From NCBI GenBank assembly GCA_025449115.1, contig JAHLKC010000005.1, positions 372,001 through 436,000 on the forward strand: a stretch of DNA of 64,000 nucleotides, read 5' to 3'. Each line of letters starts with the position of its first letter. Positions within the stretch are counted from its first letter, which is position 1. Below are positions 1-64,000 of the stretch, in pieces. Under the pieces are notes generated by a model, which did not search any database, had not been told where the DNA came from, and saw only the letters and a program-made list of their open reading frames with translations. A program made the position numbers and the translations under genes. The stretch comes from Chytridium lagenaria. Its lineage: Eukaryota > Chytridiomycota > Chytridiomycetes > Chytridiales > Chytridiaceae.

Positions 1-3000
1 GAATTTGTATCGTTGGGCCGCTGTGTCAATGAGTGGAGCCGTTGCTGCGTTGCTCGGGCTCGTTGCGACAATTCTAGAGTCCTCTTTTCTGCCTCGCGAT
101 CTCCGCCGTTCTCGTCACCTGGGCCGTCGTTCGACTTACTTCTTGCTTCTGTTCTTCCTCAATCTCGCACCCGGTATTTCGGTGTTCTACCTCTCGTCTC
201 GTGGGACTGTCTCCTATATCGCGGTGATTATTGGCTTGGTGTTGAGTGTCCTCACTCTCGGCATTGCGCTCTTCATCCCACCCTCTCGATTCCCATTCAA
301 GTCGCGCGAAGATTTCCAAAGATCTCATGGCGCGGCCTTTACCGCCAATTTTGCGAAACAGAAACGAGTTGAGCATTTAACAAGTGTTGGAATATGGATT
401 ATAGTGTTTGCGAGTAAACTGATCGAATCGCTGGTGTTCTTGATCATGCCACTTGGGAAGCCCATTGAGATTCTTGTGAATACTTTTAGTAAGAAGAACG
501 AGTGTAAAGGGTTTGGGATGATTTGCGTTGCGGTCAAGTGTTTTTCGGTGTTGAATCTTGTGGCTTTGGTGGTCGTGTTGTATTTCTTAGATACATACAT
601 GTGGTGGATTGGTGAGGAACTTTCGGTCAGGGCATGCAGCTAACAGAGTTTACAGTCTGGTCGACGGCTCTTGGCGTGACTCGGTCTTTGCTATCCGGTC
701 TTTCCGCGTTGACACCATGGAGAAACGCGTTCGCCCGATTACCAGAGCGCATGCTTTCCAAGATTCTGAACACACAGGCCGCGGAAAACGAGAACTTGGA
801 GAAGTCACTCTGCGGATACCTATGGAACGCTATCGTTTTATCGATGTCACTCGATCATCTCCTGTCTTTAAAGCAACTCAAGAAGTTGGCGTATTGGAAA
901 AAGGCGGGATCCTCTCCAACTCCGAACCGAGTACGTATCAAGCAGCCACGCTTCTTCTTGGATCAAGAAGATGTGACTACCAAGAATTATTATGTGCTCC
1001 CTGGAAGCGAGGCAGAACGCCGCATTAACTTTTTTGCGAAGTCCTTGTGAGTATCGTAAGCATTTTGAGAAAAGTAATAATAAATACTAGATCCATGACG
1101 TTTCCGACTCCATCGCCCATTTCGAAAATGCCCTCCTTTTCGGTGCTAACACCCCATTACAGTGAAAAGATTTTGCTAAGCCTTAGAGATATTATTAAAG
1201 AGCACGATACATCGTCTACGTTAACTTTGCTGGAGTATCTCAAAAGCTTGTATCCTCACGAGTACGTAATTCTCTTCTAAATTTCTCTAAATATCTAGAT
1301 GGGAGAACTTTTTGTTTGATACGAAGCTCGGTGCTGGGGATTTCGCTTCTGTCGGTGACATTGATGAGAAAATTAAAGTCAAGGGCTTTAAGGACATTCC
1401 ATTATCCGAGGTTGGGTTCCGCGAGCATTCCGATGCGGCAATCCTTCGAACTCGCATTTGGGCTTCTCTTCGTTCACAGACACTCTTTCGTACTGTCGCT
1501 GGGTAACATTCTTTATTGTTTTTCGAAGTCTACTCGGTACTAAAACTTCGCATGATCAGTTTTATGAATTATGCTAAAGCCATCAGTCTTCTCCATAAAG
1601 TCGAAACCTCTTCTTACCGCGCCGCGGGCACGTCCACGTTAAAGGAACATCGTGACGACGACCCCGGTATCGTCGCTCGAAAGTTCACGTTCGTCCTCGC
1701 CATGCAAAACTTCCAGAGTTTTGACCCGAAACAAGTTGCGGATACTGAAGTCCTTCTTCGTATTTTTCCGAATTTGCGCATTGGATACCTTGAAAAAGTC
1801 GGCAATGAAGGAGAGGAAACGACGTTTTATTCGGTGTTAATTGATGGAACTTGTGGAAGGATAGTGAGGGACGTCGAGTGCCGTTGTTTCGGATTAAGGT
1901 ATGGTTCGTTCTTGTCTTCTTGATTTATTAAGTGTAGTTGCCGGGAAACCCGTTCCTTGGAGATGGGAAAGCGGATAACCAGAACTTGAACATGATCTGG
2001 ACTCGAGGTGAATTTCTTCAATTGATTGATGCGAATCAGGTAATAGGGCTTTTGGTTGTAACTTGAATTAACTTGAACATTCATAGGATAACTACTTCGA
2101 AGGTTTATCTATTAGTTCTATTTAATTTCTTTTTAGTTTCAAAAACTCATACTTACATGTATGTGCTAGAAACGGTGAAGGTTAGAAGTTTGTTGGCAGA
2201 GTTTCAAGAAACGGAGGGAGGTTCACCTGTGGCTATCGTTGGAGCGCGCGAGCACATCTTTTCGGAAGGCGTTGGGGTGTTGGGTGATGTGGCTGCCGGA
2301 AAGGTCTGCTACATCTTTTTTCTCGCCTCAATTCTTGTTTTCGTTGCAGTACTTCAAAATTAAAACACAAATAGGAATATTCTTTCGGAACGATCGTCCA
2401 GCGGGTGACCGCGAAACTCGGCGGACGCCTTCAGTAAGTTTTAGTAAGCATATTATTTGACGTGTTCCCAGCTACGGACATCCTGACTTTCTCAACGCCG
2501 TCTTCATGAACACTCGCGGAGGTAAGTTTAGACACCCTAGCCTTTGATTGTAAACTTCAAAAAAGGTGTTAGCAAAGCCCAGAAGGGCCTGTGCGTCAAC
2601 GAAGACATTTTCGCCGGCATGAATGCTCTCCTCCGTGGTGGGAGGATCAAACACACTGAGTACCTTCAATGTGGGAAAGGTCGCGATTTGGGTGTTCTTT
2701 CCATCTCAAAGTTCAACGCCAAGATCGGGTCTGGGATGGGTGAACAAATTCTTTCGAGGGACCATTACTATCTTGGGACGCAGTTGCCATTGCATCGGCT
2801 TTTACTTTCTATTACGGACATCCGGTTTTATTTTTCTTTTTGGCGTGCTAATGAGTTTTTTAGGGCTTTCATTTAAACAATGTCTTTATTATGATTGCGC
2901 TTCAACTCTTTATCACCTTCCTTATGATTCTCTCCGTTTTGCATGTCGTGCTTCCGTCATGCCCCGACTCCACCGACTCCACCGTGATCCGGCGTGATTG

Positions 3001-4781
3001 TTTTGATTTCGAGGGAGTAGCATTTTGGATTAAACAAGCCGTTTTCGCTATCGTTGTAGTGTTCGAGGTTTGAAAACTCACTACCCAACCTGTCATACCT
3101 ATAATATCAAAGATCAATTTTCTCCCGTTGTTTTTGCAGCTACTCACTGAACAGGGATTCGGACCTGCGATTTTGAGGACGTTAAAGCAGCTTGTTTCGT
3201 TGAGCCCTTTGTTTGATGTTTTACGACGCAGATCTGTAAGGTGAATTTCTGTCTACTTTTCCTGACTCTTGTTTAGACTCGCATACTTTTCTGAATAATT
3301 TGAAGTATGGCCGGGCTGGATACATTTCCACGGGGAGAGGATTTGCTACCAGCAGATCGAAGTTTTTTGAGCTATATTCGGCCTTTGCAGATTCTAGCAT
3401 TTACTTGGGTAATGCGTCAGAGAGTGAAACGAGATTCTGACTTCGATGAAGGCATGAGACTATTTTTAATTCTGCTCTTTGTGACTTGTGCTGTTGATAT
3501 TCCGCATCTTGCGTTTTTCTGGATCATGGTAAGCCTATAGAAGAAACATCAGCTTATTGTTGTTCAGGTTCTTCCGCTCTCGTTAGCACCATTCTTCTTC
3601 AATCCACATCAGTTTGTGTTTTCGGAGTTTGTGCTTGACTTCCGTGAGAGCCTTGGGTGGCTGTGGAGTGAGAAGACTGCAGAGTCTTGGTTTGCGTTTA
3701 ATAAGCAGCGAAGGGCTATTTTAAGGGGGTCGAGGAGAAAAAGGAACCACGATTCCGCCCTCTCGCCATTACCAAAACCTAAGGTAAAACGGCCTTTTTT
3801 TACGGTTCTCTAATTACCGTAGATGTCGGTTCTCCTCATGCAGGAACTTGGAGGTCCACTCATTTTTGCGGTTTTTGCATTATCGAACTATGCGTTTGAT
3901 TAAGAGTTTGGGGGCTGCGATTTTTGTTGCTGGTGTTGCATTTTTACCGGTTGTGTTAAATGCGGCGTTTTTGGCTGTCGGGTTTGTAATGGCTATCTTA
4001 GCGGGAAATACATTGGGATGTTGCTTAAATCCAAGGTAAGTTTCTACTTTTGTGAGTGAAAGCTAATGTTTCCGAACCTGTTAGCGCGGTTGGCAATGTT
4101 ATCTCTTTTATTTCGCGATGCTGGGCTCTTCTTGCGATGTCTTTTGCGTACGTTTCCGTTGCGTTGTTGAACCGAAATTCTCCACAACCTGTTACTAGAA
4201 CCATGCTTGCGTTGATTGCGTTTTGTGCGGTGGAGCAAGTTTTAGTGACGCTCATTACTCTCTGTCTTCCGCGAGAGCCTATGAATCATAAAGCTGGAGG
4301 CGCATGGTGGGGCGGGCGATGGTTCAATGCAGGACTTGGGTGGAGAGTCCTAACGCAGCCGCTTAGAGAATGGGTTTGTAAAATAACGGAGATGACGACG
4401 TTCGCGGGTGATTTTATTGTTGTCTTGGTTTTCATACTATAGTGAGTATCTTTCTTTTTTCGTCTTATTGACGTCCAAAAGCTCCTACCCATCGCGTGTA
4501 TACCATTCATCGATACGCTCCATACGTCCATGCTTCTCTGGACGAACCCCTTTTCCGCTCGTAACAAAAAGCGACTTGCGTTCCGCTCCGTGATTATGTC
4601 GGTAAAGTTGAGACGTGTGAGAAGGTTCAGGATCTTTGCGTACACGTTTGGTTTAATGTTTTTTGTATTGTTGATGGGGATTGTGAGTGTGGCGCCGCTT
4701 GTTTTGCCTTTGCAGAGTGTTGCGAAGATGGTGGGAGGGTTGGTGGACAGGTTTATTGGAGGAATGGTGAAGATTCAGTGA
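1..4781 (+). CDS. FKS1: 1,3-beta-glucan synthase catalytic subunit (5' partial)
   Basis: Plasma-membrane GT48 enzyme that polymerises UDP-glucose into cell-wall beta-1,3-glucan. The window opens inside the gene: the frame is open from the first bases and the N-terminal part lies upstream. Landmarks in order are membrane segments (5-611) ending LDTYMWW, then [14 protein letters not shown] (about 710-750), [16 protein letters not shown] (about 1143-1190), [10 protein letters not shown] (about 1473-1503), [21 protein letters not shown] (about 2224-2268), [19 protein letters not shown] (about 2568-2625), [16 protein letters not shown], and a C-terminal multi-pass membrane block with stop at 4779-4781. 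These are hallmark FKS motifs. At least ten short GT-AG introns are needed. Two I could fix exactly are 612-655, which restores WWIVWSTALG, and 1047-1090, which restores FAKSLSM. A 16-base microexon is inferred at 2087-2102. I saw no disabling frame break in this gene. Confidence 0.96.
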
Positions 4782-5260
4782 TGTTGTTGTGTTGTTTTTT
4801 GCAGAAATGTATCAGTAAAGATTAAGTTTACTTACTTTTCGTTTATTATAATTTTTTGCCATCGCGTTCGAAAAACTTATAAATTATAGAAATCTTGGGA
4901 AAAAGAAACGCCAGTGGGTCGCTTATATGAGTCTAAAGATTAAACTCATGAACAAAAAAAAAGGAACGACGGGGAAAAAAAAAAAACACTATTCGATAAA
5001 TATCTAAAGGCAATTATATCATATCTTTCACTAAGCAATAGTCATCGATAAAGTTAGCGTATCACTGGCAATAATACGGGAAAAATCAATTGAAGCCGAA
5101 CATTAAGCATCAGAATAGAATTGCGAAAAAAGTTTGACAGAGAGGGATCAGGCACAAAAAAGGAAAGGATGATGGTAAGGGCTTTATAAAAAATATCAAG
5201 AATTATTCTCACGTATTAAAGTAAAGGGTAGGGTGAGGTATGTCGGCAGCTTAGGTTACT
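4782..5260. other. Intergenic, convergent 3' regions
   Basis: AT-rich spacer between the convergent FKS1 and GDSL genes, with several A-runs (for example around 4955-4987). It presumably holds both 3' UTRs. I see no gene, RNA or repeat in it. Confidence 0.6.
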
Positions 5261-6395
5261 CTAACTATTGGCAAAACCCCACCAGGCATCAATAAAATCG
5301 CCAGCATCCTTTTGCAATGACACGATGGGAGGCCGCCGACGGGTGAATACCATCGTAGATAATGTAACTTTTCGGGGTCCGCGCAGACCGGTCGCATTGC
5401 CCTCCGGCTTCACCCCTGAGTAACAATCAAAGCAGCATTTCTCATTCGTTCCGTACTTCAATCCATAAAAGAATGGCGCCAGCGTAATCTTGATGAACGT
5501 AAGTGGGAGTTGGAAAGCCCAAACTTGATATCGAGGTTCTTGACTTGGAATTTGGCAGCTTGGAACTGGAGTTCAAGACCGTATGCAATATCAAAACCAG
5601 TTTGAGGTGGCGGAACGACGGACATAATGTTTTTGGCTCCAGCAGCGGCCAATTGAACCCATTGCTCATATTGAGCTTTAGCATAAAAGGAGCCGCTGCG
5701 GTTGAAGCCTGCTAGTTCGTCATTAAAGCGATCATTTCCTCCGGCCCAGATGGCGTAGAGAATGTTGTCTTTAGGAACGGATTCTTTCTTGTCAAGGTAT
5801 TCGTTAATTTGGGTGTCGATGCCGGGAACAAAGATGGTAGAACCGTCCCTTCTGAGTGGCTGGAAAAAATAGTATACATAGGTCATTGATATATATACGT
5901 GAAATATGGTAATGTTAAAGGAAAGTAATGAATTAAAGATCGAAGAAGTCGCCTACGGCACACTAATATTCATTGTGTATTCTCACCTCACTAAACTTTC
6001 CACCGAGAAAACCTCGAAGAAGTTTATCGGAGGTAGTGGCGCCTCCGCACGCATAACTATCCAGGGCGACCTTTCTATCCTTTGCTAAAACTTCAATCCA
6101 CACGGGCCCATCAGAGAACCTGCCCTGCCAGAATGCATTTCCTGGAATGGGGGGACCATTGTTCTTGGTCAAGTTGAAGGCTCTGCCGACATCACTGACA
6201 GAGTCGCCAAACATTACGATCTTCTTAATGTTGTTTTCTGTGTGCACGTGGTGAGTATGATGGTTTAAACGTGTTCAAATTGTAGGTAATGAAACAATCA
6301 CCAGAGATGAATGGATACTTACTTGCAAGGAAGAATGCATCGGTGCTTGATGCGACGATCACGGCTAATAAAATGATGGCGTTGAAGAGGTGCAT
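5261..6395 (-). CDS. Secreted GDSL-type lipase/esterase
   Basis: SGNH/GDSL hydrolase, a serine esterase probably acting outside the cell. The start at 6395 gives MHLFNAIILLAVIVASSTDA, a clear signal peptide. An intron at 6238-6322 then joins to KKIVMFGDSVSDVG (block I with the nucleophile Ser). A second intron at about 5860-5986 leads to a third exon with AIWAGGNDRFND (block III). The last block, YDGIHPSAASHRVIA with the catalytic Asp and His, is readable at about 5310-5360. It lies in a different frame from the flanking KYGTNEKCCFDCYSG and KDAGDFIDAWWGFANS segments, so there are at least two unresolved frame changes between about 5290 and 5540. These could be consensus indels, an intron I cannot place, or real decay. 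Family assignment is firm; the exact C-terminus is not. Confidence 0.85.
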
Positions 6396-7365
6396 GATGA
6401 CGGATTAAACGTCTGTATACGTTGAACGGAGATTTACAATATTGGATGGGACGAGCTTTTTTTCCCGCATGTAAAACGCTTAAAAAGCAAACGGCGCCAG
6501 CACAAGAGCACAGGTGAGGTTTGTGTCGTCGGCAGAGCCATGACACAAGCCGTCACACTCCATCCTTGGAGATAATAAGGTTTTGAGTCACCTCAGATTC
6601 TTTGTGCTTTGTGCACACAACCTCACCATCGTGGAAAGGTGGCGTGGCCGTTGACAATGACGTCTATTACGGTCTACCTCTTTGTACACTAGGAGTTTAT
6701 GTGACGTTGATCCACGGTTGGACAACTTGGAATCCAACCTGCAGTTGAATATTGCGTGTGAACTATGGAGTGACATCTATGGCAACTCCCCTTAACCTAG
6801 ACCATTATAAGCATAGTGATCCATACCCTTATATCAACTTAACCATAGTTCTCCCGTCTATGCCGCGTCGTCTTGCTACGATACCTGATTATTGATAGAA
6901 ATATCGGCGAACGCCCCAATTCATACTTTCATAGCGACGACCTCGGCATTATTACTATAGCTTGTCAACAACAGCTTGTAAAATTGAAGCTATTCTTTCG
7001 TAGAATATTGTAGTATGCATTGGACAATAATTACCCGATCATGCAACACTTTTACCGTTTTAAAAGAGAGCACATTTAAATGCTGGTCTTGGTTCATTTT
7101 CGAAAGTGATTTTCCAAGATTCCCGGTGCGAACTCTAAATATTAAGGCAGCGCGCCCATGGTGCTCCGCTATTTTAACTCAACGTTTGAAAATGGCCCTC
7201 ACACGTCTTTAAAAACGGTCCCGACACGTCTCATGGAATAGCGCAGCGGCCAAGGCTCGAGATTAAGCTAATACGTCCAGATGTCCCAATGATGAAGGCG
7301 GAAATATAAATATGTATTTACAAAGTCGTGGCGCAGCAAAACCGTCGATGCAATTAAATGTTGGT
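6396..7365. other. Intergenic region without recognisable gene
   Basis: About 970 bases between the start of the GDSL gene and the 3' end of family copy C1. The part next to 6395 should hold the GDSL promoter. Only short open frames of 60-75 codons occur, none resembling a known protein. I saw no repeat or RNA gene. Confidence 0.5.
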
Positions 7366-8025
7366 CTAAGCGATCTTCCATGCTTGTTTTTGATATTCTT
7401 CCGTACTCATATACATAAAGTCATTCTTCACATCTTCCAGCAATTGCGCTCTCCTCATCTGCTCTGACTCAACAAACTTCACGCTCTTCTTTCGCACGCA
7501 ATCCAGCTTTAAATGTTCTGTCGACGGCGACGTTCCCTCAGACCCCACAAAAGTTCCCACCGAAAGGTTCTGAGCGTGGTCAGGATAGGGCACTTGAAGG
7601 TAAACAGGGCGACGAAGGCCATTTTTGACGGCAGGTGATTGAACCGTAATATTGAAATTGGAGTCTTGAGTCAGTGTCAACGTGGTGCTCGATGGGCGTT
7701 GAGATCCCATCGCATGAATTGTAGATGAACGTCTAACGCCACCACCCGCGTTTTGGTTCATTAGGGAACTGGGGAAATCTTCCGTCTGCGAGTAAAGAAA
7801 GTCAAATGTTCCCAATGCAGATATATCATCCACTTCAATGGTGGCTGGTGGCACCATTGTTGCATTAACACCTTTGTCCAGAGTCACAGTGCCTTGATCT
7901 TTTTTTCCCGCGACGGCATCTTCCGACACTTTGCTACGGCGGCGGAACACATTCTTTAGATATAACGCGAGACGGTCCACAGGTGAAAGTGCCTTTGGTC
8001 TAAACTCATCCGTCATTAAATTCAA
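7366..8025 (-). CDS. Lineage-specific DFxYM-motif family protein, copy C1
   Basis: Intact 219-residue protein that I do not recognise from any described family. It shares three blocks with four other genes in this window. Residues 17-32 form a basic segment (DRLALYLKNVFRRRSK). An internal motif A, FDFLYSQTEDF, lies at residues 74-84. A C-terminal motif B, NDFMYMSTEEYQKQ, lies at about 200-213, nine residues before the natural end. The rest is Ser/Thr-rich and looks disordered. Start may be 8025 or the second Met at 8016, which matches the MTEKP/MAEKP starts of C5 and C3 better. There is no signal peptide, membrane segment or cysteine pattern. It is the only copy on the minus strand and the only one uninterrupted in frame. 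Function unknown; the two aromatic-Met-acidic motifs suggest a docking or binding peptide, which is inference. Confidence 0.8.
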   Translation of the reverse strand: MNLMTDEFRPKALSPVDRLALYLKNVFRRRSKVSEDAVAGKKDQGTVTLDKGVNATMVPPATIEVDDISALGTFDFLYSQTEDFPSSLMNQNAGGGVRRSSTIHAMGSQRPSSTTLTLTQDSNFNITVQSPAVKNGLRRPVYLQVPYPDHAQNLSVGTFVGSEGTSPSTEHLKLDCVRKKSVKFVESEQMRRAQLLEDVKNDFMYMSTEEYQKQAWKIA

Positions 8026-8593
8026 CTTGAGGTGAGGTAAAGAGGGATCGATTTGAGAAGCAAGTACAGTCTAGTGACCTTCATCCAATTTAAAAGCGTA
8101 TCAAAAGCTATGTACCAAACGCTACAAACTTATTGCAGGTATGATAGTGCTTTGTCGGGATGGTCAATCCCTGGTCCATTCTCTTTTTTTCATACTATAT
8201 CGGTAAAGACCAAGGGGCTTGTAAGATCGTGAAGGAGCATCCCAAACCCAAATCTATACCGAGGCAGTCTGTAAATCCATAGCTATTCGCTTGGAGAACA
8301 ATGCTCACCGGTAAAGCACACCTGCACCAGATAACCATAGCACTACTACCAGCCAGTCAATGCGGTAGGTGAGATATCTAAGCCATCGCAACGAAACGCC
8401 GCCTGTACGGACTCACGACGCCGGACACACCATCGCAACACGCACCAGAGATGTCCCCTTATATAATGAAAATTTTTGTTTGATTTGAATTTAAGCAAGC
8501 TCAACCCTCCTTCCCCTTCAACCATCACCCAAACCCTCACTCCAACTCTTACCATCACCTCTTAAGCCCATCCATCCCTACCACGCAACCACA
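8026..8593. promoter_or_regulatory. Divergent intergenic region C1 / ATG18
   Basis: Shared 5' region of copy C1 (minus) and ATG18 (plus), about 570 bases. The stretch just before the ATG18 start (about 8495-8590) is rich in C, CA and CCT, as often seen in fungal promoters. I found no specific binding site I would name. Confidence 0.4.
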
Positions 8594-10193
8594 ATGAATA
8601 TCGTAGGCTCAGGCCGTCATTCTTCTAGCAATGCCGAAGGTCTCCTTTTCGTCAACTTCAACCAAGATGCCTCCTGCATTTCAGTTGGTTCCCGCCTTGG
8701 ATACCGCATTTACAACGTCGACCCTTTTGGAAAATGCTACGGAAAACTAGATGGAGGCATTGGAGTCGTTGAGATGTTGTTTTGTACTTCACTTGTGGCG
8801 CTTGTGGGTGCTGGAGAACAGCCTGCGTTTTCGCCAAGGAGGCTGCAGATAACCAACACAAAGGTTCGTTCACATAAGGCCTGGACCTGTAGTTTCTATG
8901 TATTATGAAGTAGTACTTTATTTAGGTTTTTTCTATGAAATTGTTTACTTACAGAATTATAGCGCCAATCTACCATCTGCGAGTTAACCTTTGTCACCGC
9001 CATCCTCGCCGTTAAGCTGAACCGCAAGCGTCTCATCGTGGTTTTAGAAGAACACATCTACATTTACGACATCTCCAACATGAAGCTTCTTCACACCATC
9101 GACACAAGCCCGAACCCTAATGGTATTCTGTGTGTTTTGGAAACAATCTAATCTTTATGCAGCCATCGTCACTCTCTCCCCGTCATCCGAAAACTGCTTC
9201 CTTGCATACCCTCCGAATACTTCTGGCGCATCAGGAGAACTATTGCTGTTCGATGCTATCAATCTGCAGGCCGTGAATATTATTTCGGCTCATAAAAGTC
9301 CATTGAGTTTCGTCAGTTTTAGCTTTGATGGCACAATGGTCGCCACAGCCAGTGACAAGGTAAGCCTTAATTAATTATTTTCCATATATCTAATCACTTA
9401 CTAAAAGGGCACCGTCATTCGCGTCTTCTCCGTTCCGCAAGGCCAAAAGCTCTTCCAATTTAGAAGAGGAACCTACGCAGCCCGCATCTATTCTATCTCG
9501 TTTGATCTTTCAAACACGTACCTGGCTGTATCAAGTGATACTGATACTGTACATATTTATCGGCTTCAGAACGAGAAGGAGAAAGCGTCGGCGAATGGAT
9601 CTAGCATTGCAGATCGGAGGCCGTCGACGAGTAGTACTGGATCGACGGGTGAAAAGTCAAGACTTGCTAGTGTGTATGATACCCTGTAAGTATATTCTCA
9701 TGTTCAGTCATCTCTTTACATCATTTATGTGACGACTATACATGCATTGAAACTTACACTATGTTCATAGTCGTTCTCCCATCGCATCTGCAACTGCCGC
9801 CGTAGGCTCCTACCTTCTTCCCGACATGATCACTGAGATCTGGAACCCCAACGCGACTTTGCATTCGCCAAACTTCCTCCGAATCTTAAAGGCGTCCAAA
9901 ATATTTGTTCCCTGGGCGGTTCTTTCGGCGGTTCTTTCTCCACCTCCTCATCTGCAGCCATCACCACCCCCTCCCCCAATTTCGCACCCAACGGCGGGAT
10001 GTTTGCCCAGCAAGGAACGTCAAGCTCAACAGCACGGGCGGATTCGGTGATGGTTGTGACCGCTTCTGGAGTATTTTATCAGTTTGCTATTGATCATGCG
10101 GCTGGCGGGGAGTGTTTACTGCAGAAGGAGTTTTCGATTTTGGAGTTGGATGAGACAGAGGTTTCGGAGGCTATGAGGACGGATAGGAAGTGA
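8594..10193 (+). CDS. ATG18: Autophagy PROPPIN WD40 protein Atg18-like
   Basis: WD40 beta-propeller that binds PI3P and PI(3,5)P2 and works with Atg2 in autophagosome formation at membranes and the vacuole. The N-terminus reads [20 protein letters not shown]. The diagnostic FRRG phosphoinositide-binding loop lies at 9459-9470 in [18 protein letters not shown]. Exons are joined by short GT-AG introns, for example after ITNTK at about 8862, after SPNPN at about 9120, after TASDK at about 9360 and after VYDTL at about 9687. In the sixth-blade region the expected [15 protein letters not shown] is split between two frames at about 9846-9858, which implies one missing base. After that the frame runs to MRTDRK and a stop at about 10191. 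The long Ser/Thr-rich loop before the break is usual for the family. It sits inside the C1-C5 family region but is not part of that family. Confidence 0.9.
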
Positions 10194-11050
10194 TGATGTG
10201 GGTTAATTATTCTCTTTTGGGAGGGAAGTGTATTTCTTGATGGGATAGATGACCTTTTTTGACGGCCATTTTTATTTTTTGTTGTTATATGTTCCACCTC
10301 TTTTTCCTTTTTGGTTGAGGTTATATCTACCGTTTTATTTTTCTCCTGCATTACCACTTTTTTTTATTTCCCTTTACACCTCTATGGTATATTACCAAGT
10401 CATATGGGTAAATGCTTTGCTGCACCTCTTATTGCTTGCCATGACGTTGATTCCATAGAGGGTGTCTAGTTTGTTCTTTCTCTGTAATTGTTGCAAGTAT
10501 ATACATAAATAATACTATTAGGCTGATACCAAAGGGATGTTGTCCATCGCACCCATCCAAGTACGCATCGCTCCATCCAGTTAGCCATCCAACCATCTAA
10601 ACATTTCTTTAAATAAACTAACCTTCCATTCCATCGTTCAATGGTTTCGCAATCCATCCGATGCCAGTCACGCGGACCTTCATGGTGCATCTAGCTGTCA
10701 AGATCAAAAAAAACTTTACGACCAGGACGCTGGCTCACTGTCAGAATCGAGCTCAGCTGTTGGTGACGATACAGACGGTGAAGGTTAACACCTAATGACC
10801 TAATTTTATGAAGCAAGCTCCTCGGGATCGGTCCAATCTTCTTTTTGACTTCCATTATTATGCTCCTTACGATCGGTATCACGGAGCCAATCTTCTTCCC
10901 AGAGCATTGTTGCAACTTCCCACAATCTGCTCCTCAAAAAAGTCCGCGAAATGAACCAACATGGCCATGTTGAATAAACCCAGTGGAATACTGGAACCTT
11001 CCATAATAACCTCGTCATCTTGCATCTAGCTAAACATCATTCGAGACCAC
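10194..11050. other. Intergenic region
   Basis: About 860 bases between the ATG18 stop and family copy C2. It begins T-rich (10230-10460), then carries a run of imperfect CCATCCA-like words at about 10545-10640. I see no supportable gene; short minus-strand frames at 10466-11018 show no recognisable domain. Confidence 0.5.
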
Positions 11051-12105
11051 CATGGGGGATGGAAATCCAATAAACACACCTCTTGATCGCATCTTTTCAA
11101 AGGTGAAAGGAACATTCAGGAGGAAAAGTAAGCAGCTAGAGGTGCCACCGTCACCTACTGCAGTTTCCGCGCAAGCTGACTCCGAAGCAGCTGCACATGC
11201 ATACGCCTCTGCAGAAAAACTCTCTTAGCTGCTGCCACAACACTAGTACCCAGTCGCCAGTGAGAACATAGAGCAGCTTCGACCTATCGGAATCTGAGTC
11301 AGGACGCACGGATCAGAATCAACGAAGTTTGACTAAGGCTAGACCAAGCTCTGTCGTAGTCCAGGGCAATGCTTCAGATTATGAGAAATACGACTTCCTC
11401 TACATGCAATCGTCAGAATACCTTTCCTCATCACATGATGTCGCTAAGATGGAGTCGACCAAGGATATTTAGGCGCACGCTCACTGCGTCACCTCTAAAG
11501 TCGAAGGCTATGTTGAAGAGTCATAACAATACGGACATGCGTTCTTCAGCAAATATTCAACGCTTGGACGACTCGAAGCCACAACTATTTGACGACGCTG
11601 CTGAGCCATCAGCATCAGTCGCCAAGCTTCATCTCAAAAAAAACGGTACCAAAAGTCGGAGGTGTTCGACCATCGGAGTTGAACGTCTCCAAGATGGTTC
11701 CACCAACCGAAGCAGTCAATGCTCTTGTCAGAGATCAAGTGCACATCAACAGGAGGCATACGTCTTCCGGGGACTTTACCGTTAATGCCCAAAGTCGAGT
11801 CGAAGTGAAGCTAAGATCGAGCCACCTCACCCAAACGAGTGGCCCATCCAGCTCGGCTATTCACCAACCATCATCAACGCACCTTTTCGAAAAGCCAGGT
11901 CAAAGCACGGGGCATCTCAATGTCCAATATGATTTTGGAGCAGAGGGATAGATCACTTGGACGTTCCCCTTTCTCACACAACGGCATACCAGATGATGTG
12001 ATGAAAACGCTAAAGGATGATTTCTTGTACATGAGCTCGGAGGAGTATTTGAGAGGAAGCTCAGACAAAATAGGTCGAGCCACTTCTACAAAAGTTCATG
12101 TTTGA
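11051..12105 (+). CDS. DFxYM-motif family protein, copy C2 (frame-broken)
   Basis: Second member of the family. ATG at 11051 opens MGDGNPINTPLDRIFSKVKG followed by TFRRKSKQ, the same basic N-terminal block as C1. The reading then changes frame several times. Motif A, KYDFLYMQSSEYLSSSHDVA, lies around 11389-11448. The helix PPTEAVNAL lies at about 11700-11726, followed by SSGDF, as in C3. Motif B, LKDDFLYMSSEEYLRG, lies around 12010-12058. The order and spacing match C4 and C5. At least four frame changes are needed, one beside the A-run at 11636-11643, and there are stops at about 11226 and 11470. This is the most disrupted copy, so it is either a decaying gene or the copy hit hardest by consensus indels. 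Function unknown. Confidence 0.65.
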
Positions 12106-12660
12106 TCCCTTACGATAAATAAAATGCAAAATTAGCTTTTATTACCCATTTCCCCACCCAGCTGGTGTGGATTTAAAAGCAGCAGCTGATCCTAACGACG
12201 TTCTTTTCGGCTTCATTTGAACGTTGAGGTGGTTGCCATTTCCTAAAATGGTCAATGGACCGCCAACACTCGGCGCGTTTTACTGACTGCGGATCGAAAG
12301 CTTCCGTAGATCATGGCACTTCGGTCGATAAGCGTTTTCGGTTGGCGGGATGATCCTTTGTAAATTTGAAACGTATGGCCTCCTTCAATTTAGATCGCCA
12401 AAAAATTAACGCCTCATTGGATTTTACCGACCGCGGTCCTTGAACTGGAGAAAGACCCCAACAGGGTCCTTCAACGCATCGCACGCCCTCATGATTCCAG
12501 AAAATATGACTATCGTCAATTCCAAATGGCGGCAATAAAATGGATGTTATACGGAAAAGGTTGATTTTAGTAATAAGGAAAAGTTGGTATTTAAAGACTC
12601 CCCCCACGAATGAGAAGAGCATTCATGCTTGCAACTGCTTCCTTAATCCCTGAAGACATC
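12106..12660. other. Intergenic spacer C2 / C3
   Basis: About 550 bases between two tandem same-strand family copies. It presumably contains the C2 3' UTR and the C3 promoter. A minus-strand open frame here has no recognisable content. Confidence 0.45.
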
Positions 12661-13781
12661 ATGGCCGAAAAGCCAATCTCTGGAGGGACGTTTAATCGTC
12701 TTGTCATCAAAGTCAAGAAAGCATTTCGCAGACACTCAATATCCGGTGTGGAGCCAACGCATTGCCGCACATCGCCATCCTCAATCCTTTTTAAAAATAG
12801 CATCACCTTCGACGTTTCCCCCGTCTCCTGTACTCCCTCTTCAAGCGTCCCTCGTTCAGTAGGGCATTTGGATACGGAGAGGCACTTGGAATTCAGCGAT
12901 AATTTAGGCGACAACCATAGCCTAAACTGCAGTAACATATCTGACTCCACCCCTGCACAAACCAAGCCATGACAAAGCCTCGACCATCCCGCATCGGAGC
13001 ATCATCAGTGACCACAACTGGCTGCAACTCTCTTCACGTCACTCACGACCTTCTCTTTATTCGGACTCAGAACCCTCACGATATTAACTTTCTCGCACAC
13101 TCGAACATTCCAAAGTCAAGCAGCTTTATGCCTCGGCCTGCCAAAAGCAACGAGCTCTCACCTGAAATGATCAGATCTTCAAACTCCTTTGCGGCTGATG
13201 GTGGAGCGTCTGCCATTTCGAATTCCACGACGTTAATTCACGGTAATTTACACTCAAAACCCTCTGATGCCCGCCTAATCTCCAAGAAATTGCCTTTGAT
13301 GGATGCTGTCAACGCTCTAGCTGCCGAGAGAACCTGGAAGCTAGCCTCAAGCGGTGATTTCATCAGTTCCAGGATGCCATCTTTGACCGATAGCATCACC
13401 GAGAGGAGCACATTAGGCCCCAACGACCTGCAAAACTTGAAGACATCCCCACTTTCTCAATATGCAGCCATCAACATGCTAATAGACGAGAGAAGGCTAT
13501 TTGAGGCAGAAGACATCAATAACTCTAACGATTTGGCCAACAATTTTTCTGGTCAACGACCCCGAGTGGCTTCTGGAACTCCAGACCATGGATACCAGTT
13601 CGTTGCTCAGAGGCGGCTGGCGAAGTCGGCGGGTATCAAATTGCCGACCCCCTTGATCAATGTAGTCACCACGACACCTGATGAATTGGTGTCTTCATTA
13701 TGTGATGATTTTATGTTCATGAACACGGATGAGTTCAGACGTCAGAACTCATCTGCAATTCTAGCGAAGGGAGGTCCTTAG
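12661..13781 (+). CDS. DFxYM-motif family protein, copy C3
   Basis: Third family member. ATG at 12661 gives MAEKPISGGTFNRLVIKVKK then AFRRHS, aligned with the N-terminal blocks of C1, C2, C4 and C5; an upstream in-frame ATG at 12610 is less likely. The first segment stops at about 12972 and the second runs from about 12969 to 13781 in another frame, so one frame change or an unrecognised intron separates them. The second segment holds a possible degenerate motif A (HDLLFIRTQ, about 13047-13075), the helix LPLMDAVNAL (about 13290-13319) followed by ASSGDF, and motif B, LCDDFMFMNTDEFRRQ, at about 13699-13746. In motif B the usual Tyr residues are replaced by Phe, a conservative change. The C-terminus follows motif B within about 12 residues. 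Function unknown. Confidence 0.75.
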
Positions 13782-14621
13782 CCTTTTTTGTTTCTCCAAT
13801 GTCATTATAGAATGTCGTTACGCGTTGATTATCAACATTAGTAATATATTGTTGCCCGATACAAGGTTTTTTTGCGTTTTCTCATCAACTTGACTAGAGA
13901 ACACAGACGACGTCCTCCGTCGCCCTTACTCATCGAGTGACTGAAGGTAAATACTTCGCCATTACATTGCCAGAAGGATCTCAAACCACCACCTCGCGTG
14001 ACTACTGGAGGGTAAGATACGTAAATTAACAGGACAAAAAAAGGATCAACACGTCCGAACCCAAGCTGACCATATTGTAAGCTCTTGAATAGAGTTTTAG
14101 ACGGCAGCTGTGGCACCCTTCAAATAAGATCAACCCTCCAACCATGATACGAAGAAATGATATCAGATGATCGCCCTCAGATTTATGAAACTTCCCTATG
14201 AGAAATTCCCACTACAAATAATTTAACTTTTGTTGTAATAAGATGTATGCAAAGTAGTTACAATATTTCTTTAATCTTTGCGACATTGTGACAAAAATCT
14301 TGTAATTATTTTCGACAAAAATCAGATACGGGCTCGACAGAAGATGTAATAACCTTGCATATTGTAAACATGTTGTAATAAAATGTATGATTTCTGAGTT
14401 TTTAATGTTCATACTATCTAACAATTCTTTCATTCTACTTGTGAGTAATATGTATATTCGTTCTACTTTAAACCAGTATATAAAGTAAAGCAATGTTTTA
14501 TTTTAGACAAATTAACTGAAAGTCCCGACGAGTAATAACAACACATATAACACAATTTGAGAGAGAGAAAAGTAAAGTGACTAAAAGAAGGAAAAAAGGT
14601 ATAATAGTAAAACAGCGGTGA
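13782..14621. other. Spacer with possible left end of the transposon
   Basis: The first part is the C3 3' flank. From about 14211 (CACTACAAATAA) the base composition becomes strongly AT-rich. Short words recur: TTGTAATAA followed by G or A then ATGTATG at 14233 and 14371, and TTACAATATTTCT at about 14257, which is seen again near 21188 beyond the transposase. This resembles subterminal repeats of a CACTA-like element, but I could not prove a matching inverted end. Confidence 0.3.
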
Positions 14622-17218
14622 CTAATTGGGACGACGTCTTTTAGTACGTCTAGTAACGGTAGGCTCTGGTTCTTCAAAGGACGACGGATTAGACTTTCGA
14701 GATAGTTTAAGCATGGTCTTAGCAGCTTCTTCCTCCTCTTCCTCAGCAGCTTCTTCCTCGGTTGCTCCCTTCTCAGCTACTCTCTTCTCACCTGCTTCCC
14801 TTTCCACAACTCCCCTTGCCTGCTCTTTCTCTCTAGCTTTCTTTCCGACATTCGCCATGGCAGCCTTTTTTGGGGCGGATGTCTTTGCAGCAGTCTTAGC
14901 GGCGGATGCTTGGCGGCGGATGTCCTCGCGGCAGATGACTTTGCGGCGGTCTTTGCGGCCGGTGGCTTTTGCGGCGGATATTTTTGCGGCGGTCGTTGCG
15001 GCGGCTTTCTCTCCGGGGATTTTTTCTCTGGATTCAATGCGTCGTGATGAGGCTATCTCTTGAAACGAAAAGGGGGGGAGAATTAAAACCGTCATTATCG
15101 TCGTCGGGACTTTCACTGGCATCAGTATTCCTCGTCACGCAAGACTTGTAACAGATGTCGCAGACTGTGGACGAGACTTTGCTGCAGAGACCGATCTGAT
15201 TGATGAGGACAAACTGGCGTATAGGCTCTCTGTTGGACAGAAACCATATGCGGCTAATTAGTGTAGGTTTCAGCTAGGTAGGGCACTTACCTTCCTTTTC
15301 CCTAAAGATTTCATTACTTCATCCTCTAACATCTCATCTTCGCTCAGCTCTCCATCATCAGAACTTGCCTCGATTTGCTTCTTGCGCTTCGGAAATGCTC
15401 TTGCCTTTGGTTGCGTGGAGTTCACAATTGTCGTCATCGTCAGACTCACGATCGACACTCTCGTTTCTCTCATAACGCGCCTTTCTTGATTTCCGAATAA
15501 ATTGTGGTGAAGCATTGATGTCCGAACTGCAGTCCTAGCGCATTGAAAGGTAAGTCGAGATATAATCATTATAAACTTACTCTAAATGCAACAATTTCTC
15601 GTTCAATTGTATTTTGATCTGCAAACTTCTTTCGAGCCTTTGTCAATAATTACACTCAGTCAAGGTACAACGGATAATAGAACTTACATTTTTAGGTTCA
15701 TACTTGCAGCTGGATTAATTGACCTCATCTTTTTTGCGAAAGGTCTCGTTTCACGAGGAGGAACATTCATGATCTTATAAATTCATTTAGCGTGATTAAA
15801 TAGATGATTTTACCTCTTTTCGTCCCCTTCTTTCCCCCGTTACTTCGATGGTATTTTTGGCGGAGTAAATGCGTCCAGGGCCACCCATTGACTCCCCTGT
15901 CCAATATAGCTTGCTCTTGCATCGACAAGTTTCTTCGAACCTTATTATAATAAATTATCTGATCACGACAATTAACTCTTACCTGCTTGAAAGCGTTGTC
16001 CAGGACCGACTGTGGGAGATGACGGAAATTGAGCCCTTCCCTCCAAATCTTGTCAGCTGCCTTTTTAAATGCATCCTATAATCGTTATAAATTTAAGTAT
16101 AAAGGAAACATTCAACTTACGGATAAGGACTTTACATCGCAGCCACTAACTAATTGAGCTGTTCCATATTTGTTTAATTCCATATCAAACTCTGTAAGAT
16201 AATCCAGTACAACACTTGGCTTGGCGTAAATACTGGAATTGACTTTACAACGTTAACTAAATTTTAAAAACCATCATTTACCAGGTTGACGAACTCTAAC
16301 TATTTTTTCAATGCTGTCGAAAAAAAGTTGGGAGGCAGCTTAAGACTCCTAGAGTCTTCTCGCGGATTCTTCCTTCTTTCCACGACTCGAGATGCTAATT
16401 GCCTTCGTCCCACATTAGGTCCGTCACTGTCGTCATGCTGTGTTCCAGAATTTGAACCGTCGGTGTGAGTTGGCATATTAAATTCCTTTGTGCAGGAAGT
16501 TCCTCGTCACGATTTCGCTGGGAACCATAAGTGCGCAAGGATGGTTTGGGATACTTGTTGTTGCGAGCAGGCAGTTCATCCTCAAAACGAGATCTCTGGG
16601 TAGGTGCTTCTTCGTGATGTAGACGAGATCTCTGGGTAGGTGCTTCTTCGTGATGTAGACGTTGGGGACCGTAAGTGCGAGTGGATGCCTTGGGGCTCCA
16701 GTGGTTAACAGCAGTGGGCTCGTCTGCTGTACCGCGAGATCTGAGGCTCGTCGACTTGCATATGCGAAGGCTTAGAACCGTAAGTGCGGGTTGGTGGTGC
16801 TTTCGAATTTCTGTCATCATTATCCGACAGTTCATCGTCAAAGGCCAGCTGAGAAGATGCGTAAGGTGACACTCGAACAGGAGGTTTTTCGTAGTAACGA
16901 CGCTGCGAGCCGTTGTTGCGAGTTTGCGCCTTGGTGTTCCTGTGGTCATCGGTAGGCCGTTCTTCGTCGTCGTCCTGATCAAATAGGCAGGGTGGGACAT
17001 TTTGGTCCCTTGGAGCGGGTAATTCATTGGGGTAATGCGAGGGCTTGATCAGCAGCTCCTGATCATAATAGTGTGAAAGTGGATCAATAGCCGGCAGAAG
17101 TAATTGCTGTAATAGTAAGAAAGATGATGTTCAGTTAACTTACATCCTCAACAGGCACCTCTTGGCTGCTTATTTGTCCCCAATCATTGTCGTCGTCTTC
17201 TACTGCTCTGAAGCTCAT
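14622..17218 (-). CDS. Spliced basic, Lys/Ala-rich nuclear-type protein, unknown
   Basis: Unrecognised gene read from 17218 (MSFRAVEDDDNDWGQ) to a stop at 14622. GT-AG introns are visible at about 17108-17145, 16223-16275, 16074-16120 and several more down to about 15290. The N-terminal part is polar, with degenerate repeats of about 25-30 residues built on R-T-Y-G-S-Q-R, including a perfect 36-base duplication at 16587-16658. The middle, from about 16220 to 15540, is better behaved: SVVLDYLTEFDMELNKYGTA, then DKIWREGLNFRHLPQSVLDN, CRCKSKLYWTGESMGGPGRI and NVPPRETRPFAKKMRSINP. The tail (about 15060-14625) is rich in Lys, Ala and Glu, ending TRRTKRRRPN. One frame change occurs at about 16735. 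It lies directly downstream of, and on the same strand as, the transposase, so it may be a second gene of that element (a TnpA-like role) or a host gene. The function is unknown. Confidence 0.55.
16587..16658. repeat. 36-bp perfect tandem duplication
   Basis: Two adjacent copies of a 36-base unit beginning ACGAGATCTCTGGG lie inside the repeat-bearing exon of the minus-strand gene. The length is a multiple of three, so the duplication keeps the frame and duplicates 12 residues (HHEEAPTQRSR-type). Confidence 0.85.
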
Positions 17219-17325
17219 GCTAGACTCACGGTAAGCTGAAAAGGTTTGTTTTTTTTTACCTGACGTTGCGGCTTCGTAGCAAGGATCCCTTTGTGCGTAC
17301 CATGTTTCTCACGGATACAAAAATT

Positions 17326-20300
17326 TTATTGAGTAAAAGATCTTTCACGGTCTAATACATAATACCCCGTCTTCGATTCCCAAAAAGCGACTGAACGGTC
17401 AATACTGTGCGCATCATGGTAGGTGATGCCCCCGAAATTCTTGAAAAACGTGTTGTTGAACTTGTCCTTTTCAAGTCCATCGGGGGCCCACTTGATACAA
17501 GCCAGCGGTCGAGGTTCTTGACCTTCAACTTGAAGCAGCATATAATATAATACAACCCCATATTGCGTGGACTGAGTCCATACAACCTTCTTCGTTTTTG
17601 ATCTCTTATGCAAATCCTCCAGAGTAATTACCGCCACACCGGCATTTTTGCGTGTTCCTTTTTTCTTGCTGTGTTCGCTCCCAAAAATGCGTTCACCACC
17701 GACACTCATTCTTGAATACCCATTGACCTTGTATCCCAAGCCTTCGACGTATATGTCGTTGGCTTGCATGTAATTCTTTAATCTTTTTTTCTTAAACGGA
17801 ACGTCAGATAAATAAAACACAATCTTACTACATCTTGATTTGATAGGGCAACTTCAAAACGTGGATGCAAGAGTTTGACTTCCGATGCGTCATTACCCAT
17901 TTTTCTTCACGCATAAAAGGGGGTTGCTTTCGTCACATTTATTGTCGTGCTCTATACTCATATTAAATTAAAATAGCGTCTCCTAATTACCTTTAGAGTT
18001 ACAACAAAAAAAAAAAATCCGATTGATCTTAGCTGAGACCAAGAGAGAATGGCATTACTCAAATTTTGGTATGCATGCTTTTCGCGATTTGAGTAAGGGA
18101 ACTAGCATGCCGCAAAGTCTCTCCATCGGATACTGCCAGTAGGACCACATTGGCCCATCTCACGAATCACGTCCGAAATATGGAGTACATAGTGAAAGAC
18201 GGAAGTGCATGCGGGAAGGTTGACTTCTTTGTAACCGTAATAATTCCTTGATAAAGTTAAAAAGAATCAGATATTACTTACTTTTCGTAATAACTGTAAA
18301 ATTCATAACATCCTTTTTCTATCCACTCTAACGATTCCTCGTCAAAAGAAAGACAATTATGACAAAATTGAATAACATCGGCAAATCTTGACCAAGCCAG
18401 AAGATCTTTGTCGGGTAAAAAGGTTTTCATTAAAGGAACTGATATGAGAGTGCACCAGTTTTTCCATTCCTCTGACTTTAGACCACCTTTATCTTCAAAG
18501 ATGTTACTCGGGGGCCGTCCGAAACTGGTAGGAAGACAGTAAGCATTCCTTGAAATTACTGAAGTCATATTTTTTTTCTGCGCTTCGTCGAGTAGGGCCT
18601 CGCGGAGATTTGTCTTGTCTCCAAAAAACCGTCCATTCCAATGCAAAAACATCGCCTTTGAAACATTCGTAGATAAATGCATAAGGTCTAGAGCAAAGGA
18701 CCACGGCCACGAGATGGATTTCAACTTATAGAAAATAGAGATCTTCGTGATCCCTTTATGTAATGTTAATTTTAGTTGTGATAAGGAAAATATACTCCAA
18801 CCTGAATCCTTTGCTACTTTAGCTCTCTGTGTTTTATTTCGTGCCGCCAAAAGCTTGTCCCAGCTTGCACGAATATCACACGTTTTCTCTTCAACGACTC
18901 CAAAGTAAGTCTCATCGCGTCATACTGAAGCTTCCCCCTGCGCAGATTCTTGCTGGTTATCCTCGGTACAAGCGGGTAGTAGTAGGTTTTTTGCCGTGCG
19001 CTGTATTCACCTTCAATAGTGCAATAGCGACACCCAAACACTGCGTTGTGACCAGAAAAGCCCATACACATGGCGGCGGCAGGTTGATCTCCCGTAACTG
19101 CAAGGAGGTGACATCGTAAATTTAGTGATTCCGTTTTTTCACGATATTTTTTACACCATCTAAGGGGTTTTATTAATTGGGAAAAGTAGGTACAGATATA
19201 TATACCGTGAACAAATTCCGAGGTGCTAGAAATAACAATATCAATACCGTCTTGCAAATATTATTGTTAGTTTAATGTTAACTTTTTTTTGTAATAAATC
19301 TACCTTGCAATTTCAAGAGGTCATTTATCAACGGGACTAAAAAGCTGTTGAGGTTCATTGGCTTCCTCGGGAGGATCCGCACATAATAAGGTTTTTTTTT
19401 TAACCCGCTCCGTTGGTGGCAGATTCAAGTTGACCAAAACCAAAGGCCAAGCCTGCTCTTTCCTTTGTGAGCTATTTGAGAAAATATCGTCAGCACTAAA
19501 ACTTAGCAAAAAGATGAGCTGACTTAACAATTTAAATAGGGAATATCCATCTGTACTAAACAATAGTGCAACATCATTCGGGCGATCCTCCGTAAAAAGA
19601 CGTTTCGTCAAAAGATTTCTATAATGGGCACCGTCAAATATGTCACTGTACGTTCCCTCCTCTTGAACTTTATGAAAAGTTTCATTGTGTCTATAAATCA
19701 TTGCTTCCCGTTGACTCTGATTTTGAAGTTCCCTCGTCATCTGCGTTAAAATTGATATATAGTTGAAACTCGTTGACGCATCCCTTTATTAATTAATTAA
19801 AATTAGTACGTTAACATGCAAATTAGAAAGTACCGCTCCCTTCCACAATATAAGCAGGTTTTAATGCCATGGTAAACCCCCGTAAAAGCCATACAATAAC
19901 GGCTACAACTAGGTATTTTTATGGCAGTAATACCACTAGCTTTACCAAGTATGGCTCTCGTTTTGTAAATGCTCTCTGGTTTCGCTAACCCTTAAAAAGA
20001 GGGTTAATAAAAAAAAGGACCCGAAAATAATATTAATAATTACCCATTTGTTTTTGCAAGCACAAATAACCCCGATCAGATATGTTGTGCGTGAGTTTAG
20101 ACGCATATTTAGAAAATATGTGCTGATGACTAATCACGAATTCTTTTCGTCCTGCAAGAAGAGTGGCCTCTGCGTTGATGTTATCCACGGAAACTTCCTT
20201 AAAATCTTTATGCGCGTCTTCGTCGTCTGTTTCTTCCCCGTCCGTTTCTTCCTCGCTGTCCATTTCTTCGTCGTCCATTTCTTCCTCGTCCGTTTCTTCC

Positions 20301-20971
20301 TCGCTGTCCGTTTCTTCCTCGCTGTCCATTTCTTCGTCACTGTCCGTTTCGTCATCGCTGTAATCCGTCTCGACCCCCATTTGTCCATCTTTATCCGTCT
20401 CTACGTCGCCTAATTTGTTCTCCCCACCGCCGTGTGTCTTTTCATTGTGGTCGATTATCGTATCTTCAACAACTCCACCAGCCAAAACACTCGACGGAGA
20501 CGATAGGTAATCAGCATCATGGTGAAACTGCATAATCATCCGTTTTTCTGTAGCGTGATCGGTAAGATTGTTAATTATTCGGCCTATGATACATTCATAG
20601 TCATTACCGTGAGATGGTCCTTCTAGTCGGACCTCATCCTCTATGCTGTTGGGTTCTTCATAATCGTACTTTTCGGACAAAGCATGGTCGATATGATTGA
20701 TGTTGTGCAGTTGTTGATGCACTAGCTGAGCTGATCGACGGGGATGTGGTCGACTAGCTGAAGACGTTGCGGTCATCGAATATGATGGTTGTTGTGCTAG
20801 AATAAACGATTGGTGGCTATTCTTCATCTGAATCTTATCACCCATACCTAATAATCCTTTGCAGCTTTCTTTCTGGTGTCGTCTAAGCCCTTTAAGGTCG
20901 CATAACGACCTTCCACATCCACGGCATTCGACACGCCCGTTAACATATGTGACAAGGACATCGGCATCCAT
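17326..20971 (-). mobile_element. CACTA/Tnp2-like DNA transposon core (zinc finger plus transposase)
   Basis: Coding core of a class II element on the minus strand: a zinc-finger first exon (20971 to about 20045), then transposase exons down to 17326. Flanks on both sides (14210-14620 and 20985-21380) are unusually AT-rich and share short words. Candidate outer ends are CACTACAAATAA at 14211 and TTATTTAGTAG at about 21299-21309, whose complement CTACTAAATAA matches with one extra base. I found no convincing target-site duplication, so the full extent, perhaps about 7.1 kb, remains uncertain. The element splits the C3 and C4 members of the DFxYM family. Confidence 0.75.
17326..20971 (-). CDS. 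Tnp2-like transposase with N-terminal C2HC zinc finger
   Basis: Likely one spliced gene. Exon 1, from ATG 20971, encodes MDADVLVTYVNGRVECRGCG with a C-x2-C-x12-H-x5-C finger, then an acidic Asp/Glu/Thr tract (about 20200-20370). An intron starting near 20045 ends in AACGCAG at about 19741. Later exons give YSDIFDGAHYRNLL (about 19625-19665), ALLFSTDGYSLFK, WPLVLVNLNLPPTERVKKK (about 19390-19450), GHNAVFGCRYCTIEGEYSA (about 19000-19060), FALDLMHLSTNV (about 18670-18700) and finally VEGQEPRPLACIKW with SIDRSVAFWES near 17370-17530. The order DIFDG, STDG, INLNLPP, C-x2-C knuckle, then D-x-MH is typical of fungal Tnp2/Transposase_21-type enzymes of the CACTA superfamily. The reading is mostly open, so the element may be young or still active, which is inference. 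Confidence 0.75.
20200..20370 (-). repeat. Acidic codon repeat tract in the zinc-finger exon
   Basis: Imperfect tandem repeats of 15-18 bases (TCCGTTTCTTCCTCG-like on the plus strand) encode a D/E/T/M-rich low-complexity stretch. The period is a multiple of three, so the frame is kept. Such tracts are common in nuclear proteins and give no functional call by themselves. Confidence 0.7.
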
Positions 20972-21735
20972 GTTTGTCACAATTTTTCTAAAATTTCAAT
21001 ACAATATTTTTGCACTATTCGTAAAATATTCAGTGAATGTAGAAAGTCAATATTTTTCCATTATATTTACAATAAATTAGTCTTTCAAAATATTTCTACA
21101 ATTTTTTAAAGTTGCACATCCCCCCCAAAACTAAATTTACAATAAAATAAACAGAAATGTATCAGGTTAAAACATATGTTCTATAAATTTACAATATTTC
21201 TAAAAAGCACTTTTCATAGGGCTTACCGTAAAATCTTGAATCGTTTTATACTTTCGGTGTAATTTACCATTAAAAGAATTGTTATTATACAAATCGTTAT
21301 TTAGTAGTTAGTACCTCTCAACCTCATATAAACTGAAGGCCTATGTCTGACTGAAATTGTAATAAAAATTAAACATCGCGCTCGTCACCTACTTTCGCAG
21401 ACAAAAAGTAGCCATGATCAAGTCATACCTTGATATAGAAAGGCGCCGAATTGCCGCGGTCTTGGTCACCCCCAATGAAATCTCGTCATAGAGAATGTTC
21501 GAGCATCTCGTAGTATTAGGTGCGCCCCCGGGTTTGATGAGTGGAAAAAAGGTTGTAAGTGCAAAAATAGAATCCCAATCAGTTCTTGTAAGGAAACAAT
21601 ATTGTTTTTGGATATCTTTCCTCAGAATCTTGAGCGTAATAGTACCACACAGGTGGATTCTCAATACTTCTTTTTGGTAAACGCTCTCGACTCCTTTACA
21701 GCAGAACCAGGGGACCTTTTTTTTGGCCAAGAGCA
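20972..21735. other. AT-rich right flank of the transposon
   Basis: From 20985 to about 21380 the sequence is very AT-rich and repeats short words such as TTTACAATA, for example near 21065, 21137 and 21188. The same words occur on the far side near 14257. The remainder up to 21735 lies just upstream of copy C4 and probably contains its promoter. I do not support a gene here; a 115-codon minus-strand frame shows no known domain. Confidence 0.45.
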
Positions 21736-23161
21736 ATGATAATCAAAGACGGCGTTTCTCGAACCTCACATCTTGATCAGTTTTTTCGCAGGTGAAAAAT
21801 GCTTTTCGACGTAAAAGCAAAGACCCGCATTCCCTGGCTTCATCTCAAACCCCATCCGCCGTCATCCAAATCGATGGTTGCAGCTCACCATCCGAATCAA
21901 GCTCAACGTTTGCTCCAATTTCGAGGGAGAACACATTTGGACCGACATACGGAACATCGAAAGCCCTACACCCTGGAAGGAACGTAGACCACTCATCACT
22001 CGAGAAATCTACAGATTCCACGATAAAAGAAGGTGGTCCTCGCAGAAGACTGCAGGAACAAGTTTCTCGTGAAAGCTCTTCAGGTCGGGGAGCAGGCGGA
22101 TCATCTAGAGAATTCGTTCCACACTATAAACCTGAGCAAGACGTCTCTTCGGGTCCCTGGGTAGCCAATGATCAAGTGGAAGCATTGAAGTTGGACTTTT
22201 CGTACATGCAGTCGGAGGAGTACATAAGGTCTTCACACAATATTGCCAGAATGGAGAGTTCAGAGGCAATGGCCATGAGACATAATGGGCTAAAATCTCC
22301 CATATCCTCAGTCTTCGAGGACGGGTACGCGCCACAGTCCTCAACGGTAAGCAAGATCAACGCATCAGACTCGCAGAGAAGCGCCGCGTCAAAGCCGCGG
22401 CCGGCAAAGATGAGCCACGAGTCGATCCCACCCAACGGAGGCAATCTGATCCGTTCGGCAAAGTCGTACGTGATGGAAAGTCCGGAGCCGAGGACGAGCG
22501 GGATGACCAGATCTACGAGGTCATACGTAGTCGAGGAGATGAGAATATCCGAGACGCGAGCACTTGCGTCATCTGAAGAAGGACCTGCACTAAGCTTCAT
22601 AAGCCTTCGGAGGTGCAATTCCACACTCGGATGATCGCACCTATAGATGCCATGAGTGCTATCCTCGACAATAGTGGCTCCTTGGGATCCCGAAGCACTG
22701 TTCGCTTCTCCATGAGTGATGTCGACACCATGTCACGTTCAAAGAATATTGGCGACGTCCCCTGCGCGTCCAAGCAGACGAAGGAGACACCCTCGATAAT
22801 CAAGAACAGGCGGATAACCTGCGACAATTCAGACATCACTTCATTGAGGGAGCAATACCTTAAAGCTTCCGCCTTGTACTCATCATCCAAGGAAGACGTC
22901 CTCGCCAGTACACCGCATAATGAGTTCAAGCAGATGAGGGAGGTCGGCAATAGCAGCAATACGCCACCGTCACCGACTCCCGCGCAACGTTCCCATAGGA
23001 TGAGTGATACCGGAGGTATTCTCTCATTCAGAGAAAGACATAATCAGCCTCCTGCACCGGCCTCGCTTCAGGCTGATGTTCTTTCCATCGTTCGTGGCGA
23101 ATTCATGTACATGGAGACGGAGGAGTACAAGAAGAGTACCGACTCCTTTAGCAGAAGATGA
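21736..23161 (+). CDS. DFxYM-motif family protein, copy C4
   Basis: Fourth member and the longest. ATG at 21736 gives MIIKDGVSRTSHLDQFF. The frame then slips at the six-T run (21781-21786) into VKNAFRRKSKD. One extra T would give a continuous block matching the N-terminus of C2. Motif A, LKLDFSYMQSEEYIRSSHNI, lies at about 22185-22245, followed by an AMES-like run as in C2. A second frame change occurs at about 22615-22630, after which the helix IAPIDAMSAIL is found (22640-22670). Motif B, VRGEFMYMETEEYKKS, lies at 23090-23137, close to the stop at 23159-23161. Both break points keep homology on either side, so the intact gene is probably about 470 residues. Ser-rich linkers separate the motifs. 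Function unknown. Confidence 0.75.
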
Positions 23162-23615
23162 TCCATGGTATTGTTGAATTTGAGATGCCCGTTATGCTGG
23201 TTTTGCTGTGGGGTGCGGCTATCTAAATAATTCTTGTAATTCGTGAAAACTCCCCGGCCATTCACTGAGGGTCGAATAAAGCTGAAATCATGTTTGATCC
23301 GTATTCCGATCCGAGCCTTATAACATAGATTGTGATAGCGACTCATTGGCAAATGAATGGAAGCTCCGGATGGAACACCATGAATCGACTCACGTCCAAT
23401 TGTCCGAGGAACCAATCTTCAGACTGCCCAACCGCCTAATTTCTCGAACTAATCCCAAAGGCGCGATTTGTGCGAGAGCTAAATCTGGAAGCTAATCATA
23501 CCTGGTCCGTAGCATGTGAAGGATCATAGGGAAAGGTGATTTAGAGGGGGTTTGATTCCATGCATAGCTCATCAGTTAAGCTTTAATTCGCCGATACTCC
23601 AAAGCCTTTGATGAA
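23162..23615. other. Intergenic spacer C4 / C5
   Basis: About 450 bases between tandem copies C4 and C5 on the same strand. It contains no recognisable gene and presumably holds the C4 terminator and C5 promoter. Confidence 0.45.
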
Positions 23616-24611
23616 ATGACGGAGAAACCGTCAAAGTCACCATTTGCGCGATTTGTCACTAAACTAAAGAAGACGTTCCATGGTAAACCAACACATGACG
23701 GCGATGAGCCTACGACATCGCCAAAGACTGACGACAATGAAGCCGAAGAAATCCCGATTCTCAAAACATAGACTCTCACCCTAAGGCCTCTACTATCATG
23801 CTCTCTCACCACTTGAGTCAAACACCACAGAAATGCCTCGAAAGCATACTCGCAAAACCCACTCAGCGTCTTTTGCTCGAGACACTCTCCGTCGGAAGAC
23901 GCAAAGCCCGATCGGCATTCTGTAGGGGCAGCCTCAGAGTATTCAGACTATGTGAAATATGACTTTTATACATGCAATCGGATGAGTATTTAAAGCTCGT
24001 ACCTGGAGCAAAGGATCATCCAAGGCGACCATCTATTGCAGTCTCCGAGGATGGAATGACCATGACTAGACCCTACCGCAATCACCTTCTGGATTCACCA
24101 GCAGCCTCCAGCGCTATTATTCAGCTAAAGGAAAGCACGAGATCAAGATGTGGTAGCACGCACATGAATTCACGGCCCTCAGAACCAACACTCTTCCACA
24201 CAAAACAGTTCATCCCATGGAAGCCGTCAACATTCTCAAAGATGAGATCATTCGAGTTGGAGTGGCTCGCGATAACTCTGAGGAGTTACTCCAGCTGGGA
24301 TGCGTTGATCAGACTACATCAAGGACATTTACATCTGTCAGGCGTCCTTCTTTCACGACCGACAACAGCTCATCAAATTACCTGGCGACTAGCCATAACC
24401 ATCATCAAGTTCGACGACGTCATAGTGAGCTGCTGGACCCCAAAAAAATGAGAAGACCTGAGAGGGACAAGTCGAAGGCCCCTCTGTCGGAGCTTCACCT
24501 GTGCATACACCCCGAGGCAGCGTCCACGAGAATATCATGAAGGCGATGCAGGATGAGTTTACGTACATGAAAACGGCAGACTACAGGAAGAGTGTTGCCA
24601 GCATGGAATAA
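23616..24611 (+). CDS. DFxYM-motif family protein, copy C5 (frame-broken)
   Basis: Fifth member. ATG at 23616 gives MTEKPSKSPFARFVTKLKK then TFHGK, the most diverged N-terminal block, with HG in place of RR. The first frame ends at about 23770. Motif A is at about 23957-23995: the sequence reads YVKYDF, then after one missing base YMQSDEYLKL. Restoring a single T in the T-run at 23964-23967 would give the family consensus DFLYMQ. The helix MEAVNIL follows at about 24217-24237, and motif B, MQDEFTYMKTADYRKS, at about 24547-24594, in a third frame, with stop at 24609-24611. Motif B has a degenerate acidic pair (AD for EE). Several frame changes are required; whether the copy is functional cannot be decided from this sequence. 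Function unknown. Confidence 0.65.
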
Positions 24612-24802
24612 TGCATACCGGTGTTTATTAGAATAAATATACCCCACATAAACAATTGTCAGAGAAAAAAGCAAATAGGGAAGAATGTCACTGCGAGTGA
24701 AGCAGTGCCGGACACATGCGTCTCTTTGGGCGACAGCAAACGGATGCTTGCATAGCACTGAGGATACATGTCACGCAGCGTCCTTTAAACCATCGCTGAG
24801 AT

Positions 24803-26958
24803 GTGCCTCGTCTTCGTCTAGATCAGGAAAAGGTGAATCATCCAACTTTATACGGTTTTTTTAATCCACCCCAAACGAAGAAGCAGGACGCCCATACGAA
24901 ACGTCGATCCATCCAGCAGAGTCCACAACAACCTGATGACCAAAAGATCAAGCAATCCTCTTCCAGCAAAAACTCCCCATCTCTTTCAAAACCATTCCTC
25001 CAGCCAATGCCTTCTCCAGAGAGTATTCGCCTTCGAAAGCCTCGAGTGGAATGGTACAATGACCCGCATATTCTCGCTAGAAGAGTGACGGCGCTACTGA
25101 ATAGCGACGAAGACGAGGATTATGTCCTTAATTTGGTTGAAAGGCATACGGGATCATCCAATGAGGTCGTATATGGAGCGTTAATTGGAGGTCTGGTCAA
25201 ACGCAAGCTGTACACGAAAGCCCTAGAAGTATTCAAGGAGGTTAGTGCATGCATCTGCAAGGTTGTTAAAGCTTATCTCTGACCATACCTGCAGGCAAAG
25301 AGAAAGCGTCTCAATATTTCTCACCGGACATTTACAGCTCTATTCAAAGCAAATGCCAAGCTCGCAGCACTAAACCCTGGCGATTCCGACCAAGTCCGTT
25401 CTCGCTTTACTGACCTTCTTTCCCTGTGGTCCAAGATCGATTCTTCATCCCAGAAACCTTTTCCACGTCAACGCAATCATGGCGGCATGTGGAGATATGG
25501 TGAATGCAGGAGGCATCGAGGCTGGTCTAGAACTGCTGGCTTTAGTATCCCCTTCTTGCAAAAAAGCTAGGAAGGATGGTGTAAAACTTCCCAAACTACT
25601 TGATATCAAGGACGTACCGTCGGCAGCCACGTTTGCTCTTCCTAATGACTACGATATTGTTCCGGATGCATTAACTTTTACTGCTGCATTGATGCTTTGC
25701 GCAAAGCAAGGAGGATGGGATGATTTGAAGCAGCCAAATTCATATGGGAGAACGAGGTCGTCAGCAAAAGTATTAAGATGGATGGACAACTCGCTAACGC
25801 GATGTTGCTCTGTTGTGAGCGGTCCAACACGGAAGAAAGCCTTCAACTCGGTGCGAATCTGGCACAAAAGTATTTTTTGCCGAGAGACGATATCAAAAAC
25901 GGCAAATCTCGCCCTCGACCACCCGAATTGGAGCTGGCTGAGCAGTCTTGCGATGTTATTTCTCAAGTTGGCGTGTAAACTGCGGGACTGGGACCTTGGG
26001 TTTCATGTATCAACACATCGCAAAGAAATGAACTTCGTATGGACCTTTTCGCTACTTTGAACGCGGTCACCATTTTGGTGAAAATGGATCGGTATGATAG
26101 GGCATGGAAGCTGCTGGACAAGAAAACTGCGAGGTCGCCCAGTGATGTTGCTCGTATCGCTTTACGATTGAAGATCTGTTCCAACGCTATTTTGGATCTG
26201 AAGGAGAACTCTAGCAAGGAAGCTCTAAAGTCAACTGAAATGAGGGCTCAGGTGCCGTGACGAAAGATTTTACCATCTGGTTTGATCGCGCTGTTGCTAG
26301 TTTTGATGATCAAGTCATCAAGCACCTTCAAGATACCCGGTTTGAGTCACTCAAGTCCGACTCGAAGTCTCTCTCCTTTCCCAATATTCCCGAATACTCA
26401 AGACATCTTCAACTTCAAACCCAGCACATCTGTCTCCCCTGACTCTCCCCACTTTCAAGCTGCAAGCGTCTTTTCATCTATCGGATCTCACGCCATGACA
26501 GGAATCTGGAAATTCTTTGACATTCATTTCCCAAAGACACTGACGCGTCGGGAACTCCAAGAATTTCCGACGACGCTGTTGCGGTCGCTGTGAAAGGGAG
26601 ATTGGAAGCCACGTCGTTGATGGAGATGGTTGCCTGGGATTTCATTTCGCGGATGGATAAAGATTTTGATTCGAAAAATGGGAAGGGAGAGGGTGTGCGA
26701 GGGGGTGTTCGACAGAAGATTGTGGTTTGAGGTCGAATCTTGTGGCTTTTGAGGAGAAAGTGGGCATTTCTTAAGCACCTGAAACCAAATGGGAATGCGT
26801 TGTTGGAGGAGCAGGTGGATATGGCGGTAGAACCATCGCCTACAGCGATATCTCAGCCGGTGAAAAGGTTGAAAGACTTGGAGATGTCAGAAGAGGGGTT
26901 CAAGGTGGAGCGACGCGCTCCAGTAAAGCGCAGTAATAGTCGCCGCAACGCAGAATAA
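24803..26958 (+). CDS. PPR-type (helical repeat) protein, probably mitochondrial, frame-broken
   Basis: Alpha-helical repeat protein of the pentatricopeptide type. PPR proteins usually bind organellar RNA and act in mitochondrial mRNA maturation or translation. The first exon contains EWYNDPHILARRVTALLNSD and VVYGALIGGLVKRKLYTKAL (PPR-like YxALIxGLxKxxxxxKAL), followed by an intron from about 25241 to 25294 and AKRKRLNISHRTFTALFKAN. Further repeats (FHVNAIMAACGDMVNAGG, PDALTFTAALMLCAKQGG, MDLFATLNAVTILVKMDRYD) follow in order but in changing frames, with breaks at about 25460, 25730-25780, 25970-26040, 26260 and beyond. Continuous homology-like content across frames favours consensus indels over several small genes. 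The last segment is basic (ERRAPVKRSNSRRNAE). The exact ortholog is not clear. Confidence 0.65.
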
Positions 26959-27004
26959 ACAACTTTTATAATAGTAAAAAAAATTCCTCAAAAAGTGAAA
27001 AGGC

Positions 27005-28266
27005 ATGTTTAGTGCTTGTTTGAAGTGTCATCAGCGATGGGCGGGTTCCCCCAACACCATATTCAGCAAATCAAATGGCATCAGATCTCTCAGTGATACA
27101 TCGCTTCCATCCATCTCCATCCTCCCCACCGAACAGCGCATCTCCGTTCGTCCCATGAAACGTCGCAATGTCCTCCCCTCAAGAATCGAGCCCACAGTCG
27201 AAATGCTGCATGACGCCCTCAATGAAAAAGCATACGGCAAAGCCTGGTTCATCTACAAACGATTACATTCTATTACAAGCGGTCAAATGGTGGATGGAGT
27301 CAACGCAGAGACGATTGAAAAGCAGATTGCTCAACAAAGAGCAAGGTTGCATGCAAACGATCATACTCGGATGCTGGGGATCATGGTTCGACATAATATC
27401 CCTGCGTTGGCTGTGAGACATGCTACGTTGGTTTGGAGGAATATGGTGGATGCAGGACATGTTTTGGATGTGAGGGATATGAATAGTATCATGTTTTTGT
27501 CATCTTCGGAAGAGGATACAAGGAGAGTTGTGGAGACGTTTCAAACGCTTACTTTGGCGTCAAGACCGGTTGTTCCTGATGTAAAGTCTTATCACATTCT
27601 TTTGGCGGCTTACGCTCGAGCGGGGCTTGTGAAAGAGACGGTGGAGGTGTGGGAGCTCATGAAGAAGAAGCATGCCGGGGTCTGAACGGGATCCTGAATG
27701 CTACGTTCTGTTGGTTGAGGCCCATGCAAGGGCAAAGAACGTGGACGGTGTATGGGACGCTTTCAACATGTACAATTCTGTCACAAGAGGAAAGTTCCAC
27801 CGACAGCTTTACGACTTTATTGTTCTGGGTCTTGGTCTTTCAGGGAATCGTCTCGCAGCTTTCAACTTGATGGAAAGTTATCGAGGACAATGGGTTCAAG
27901 AACGCTTGATACAGCCATCAAGATCTTTGAAGCATCAGGGGACCTTCAACGAGCTCGAGACACATGGGCCAAGGCCACCGCGTTTGGGGTGGGTGCCAAG
28001 AAAAAGCCACTACCGCCAACGTTTTATCCATGATGAGGTTGGTGGCGCGAGAAGGAGATTTGGGACATTTGTTGACGCTTCATGAGGAGTATGGGAAAAC
28101 GTATCCACCGAGTGTGGAGGAGAGAAGTATTGTGGTGGAAGCTTTGTTGGAGGGTGGACGACGTGGTGAGGCTGTGGAGGTGTTTGATGAGATGCTTCGA
28201 AAGGGTCTAATTCCGAAAGAAGAGCTCGTGAATCTTGTCAGCGCGGCCCGTTTTCCTTCTCAATAA
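27005..28266 (+). CDS. PPR-type mitochondrial protein (frame-broken)
   Basis: Second helical-repeat gene, immediately downstream of and parallel to the first. The N-terminus MFSACLKCHQRW is short and basic/hydrophobic and could be a mitochondrial targeting peptide. PPR-like units include MLHDALNEKAYGKAWFIYKR, VPDVKSYHILLAAYARAGLV with KETVEVWELMKKK, then ECYVLLVEAHARAKNVDGVW with DAFNMYN, TAIKIFEASGDLQRARDTW and a final VVEALLEGGRRGEAVEVFDE with MLRKG. Frame changes occur at about 27680 (after KKKHAG), 27890-27900 and 28020-28030. The repeat phase is kept across each, which supports one gene. The stop is at 28264-28266. No specific ortholog could be named. Confidence 0.65.
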
Positions 28267-28338
28267 ACCCATGTTCATGCTGTCTCCAGAAAAGAGTGGT
28301 ATTCCAGAAATCAAATTCTGTGACAAGGGGGTTTCACC

Positions 28339-29559
28339 ATGAGCAGCTCTACAATAATGGAAGATGAACGACAGACGGAAGGGTACGGCACCAAGCGACC
28401 AACGTTATTTGGATGGTGGAAGATAGGCCACATCTCGATTACGTCGCCCTAGGTGTCCTCATAGGCATTTCCTTTGCCATTGACGACATCAAACCATTCA
28501 TCCGACCCTTTGATATCAACGATAAAGAGATCTCCCATCCACATTTCCCAACATTGTATCAGCAACGATGCTGTTTGTGTACTCTACCATTGTACCGATT
28601 GCTGTTGCGATTCTGGTGTTTGGCGTGAGGATGGTGATGATGAGGATGGTGGGGAGAAGAGGGAATGTGGAGGTTTTGGCGGCTTGCTTGAGGGATCTGC
28701 ATCATTTTGTGGTGGGGTTGGGGGCTTGCTCTTGCTTACACGAAACTGGTAACGGACTTTGGAAAGTAAGTGGAGCGTTCCTTCATTTCTTTTCTACGCA
28801 ATTCCCCACCACCCCCCCTTTTATTCACAATTATTCTCCAATTTCCTTTACCTTCTACCCCCCACATTCACGGTTATTCTCAATTTTCTTTTTCTTCACC
28901 GTCTCCCCCCCCACATTCACGATTATTCTCAATTGCCTTTCTTCGCAAACTCTTCCCCCGCATTCACGATTATTCTCACCATCTCCCCCCACACTAATTC
29001 TCAATTTCCGTTCATCACACTCTCCCCGAACACAACTTCTTCACCAGAAACCAAATGGGTCGTCTCCGCCCGACTTTCTCGACCGCTGCAAATACTCACC
29101 CACCCTCGCCCTCTGCACCGGCAACCCCGCAGAAATCGAAGACGGTCGTAAATCCTTTCCAAGCGGTCACGCCTCCTACTCTTTCGCAGGTTGCACCTTC
29201 CTCACCCTCTCCCTTCTCTCCCTCCTCAACGTCTGGCCCATCATCACAACCTCCCGTCATTTCCATTTAACCCCCACACGGAAAACAGATTATCCTTACG
29301 TGGGAGGGTTTGGACGTTTGCGGTGGCGTTTTCACCCTTGTTTTTGGCGAGTTATGTGGCGATATCAAGGTGAGGATTTTTGTGTTTTTTTTTTTTGTGT
29401 GTATTAATGGGTGGTAGGTTGCAGCAGTATATTCATCATCCTACTGATGTGATTGCGGGATCGCTTTTGGGGATTTTGGTAGCCGTCGCGGTACATTATT
29501 CGAGGATCCCGGATTCGTTACCTGTTGTTTTGGAGGATTTGGATGGGGAGAGGGAATGA
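28339..29559 (+). CDS. PAP2-family lipid phosphate phosphatase (DPP1/LPP-like)
   Basis: Membrane phosphatase that dephosphorylates phosphatidate, diacylglycerol pyrophosphate or lysophosphatidate. The N-terminus has a membrane segment (LDYVALGVLIGISFAI), PFDINDKEISHPHFP and MLFVYSTIVPIAVAILVF. After an intron of about 290 bases with internal minisatellite repeats, LRPDFLDRC leads to DGRKSFPSGHASYSFAG (catalytic motif 2, PSGH). Another intron (about 29371-29417) joins AIS-R to LQQYIHHPTDVIAG, completing motif 3 (SR-x5-H-x3-D). The gene stops at 29557-29559 (DGERE). One frame change at about 28415-28425 is needed between GWWK and DRPHLD, and the motif-1/loop exons also change frame. The terminal exon is followed by three further diverged copies of itself (see repeat at 29419). 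Confidence 0.85.
28770..29045. repeat. Minisatellite-like repeats within the PAP2 intron
   Basis: Four to five imperfect copies of a pyrimidine-rich unit containing ATTCACGATTATTCTCAATT, separated by C-runs and TTTCTTC-like blocks, fill the intron between the second and third PAP2 coding segments. They make this intron several times longer than most in the window. Confidence 0.75.
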
Positions 29560-30100
29560 CTGGAGCTCATTGTATGTGATGACGAATAAATTGAAGCAGT
29601 ATCTTCATCTACTGATGTGATTGCGGGATCGGCTTTTAGGGATTTTGGTAGCCGTCGCGGTACATTATTCGAGGATCCCGGATTCGTTACCTCCTGTTTT
29701 GGAGGATTTGGATGAGGAGAGGGAATGACTGGAGCTCATTGTATGTGATGACGAATAAATTGCAGCAGTATTCATCATCTGCTGATGTGATTGCGGGATC
29801 GCTTTTAGGGATTTTGGTAGCCGTCGCGGTACATTATTCGAGGATCCCGGATTCGTTACCTCCTGTTTCGGAAGATTTGGATGGGGAGAGGGAATGACTG
29901 GAGCTCATTGTATGTGATGACGAATAAATTGCAGCAGTATATTCATCTACTGATGTGATTGCGGGATCGCTTTTGGGGATTTTGGTAGCCATCGCAGTAC
30001 ATTATTCGAGGATCCCGGATTCGTTACCTCCTGTTTCGGAAGATTTGGATGGGGAGAGGGAATGACTGGAGCTCATGGATTCTGTATCTGACCCATGACG
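29419..30100. repeat. Four tandem copies of the PAP2 terminal exon (about 170 bp each)
   Basis: Direct repeats start at 29419, 29591, 29760 and 29928 (spacings 172, 169 and 168), each beginning TTGCAGCAG or TTGAAGCAG and running through the stop codon GGGAATGA into TGTATGTGATGACGAATAAA. Copies are over 90 percent alike by eye. Only copy 1 reads the catalytic HHPTD. The others have small deletions just after CAGTAT that remove or shift the His, so they cannot replace copy 1 in frame. They begin precisely at the exon's splice-acceptor region, but the acceptor itself is not repeated, so they look like 3' UTR sequence. Confidence 0.95.
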
Positions 30101-30990
30101 AATGAATTTGTTTTCTGTTAATCTGTTTTTTGGCGCGTTGTTGTTCTTTGTTTTTTGAATGTTCTGGGTTTTTGATACCGACATTATCGTTTGTATATTT
30201 TGGAGTGGTGTTTTTGGCGAGTCGTTGTTTTTGCCTTTTCGACGGTACAAAGCAAACCCCGCATTGTTTTTGGATTTTCTTTCATTAAAATGGTCTAGGA
30301 CCAGGTTTTCTTGTCATTCAGTCACTATTCCATGAAAAAAAGTCTAGAAGAAACTCAATGAATATTTACCAAACTATGATGTTCCAAAACACCATACATA
30401 TAAACGAATCATGACCTCTTATTTACATGATACCCAATCCAATGACTTGTCAACCTTTACGTGCTTTGGTTTTCCCACGGCTTTGCATACACCCGCAATC
30501 AACCGCTTATATACCTTTGAGCATTTGAATTTATCGGTCCTTTCTCGCAGTTCCGGCTCTTTTTGGGACAGTCATCAAGTCATCGTTTAAGGCGCCTTTG
30601 CTGGTATTGGATGCCATCGACGCGTGTGATCCTTTCACAGTATTGTTACCAGAAGTTGACGGGCTTGAAGATCCTATCGTCACTGCAACCGTCACGGTAG
30701 TTCCTGAGCCTACGGTAGCTACCGCATCTCACCTTCATACCTCCTATATATCTTTCTCCGATTTATTCATGTCGCGAACGGGGTCATACAATAAAGATGA
30801 GAGAAATCGTTGTGACATCGGTGGACGCGGGTGAAATCGCCATGCAAAACGCTATTTTATTAATTCATGCTCTCGAATACAAACATCTTCACCTTTTTAT
30901 ACAAAAAAAAGCAAAAAAAAAAAAACATGCAACGAACTCTTGTTCCCCCCAAACCCCCACCACCCGCCCAAAAAAAATCCATCCCCACCT
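30101..30990. other. Intergenic, convergent 3' regions
   Basis: About 890 bases between the PAP2 repeat array and the 3' end of the telobox gene. There is AT-rich sequence in 30100-30480 and an open frame of 78 codons at 30598 without recognisable features. No gene is supported. Confidence 0.5.
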
Positions 30991-33638
30991 TCACGCCTTT
31001 GTCCTCCCCCAAATCCCTAACGGCAAATTATTCCTCTCCCTCCTCAACCGTTCATTCCTCGCCTAAAAACCACACATAAGCTTCCACAAAAAAAAACAAA
31101 ACAAACAACACAACTCACCTTATCCTTCAAATCCACCTGCGACCTTCCCTGCAACAAATGCCCCACCGCCTTATGAATCACCGCCCAAACAGGTCCCCCA
31201 AACCTCACCAAAGCCTCCTCAAGCACCCTCACCTCCTCCTCCGTCCACCTCCTCCTCCCCACCTTCCGCTTCTCCACCCTCGCCCCCGCAACCTTCCCCT
31301 CATTCTCTCTACACAACTCCTCAAAATCCACAGGCACATACGGCGACGCCCCCGCCTCCGCCATCACCTTCATCTGCATCTCCTGATACCGCCGTTTCTC
31401 AATCGCCTTCAACTTGGCTTCATGCGCGAGGCGTTGGGCTTGGGAACGGACGGTTTGGGAGGGGGTGGCGTCGTCGTCGTCGTCGGTGACATCCTCCACG
31501 TCTTCTACGTCGTCTTGGTGAGGATGGGAGGAGGAGGAGGGGTCTTCCATGTCTACATCACTCTCGTCGGGTTCGGGACCAGGGATGTTGATCTCAACGT
31601 CGTTGGAGGGGTCTTTGAATTGTTGGGAGGATTCGAGTGGTTCAGAGGATGATTGGCCTGGAATCAACAAACGGTTAGAGGTTGGAATATGGATGAGTGT
31701 GGGGAAAGTGACCTTGGGTGGCGGTTAATTGGGTCATCCGTTGGCGAAACTTTGGGATAGCTTGTCCAGACGCATCTGGAAAAGATGTTGGTTGTTGAAA
31801 TCAAAGGTGTAACTGGAATGGGAAAAAAACAAAAACGCACCTGGTTCGGTTTCCGATGAATCACCACGGCTGCGAGAGAAAAAGAAAAAGAAATATATCA
31901 TCAGCTAATGCACAAAAAATATACAAAAAAAAAAAATAAAGATCACAAGGTCATGAAACGAAAACCCACCTCTGTCTCGATGATCGCTGCTCCTCCTCTC
32001 TTTGAAGCCTCTCCCTCCTTTTAAGAGCAAACGACTTTTTATGCGTCTCCACAAACTCTCTATCCTCCTCCGTAGGCCCATACGGATCCTTCGCCACTTT
32101 CTTTAAAAGCGGTACCTCCTCCTCCTCCTCCTCCTCATCCACATCCACATCCACATCCACAACATGATCAAACCGGGGTCGCCGAATCGGTGACGACCTA
32201 GCATGATGATAAGGTGATGACTTGAGTCGATCGCTGACACTTTTCTTGGTTGCTGAAGCAGGTGCAGAACGGAGACGTGGGGCGGCGGCAAAGTCTTGAC
32301 TGGTGGTCATGGCGTCGTAGGTGCGTTTGGAACCGGTGACAGGTGTGGGTTTTTTGGTGGAAGACCATCGGGGAGTCTAGGGACAGTGGGGGTATGTTAT
32401 CAGACGATAGTTATTCAAAAAAAGAATGAAGTACCTCTTCGTTTCCTCCCATGGATAATCTCGTTGGTGAGATCGCTTTGAAAACATTGGCGAGATATTC
32501 CTTGACGGTCTCAAAGAACTCTGAGTACGGGTATTGAGCTCGAAGATCATCTCCCTCTTCAAGGAAATAGAGAATCTGCAGAAAGTGAAGAAGGAATGGC
32601 AAGTAAATAAAAAAATAAAAATACGTAGATGCAAAAAACTAACATCCTTTTTGCGCTTTTGAAGCACCTGGAGATACCAGCCTTCCTTGTCTGACAGGTC
32701 ACTCGCAGCGAGTTGAGTCAATGATGGCGGTTCAAAAAGCAAATCGAGAAGATCCACGCGTCCCATCATTTCATAACGCGCGATAAACACCTAAGGATAA
32801 ACTGATTAGAAAAAGGGAATAATCAAAACAGCGCGAGGAAGTTGAGAGAGAACGCAAGACATAAACAAACAACAGAGAGCATTTACCTGAGTCACGTATT
32901 CCACCAAAACATTCATATGATCCCTCGAACTGCAAGGCCAAACTGCATTCTGCAAAGTCTCATACCCAACATCGAGCGCCTCTGCCCGATACTCAAAAGC
33001 TTCTTCACCACTTTTCGGCACATCTTTCAAAGGCTCACCAAGGATATCCAAACCCTCACCATGTCGAGTCATTCGATAAACAGAATAGATCTGAATGATT
33101 TGCACAGTGAGGAACGATATGCCCTTGTAATCTTTATTCGGGTTCTCCAGGATTTTGTTGAAGATAGCAAGACCTGGGACGCGTAAAAAACAAAAAACAA
33201 AAAATAAAAAGGATGTGACTATATACCTTTTAAATAATTATCTTTTTTTACGTATCGGACCATGTTGCTGTCGTGTAGATGGTTCAATAAAAGTATACCG
33301 AGAATACGGCGAGGATGGTATTCGAGGTCAATGGCTTCTTGCTTGGTGGGTTCATCCTCATCGTCTGAGGAAGGCGGTACCTCGGGTATCCCATCAGAAA
33401 AGAAACTTGCTCTTTGACGACCCGATGGAGACAGAGCTTGAGTCTTGTACTGTGGGAATGGGGAAGAGGACGGGATGGGCTTTTGAGCTGGAGAGGAGAA
33501 GCGTTGACTTGCCAGTCCTCTAGAAGATGCAGGAGGACGACTTAAAGCAGCAGTAGCCGTGGGTCTCTTTTGAGATGGTGCTGATGATGTTTGATGATGA
33601 TGATGATGATGCTGGTGGGAGAGCATCAGCAGCATCAC
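30991..33638 (-). CDS. TBF1: TRF/Tbf1-like telobox Myb protein
   Basis: Double-stranded TTAGGG-type DNA-binding protein with an N-terminal dimerisation (TRFH-like) region and a C-terminal telobox Myb. The N-terminus (33638 or a nearby Met) carries a His run and Ser/Pro-rich sequence, then helical exons: HPRRILGILLLNHLHDSN, TVQIIQIYSVYRMTRHGEG, GYETLQNAVWPCSSRDHMNV, VFIARYEMMGRVDLLDLLFE, KRKKDILYFLEEGDDLRAQY. A Ser-rich and acidic linker follows. The Myb is split by an intron at about 31063-31118: RRRWTEEEVRVLEEALVRFG leads to QVDLKDK, joined to ARNERLRRERNN and ending GIWGRTKA at 30991. VDLKDK-x-R-N is the telobox signature. At least seven GT-AG introns are present. In yeasts Tbf1 acts at subtelomeres and as a promoter factor, so both roles are possible. 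The symbol is by family resemblance. Confidence 0.85.
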
Positions 33639-33934
33639 TTGTGCGCTTTCCTCCTCTAAGGCGTACCATACTATAATACCTAGTAGTGGTAGGTAGTAAA
33701 TGTGTTTAGGGTTAAAAGAGAGATACCTAGGGTTATTAGGTTAGGTCTATTACTAGTGATAACCGCAGTATATATTAGTGCTCTCTTATTTTTCCCTTTT
33801 TCTCATCAAATGAAAATTATTTTATTTTAAACAAGAATAAATGTGACCAATCAAATCAATTCATTTCTATTCTATTCTATTAATAAATAACAAATGAATA
33901 TTAATAAAATAAATAAATAATAAACAAATAAAAG
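33639..33934. promoter_or_regulatory. Divergent promoter of the telobox gene and Taspase, with two TAGGGTTA boxes
   Basis: About 300 bases separate the two divergent start codons. TAGGGTTA occurs at 33707-33714 and again at 33728-33735, same orientation, exactly 21 bp apart. Both match the TTAGGGTTA core bound by telobox Myb proteins. A further TTAGGTTAGG lies at about 33736-33745. The Taspase-proximal part (33860-33935) is an A/T-rich microsatellite built on ATAAA and TTCTA. Confidence 0.7.
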
Positions 33935-35231
33935 ATGAATAATACTTATAAATGTCTTCCACTGATTGTAGTGCATGGAGGAGTGAGTGAGGGTTGTTGG
34001 GCAGAATACAAGAAGAGCAAAGAGACAGAGAGACGCTGTTGCTGATGCATGTACTACAGGTTGAGTGTGTTAGTTAGTAGTAATAGTAGTAGTATGAGTG
34101 CTAGTATTAGTAATAGTGATTAGTGCTAGTGATACTACTCCTAGTACATTTACTACTACCACTAGTGATACTACTAGTGATACTACTCTTGCTATTAATG
34201 CCGTTGCTGCTGCTATCGCGTGTCTTGAATCCTCTGCAGAGACAAACTGCGGCCTGGGTTCAAACCTCAACCTCATTGGAAAAGTCGAATGCGATGCATC
34301 CATCATGGAAGGCCATCAAGGCGGTTTTGGGTCTGTCGCCTCGGTCCAAGGATTACGAAACCCTATCCTTGCCGCAAAGATGGTGCTTGCCCATGATCTA
34401 AAGGGGAGGGGTGCTTTGGGAAGGATACCCGCTGTCATGCTTGTTGGGGAGGGCGCAAGAGTGTGGTGTGCTGATCGAGGGGCAGAGGTGTGTGGGGAAC
34501 ATGACCTTGTGACAGAGGATGCTTTAAGGATGTGGCAAAAGGCGTTGGCGGCTTTACGAATGGTGGCGAATCAAGATGAGCAGATTTCTCAAGGTTGGTC
34601 AAACTAGTATTGAGTCTCTGTTTCCGATTTCCTTTTTTATTCTCAGGGTTTGATACGGTGGGCGCCGTTGCGATCGATCATATGGAAATATCGCAGCGGG
34701 AGTTTCTAGTGGAGGTGTCATGCTAAAGGTAAATAATTAAAACTTTTTTACCCATAAACTTTAACACTCTTTAACACTTTATATTACCAAACAATTCAGA
34801 GTGCTGGACGCGTTGGTCACGCCGCCATCTTCGGTTCAGGAGTCTGGGCTTCCAACCCTCACAACGATACACCCGGTTTCGGTTGCAGTCTCTCTGGGAC
34901 AGGCGAACAAATCATCAAAACCCAATTCGCCTCCAAACTCGCTGAACTTTTCACAAACCCCCACAATGATAGTCTGCAAGCCATCCAAAAAGGCTTGGAT
35001 GCGTTTTTGACCTCCCCGTTCCTTCGATACGATGACAAGAAGAGTGCTGGGTTCATTGCGGTCAAGGCTGTACCGACGGATGAGGAAACGTTACGAGTGG
35101 AGATTTGTGTGGCGCATACCACCGAGTCTATGTGTGTGGGATGGATGTCGGCGCGGGATGGGAAGGTAAAGACAAAATGGTCAGTAAAGGCGGTAGAGTC
35201 AGAAACCAAAATTGAAATGTTGAGTTTGTAG
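33935..35231 (+). CDS. Taspase-1-type threonine aspartase (Ntn hydrolase)
   Basis: Ntn-hydrolase of the asparaginase-2/Taspase-1 family. It autocleaves to expose a catalytic Thr, and in animals it cuts MLL, TFIIA and other nuclear proteins after Asp. Start ATG 33935 gives MNNTYKCLPLIVVHGGVSEG, the family's N-terminal strand. After an AGT/ACT-rich low-complexity stretch come AINAVAAAIACLES, GLGSNLNLIGKVECDASIM, PILAAKMVLAHDL and IPAVMLVGEGARVWCAD. The nucleophile region DTVGAVAID (34652-34678) has the Thr. It is followed, after one missing base at about 34680, by GNIAAGVSSGGVMLK, an intron from about 34731 to 34798, and AGRVGHAAIFGSGVWAS. This order (T-x-G-x-V-x-x-D, G-x-x-A-A-x-x-S-S-G-G) is diagnostic. 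The C-terminus ends at 35231. The exact joining of exons between about 34020 and 34150 is uncertain. Confidence 0.85.
34071..34195. repeat. AGT-rich to ACT-rich low-complexity, self-complementary tract
   Basis: About 125 bases in which the first half is built of TAGT/AGTAG words and the second of ACTACT/CTAGTGATACTAC words, so the halves are largely complementary. It lies in the 5' part of the Taspase gene, and its second half is read as Thr/Ser/Asp codons. Confidence 0.7.
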
Positions 35232-35273
35232 ACAATTATTAAATAAATGGTATCTTTTGAACTGATGCGTTTT

Positions 35274-35535
35274 TTTTTACTTGAGCACATATGCTAAAAG
35301 ACGTTGGCAAAATTATATATGAAAGAGATTTTGACTTTATAGAAATGAAATGTTATCTTTAAACCGTACTTTCAACTCGAGCACATATCCCACAACACGT
35401 TGGCGTAATAATATTTCGAATAAGTGATGTTGAGTTTATAGAAATTAAATGATATCTTTGAAATAATGTACTTTCAACTTGAGCACATATCCCACAACAC
35501 GTTAGCGTAATAATATTTCGAATAAGTCTCGTCAT
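35274..35535. repeat. Three tandem copies of the SPC24 terminal coding end (about 100 bp)
   Basis: Direct repeats aligned on GAGCACATAT at 35283, 35379 and 35481 (spacings 96 and 102). The copy at 35470-35535 is the real last codons of SPC24 (SKYYYANVLWDMCSS, stop at 35474). The next copy downstream is nearly identical, including the stop; the outermost one is more diverged. The array extends into the SPC24 3' UTR and reaches the Taspase 3' end. Confidence 0.9.
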
Positions 35536-36400
35536 TAATATCAATGAGCGTCATCTCATTCTTGTACGAAGAACCTTTAAAACATCCAATCAGCCTTAAC
35601 CTCCAAAAAAATCACTCACTGACTAGACACTTTGTAATGTTTCCAGTAACATCATCGACAACAGCTGTAATCCCTAGTTGTGTGAATATCTGAAGTCGAA
35701 GTCTAAAAACATCATCAGTTCAGACACTACAAAAATAAAAACATCCACATCACTTCCAACACATACCCATTCTCATCCGGCTTTCTCCTAAACTCCTCAT
35801 TCTCCAATTTCTGAAGCTCCACAAGTTCTTTTGTAAGCTGTCTCTTTTCCTCCTCCAAATGCGTACTCATCAGTTAAGGAACAATAAAAACGTTTGTGGA
35901 GTAAACAAAAAGTGGCATATGTAAAAAAAAAGGATATTCTACAATCTCATGTATATCTTGAATTTCTTTTGCCGTCGAAAACTTCTTTGAATCCAACAAC
36001 GCCAATCGATTCCGATGTTCCTTCTCCGCCACGAATCGATTCATCTGTCCCGTCTCCCGTTTCACTCCATCGATATCTCTTGACAGACCTTTTTACTGTT
36101 AGTCATACACTGTTTCCGACGTTGGTTACTTCGAAGCAGGTCCATGGTGTCGTTGCTGGTTTTTTGACGCAACTTTTCTGTGGTGAGGAGGGTTCGTTTG
36201 ATGTCGGAGATGATGGTGAGGTCTTCGGTGGGATCGAGTTGGGCGAGGATGATGGGGAGGATGAGACGGGGGTCGTTGTCGTCGTCTTGGGGTTGTGGTG
36301 GGGGGGGTTTGAGGTCGGTGGGGGGGGTGACTCCCATCATTGTTGAATGTCCGAAAATGGTGGAAGGTTTGTCAAATTCTTTTGGATGGATGAGGTTCAT
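35474..36400 (-). CDS. SPC24: Kinetochore protein Spc24-like
   Basis: Spc24 subunit of the Ndc80 complex, which with Spc25 anchors the Ndc80-Nuf2 rod at the inner kinetochore. The first exon (36400 to about 36090) reads LILPIILAQLDPTEDLTIIS and DIKRTLLTTEKLRQK, the N-terminal helix. A short intron is followed by MNRFVAEKEHRNRLALLD and further coiled coil (LEEEKRQLTKELVELQKLEN). The globular C-terminal domain gives LRLQIFTQLGITAVVDD with GNITKCLV, then ID-x-NDETYSKYYYANVLWD, matching the Spc24 end pattern (L-R-x-x-x-LGI, ..SK-x-Y-x-N-x-LW). Three or four short introns are present. Small size (about 230 residues) fits the family. Its last codons are tandemly repeated downstream. Confidence 0.8.
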
Positions 36401-37298
36401 AGATTCAACTGAAGTAGTAGTGGAAAACTAGTTTATTTTTTGGAGGCATGAACTTTCTGAGCTAAATGGAATAATGTAGCGATGACCGCGAGTGAAATGC
36501 TGTTACGTGATAATGTCCATGAACAGGATATATTCAATGGCTTGCAGACAGAAAAACATGGATGGATGTATTATTGGGGCATGAGCTTTCTGCGCCTACA
36601 TAAATACAAACTTAATTTCTAGTAAAACACAACGTGTCAATTGTTTACTAGAAATGTTTACAGTCGTGGACAGTCATAACTAATGTTTTAATGCTTTTAC
36701 GTGATATATTTTAACAACAAGGAAAACGACATAAGAAAAAAAAAGGGGGAGTAGAAAACATAAAAATCCATCAATGGATGGAATAATGTCACCAGGAGAC
36801 TCGGGCGCAGGTCCCTCAACAACGAGAAACACCCGCGCGCGAATAAAAGTCGCTACAAAACTCCTCGGCATTCAATCTTCGCCTGGTTTGACACTCTATA
36901 ATCCAGCAATGGAGGAAACATGCTGGGCGAGTAACACTACAGGTGGGGGAACCTTTTCGCTCATCGTGATGGGTGATAGTTTAATACAGGAAGGTTTGTA
37001 TGCATTAAAGAAAGGTTTAACAGTGTTTTTATGGAAGATCGATCCGTTGATATTGCATGACCACAGAGTCTAGACGGATAGGGATGTGGTGGCTTGACTG
37101 TGTGGTCGATGAAAGATGGGATGGATCCGTCATGCAACAATATCCAAAAGCATTCAAAGAAAAAAAAAAAAAGTAATTTTTCCATTTTTTTATAGTCGAA
37201 AAAAAAAACCCACGTCAATAAAAAGAAAAAAAACGACTCCACAGACAATTTGGATTTTCTCATCCCAAATCCAACATCCAACCCCCCCCCCCATAATC
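36401..37298. other. Intergenic region SPC24 / RRB1
   Basis: About 900 bases of divergent spacer. A 99-codon plus-strand open frame at 36774-37073 (MDGIMSPGDSGAGPSTTRN...) resembles nothing I know and lacks support as a gene. A and C runs occur before the RRB1 start (37143-37290), including a run of 11 Cs at about 37282-37292. Confidence 0.45.
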
Positions 37299-38848
37299 AT
37301 GCCAACACCATCCAAAAAGCGGTTAGGAGGCGATGACGATGAAGTCGTTGGTGTGGATACCATGGATTCCCCTCGAAAACGGGGGATGGGTCCCAGCGAG
37401 CTTATAGTGATGGATCAAGACGACGGGATGGGAGAGTTTGAAGATGCGTTTGAAGATGAGGAAGATGATCATGATGAGGTCGTCATTGCTCAAGATTCTG
37501 ATGATGAAGGTGAGTTTTCTTTTCTCATTTCCGTGCGTCGTCCTTTTCCCGTGCGTCGTCCTTTTCCATTTCCCTGCGTCGTCTTTTCCATTCCCCTGCG
37601 TCGTCTTTTCCATACCGAGTACAGCTATTGACCTTTTTGATATAGCTATGGAGGTGGATGGCCAAGCAATGACGGAAGATCAAGACGAAGAGGATGACAA
37701 GAACGTTCAAGTGTATTTACCTGGTCAGAAACTGGATGAAGGGGAGGTGCTGGTCGCCGATAACAGTGTCTATGAGATGTTGCACCAACTTCAAGTCGAA
37801 TGGCCTTGTCTCAGTTTTGATCTTTTGAGGGATAATTTGGGGAATGGACGGACTGTGGTGAGTTTTTCTGATTCTTTTTTGGGGGGGGGGTCGTGTATTG
37901 GAGTTGACTCTGTTTTTTGGTAGTTTCCGATGACGGCGTATTTGGTGGCTGGATCGCAGGCGGAGAAGGCGAAAGATAATAAGATTTATATTATGAAGAT
38001 GTCGGATCTTCATCGTACGAAGCATGATGATGATGGTAGGTTTTGCGTTGCGTGCACGCATTTCAACCTCAATGTTTATCCGCTGTCTTTGAAACCCGAA
38101 TGTTCACTCACATTTGCCATTTGAACCCCAATGTTCATCCACATATGCCATTTGAACCTGAATGTTAATCTGTTTTTTCTATAGACGAAGCCGATGACAA
38201 TGATGAAGACCTTGACGATGACCCTATCCTTGAATCCCGAACGATCCCCCACATGGGCGGTGTGAACCGTATCCGTGTCATGCCTCACCCTGAAGCGCAC
38301 GTTGTATCGACTTGGTCGGAGAATGGCAAGGTTTACATTTGGGATGTTTCACAGCATGTTGCGGCGTTGGATACACCTGGGCTTATCCCGCCAAAGGATG
38401 TGAAGCCTATTTATTCTGTGGAGAGACATGGACGGACGGAAGGGTTTGCGATGGATTGGTCGGAATTGGGGAGTGGCAGGCGGTGAGTTTTTGTGCTTTT
38501 CACTTTCAAGTTTACTTGGTTTATTCTTATGAATTACAATGAAGCTAATATCGTGTGTTTATCTAGACTTCTCACTGGTGACTTTTCATCCAAGATCTAC
38601 CTTACTGTTCAAACTCCCTCTTCTTTCGAAACACAAGCCCAACCTTTGTCGGCCACCAATCCTCCATTGAGGACCTTCAATGGTCACCCAAGGAGGAACC
38701 CGTCTTTGCATCCTGTTCTGCCGACAAGACGATTCGTATCTGGGACGTTGGACAAAGAACAAGCCTCAGATCACGTTTGAGGCGCATGATTGCGATGTGA
38801 ATGTTATTTCGTGGAATAGGTTAGTTTTGATTTCCTTTTTCTTTAGTT

Positions 38849-38881
<33 letters not shown>

Positions 38882-39568
38882 TTTTGAGATTGTTACCGCT
38901 TGGACGATTTTATGCCGCCGCAAGACCCATACCCTTGGGCTCTATTTTTGTGTGCTATGGCTTGTCGTTTGAGCAAGATTAACAAAAGGCCATCTCCACG
39001 TTTGACAAAACGCGTTCATCGCACCTTTACTTTGTCGATCACTTTTTTTGGCACGACATCTTTGTACCTCTTTCCCCCCTTCCCCCTTCCCCTCTCCCAA
39101 ACCACACCATTCTACCTCTTCTGAATATGAAACTGAAACCACCCCATATTCAGAATCACCGACTACCTGATCGCCTCTGGTTGCGACTCTGGCGCCTTTA
39201 GCGTCTGGGACCTCCGCTCCGTCATGCAATCACGCAATCCAAGAAACGCGCTGACCCCGCCGCATCCTTCCACTGCACCGTGACCAAATCACATCAATCG
39301 AATGGCACCCTTACGAGAGTTCTGCGCTGGTGGTTGCGGGGGCTGATCATCAGGTGACGATTTGGGATTTGGCGCTTGAACGTGATCCTGAGGAGGAGGC
39401 TGTGATGGCTGGACGTGGGGGGGAGACGGTGGAAGTGCCACCGCAGTTTGTTGTTTATTCATCAGGGACAGGAGGATGTGAAGGAGGTGCATTGGCATCA
39501 GCAGATGCCGGGGGTGTTGGTGTCGACGGCGTTCGGGGTTTAATATTTTTAAAACTATTAACTCTTGA
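37299..39568 (+). CDS. RRB1: Ribosome assembly WD40 protein RRB1/GRWD1
   Basis: Nuclear chaperone for ribosomal protein L3, needed in 60S assembly. The N-terminus (ATG 37299) is [16 protein letters not shown] with a long acidic region. Then come the family hallmark [20 protein letters not shown] and [20 protein letters not shown] (about 37710-37830), [40 protein letters not shown] with [60 protein letters not shown], and the C-terminal [26 protein letters not shown] and FNIFKTINS with stop at 39566-39568. Introns at about 37511-37646, 37859-37922, 38034-38184, 38483-38565 and 38820-39151 are visible. Single missing bases at about 38655, 39271, 39455 and 39530 break the frame but not the homology. 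Introns one, three and five carry repeats or a T-run. Confidence 0.92.
37520..37612. repeat. Minisatellite in RRB1 intron 1
   Basis: About five imperfect copies of an 18-23-base unit (GTGCGTCGTCCTTTTCC or CCTGCGTCGTCTTTTCCAT) lie wholly within the first intron. Confidence 0.85.
38070..38175. repeat. Degenerate repeats in RRB1 intron 3
   Basis: Three imperfect copies of a unit of about 35 bases containing AATGTTCATCCACATATGCC and ATTTGAACC, all within the intron before [13 protein letters not shown]. Confidence 0.75.
38851..38880 (+). repeat. Homopolymer T30 in RRB1 intron
   Basis: Uninterrupted run of 30 T residues in the last long RRB1 intron, near the 5' splice site. Its length is unlikely to be reliable in the assembly. 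Confidence 0.9.
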
Positions 39569-40591
39569 TTCACCCTCCCCCACACACACGCACATCTCCG
39601 CCTGTCGCATTCTGAACATATTTGCACTTTTTATTATTTTTAATGTTTCACTAGCCACCTCGTTTTTTCGTGTCATTTGCGTGTTTATTATTATGTCGTT
39701 GTTTTTTTTGGAAGGGAAGTCCTCGTTTTTTGTTTGAGGAGAATATATAGGGTTCATATTTGGCCCAGCGTTGAGAGGTTTATGTTGGTTTTGGAATTTG
39801 GTTGAGGGTACCGGTCTTTGCTTTCATTAACGGTTAGATGCACGGGAGCCTTATACCTGTTGCTGAAAATAACTTTGCGCGGGATTCTGAGTGTGTGGAT
39901 GAAGAGATGTTATTATATGCATGGGAACGATGTAGTCATGCTGGTCTGCTTGATGCTTCAATCTCGCCTTTCGGGCATCACGAGTGGCATGTGTATCACT
40001 GGTATAGAACGTTGCGTTATACTCGTCAAAATAGGGGTTAGGTGTACCCAAAATATGTGCGAGTTAGCAACTAAAGATTCAACGGCATCCACGCTTGAAA
40101 CGTTACTAAAGTTGATAAAAAGGTTTAGCAACCATTGTTGGTGTACGGCTGCCTGCCTACCACCAATTTGTCGATGATGGACGCACTCAACTATAGTGTT
40201 GATGTTGTCTGCGACAGATTGGCGGTATGTCGACGATCATGATGGGGCGCAGGAATGATGTTGCGTTAACGGTTGCTATTGAGGTGTGAAGGATGCGGCG
40301 GTTGGACTTTATGGTGACAAAGAGACGTGTTGTTGTTGACTTTTCGTGAACTACAAAAGATTTTGTTCTAAACATTCTCGTGTTTTTTTTTCGTTTTAAT
40401 AATAATGTGTGGATGATGATACGGCAATATGGATGGATGGTGAATAATTAAGTGTGCAAACACGAGAACACGAGGAAAATGGTGATAATGACCATTCCCA
40501 GCAAGCATGACGAGCGTAAAATACAAACAAAGAAGAAAAACCATGCCCAATAAAAAAAAAAAACAAGGTTGGATACGTGTAAGGCATGGTC
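39569..40591. other. Intergenic, convergent 3' regions
   Basis: About 1 kb between the RRB1 stop and the ATG15 stop. T/A runs occur, with a few open frames of 60-120 codons in conflicting frames. No domain or splice structure supports a gene. Confidence 0.5.
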
Positions 40592-42749
40592 TCATTCAGG
40601 GGGAACAGCAAAAAAAAAAAAGGGAGGAGGGGGGGGTATGATATAATCAAAATCAAGATCATGTCCAATCCACGCCTCACAATCAGAGCATCCCCCCTCT
40701 TTCCGTTCGATAAATTCACCCCACATTCCGGTACGTACTCCCAGGGTGTCAAGTACCTGTCAATCACGTATTGGATCCGTGATAGGATATGCTGGAGGAT
40801 TTGGTGATGGTGACGTTGCGATAAAGGGACCGTCGTCTTCGTTGGGGATGTGGGGGTGGGACGGGTGGGAGAAGTGGTTGGGGGGGTGGTGATGGGAGGT
40901 GGTGGAGTTTTCCCGTCAGTGTCTTGTTGGTAGAGACATTCTTTGCCAATGTGGCAGTGGGTTTCAAGGGCGTACTGGAGAACGGTCAGGATTTAAGAAG
41001 ATGTGCAGTGACTTTACCCCTCCATACCAACAACTCGATGTAACGCTTCTGCAGTCTCCAAGATACACTGGATCGCCGTCATTCCCGAACTGATAGATGG
41101 AAAGTGTTTTCAAAAACGGGACGTATGGCGTTAAATCACCGTCTTTGCCAACTTTATCGTTTTCAGGGTGTCATCTTGAAGTGGCTGTTGTTGTCCTGAT
41201 CGATGAGTGGTTTTCGCGGGTGTTGGTGGGAATGGTGGGAGGAGACCGAGGCGTTTTGAGAAGAGGAGGTCACTGGTGCTTCGAATGTCATGGCGGGGTA
41301 GTCAAATGTTAAAGCGACGAGAGAGGCGAGAGCACCACCGAGGGAGTGACCTGTCATCCAGATTGATGAGGAAGGGAAGAGTTGTTGAACAGTGTGACCG
41401 ATGGACTGAAGAAAAGGTAAAAACAAGGTTAATGTCGCAAAGAAAAAAATGGACTTACAGTCGCTAAACGGTAATAGCTTTCCTTGAAATCAGATTCACT
41501 CCTCACACAATCTGTATCGCAGGATGTCGCTGCTCTGTTGGCGCATCCACATACAGGTGTCCAAGACCATCTGCTTTTCCGCAGCAACATGAAAACATCT
41601 TGTTATCGTTCAACTTATCGTTTGCAGATGATGGGCCACCGGTGAAAGGCGTCTGAAGCGATGTGCCCTTGATAACAATGACGACCACGTCTTGATTCTC
41701 AGATGCGTAAATATATCCACGAATACCAGATCCTTTTGTTCCAAAGCCGTCGCTCTGAATAAGGTGGTGAGATTACGAAGGATGGCGACGTGTTAAAACA
41801 GATGGACACTTACGGCTCCCCATCCTGGTACTCAACCCACTCACGGTTGGTTGGCTCGTAATAGGCATTGTAGGCCATTTTCCCCATCGCCAAGACGGTA
41901 TCTTTGCTTCTATCGTCCGGAAGCAAGTGTGACTTGTGAGCAACAGTGACAGGCTCCCCATTCGCATCAAGGACCGAAACAACGGCTCTTGGGTTCCCCC
42001 ACTCTTTCGTCGTTAGGATTTGTAGTGTTGTTTCTACGTTGGCTAAAGATCTCGTTCCACCATTCCAGCGATTCACGCTCATCAACCGACATGGACGAGA
42101 GAAGATGGCGATCGTCCATAGCTGCCTTGACTTTAAAAGCACGGTCAGAGAATCCAGACCACATGGGTATACGGCCCTTCACATGCTCTATCTTCAAATC
42201 AGCGTAATCGGGTTGCGTCTTCTTTATCCTCTTGTTATGTGAGGATGGTAAGAGTGGAGCGCCAGAGAAGAAAGTGGGTGGAGGAAGAAGGGTGGCGATA
42301 TCCTGGATGATTTTCAACCTTTTAACAGATTCCCTGGGATGCCTGACGCCGGCTGCTTCCTCGCGGACACTTGTAGGGAGGGTATGGAGGAGGTCTGAGT
42401 CAGGAATCCAAGAGGTTTCGAGGTTGGATGGGTGAAGGGGATCGGGGTGGAAGTCGGTACGCTCAAAGTAAATCTGGCTAGAAGGGGAGCTGGAAAAGGG
42501 AGAGTCATCCTTTGCACCGATACGGAAGATGTGCCGGAGAGAGAGCTTGGATGAAGAGGATCGTGATGTTGTTGTGCCATCAGAGGAGGCACGGTCGGAG
42601 GTTGAACTAGTGGTCAGGGGATCGGAAGAGGGATTATCTGTCGATGTAGACGATGATGGTGATGTCCCCTCCACCTGCAGCAGCAGTGAGGGAGACGTCC
42701 CCATCATCAGCAGCATCAGCACCAAAGACAGTTGCCTGAGGGTGAGCAT
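40592..42749 (-). CDS. ATG15: Autophagic lipase Atg15-like
   Basis: Class-3 phospholipase/lipase delivered to the vacuole, where it disintegrates autophagic bodies and other intravacuolar vesicles. The start at 42749 gives MLTLRQLSLVLMLLMMGT, an N-terminal signal anchor. Then come LKIEHVKGRIPMWSGFSDRA, TVLAMGKMAYNAYYEPTNRE, a GSGIRGYIYASENQDVVVIV strand followed by KGTS, NDNKMFSCCCGK, and the lipase box IWMTGHSLGGALASL (about 41330-41375) with the nucleophile Ser. TFEAP follows, then FGNDGDPVYLGDC, TSSCWYGG and ALETHCHIGKECLYQQDTDG, which are specific to ATG15. The tail has YVIDRYLTPWEYVPECG and GCSDCEAWIGHDLDFDYII, ending at 40592. Frame changes at about 42050-42060, 41265, 41160, 41000 and the G-run at about 40682-40687 are needed. 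Introns are visible near 41410-41460 and 41755-41815. Confidence 0.88.
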
Positions 42750-43516
42750 CGCTCGAGGTGAGAAGACGTAAATGCTAAAAAAAATGAGATCTCGAATAAG
42801 TTTTTGGGGTTGGCTTTCTTCCCCCAAAATCAGATGATTCCGACCGCCTCTTGAAACGGGGAACCTTGTCAGCAGACTATATTCCGCGGGGCTGGTTTGA
42901 AATGACGACTTTACCCAAGATACAGAATTAAGGTTTGTTATTCCGACTTAACAATTGTTTGGGAATACAGTTGATTTCCATTGGTACTTTGTACTCTTTG
43001 TGACTTGGTTTCGGTAGAAAGATGGGTGTCAAAAGTAAGGCTGATGTGGTGGGTGACGTTGTTCATTCAATCGAATGCAGAATAAAGGGCATGAGAGAAA
43101 AAGAGACATTCAAATGACAGAATGACACGAGATCAGCGTGGAGAGTTGGAAGGAAGTCCTTTTGTAGCAGATGAAAAGTTACATTGACGTAAGTACACAC
43201 ACGTTGCAAGTCCACTAACATTAGCGTCATCATCCCATGTATTTCTTAATGATTCTACGTTTACTGGCCTACAGCATCCTGTCCCATGCCCGTCTAACTC
43301 CTGCGGTCTCCCCCGTTGTTTTTCCCTGTTGTTTCAAGCCATCCTCAAGGAACGTTTCAGAGTCTAAAAATTAATAAAGGCTGAGGCAGATTCTTTGCGG
43401 CTGGATAATATCGCATCCAACATCAACATCTTCCGCCTTAACACCGGCACAAGTATCGCCAATCAACCCGACAACACACATCCTCGGAAGTCTCGTCAAA
43501 CATCAAGAGCTCAACA
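42750..43516. promoter_or_regulatory. Divergent intergenic region ATG15 / Ste20-like kinase
   Basis: About 770 bases between two divergent starts. A short frame at 43395 runs towards the kinase start in a different frame and is probably 5' UTR. No specific promoter element could be named. Confidence 0.4.
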
Positions 43517-46500
43517 ATGGAGGCTCATCGCATCCGCCAAAAGTACTCTTGGCTCTACTCTTCAACTCCCCATCCGTATGGGAGGGTAGAGACTGGGAAG
43601 CTTCTCGGTAGAGGAACGTATGGCAGCGTTTACAAGGTGAGAACAAGAACCTTTGGGCTCAAGTTTACTTACTTGTGACGCTTTGAAAGGGACGGCTGCT
43701 GGATACAGGAGAGGAAGTTGCGATCAAGGTGGTCAGGTTAAGGGAAGCCACAATGCAGGACATACTTCTCGAGGTTGACATTCTTCGATCATGTCGACAT
43801 TCAAAAGTCACTGCTTTCAAGGGTCTCTTTTTGGATCAGCTGGAGTTGTGGGTAAGGGCTCCCCGTCAATTCTTGGTCGTTTTCCTAACTTTCTTTGCCA
43901 TCAGATCTGCATGGAGCTATGTGAATCAGGGACTCTCTTTGATATCTGCGGAGGTGCGAACGATTCAACTTCTTTTATGTATGCTGATGATGGTTTCTTC
44001 CTTGTGTGTTAGCTGTACGAAAGCCTTTGACAGAGGATCAGATTGCTTGCTTGTTACGAGAATCTCTCATTGTAAGAACCATGATCGACTTGCATACCAC
44101 ATCACACTAACGATCGCTTGCTTTCTATACAGGGTCTAGAATACCTGCATACATCATTATGTGTCATTCATCGTGACTTCAAGGCAGGAAACCTCCTTCT
44201 AACCGATGAAGGTGATCTGAAGATTGCAGATTTCGGGGTTTCAGCAAGATTGAAAGCACCTCTTGCGCGAACAAGAACATTTATCGGCACACCGTAAGAA
44301 CGCTCACGCGAGATTTCATTCTTTGTCCTGACTTTCCAATAGAAACTATATGGCCCCAGAAGTCATCCGCTGCGACCCCGACCTCGACAAAACCACCTTC
44401 CTCCCTTCCTACGACGTCAAAGCCGATATATGGGCGGTAGGCGTCACAGCCATCGAACTCGCAGAGGGTCGTCCACCCTTCTACGACCTTCATCCAACCG
44501 AGACTCTTCGTATTCTCCTCCACACTCCCCAAAAACTCGCCCTCGCACAACCGCAAGCATGGACACCAGATTTCGTGAATTTCATCCACACCTGTCTTGA
44601 AATCGATCCGGCAGGGAGACCATCGTGCGAGCGACTCTTAAAACACCCGTTTTTGGCCCGCGCGACAGACGATCAGAGAGTGAGGGAAGTCATTAGGCTT
44701 TTGGTGGAAGATGCGAATCGAGGGGGGAGCTCCCAACATATGGTAGTGAGTTCGGATGCAAGCGACGATGAACAGGCAGAGGAAGCGATCCAACATCAGC
44801 AGCAGGAAGGTTTTACCGATCAAGTCGTTCCCATAACCCCACAATTATCGATGCCGTCAACAGAGTTGTTAAACGATGCACCTCTTCTTCTTCCTCCAGT
44901 AGAAAATGTAGTAACTCCTCCAGTACCTCCGAAATCTCTTGACGGACCACCTTTTCAAATCCACCTGCTTATGATCGTCTTGATTCTGTACAGGTATTGA
45001 ATCCTGGACCACTCAAAATCAATACCCCTCAAAACGTGTTCATGGTATGCTCAGATTTAAAAACATTCTTTTGCCATTTCTATCCATGATGCAAGCATAC
45101 TAAATTGCCGCAGCCTACCTATGACGCGTTACCCGAAAGGATCTCACCAGAGAGAGATTTTTCTTCTATCAACATCACGCCAAAAGATCCTAGATTAAAC
45201 GTACTTCCCCTGCACACCCTCTCTCAATCACATCAAAATGGTTCGACGTCAGCCTCTCCCATCCCGTCAACCTCTCCTCCCTCCTCCAAGTCCATTCCAT
45301 CCCCAACACCTCTCTCTTCCCCGTTCTCACCGCCGACATCCTCGACACCTCCTATCTCCTCCTCGGCTCCCCTACTGGTCTTTACGTCGTCGATATCCGC
45401 CCCGCTGCTCCCCCATACCCCCTCTTCCCATCCTCCGCAACGTCCGTTTCACTCAACTCGAAATTATCCACAACCTCAACGTCATGATCGCAGTTTGCGG
45501 GCGCGTCAACCAAATCCGCCAATATGCCCTCCCAGCCATCCGGAAAGCCATCACCGCCGTACTTCGCGCCTTCACAACCGCAAGACCGGAAACGCATACC
45601 CCTCATTCGACGCGTCCCGTTTGGAAGCACCAACGACGATGACGATGATGATAATCTCGGAACAGCCTATGTGAAAATTCCGGATACACAGGATACCCGG
45701 TCGTTCATGGTTCGGCAAACCGAAACGTCGGCTCATATCGCGGCGGTGACAAAACGTCGTATTGTGTTGCTTCAATGGGCTATCGAACCTTACACTCGGT
45801 TCTTGAAACTCCGTGACATTGTTATTCCCGATCCTCCACTTCATGTTGACCTTCTTCATGATGGTGTGAATATTACTGACGTTGTGATCGTCACCGCGAA
45901 AGACGCGAATGTGATATCGGTTGGGAGCGATGAGGGGAAAAGGTTAAATCATGGAGCAGCTGGAACGCGGGTACGTGTTGATAAAAGATTCTCGGGAGAG
46001 GCTGGGGGCACGTGGAGGGGGTTCACTCAACTCCCTTTTTCTGAGGACCGACGAAGAGAGATTCGAGAGAGGGAGGTCGAGAGGTTTGTTGCTCGGAGTC
46101 CAAGTGGACGCAGTGTGAGACGAGAGAGATGGGCCTCCACCTCCCCGAATTGAAACAGGTGAACGCGTCTTTTTAGGAACGTTTGAACGAATGACGTTTA
46201 TGACCGATGTGTTTGGGAATATCGTTGATGGAGGGCGCGTGGGATATGACGCCTGACACGGTTTTGGTGTTGGGGAGAATGTATAGCTGTTGGGGAGGAA
46301 GGCGTGCAGATTGGAGAGATGCGAGGGGGAGGGTTTGCAGAGTTTAAAGGTTTCTAGAGGGGGGCGGGTGAGAGTGTTGGGGGGTAAAGATGGGGATGGG
46401 AGTGTAGTTGGTTGTGGAAGCGGGAGGGGATTCTGGGTTTGTGTATTAAAGTTACCGGAACGAGAAGGGTCCAGAAACAGAGGATTAGGGAGCCTATACC

Positions 46501-47363
46501 GGATTTGTTGGATTCACCGGATTCCGTTGACCCTCCTCGCTTCCCCAACCACAAGTTATGTCACCTGTCCTCTGAGTATGCACCATCGCCACGATATCTC
46601 AGACTTTCGCTCCACCATCACCATCATCCACACCTCACCCTTTCGTCCCGCCTCCGCCATCCACACCTCACCCTTTCGTCCCGCCTCCGCCATCCCACCC
46701 TCCACCCCCGTTACATACACCCCAACTCTCCATTCCACCTCCACCATCACCATCATCCACACCTCACCCTTTCGTCCCGCCTCCGCCATCCCACCCTCCA
46801 CCCCCGTTACATACACCCCAACTTCCATTCCACCTCCACCATCACCATCATCCACACCTCACCCTTTCGTCCCGCCTCCGCCATCCACCCTCCACCCCCG
46901 TTACATACACCCCAACTTTCCATTCCACCTCCACCATCTCATCCTCCACCACAGTCATTCAAACCTCAACTTTTCGTCCCCCTCCCCATCCCACCCTCCT
47001 CCAACATCACTCACACCTCAACTTTCCTTTCCACCTCTTCCATCCCATTCACCCACACCTCAACCTTCCGCACCGACCCATCCTCCGCCAACTCCAAGTC
47101 CCACCCCGAAACCAAAACACCCCGCCTACTTTGGCGCCGCCCGCCCCGCTCTAAAACCATCATCTTCTCCGCACCCGACCTCGCGTCAGCCATGGACCCC
47201 AATCATCATCACAACTCCAAACGAGCCACACTCAGCCCCACTGATCGCATCAAATCTTGTGGATACCCCACGTGACGAACGGTCGGAAACGTCTGATCCA
47301 GAGTTGTTGTCGCCTTTGAAACCGCCGAGACGGACTGTGTCGTTGCAGGAGATTGGGGAGTAG
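43517..47363 (+). CDS. Ste20/GCK-family protein kinase with CNH domain
   Basis: Germinal-centre-type Ser/Thr kinase. CNH-containing members act in MAPK, Rho or polarity signalling. ATG 43517 gives [12 protein letters not shown], then the P-loop [18 protein letters not shown] (Lys), an [15 protein letters not shown] hinge, [11 protein letters not shown] (catalytic loop; the usual Ile is Phe), DFGVSARL and GTP-NYMAPEV across an intron at about 44295-44341. [20 protein letters not shown] (about 44425-44485) and [13 protein letters not shown] end the kinase domain. A linker follows, then a CNH (citron homology) domain: [59 protein letters not shown] and [21 protein letters not shown] Pro-rich, minisatellite-encoded tail runs to 47363. 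Frame changes occur in the CNH part at about 45400, 45620 and 46140, so the tail's true frame is uncertain. Confidence 0.88.
46612..47040 (+). repeat. About 96-bp minisatellite in the kinase C-terminal tail
   Basis: Copies of a unit starting CCACCATCACCATCATCCAC begin at 46612, 46741 and 46838, with a partial 35-base internal duplication in the first and increasingly diverged copies to about 47040. One-base length differences between copies (CTCTCCATT, CTTCCATT, CTTTCCATT) shift the frame among His/Pro/Ser-rich readings. Two frames are open across much of it. Confidence 0.85.
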
Positions 47364-47894
47364 TGGGGATGCGAAAGAATATTAGGGATTGTTTTATTTT
47401 ATACGTCAACATGGAATTTCTAGATATAGACCTTTTCAGCGCATTTCACGACGTTCATATTCATTATTCGGTTATGTTAACTTTAGCTACAGAGTCATGA
47501 TTATCATTTTTTGATCAGACACTTTTGAAAATAAATGCCGAAGGAAATATCATTTTAAATTTATTCAATATTCAATTTTGATCGGAGGCACTTACAAACA
47601 AAATTGTAGAAAAGATAAGGGATATTCAAATACCAAACCATAAAAAAGATAAATTACAGCTTAAGAATTACCCAAAGAAAGGATAAAAAGAAATACTCTC
47701 TCATAAAATAAATATTTCCAGCGCGCGGCTATACGTAAAAACCCCGTTTCGTTCGAAAATTCAGGATTCAATATAGACAAATACAGAGAAGAGAGTGACA
47801 CCGTTGTCAGGGTAGATGTGTCGTTATCTATGTCGAAGAAGATACAGTTAGAATATTTGAACATGATCTGAGAAATAGTGGTATACTCACGTTA
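47364..47894. other. Intergenic, convergent 3' regions
   Basis: AT-rich spacer of about 530 bases between the kinase and coiled-coil genes. One 67-codon minus-strand frame at 47661 is not supported by splicing or similarity. Confidence 0.45.
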
Positions 47895-50800
47895 CTAAAT
47901 TCTCATCCAAGCATATCTATGCAGGTCCTTCTCGATGATGGTCTCATCCTTCTCAGACAACGCTGATGATTCGACGCTCTGTATGTTTTAAAAAACAACC
48001 AAATAATAAACCATAGAAAAACAATAAGAAAATCATCATGCCCAGAAAGAACAAATCAAAAAGATTGTAAAGTAGATATACCAAAGTGGTTCCCTCAGAA
48101 TCTTCGCTGGCTTGGTGTTTTGGGAGACCTTCTTAGTGGTCTATTTTAAAGAAAGAGTGTAAGAGATTAGAATATGTATAGCATTGCCAAGAAGTGTGTT
48201 TGTAGCAGATTTCGTACCCCTTGGATCTTGACGGGTAAAAGCGCCTCATCCATTTCATCGGCAAAGTTCAGATACTATTTTCAAAAGTGACGTTAGAATC
48301 AAACAGATATTGAGAGTAAAAAAAAAAAAAAAAGAAAAGAAGAAGAAGGCAAACACACCGTTCCAATAGCTCCCGGCTGTGGCGAAAGTTTGGTTGGAAG
48401 ACTTGGCGATATTCCACTGGGCCTCTGTTGTAGACTCCCATACATCGATCGGAACACCATTTTGTCTCGCGCTATATTTGGAGGGAACATAATTAGGGGA
48501 TTATTAGCACCAGCAGGTCGATATCTATAAACAAAAACACAAAAAGACAGGTACTGACCTTAGCGTCTCCATTAATGCAGCCTCGTGCGTGGATTGACCA
48601 TTCTGGATGACGGTAGCGCTGGTTGTTTCTTCCAAAAATTCGATGTCGGGTTTCTAGGAAAATAAATTGCAAGTAATTTAGAATAAAACCTCACTGAAAC
48701 CAAAGCACCACGCAACAGGGAAAACAAAGGACCAACCTTATTGTCACCGTTCAAAGCAGCATCGTTCGTAGATTCACTTAAATCGGTGACGCGATCGCCT
48801 TCTCCTTCACCAATGCGTTCAGTTCAGGCTTCAAAACAATACCAAATGTTAACATTAGCATTCATGTACAGAATTCTCCAGAAAACCAGAAAGATAATTA
48901 ATCAAAACAGATAATAAAGAACTCACCTCTCTTCTTCCGATAAACGCCGCCCCGTAAGGTTGACGCTGAAAAGTCGAAGTAGAGCCCACTCCTTTGAAAG
49001 AACGTTCCGTACCAGCCGCCGCTACCAAGTTGATGTTGCGACCGTCCAGAGGCTCAGCGGCACTGGGGACGTGCGCCTGCATGTTCTAAATGAACGAAAC
49101 ACATTTAGAAGGGCGATAAATATCGGCTTAATCAGTACTTAATTACCTTAGGCCAATTGATCAGATTCTTCGCACTGAATAGGTTCCTGTTCTCTGCAAC
49201 GGTTTTGTCAACCAAGGCACCGGTAGAGGTTGGGGCGGTAACTTTAGCCTGTAGACTTGGGTTCGGGCGGTCGATCGTTTCCATCCTTGTCGCCATCCTG
49301 GTTGTCGCTCTCTCATTACGATCAATTAAGTTGGTACTTTCCAATACTGTCCTCAACCTCAACACCTTATCAGCGATAATCTTCCTAATCTCCGCCACCT
49401 CTTTTTCACGGTGCTTCACTTCCTGGGAAAGTGTCGCGAGCAGGTTAGCCGAGGTCTTCTGCTCCTCGTTGTGAGCCTGAAGAAGTCCCGTAATTTCACT
49501 GCGCATGTCCGCAAGTTTGTTCGAAGAAGCAAGTTTCTCGACCTCCCACTTTCTCCTCTCCTCGTTAAAATCAACGGAAAGTGCGTTAAACTTAGCCATA
49601 AAGGATGTGTTCTCGTCCGTAAGCTTAATAATCTCCTTTCTCATCCTGTCTAACTCGATAGCGTGCGACATCATAACTTCATCGCGAGCCACTTCAGAAG
49701 CTTCGGCTCTTTCCTCAGCAGCAAGGAGCTCGAGTTGATGAAAGTTCCTTGCCTGCTCGTGCGTCTTCGAGCTTTCCTCAAGAGCGTTGTTCAGCATCGC
49801 TATTTGATCGAAAAATATCTTCTTCTCGGCGTCAAACGACTCCTTAACCGTCTCAAGCTCAAAAGCAGCGTCTTTCTTCAGGAGCGCCGTACGATGATCG
49901 AAACTCTCGGCCAAGTCTTTGGACACCTGCTCAAGTCTCATAATGTCAGCAGCATGACTTGTTCTCGTGAGCTCAGACGCCTTCGTCAATGCATGACATT
50001 CCTCCTCAATCACCTGAAAATCCGCCATCATGGCTCCCTTCTCAGCCTCGGAATCTGCCAGCTTCTGCATTATGGTAGTAATCTGCATGGCGTTGGCCTC
50101 CTTAATCACCTTAAAGTCCGCCTCCATAGCGACCTTCTCAGCCTTGGAGTTTGCCAGCTCCTGCGTTAAGGCAGCAATCTGCCTGGCGTTGGCTCCGTAA
50201 TCACCTGAAAGTCCGCCTCCATAGCGACCTTCTCAGCCTTGGAGTCTGCCAGCTCCTTAGTTACGGCAGCGATTTGTCTGCATTGGTCACCGTGATCACC
50301 TCATAGTCCGCTCCATAGCGCCTTCTCAGCCTTGAAGTCTGCTAGCTCCTGCGTCAAACTAGCAACCTGCCTGGCATTGGCCTCCGAAATCACCTGAAAG
50401 TCCGCTCCATAGCACCTTCTCACCTTGGAGTCTGCCAGCCCTGCGTAAGGTAGTAATCTGCTTGCGTGGCCTCCTTCCTACAGCCTGAACATTGACGAGA
50501 TAGCCATCTCTTGTCGTGCCATGGCAAGAGCTTCTCTTCTATCCGGAGTTTTCTCACCGCAAGTTCCTCCGCCTCCGTCTTCAATTCAACTTCTCTCTGA
50601 GCTCTGCCAACTCAGTCTCAGCCTCGACCGCCATTTTTAACATCGGCGACCTCGATGGCATGGTAATCCTATTCCCTTCAAGCATCTTACCGAACTCCTC
50701 CAGTTTTTCTCAAAGTTCGCCACCTCAGACGCATGGCTTGCATTGGCTATGTCGAGAGCCTTCAGCGCCTCACTGGTCCCTCTAAAGCGTCATCAAGCTC

Positions 50801-52550
50801 AAACAGGAGAGTTTCTTCTCTTTCTCAAAACCTCCAGCGCATCTTCCAATCGTGCGATTTCTTTACGGAAGCCTGTCGCATCCTCGTCCCGAACCTTCTT
50901 AAGCCCAGCTACCCTCCCTCACAGCAGCAATTCTCCTCCTCCAAACTCAACGCTCCACGAGTTCCTGCTCGCAAGATCAGCCCTCCTGTTAGCATCGGAG
51001 AGCTCGACTTCGTGGTGATCCTGTTCTCTTGAAGAGTCTTCCGAATGTCCTTAACGTATCCTCAAGACTCGTCACCACAGACGGCATGGTTGCATTGGCG
51101 TGTCAAGAGCCTTCATCGCCTCACTGGTCCCCTCTCTGGCTCCATCAAGCTCAAGTAGGAGGGCATCCTTCTCTCTTTTCAAAGCCGCTAGGCCCCCTCC
51201 AATGTTGCTATAGCTTTGGCATCCTCGTCCCGAGCTTCTCAAGCCCGACTACCTCCTCTCTCACAGCAGCCAACTTCTCCTCCTCCAAACTCAGACGCTC
51301 CACAATTCTGCTCGGCAAGATCAGCCCTCCTGTTAGCATGGGAGAGCTCAACTGCGTGGTGATCCTGTTTTCTTGAAGCGTCTTCCGCATGTCCTCAACC
51401 GTATCCTCAAGACTCTCACCACAGACGCATGTTTGCATTGGCCGTGTCGAGAGCCTTCATCGCCTCATTGTCCCTTTCTGGCCCATCAAGCGCAAGTAGG
51501 AGGGTATCCTTCTCTTCTTTCAAAGCCGCTAGCGCCCCTCCAATGCTGCTATGGCTTTGGCATCCTCGTCCGAGCTTTCTCAAGCCCGACCATCTCCTCC
51601 TTCACAGCAGCCAATTTTTCCTCCTCAAACGCAGACTCCCCATCAGAGCCTCCTCCTGCTCTTCCCGCCTTAATCACTTCTCGAATCCCCTTCAATTCCG
51701 CCTCGATTCCCGCTGCTTGCCTTCGGCATCCCTTTTGCCTCAATGGCTCCGTCCTCCATCCCAAATCTTCATCTTCATCTCTTCGACTAATGCCTCCATC
51801 TCCAACCTCCTCTCCTCTCCCTTCAACCTCTGAGCCCTCATAGCATCATGAAGCGACGCATTTGCACAGATCGAATCTCTGTCTCCTTTTCCCACTTCTG
51901 CCTCTCCTGCTCAAGCTTCACTGTCAAACTTAACCCAAACTCTTTTTTCGACTCCAATTCATCCGTGATACCTCCATCATCTTCTCCGTAGCGTCAAGGC
52001 TTCTCTCAAGATCGACTCTGTCGTTCTCGGAGGCGTGAGGCGGACTTCCAGAGCAGAATTTTTGGCGTAGGCGGTGTCGAGGAGTCGTGGTGGAGTTGAG
52101 CTGGCCGAAAGGATGCTTGCTTCGACATCTTTCTGACGAGGGCATCCTTCAAAGTCATCACCGTGCGGCGCAGCATGGAACCTTTCAGTTGCGTATCGTA
52201 GCTGCCTTTGAAAGCGCCGAGCGGATCGCTTGGAAGTTTGATCAGCACGGTCAAGAGCCAACTTCAGGTCGACGATGGTTCGTTGAGCTTGCTGTGCTGA
52301 ATCTCGGCATGGAAAAGCTTCGCTTTGAGTTGATCGACTTGACGGTAGGCCGGGACGACGTCACCCTTATCCAGGAAGCTTCCGTGCAGACCGAATTGCT
52401 TCACATCCGTAGGATGAATCATGAGCGAAGGGTTGGGTTTGTGGGAGTGTAGGGAAGCTTGGGAAAAGGGTTGTGAGACCCTAACCCAAAGATGCTGTGG
52501 GGTGCGGGCAGCCGATGATGGCCACCGACAGCACTGACTGTCGACATGGT
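47895..52550 (-). CDS. Long repeat-containing coiled-coil protein (frame-broken)
   Basis: Unrecognised coiled-coil protein. The putative start at about 52550 (MSTVSAVGGHHRLPAPHS) is followed by HPTDVKQFGLHGSFLDKGDV, AYRQVDQLKAKLFHAEIQHS and DLKLALDRADQTSKRS. From about 52000 to 50130 the sequence consists of heptad-like segments in tandem arrays but switches frame repeatedly. The best-preserved part (50127-49132) is an uninterrupted 330-residue coiled coil (for example DSEAEKGAMMADFQVIEEE, EELTRTSHAADIMRLEQ-like, EVKHREKEVAEIRKIIADK). Several short exons with GT-AG introns follow (MQAHVPSAAEPLDGRNINLV near 49080, SSALSEKDETIIEKDLHR near 47930), ending WMRI at 47895. Such proteins are usually cytoskeletal, spindle-pole or septation scaffolds; which applies here cannot be told. 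Confidence 0.6.
50100..50480 (-). repeat. Coiled-coil repeat array, unit about 110-120 bp
   Basis: Three to four tandem copies of a unit reading, on the minus strand, as ELADSKAEKVAMEADFQVI followed by an EANA-x-QI segment. Compared with the best copy (50035-50160), the copies at about 50225, 50305 and 50400 lack single bases at scattered sites, for example GCGACCTTCTC versus GCGCCTTCTC and GCACCTTCTC on the plus strand. Confidence 0.8.
50730..51700 (-). repeat. Coiled-coil repeat array, unit about 320-340 bp
   Basis: Three tandem copies, beginning about 50730, 51080 and 51425, sharing the plus-strand words GAGAGCCTTCA-CGCCTCA, TCCTCGTCCCGA and AACTTCTCCTCCTCCAAACTC. On the minus strand these encode EEEKLAAVREEVVGLEKLGT-type heptads. 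Each copy differs by several one-base deletions that break the frame. Confidence 0.8.
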
Positions 52551-53285
52551 ATTCTGCAAAAAAAGACGTTGATAACAAAATAGATTCGCTGTTGTTGTGC
52601 TGTAATTGCGGGGAATTGATGGTTTTATATCATTTTTGTGTTTTCAGTTCAATGTTTTGGTATCTGGATTTTGATGTTTGTCAACGCCCACTGCAAACGT
52701 ATATGCGCTTTAAAACTCCGCTTATTATTATTATCGTGGAATGTTTTGCTCCATCCCTCGGGCCCGCCCTTTGTTTGTTTACTATTTTCACGGAAAGTGT
52801 CTCGACGCGATGTGATTTCAGCTTCCGCAGTAACAGACTGTGAAGAAAAGGTGCCCCAAATCTGCTGCTGAAGGCGGTGATTTTCAGATTTTGTCTGGAG
52901 GTTTTGCTTTTTCCCCATCGTTTTTCACAGAATAAATATCGAAGAATGCTAATGGATGATGAGGCCTCGTCTATAAACATGACCATCTGCTGGCAGCGTA
53001 ACCGCAGCTATATCCAGACAAAAGTGAAAATAACAAGGGCGACGGAAACTAAAGAGAAGCAACGTGTCGTTTCAAAAACATTATAGGAGAGGGAAGGCAA
53101 AAGCAGAATCAAGGCAATAATCGTCAAAAGCAATTTAAGCGAAACGATAAAAAGAGTTTATATCCAAAAACAAAAATATAAACCTCCAAAAACACTATAA
53201 TAGCAAAGAAGAAAGAAGAGCAACGGATATCCACATAAAAAGGCTGAAAAAAAACACAAAGATAAACACAAGCCACGCAACCCAT
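52551..53285. other. Intergenic region
   Basis: About 735 bases between the start of the coiled-coil gene and the 3' end of the HCF-like gene. Short T/A-rich open frames only; no gene recognised. Confidence 0.45.
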
Positions 53286-56200
53286 CACTTGAGCCCCTTC
53301 GGCGTCGGCTTATTAATCTTCACCATCTTACCCTCCGCAATCATCTCCCTCGTAACTTTATTCGCTCCCAATGTATCAAGCTTGAATGCCTTTGTATTTT
53401 TCCCAAATCTGTGCGGCCATATTGGCAATAATGCCAGGTGTAGGCTCCAACCCAGACCACGGACGTATGATGCGTTCGTTCATGGGATCCCGAAGATCAA
53501 GATGAATATCGAATTTTTTCGAGTACCCATCGTAGTGAATGCCGATATAGGTTTTAGCGGAGTTGTTGAATTGCATATAGGCGATGATGCGGGCACAGTA
53601 CCAGATCTGGTGTCGTAAAAAAAAAAAGGAAGGCGAGAACGTTAGATGCTTAAACCAGTGAGGGTAAAATAAAGTGTATACTCACAGACTCTTCTCTCGA
53701 AAAAAACTCTATCCTATCCCCATACTTAAGCTTACAGTACCACGGCGCATTCTCATCTCCAACCTCCCACCCTTCCATCGATAGCGGGTTCTCGGGCTGA
53801 GGCAACATCTCTTCTAACGCAACAGGGCAGGAGGCAACTTTGGAGTCGTGGCTCTAGTCGAGATAACAGTAGACGAAACCGGTGTATCCCAATCTCCATC
53901 ATCTTCGTCGTCAGTCTTGTAACTAACGACCCCAGCCCCACTACGTCTTCTAGCAGGTCTTCCGCTTTTCGCCGTACTCGAAGCTTTCGATCCTCCTCTC
54001 CCTTTAAAACGTCCAGGTGGTCTCCCAGGCGGCCGACCTGTGGGTCCCTTACCAACAGATTTCCGCTTCTTCCCACTCGTAATCGGAAAGCTCGTCATCC
54101 AACTCATCAACATCCTTCATCATCATCCTCATCATGATCACCCCCTTCAGACTCATAGACTGATCCTTCTTCATCGTCATCGGCGGCGGGTATTTGCGCT
54201 AGATCATCTTCTTCATCCGAGTACACGATATTTTGCAACAAGGCCCCTCCCATTGACGATCTCTTGCGCTTCCGTCCAACGCCACCGTCCGCATTACCAG
54301 AGGATGCCAGCTTCATAATTAAACTATCATCTCCCTCCATCGTACTCTGTAAATCAGGAACAGAATCAACATCCATCCCATCCACCGCCTTCTCCGTCCA
54401 CTCAACCGTCTCAAAACCGGGATTTTCGGCTACCTTTACCTTTGTCGTTGATTCCACCGAGTCTGCGCCATCCACGTCAGCGCTAGACTCTAAGCCATCA
54501 CCATCGATATACATTTCTGACAAAACAGGTCCGCCAGTAGACCCACCTCCCCCCCTTCCTCTTCCTCCCCTCGCCGCCCCCCTCCCACCTCGACCTCCTT
54601 TCCCTCTACCTCGTCCTCGACCGCTTGCAGGCGTAACAGGAGTTCCAGGCGTACCATCAGCCACCCCTCTCCCCCAGGAGTCACAGGATTCTTCTTCGGC
54701 CTCCCCAACTTCTTCTTTACGGTCACAACCGCTCCCGGATCACTCACACCATCTCCCCCTGTCTCCTCTGCGATCAAAGGCCGCCTTTTTAGCAGACGGC
54801 AATCTCCTCCTCTTAACCGGCGTTCCCTCCAAAGGCTCCCCTTCCGCCTCCGCCTTGCGCTTTTGCACTGGCGTCACGGATTCAGCAACAGGAATAACAA
54901 CATTCCCCTGCGATATCCCATTCGCAACCGTCATCAACAAATCCTCGACAACCCCATCTGCAGAGGTACCAAGCGCTTGCTCCATAGCCTGCAACGACGT
55001 CATGCCCTCAAAATATCCCGTTTCCGTAGGTAATGAATTATACGCCGGCACTCCATCGGCTGGTTCGCCAATAGCTTGAAGAAGAGAATCAAGCGCGACT
55101 TGGTTAAAGTTATGTTGGGCATCATTCACCCCCGTCGTTTCCGAGAAAGGCGTTACCGTGCTATCCGTCGAAACAGGAGGTAATGAGTCTGCTGCTGGGA
55201 CAAAAGTGGTAGAGGCTTGAGGCGGGTTTGGGAGGAAAAAGTCAAACTCCTCGTCCGGGTTGAAAGGCATGATGGGAGACGGGGCAAGGGATGCGTTGTT
55301 CAGGAGATAGGGGGTATCGTTCTGTGGTGTGGATATGGCAGTAGCGGTTAAAGCCCCTAAGGTACGTGTGGCTATATTATTCAAGTCTGTGGAGATATTG
55401 GGTGGAAGGGTTGAGGTGGCAATGGCAACCGGAATAGTTGATGGCACATGCTTTGGACTACCAATAGCTGGTGTATCGTCAATAAGCCGTCTCCGTGGGA
55501 CTGACGGACTCCTAGACGCTCCTCGCATCTTAGCAGCATTGAACTCTGCAGCTGCCTCCAGTTGCCTCAATCCCGAGTATTCCTCCAAAATATTATGCTG
55601 CGAGAGGACCGGCTCGGAAGCCTGTTGCAATTGCTGCTGTCTCTCCACCTCTTGCGCTTCCATCGTAATCGTAATAGCTTCCACAAAAGAAGGATGGAAA
55701 GTTTGAGCAGGGGATTGGGTACCAGGGAGTGGTGGAGGTTTTGATGGTGTTGGTGCGATGGATGAAGAGCGGGGTGCAGATGAAGTTTTTGCGCCAGGGG
55801 CGAAGCCGTGTTCGAGAATTTGCTCATCACGGTCTGGAGTCCATTGAGACATATCTTCCGTAGTACTTTTCTCAGCACTCGTTGGGATGAAGACAGGCTT
55901 TTCTTTGGAGGGAGTCGGTGCAGCACTTAATGGTTTCGGTGGGCTTTTGATGTACCGTGCGGGATTTGTAGCGTAATCGGGAATAATGGAGGATATTTCT
56001 TTCGTAATGTCAGATGTCAATCCACCTAAAGAAGAGGAATAAGAACGAAATCAATGAAAGATGAAGACAAGGGCAAATACGGAGGTTTCCAGACAAATAA
56101 CCAAAAAATTTAAACAAGCCGGAAATACCATTTAAATGTATTCCGGTTGGCGGTCTATGCTCATATATTCCATTATGCACCCACTCCAACGATTGCGACT

Positions 56201-58975
56201 GCGCCGCCTTGCCGTCCCCGGCCTCTGTCACAGCAAGCACCCGAAATGTGTACGTAATAGAAATACTACAGACAGGCCACTGATTTGTAGGTTGTCCATT
56301 TTTATCCAATGCATCGTCTTTCGGAAATGCTTTCGCGCCCGTGGACTGTTGAGATAACGCCGCCCTAAATTTCTTGAGAGTCTCTCTGTACGCCGCCATA
56401 ACCTCTTCCATTCGATATAAGGCTTCGTATGAAAGTGAAACCAAGGAGTCTGTCCCCTCCCAGACGGAAAACCAGGTATCATCGTCAGTGTCGTCTTTCT
56501 TCCCACTCTTCGAAAAACTCAAAAACGTATCCAGCGGCATCTTCATCTCGTGTTTTTTCCGAACCTCGCTAATCGGCTCCTCAACAATTTCCATATGACC
56601 ACTCTTTTTCACAGCAGAAAGGGTACGTACAGGCGGATCGAAGAAATAAAGGACTTCTGACTCCAACACACGAACGCTCGCTTGGCATTCCAATGCGAAA
56701 AGATTTTAACGTCCAGCCATTCAACATGCTCGGTTCAGCCGCCCAAAAAAAGTTCACATCCGACACTGACGCGTCCACAACAAACGCTTCAGGCATTTCA
56801 GGGCGTACATCTAAAAAGACATTATAAGGAAAACAGTTTAACTAGCATAGCTTGTTTACCATGCGACTGCGTTTGAACAGTAACAGATTTGAAGGCAAAT
56901 CATAGACACTAAGATCCTCATCCGGCATGAACTCGGCCGAGTCCGACAGCAGCCTCCTTATATCCTTCGACTGCGTCTCCCCCAACGCATTATACGCAAC
57001 AAGTCGAATCTCATAATGGGTATCAGCCTTCAACCTCTCATCAGACTCTGACATCCCCAACCGTTGAATAGTAACAGACGAAACCGTTTGCGTCGATCCA
57101 TCATAAACGGGCACCCATCCCGCCACTGAAAGCAGATGTCTTTTTCTGATGTCAATACGGACGGATCTGTTGCGTTGATACCAGAATGGATCGATCCAAG
57201 AACTGATATCCGATCACTTCCGACAGACTCTACAATGATATCTCCAGGCGGCGGTGGTGGTCCCAGATCCACGACCCACACATCATCAATAATTTCATCC
57301 ACAGTGACAGCCCATAAATATGCAAATCCGACTGCTTGAACCCCGTTCGTCCGTTAAACAATACATCTGATCAAAAACTAACAATATTAACCTTTAAGAC
57401 ATGAAAAACAACACCATACTAGCAGTATGCCCCGCACGTGGAGACGGCATCACCTCCCCCTTTGGCGGTGTCCGAAGCTCCCAATCTCTGAACGAAATCA
57501 TATATCCACAAATCATTCCCACATCTCCACTTTGCGTTCTTGAAGTACGAGCCCGGAAGCTCTAAGCCAATCTTGGCTGCCTCTTCAAAAGTGATGATGA
57601 TAGGGTTTGGGACACCCAGTCTCAACCCAACCTCCAAAAATCACCATTTTGTCACCCCATAAAGTTGCGCTGTGAAGAGATCGACCGGCTGGGCAGCTTC
57701 CATGAGTTTCAACTTTCCTCCATGATACCTTGCCTTGAAAGATAATTATGAGTAAAAAAAGTTTTGAAAAGAATAAACGCCTTACCATCATCGTTAAGGT
57801 CCAGATAATAAAGATCATTCAGCCGTTGATTCTCATTCTTCCTCAACTCCAAGCATCCTCCAAACACTATAACTTTCTTCCGTTCCCAGCACCTTTCTGT
57901 CCTGGATAAAACAAAGCTGAGTGTGACTCTACAAGAGGTGGTCGGAACGTCGATGTGCCATAATCCGGTTCCACCCATTCTTGCGTCACTAAGTCAAGAT
58001 ATGGAGACTTCCATTACCAAGTCGACCATTTCCTCCGAAAACAAAGAGCCGAGGATGGGCGGTCGGGCGAGAAGGTGGTGGTGGAATGTAGGTGAGAGAG
58101 GGAGCGACACATGCAATGGGAGCGAGGGGTTCGCCCTTGGAGGAGGCGGGCGCCGGGATTTTTAGGATTGATGATGGTAAATTGGTTGTGATGGCATCGA
58201 ATTCGATGAGCTAAAGATAGTTATGGTCAGTGTTAAATCAGACCAAGGCGCCACATCATGGACCTAGAGAGTACGTACTTCGTCGGACCTCTCTATGTCG
58301 TCCAAGCATTCCTGGCTCTTCTCCTTTACGCCTCCAAAAATGTACAGCTTCGACCCATAAGAGCAGCTTCCAAACGCAGCCTTTGCAACGTCCATCAAAG
58401 TACGGCGTCCAGCGATATCGGATGACAGCGTTGTGGCATGCTGTTTCCACTGTTGCAGTCCTGCAATTTAATGTTAATTCGTACTTCACCGTAGATCGTT
58501 AAAAGCTTGAGAAGAGAAACCCACCCAAGTCAAAGCTACAAACTTCCGGTCCAATCTGTCTCGCCCCACCCCATAACATATACATTCCTCTCGCCAAAGC
58601 CGGTGCATGCGTCATTGTATCCGTCGTCACCACTTCAACATTCTCAATGATGTCACCATCCATCAAGTCATCAAAGCCGAGGTTATCCCATGGCGTAAGA
58701 CCAGGAGCATGTTGAAAGTCCAGCTCCATGTCATCATCGTTGTTGTCATGTTGCGCGTTGGTATTTGAAGGTTTTCGCTTTGGTTTTGCGGTGCTTTGAC
58801 TTGGTATTGTCAATGCGGCAGATGTGGAGGAAGATGCTGTGAGGGAGGAGGAAGTTGAAGATGATGATGATGCGGATGTGGATGTTTTGAGAAGAGCGCA
58901 GGCGTGGCCGTGGCGAGGACCTGGGCCTGAACCCGGAAGCGTCAATGACGTCCAGATGGCATCGGTTCCACCCAT
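53286..58975 (-). CDS. HCF-like Kelch-repeat/FN3 chromatin protein with AT-hooks
   Basis: Large spliced gene from MGGTDAIWTSLTLPGSG (58975) to a stop at 53286. The N-terminal Kelch propeller reads GPGPRHGHAC, YMLWGGARQIGPEVCSFDLG, SYGSKLYIFGGVKEKSQE, PRLFVFGGNGRLGNGSLHIL, VFGGCLELRKNENQRLNDLY and GRSLHSATLWGDKMVIFGG. Next are two FN3-like stretches (ADTHYEIRLVAYNALGETQS near 56990; YTFRVLAVTEAGDGKAAQS near 56210). A long Ser/Pro/Thr-rich region follows (56020-54740), then Gly/Arg-rich and acidic segments and AT-hook-like LGRPKKN and TGRPPGRPPGRFKGRGG. The end has a Tudor/chromo-barrel-like WYCKLKYGDRIEFFSREES with YIGIHYDGYSKKFDIHLDLR. Kelch followed by FN3 is the arrangement of animal host cell factor (HCF), a transcription coregulator; the AT-hook/Tudor tail differs from HCF-1. 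Frame changes occur at about 56700, 54780, 54665, 54120 and 53400. Confidence 0.75.
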
Positions 58976-59425
58976 TTTTTGTCAAGTTCTTTTTCGGACC
59001 CGTTTGTGAATATTTAATTTCTTTTTTCTTCAATTCTCTTTGGGGTGTGTTTCTCGTTGTGTTTCTGGTTTACCTAAAGTGATGGCGCGAGCGTGAGGTT
59101 AAGGACGTGCAGTGCGTTCGTTAAAATCAGTGGAGCGCGTGGTTGCGTAGTTTTCAATTTCATTTCATACAAAAGATCCACAAGAAAAGCGATTTAATGC
59201 CTTTTATTCTCTACGCATTTCACCATAAAACGTCAAAGCATACGTGGTGTCTCCAGCCAGCTGCAAACAGAAATACGCAGGAGAGTTGAGGTGTCGTTGT
59301 TTTCGGTTTCGCTTGTAACAGACGTGGTGACGCCCTTCTATTAAATATGTCGCACCTTTCGGATTTTCAACATCTGCAAATTGCTTGCCAAAAGAGCAAC
59401 CACACCGAGAAGCAACTGCCAAACG
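58976..59425. promoter_or_regulatory. Divergent intergenic region HCF-like / UBC9
   Basis: About 450 bases between divergent starts. An antisense open frame across 59204-59503 overlaps the UBC9 first exon and is not supported. No specific element was identified. Confidence 0.4.
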
Positions 59426-60165
59426 ATGTCCAATACCATCTGCATAGCACGGCTCACCGAGGAGAGGAAGCAATGGCGGAAAGATCATCGTAAGCTGCCG
59501 CATTCTTGTCTTTGCAGCTCACCGTTGTTGCTTTTATCTGGACTTTGTAAACATACATCTTAACAATCTCCTGCCTACCTTCCTTCTGCCTTATTCCTTC
59601 CTCAAAACACTATAGCATACGGATTCTGGGCTAAACCAGACAAGAACGCTGACAATACCATGAATCTTCTTTCATGGAAAGTCGGCATTCCAGGTACACT
59701 CCCCATCTGTCCGAAAACCATCACCAAAAGCCTCCTTTATTAATCTAGACATCACTAACCAAACTCTTCACAGGCAAGCCCGGCACCTCCTGGGAAAACG
59801 GTGTCTATACCCTCCACATTGCCTTCCCGGAAGACTACCCCCAAAAGCCTCCCAAATGCAAATTCGTCCCTCCCCTTTTCCATCCCAACGTCTACCCTTC
59901 AGGAACCGTCTGCTTGTCGATCTTGAATGAAGAGCAAGATTGGAAACCGGCAATCACGTTGCGGCAGATTCTTTTGGGAATTCAGGATTTATTGAATGAT
60001 CCGAACCCGGATAGTCCTGCGCAACAGGAGGCGTATATGTTGTTTAAGAAGGATAAGGTGGGCTTCTGAGGCGGTTTTTATCTGGCGTACTGAACTTTTA
60101 TTGCATAGGTTGCCTATGAAAAGCGGATAAAACAGCAGGCTAAGCAGTACCGAGCGACCGAGTGA
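59426..60165 (+). CDS. UBC9: SUMO-conjugating enzyme E2 Ubc9
   Basis: E2 that transfers SUMO from E1 to target lysines, mainly in the nucleus. Four exons: [20 protein letters not shown] (59426 to about 59488), [20 protein letters not shown] with KVGIP (about 59616-59691), [20 protein letters not shown] through the catalytic [20 protein letters not shown] to KKDK (about 59773-60057), and [18 protein letters not shown] (about 60109-60165). The active-site Cys lies in GTVCLSIL near 59910. The P-x-D-Y-P-x-K-P-P-K-C-K-F and F-H-P-N-V-Y-P-S-G signatures and about 158-residue length are typical. No frame break was seen, in contrast to its neighbours. Confidence 0.97.
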
Positions 60166-60490
60166 TCACGACCGAATCTATCATAGTTACTATAGATTCC
60201 TTCGAAGTTGATCCCATTATCTAAATTGATGGCCCTCAATTGATAGTGCGTTACTGCTACCCTTTTCTCCCAACTTTCTTCAACCTTTCGTTATTTTCTA
60301 TATCTTTGTGTATTTATGTTTCGCCCTATTTCTCTAGCGATGCCTATTATCCGTCTTGAGAATCTTCCCATTGCTAGAACATTGCAATAATGAATAAAGA
60401 AGTATTCTTCAGCCTCTTTCCATATAATTTATTCTTTAATTACGATTATCATTCACATTGCTTTTTTTTTGGTAACTCCCACTCGGAAAG
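60166..60490. other. Intergenic, convergent 3' regions
   Basis: About 325 bases between the UBC9 stop and the monooxygenase stop. It contains AATAAAG-like words near 60395, a plausible polyadenylation signal for UBC9. Confidence 0.5.
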
Positions 60491-63346
60491 TTAATTCTGC
60501 AACAGCCACGGCAACAATCCCACCTCTAACCCCCTATCCCCATCCTCCAAATTCCCCACAAACGCCGCATACCCATCGGGTCTCACCACCACAATCGATC
60601 CATGTCCCAACCCCATCTTCCGTCTCACCTCCCCCCTGATATCCACAAACCTCAACACCTTCAACCCCGCCACATCTCTCCGTTTCTCGTTCATCGTCGG
60701 CTTCACGTCTTGCAATAATGAGAAAAACACTGGTGGAGGAGTGGCGTTGAGCGTTTCTGCGCTATTGAAGGCGGACGACGACGACGTGGCTGTGGATAAC
60801 CCGTAATCTTTGATAACGCCATGATCAAGGATAATCGCTAAAGCCGGTGGTGCTTTCAACCTCCCCAGGCGTCGTGCAACACCCCTGATATGACCTAACA
60901 GCGATGCCGCGTTTCTCGGATCCCCGTTGTCGTTTGGTAAATGCCGATCAAGGTCAGCGTCTGGTGTGAACAGGTTGTATGAGAATGGGGAGGATTCTGC
61001 TAATTTGTTGTGATTGAGGAGGAGAAGAACGCGGAATCCTTGAATGGATGAGAAGAAGGAATGGAGACGGGTGCGTGTTGAGCACGTGCATGGGGTGTGG
61101 GAGCAGTTGCAGAAGGCGTCAAGAGCAGTCAATTCTGCGTCTGGGACGCGATCACCGGATTGAATCGAGGTTTCGGAGAGAGTTAGTGTAGGAAGAAAGA
61201 TGTGGTAGGGAGGTATGATGGATGCGAGAGTATCGGAATCGGTGAGGCCGTGGAGAGCGGAAATTGCTGTCGACGCTGTAACTGTTGCGACAGAGCGGAT
61301 AGCCGATCCCGCTAACCTCGCAACTCCGCTGATGGCTTTCCCAGCAACTCCAAATATCGTCCACCGTTGTCTATTCCTTGTTAGATGGGATGGCGGCGGA
61401 AGCCACGGATATGCCGCCTTCCAGACTGCTCTATACGAAACCCCAACCCCCGACAACCAACCCACAAAGAAAGCCCTTGTCCCTAAAATCGGCACAACCC
61501 ATTCCACAGCCCTTTCCCTCATCCACCGCGCAACAGGATGTTTCACTAAAAGCCCCCACAACAATCCATCACATATCGCGTTCAACCGTGACGACACGAA
61601 GCGACGTTCGATTTCATAAGTATCCAAAACACGATCGGGGATGGTGGCGTTCAATGCACCGGCGAGTTTCCAACTGAGGTTGACGGCATCTTGGATGCCT
61701 GTATTCATTCCTTGCCCGCCAATAGGTCCATGAGCGTGCGCAGCGTCACCCACCAAAAAAACCCGTTTCTTACGAAACCTTTTCGCGAGACGTCGTTCTG
61801 CTCCCCACCCAGTCACCCACAGCGGATGAAGGAGCGTTGGGGGTGGGAATGGAGCTTTCGCGAGAATGGCGTTGAGGGTTTCTTGAAGATCGTCCAACGT
61901 GACATCAGGTAACTTGAATTCAGGATGTCCGTCAGCCGTATACGGTAACCAACTTGCTGCATGAGGCGTTCCACCCTTTTCCAATGCTTCAATGGAGCTC
62001 GGAGGTCGTGGATGTTCTTTCGTCGGCCAAGCCATGGTGATGACTCTGTGTACGCCGTTGCGAAACGGTATGACGAATGCGATGCCCTCTGGAGATGAAA
62101 ATTGGGAGAGACCGGCGACAAAGTAGTCACGGGAGAGACGAACGTCGGCCATCATGCCGGTAAAGGGGTATGGGGAGCCTTCGTAAGGGATTTGGTGGAG
62201 GGTCCGGACGTTAGAACGGGTGCCGTCTGCGCCGCAGAGGTATTTGGAGCGGATTCGGAGATGGGTGGGTGGGGTGAATGGAAGCGGCGGGGATATGGGC
62301 GAAACCGGGGTTGGTGGACGCGGGGGAAAGCAATCTGTAGCTTCGCCATGGAGAAACGTGGACTCAAAGTCGTGTTGGAAATGGGGTGGATCTACATGAG
62401 TGAAGGGCGCTGAAAAGACGCGGTGTCTGTGGTGATGTGCGGTCATATCTGCTGCTGGGTTTAGCGGTGTCATTTTTAGTCCTGCGGGGAAGGAGGTGGA
62501 AGAGCGGTTGATGGGCAGGGTCAGACGAGTTCTCGGAGGACTGGGAAGTATTGGGGGCGGAGAGCCATGGGGGAACGCAAATTCCTCAGCCATACTAAAG
62601 ATCGTTCTCTATGAGTTCTCGGGATCATTCTTGGGATATGTCGGTGATATATGAAGAGCTTCATGGAGAAGCGACGTACGAGGTTCAGTCGCAACTAAAA
62701 TGGATGGCGCGGATCTCCCAAATATCTTATCCAATGGGACAGTATTCCCCTCAGCCATTACTTCACACACGCAAGTAACTCCATCGTTATCCTGCTCACT
62801 CTCCACCAGCTTCACACCTCTCCAAATCGTCCCTCCCAATCCAATATAAGCCTTTTCAAGTGCAGCCTCAGTCTCGCACTGCGGCACGACCAATACAAAC
62901 GGATATCGTGTATCCAAATCTTCCCAGTCCCGCCAACCCCGCAGCTTTATCCCCAAGAAACAAGGAATCCGAACCGGCCAACGACCCTGACGAATGCAAC
63001 CCAAAGTCAAACCCTGCTGCAGTGTATCCAATCCGTAGTAGATGGTCAGCTAACGTTGGAGAGATTTGTTCAAATAATTCCATGGTTCTTGCGTGGATGG
63101 AGATGGCTTTTGAAAAGGGTGATCGATCTGTTAGCGCATCGATGAGGATGTGAGGGATGTTGCGGCGGGCAAGGTCGATGGCGAGTGTGAGGCCGTAGGA
63201 CCGGCGCCAACGATGAGGACAGAGGTGTCAAGGGATATTTCAGACCTGAAGGGTTCATTTGCTTCAGTTGATGAGGTTGGTGGTGATGATGAGGATGAGG
63301 ACGGTGGACCGTCTGAATGTTGGCTCATGTTGTGGTGAGGCTTCAC
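60491..63346 (-). CDS. Class A FAD-dependent monooxygenase (phenol hydroxylase-like)
   Basis: NAD(P)H-dependent aromatic hydroxylase family. The N-terminal Rossmann motif SVLIVGAGPTG lies at about 63203-63235. It continues in another frame as LTLAIDLARRNIPHILIDAL and AISIHARTMELFEQIS, the usual class A pattern. After a further frame change around 62600-62630 a 700-codon open frame carries YLCGADGTRSNVR (DG fingerprint, about 62185-62245), PEGIAFVIPFRNGVHRVITM, VFLVGDAAHAHGPIGGQGMN (GD motif, about 61715-61775) and NTGIQDAVNLSWKLAGALNA. The C-terminal thioredoxin-like extension (FRVLLLLNHNKLA, VVVRPDGYAAFVG) is found in phenol-hydroxylase-type members. The start may be 63346 or the second Met (MSQH) at 63328. 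The substrate cannot be inferred; no pathway genes adjoin it. Confidence 0.88.
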
Positions 63347-63501
63347 TCTGGAAGCACTGTCGTCATTCCAATGTTACAATTGTATTTTGATACTCACTGA
63401 CAATCACAAAGGGGGGAAGTTGATGGAACAACGTCAAAAAAAAAAAGAGGTCATCACGAGGAGGTGGAGACGTCCAAAAGATCCACAAAACAAAGAACGA
63501 A

Positions 63502-64000
63502 TTACTTTAACAGAAACAAGGGTTTAATAGCGTTTGAAGGGATCACTGCTGACAGGCTTGTGCGCCGCAGACGAAAAAAGTTGACAGTGTTGTCAACGTG
63601 CTTGCGGCATATCGGGCATTTGAATTTAACATCTCGTGAGTCGTCAGGGTTGGAGACATAATCCTCGCCCCAGTCGGATGGATCTGATGCGACTTCTGCT
63701 TGAACATCACGCGCTTCAGACATGCAGTCTTGACACATGCAGATGTGGCCGCACGGAATAAGGACCGAAGGTGACAGGACGATTCTATAATATGCAGAAA
63801 AAAAGTAAGATGGACAAAGTTGGAGCTCGGAAAAGGACTCGAGATATCAAGACTAACCATGCAGACAGCGCACAGCACTTTTCCAGGATGATCCACGGTT
63901 ACAGCGTTTGGAGCGCTCAGCAAAGGCTGGCCCTCAGGTTTGACATCGACCTCTCTACAATTATCAGCCTCCTCTTCATCAAACTCAGACGGTACGTCAT
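63502..64000 (-). CDS. C3HC4 RING-finger protein (5' partial)
   Basis: C-terminal end of a probable RING E3 ubiquitin ligase. The gene enters from beyond base 64000. The last exons give VDHPGKVLCAVCM (first Cys pair), an intron at about 63786-63857, then VLIPCGHICMCQDC (C-x-H and C-x2-C) and KFKCPICRKHVDN (last pair), ending AIKPLFLLK at 63502. An insertion of about 30 acidic residues (EVASDPSDWGEDYVSNPDD) separates the zinc knuckles, longer than in a typical RING. The placement of the RING at the C-terminus resembles MGRN1/RSPRY-type or LOG2-like RINGs, but the N-terminus is needed to decide. Confidence 0.8.

Follow-up and report, generated by a model that had tools for sequence, protein, structure and literature searches.

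A locally clustered family of five paralogous genes sharing short motifs in the chytrid Chytridium lagenaria

Within the window, i.e., the whole stretch of 64,000 nucleotides analyzed from the genome of Chytridium lagenaria, a cluster of five genes (C1 to C5) and a transposon-like block were located, the gene positions given in an earlier note on this DNA being off by a few bases at most:

7366..8016, minus strand: C1, an uninterrupted open frame of 216 aa
11052..12105, plus strand: C2, with N-terminal (N) block, internal motif B, motif A, and C-terminal motif B; frame-broken in the assembly
12661..13781, plus strand: C3, deposited model BC829DRAFT_380814 (P0002)
14194..21221, no strand: DNA-transposon-like insertion of 7,028 bp, outside the family, found on this haplotype only (empty site on contig C211)
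21736..23161, plus strand: C4, partly covered by deposited model BC829DRAFT_380819 (P0003)
23616..24611, plus strand: C5, frame-broken in the assembly

Frame breaks in this assembly affect C2 to C5, C1 having none, and the deposited C4 model lacks the C-terminal motif. A further contig, C211, was read as the second haplotype; it begins inside C2 and carries C2 to C5, and a second copy of C1 was found nowhere in the assembly. In a genome-wide search, the family was detected only at this locus and on C211, and the additional copies that had been looked for in this genome were not found beyond these two places.

Judging from the sequences, it is practically certain that the five genes form a real paralogous family, with shared ancestry above chance in all members. 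In BLASTP comparisons (X-joined rows, low-complexity filter off), all ten gene pairs were linked, with E-values of the best HSP between 1e-11 and 0.006. Overall identity among the members amounts to 21–29%, and the block identities to 6–11 of 19 residues (N block) and 5–12 of 21 (B2); the motifs, previously described as staying fixed, are hence better regarded as enriched. For each member in turn, an HMM built without it was searched against the complete set of 1,983 six-frame peptides (minimum 20 aa) of the window; the leave-one-out E-values given for the N block and motif B are domain-level. Together with BLASTP and the Pfam, PDB, and protein searches described below, these models bear out the proposal that the genes are a local, hitherto undescribed group of paralogs with short common motifs.

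The basic N-terminus claimed to be shared was recovered in all five members, with leave-one-out E-values of 3e-7 (C2), 1e-5 (C3), 0.0013 (C4), and 2e-5 (C5), and with the following result for C1, the best non-family peptide reaching E 0.26:

7930..7986, minus strand: C1 putative basic amphipathic helix with RRRS site (leave-one-out E 0.0044; helix in the AF2 model)

The sequences support the reading of this block as a short basic amphipathic helix. In four of the five proteins, C1 to C4, an RRxS site of the basophilic-kinase type comes after it; C5 has no such site at the helix. In each protein, the highest hydrophobic moment falls within the N-terminal block (0.51–0.65, with means near 0.2). 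Furthermore, a lipid-helix rule was passed by all five members vs. 5 out of 105 other ORFs, the latter being mostly unverified frames.

Motif B, with the consensus [DE]FxYMx[ST]EEY or near it, is acidic and aromatic, probably helical, and C-terminal in all five proteins. As the earlier note had proposed, the C-terminal copy is shared: leave-one-out models recovered it in every member, and the best non-family peptide reached E 2.2. In addition, an internal second copy, new relative to that note, is supported by the sequences of C2, C4, and C5:

7393..7422, minus strand: C1 C-terminal motif B (E 1e-7; exact pattern match)
12019..12048, plus strand: C2 C-terminal motif B (E 2e-8; pattern match)
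13707..13736, plus strand: C3 C-terminal motif B (E 1e-4; pattern match)
23099..23128, plus strand: C4 C-terminal motif B (E 6e-8; pattern match)
24555..24584, plus strand: C5 C-terminal motif B (E 7e-5; one mismatch to the pattern)
11392..11421, plus strand: C2 internal motif B (leave-one-out E 6e-9)
22194..22223, plus strand: C4 internal motif B (exact pattern match; leave-one-out E 0.0044)
7765..7809, minus strand: C1 internal motif-B-like stretch, unproven (from the alignment; leave-one-out E 0.34, not significant)
13047..13070, plus strand: C3 internal B-like stretch, seen by eye (no leave-one-out match, not significant)

The internal copy of C5 is split in this assembly and was recovered at E 0.046, a value to be read beside an antisense chance match reaching 0.05; on C211, the internal motif B of C5 fits the pattern exactly. 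Models built from C-terminal copies only found the internal copy of C4 at 6e-5 to 4e-3 (five of five models) and that of C2 at 1.4e-3 to 1.9e-3 (four of five models, the fifth giving 0.57), which indicates that the internal and C-terminal copies represent one motif. Searching the genome with a DNA pattern for motif B (at most one mismatch) yielded 12 matches, six in this cluster, five on C211, and a chance-like one on contig C347, and the reversed control yielded none. Identities with the PAM2, LIR, and ABBA motifs were rejected on comparison by eye.

The internal motif A, attributed earlier to all five genes, is visible in C2 to C5, although its recovery by leave-one-out models is weak, and it is absent from C1:

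11697..11738, plus strand: C2 motif A (leave-one-out E 0.02)
13290..13331, plus strand: C3 motif A (E 1.6, not significant; weak AF2 helix across it)
22634..22669, plus strand: C4 motif A (from the alignment; leave-one-out E 0.7)
24217..24237, plus strand: C5 motif A core (leave-one-out E 0.77)

For C1, AF2 predicted a helix at residues 12–28 (mean pLDDT 87 for residues 11–20 and 68 for residues 21–30), an unstructured middle, and helices within residues 179–215. The AF2 model of C3 was poor (mean pLDDT 44.6), and the N-terminal helix was absent from it; confidence was low for the C1 and C3 models alike. The linker between the N-terminal helix and the motifs is long and little conserved. An architecture of helix, linker, and motif B is partly supported. 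The proteins had been described as disordered; a largely unstructured state is supported by the middle of C1, while charge-hydropathy analysis assigned both C1 and C3 to the ordered class.

Our preferred overall explanation, held tentatively and at somewhat less than even chances, is that the family comprises lineage-restricted, locally duplicated, intracellular, mostly unstructured adaptors with putative membrane and docking roles. An unstructured scaffold with a docking motif is the part that we consider rather probable, and a membrane switch is doubtful. According to this model, the amphipathic N-terminal helix would sit on anionic membranes, from which phosphorylation of RRxS would release it; motif B, where doubled, may dock one shared partner, and the protein would carry the docked partner to the membrane under kinase control. 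MARCKS-type electrostatic-switch proteins likewise have an unstructured chain, and a serine within their basic segment forms part of a site for basophilic kinases; the C. lagenaria family resembles them in its apparently unstructured chain and its basic segment with, in C1 to C4, a predicted basophilic-kinase serine. However, the basic segment of the family is N-terminal, motif B is present, and no sequence relation was found. A common lipidation signal is also lacking, a myristoylation glycine occurring only in C2, which starts with MG (the other four start with MT, MA, MI, and MT).

Alternatively, the five proteins may be nuclear regulators, the basic N-terminus acting as a nuclear signal and motif B as an acidic-aromatic activation-type motif gripping a coactivator. 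The N-terminal 40 residues carry a net charge of +2 to +6 in all members, and motif B contains many D/E and F/Y/M residues, with a helix predicted for it in C1. Acidic transcription activation domains are short helical motifs of acidic and aromatic residues, and motif B appears alike in these respects. However, a DNA-binding domain was not matched by Pfam in the pieces scanned (C2 only in part), and a nuclear signal needs no strong amphipathicity, yet the basic block is strongly amphipathic in all five. To our knowledge, acidic activation domains do not typically show F, M, and EEY at set distances, as motif B does. We regard nuclear regulators as unlikely, albeit worth keeping in view.

It is also rather improbable that the five genes belong to a wider, known family as a rapidly evolving offshoot beyond the reach of sequence searches. 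Searches covering about 5.8 billion proteins, with poor reach to divergent relatives, returned only C. lagenaria's own proteins, and the single-sequence search with C1 missed C1's own paralogs, so its sensitivity was poor. However, a motif-masked profile returned only proteins of this contig among 5,412 candidates. Pfam scans of pieces of all five proteins (C2 only in part) and of the deposited models gave no match over the cut-off (sub-threshold: Hemotin, E 0.22, C3 piece), and PDB searches by profile and sequence gave none below E 0.6 (sub-threshold: a UHRF1 chain, E 0.67, N block). With motif B as the only seed, 10 pattern matches were obtained in prokaryote contigs and 15 in viral contigs, none of which was confirmed. 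The earlier statement that the genes resemble no known family stands for the Pfam, PDB, and protein searches, none of which matched a known domain family. A literature search returned no mention of the BC829DRAFT locus tags, and broader ones, at the level of listings and abstract openings, turned up nothing relevant. In its duplication, divergence, and the failure to find outside relatives, the family is like other taxon-restricted, locally duplicated orphan families; no defining difference sets it apart, and it belongs to that kind.

A decaying pseudogene array is very unlikely, and that the family genes are coding and constrained is highly probable. C2 to C5 are frame-broken, and in the C2 tail past motif B six codons differ between the haplotypes, one reading as a stop on C211. 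However, C1 is open, and the haplotypes are broken at different places. One- to two-base length differences separate them in the family and in other open frames. Comparing the haplotypes, the family coding stretches showed 30 gaps in 4,345 aligned bases, all frame-changing (6.9 per kb), vs. 37 gaps in 6,210 bases, 36 of them frame-changing (5.8 per kb; range 4.1 to 9.4), in six other frames that were chosen for being open in the window and of which only three have a Pfam match; the remaining aligned sequence showed 372 frame-changing gaps in 38,957 bases (9.5 per kb). Because the gaps are about as dense in the other open frames, the breaks look like assembly or sequencing errors. C5 differs by nine one-base gaps with mismatches of 0.10%, and a 237-aa open piece on C211 spans its middle. 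In C3, 15 out of 26 changes are nonsynonymous, 19.8 being expected (one-sided p = 0.027), which shows, by a weak test, mild constraint between the haplotypes; the other genes have too few changes for an estimate.

A role as secreted effectors, the fungus being associated with algae, would fit the local duplication, the divergence, the failure to find the family elsewhere, and a Ser/Thr/Pro content of 23–30%, but we give this reading very little credence: a hydropathy scan of the five proteins detected neither a long hydrophobic nor a signal-like stretch (best 19-residue hydropathy 0.34–0.79, beginning at residue 46 or later in all), and only 0–4 cysteines are present. An origin from the adjoining block between C3 and C4, which is bounded by a CTT target duplication and 8-bp terminal inverted repeats (CCCTATGA) and matches tnp2 (PF02992) and DUF1258 below the Pfam cut-offs, can be dismissed for this insertion, since C211 carries C2 to C5 with an empty site, and no family copy was found elsewhere in the genome; the transposon, earlier made part of the story, is incidental.

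The suggestion of a new system found no mark beyond a gene family: the cluster is ordinary in kind and new as a family. An improbable, speculative extension would be a newly born chytrid family of signalling adaptors whose docking peptide, present twice in three or more members, is brought to membranes under the control of basophilic kinases, the paralogs tuning one common partner at different life stages. Deposited models of the C. lagenaria genome bridge assembly errors, and the C4 model serves as a caution. In an early-diverging fungus, the locus provides a compact and tidy example of a motif-based family of apparently unstructured proteins restricted to one lineage. Should motif B prove to be a docking peptide, direct recovery of its partner would be feasible.

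Chytridium lagenaria is a chytrid, and a single match over cut-off to a radial-spoke domain agrees with a flagellated fungus; forms resembling the species are mentioned on Oedogonium in a passage of PMC10470594, and strain Arg66 v1.0 appears in a listing within PMC9993110. The window lies at bases 372001-436000 of contig C5 (530,921 bp; assembly of 41.9 Mb in 356 contigs), and the following features were considered:

7366-8016, minus strand: gene C1, a single open frame of 216 aa
11052-12105, plus strand: gene C2
12661-13781, plus strand: gene C3 (BC829DRAFT_380814)
14194-21221: transposon-like insertion between C3 and C4
21736-23161, plus strand: gene C4 (BC829DRAFT_380819)
23616-24611, plus strand: gene C5

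All-frame translation revealed that C2-C5 are split over several frames. The database entries for C3 and C4, both hypothetical proteins from Chytridium lagenaria, are models that jump the breaks, the C-terminal motif being lost from the C4 model. A PROPPIN (ATG18-like) gene adjoins C1 on the opposite strand (8594-10193), and no second contig for this stretch was found in the assembly.

To evaluate the proposed five-member paralogous family, leave-one-out HMMs for the basic N-terminal helix (N), the internal motif B (B1), motif A, and the C-terminal motif B (B2; [DE]FxYMx[ST]EEY or near) were searched against the window's full six-frame peptide set (1,983 peptides, 20 aa or longer), at the protein and then at the domain level. 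At the domain level, N was recovered in all five proteins (E 0.0044 to 3e-7; best non-family peptide 0.26), as was B2 (E 1e-4 to 2e-8; best non-family peptide 2.2). In BLASTP of the X-joined rows, every one of the ten gene pairs had a best HSP with E no higher than 0.006, several of these HSPs being the motifs themselves. The family is confirmed. Concerning the motifs said to be shared, the basic N block and the C-terminal motif B held, and motif A was weak (E 0.02 for C2, 0.7 to 1.6 for C3-C5) and therefore rests on position and alignment. B1 was clearly recovered at the domain level for C2 (E 6e-9) and C4 (E 0.0044); for C5, an E-value of 0.046 did not stand out from that of an antisense chance match (0.05), but the copy of gene C5 on C211, a 44,144-bp contig colinear with window positions 11,285-61,996 and best read as the other haplotype, matches the motif B pattern exactly at B1. 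Among the window peptides, B1 was recovered neither for C1 (E 0.34) nor for C3; a protein-level value of 3e-5 for C1 came from its C-terminal copy, as the domain-level run indicated. Since models trained on the C-terminal copies alone found B1 of C4 in five of five cases (E 6e-5 to 4e-3) and B1 of C2 in four of five (E 1.4e-3 to 1.9e-3; 0.57 with C2 left out), B1 and B2 are copies of one motif.

When the whole genome was scanned with a degenerate DNA pattern of motif B, at a tolerance of one mismatch, 12 sites matched versus 0 for the reversed control: six in the cluster, five on C211, and one on another contig, C347, which looks like chance. Genome protein searches queried with C1, C3, and pieces of C4 and C5, C2 not being among the queries and only the best candidates being scored, returned no family copies beyond the window locus and C211. 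Within these limits, the family is five genes at one place. No relatives outside the contig were obtained from about 5.8 billion proteins, only proteins of the same contig being returned; the search queried with C1 missed the paralogs of C1, another had a reach of about 119-378 aa with 7,994 candidates scored, and the linker-masked search, the fairest of the set, covers about 167-530 aa. Divergent orthologs in other chytrids are possible. No relative came from prokaryote or viral contigs, in a search for which motif B was the sole seed.

The frame breaks may be explained by decay or by sequencing error. In the alignment of the window with C211, the family coding stretches (4,345 bases) contain 30 gaps, each one or two bases long and each shifting the frame (6.9 per kb). 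The remaining 38,957 aligned bases have 408 gaps, of which 372 alter the frame (9.5 per kb). Six further frames were chosen as open in the window, which biases their rates downward; only the monooxygenase, kinase, and PPR frames among them have Pfam matches. Over a joint 6,210 bases, 36 of their 37 gaps are frame-changing (5.8 per kb). The FAD monooxygenase (1,488 bases) contributes 15 of these gaps, 14 of them frame-changing, and the other five frames have 4.1-6.0 per kb. Gene C5 differs between the haplotypes by nine one-base gaps at 0.10% mismatches. Because short gaps occur everywhere and here exceed substitutions, the sequence comparison suggests uncorrected long-read indels rather than decay. 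Over 11285-61996, the haplotypes differ by about nine short, frame-changing indels per kb, and deposited gene models of the C. lagenaria genome may therefore often be distorted. Divergence from C211 over this stretch is uneven: some kilobase bins have close to 0% mismatches and alternate with others at 2-9%, which may reflect gene conversion or a local loss of heterozygosity; 46287-47363 and 50001-51650, within high-mismatch bins, are locally repetitive and self-matching in several registers.

The 7,028 bp at 14,194-21,221 are absent from C211. Based on this absence, the ends CCCTATGA and TCATAGGG with 8-bp terminal inverted repeats, the 3-bp target duplication (CTT), and ORF matches to tnp2 and DUF1258, both below cut-off, the block probably represents a CACTA-like insertion carried by one haplotype. 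An ORF inside it (20036-20995) combines a C2H2 finger match below cut-off with an extended repeat tract rich in Glu, Asp, and Thr. On C211, the C3-C4 gap without the insertion is about 0.9 kb, and the nearness of a transposon is uninformative about the family.

Comparison of gene pieces between the haplotypes gave mild evidence of coding constraint. Of the 26 changes in C3, 11 are synonymous (247 sites) and 15 nonsynonymous (797 sites), against 19.8 nonsynonymous changes expected (one-sided p=0.027). C4 shows two synonymous and no nonsynonymous changes, and C5 none. In C2, a single nonsynonymous change precedes the end of B2; in the tail beyond it, six codons differ, and one of these is read as a stop codon on C211. 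Two C3 changes lie within motifs, an A-to-V replacement in the N block and an F-to-Y replacement in B2, and the comparison offers no evidence for motifs staying fixed, as the earlier note had put it.

The hydrophobic moment peaks within the N block in all five proteins (0.51-0.65). A lipid-binding-helix rule, applied with its scale, was satisfied by all five versus 5 of 105 other ORFs (107 minus two family ORFs, a control set that still includes further pieces of the family and many frames that are unverified). RRxS follows the helix in C1-C4, and in C5 such sites occur only further along. A 19-residue scan found no segment whose hydrophobicity would suit a signal peptide or a membrane span. 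The AF2 model of C1 has a helix at 12-28, pLDDT below 50 for almost all of residues 31-181, and helices within 179-215 (pLDDT 66-74); the C3 model, poor over its whole length, shows only weak helices, which cover motif A and the B2 region, and lacks one at the N-terminus. Charge-hydropathy classes C2, C4, and C5 as disordered and C1 and C3 as ordered.

The proposal of a new system gained no further support beyond the gene family. The family is real, small, and apparently lineage-restricted, and its proteins, mostly unstructured, are likely adaptors. Most economically, the basic helix would target the protein to a membrane, phosphorylation would tune this targeting, and motif B would dock a partner.
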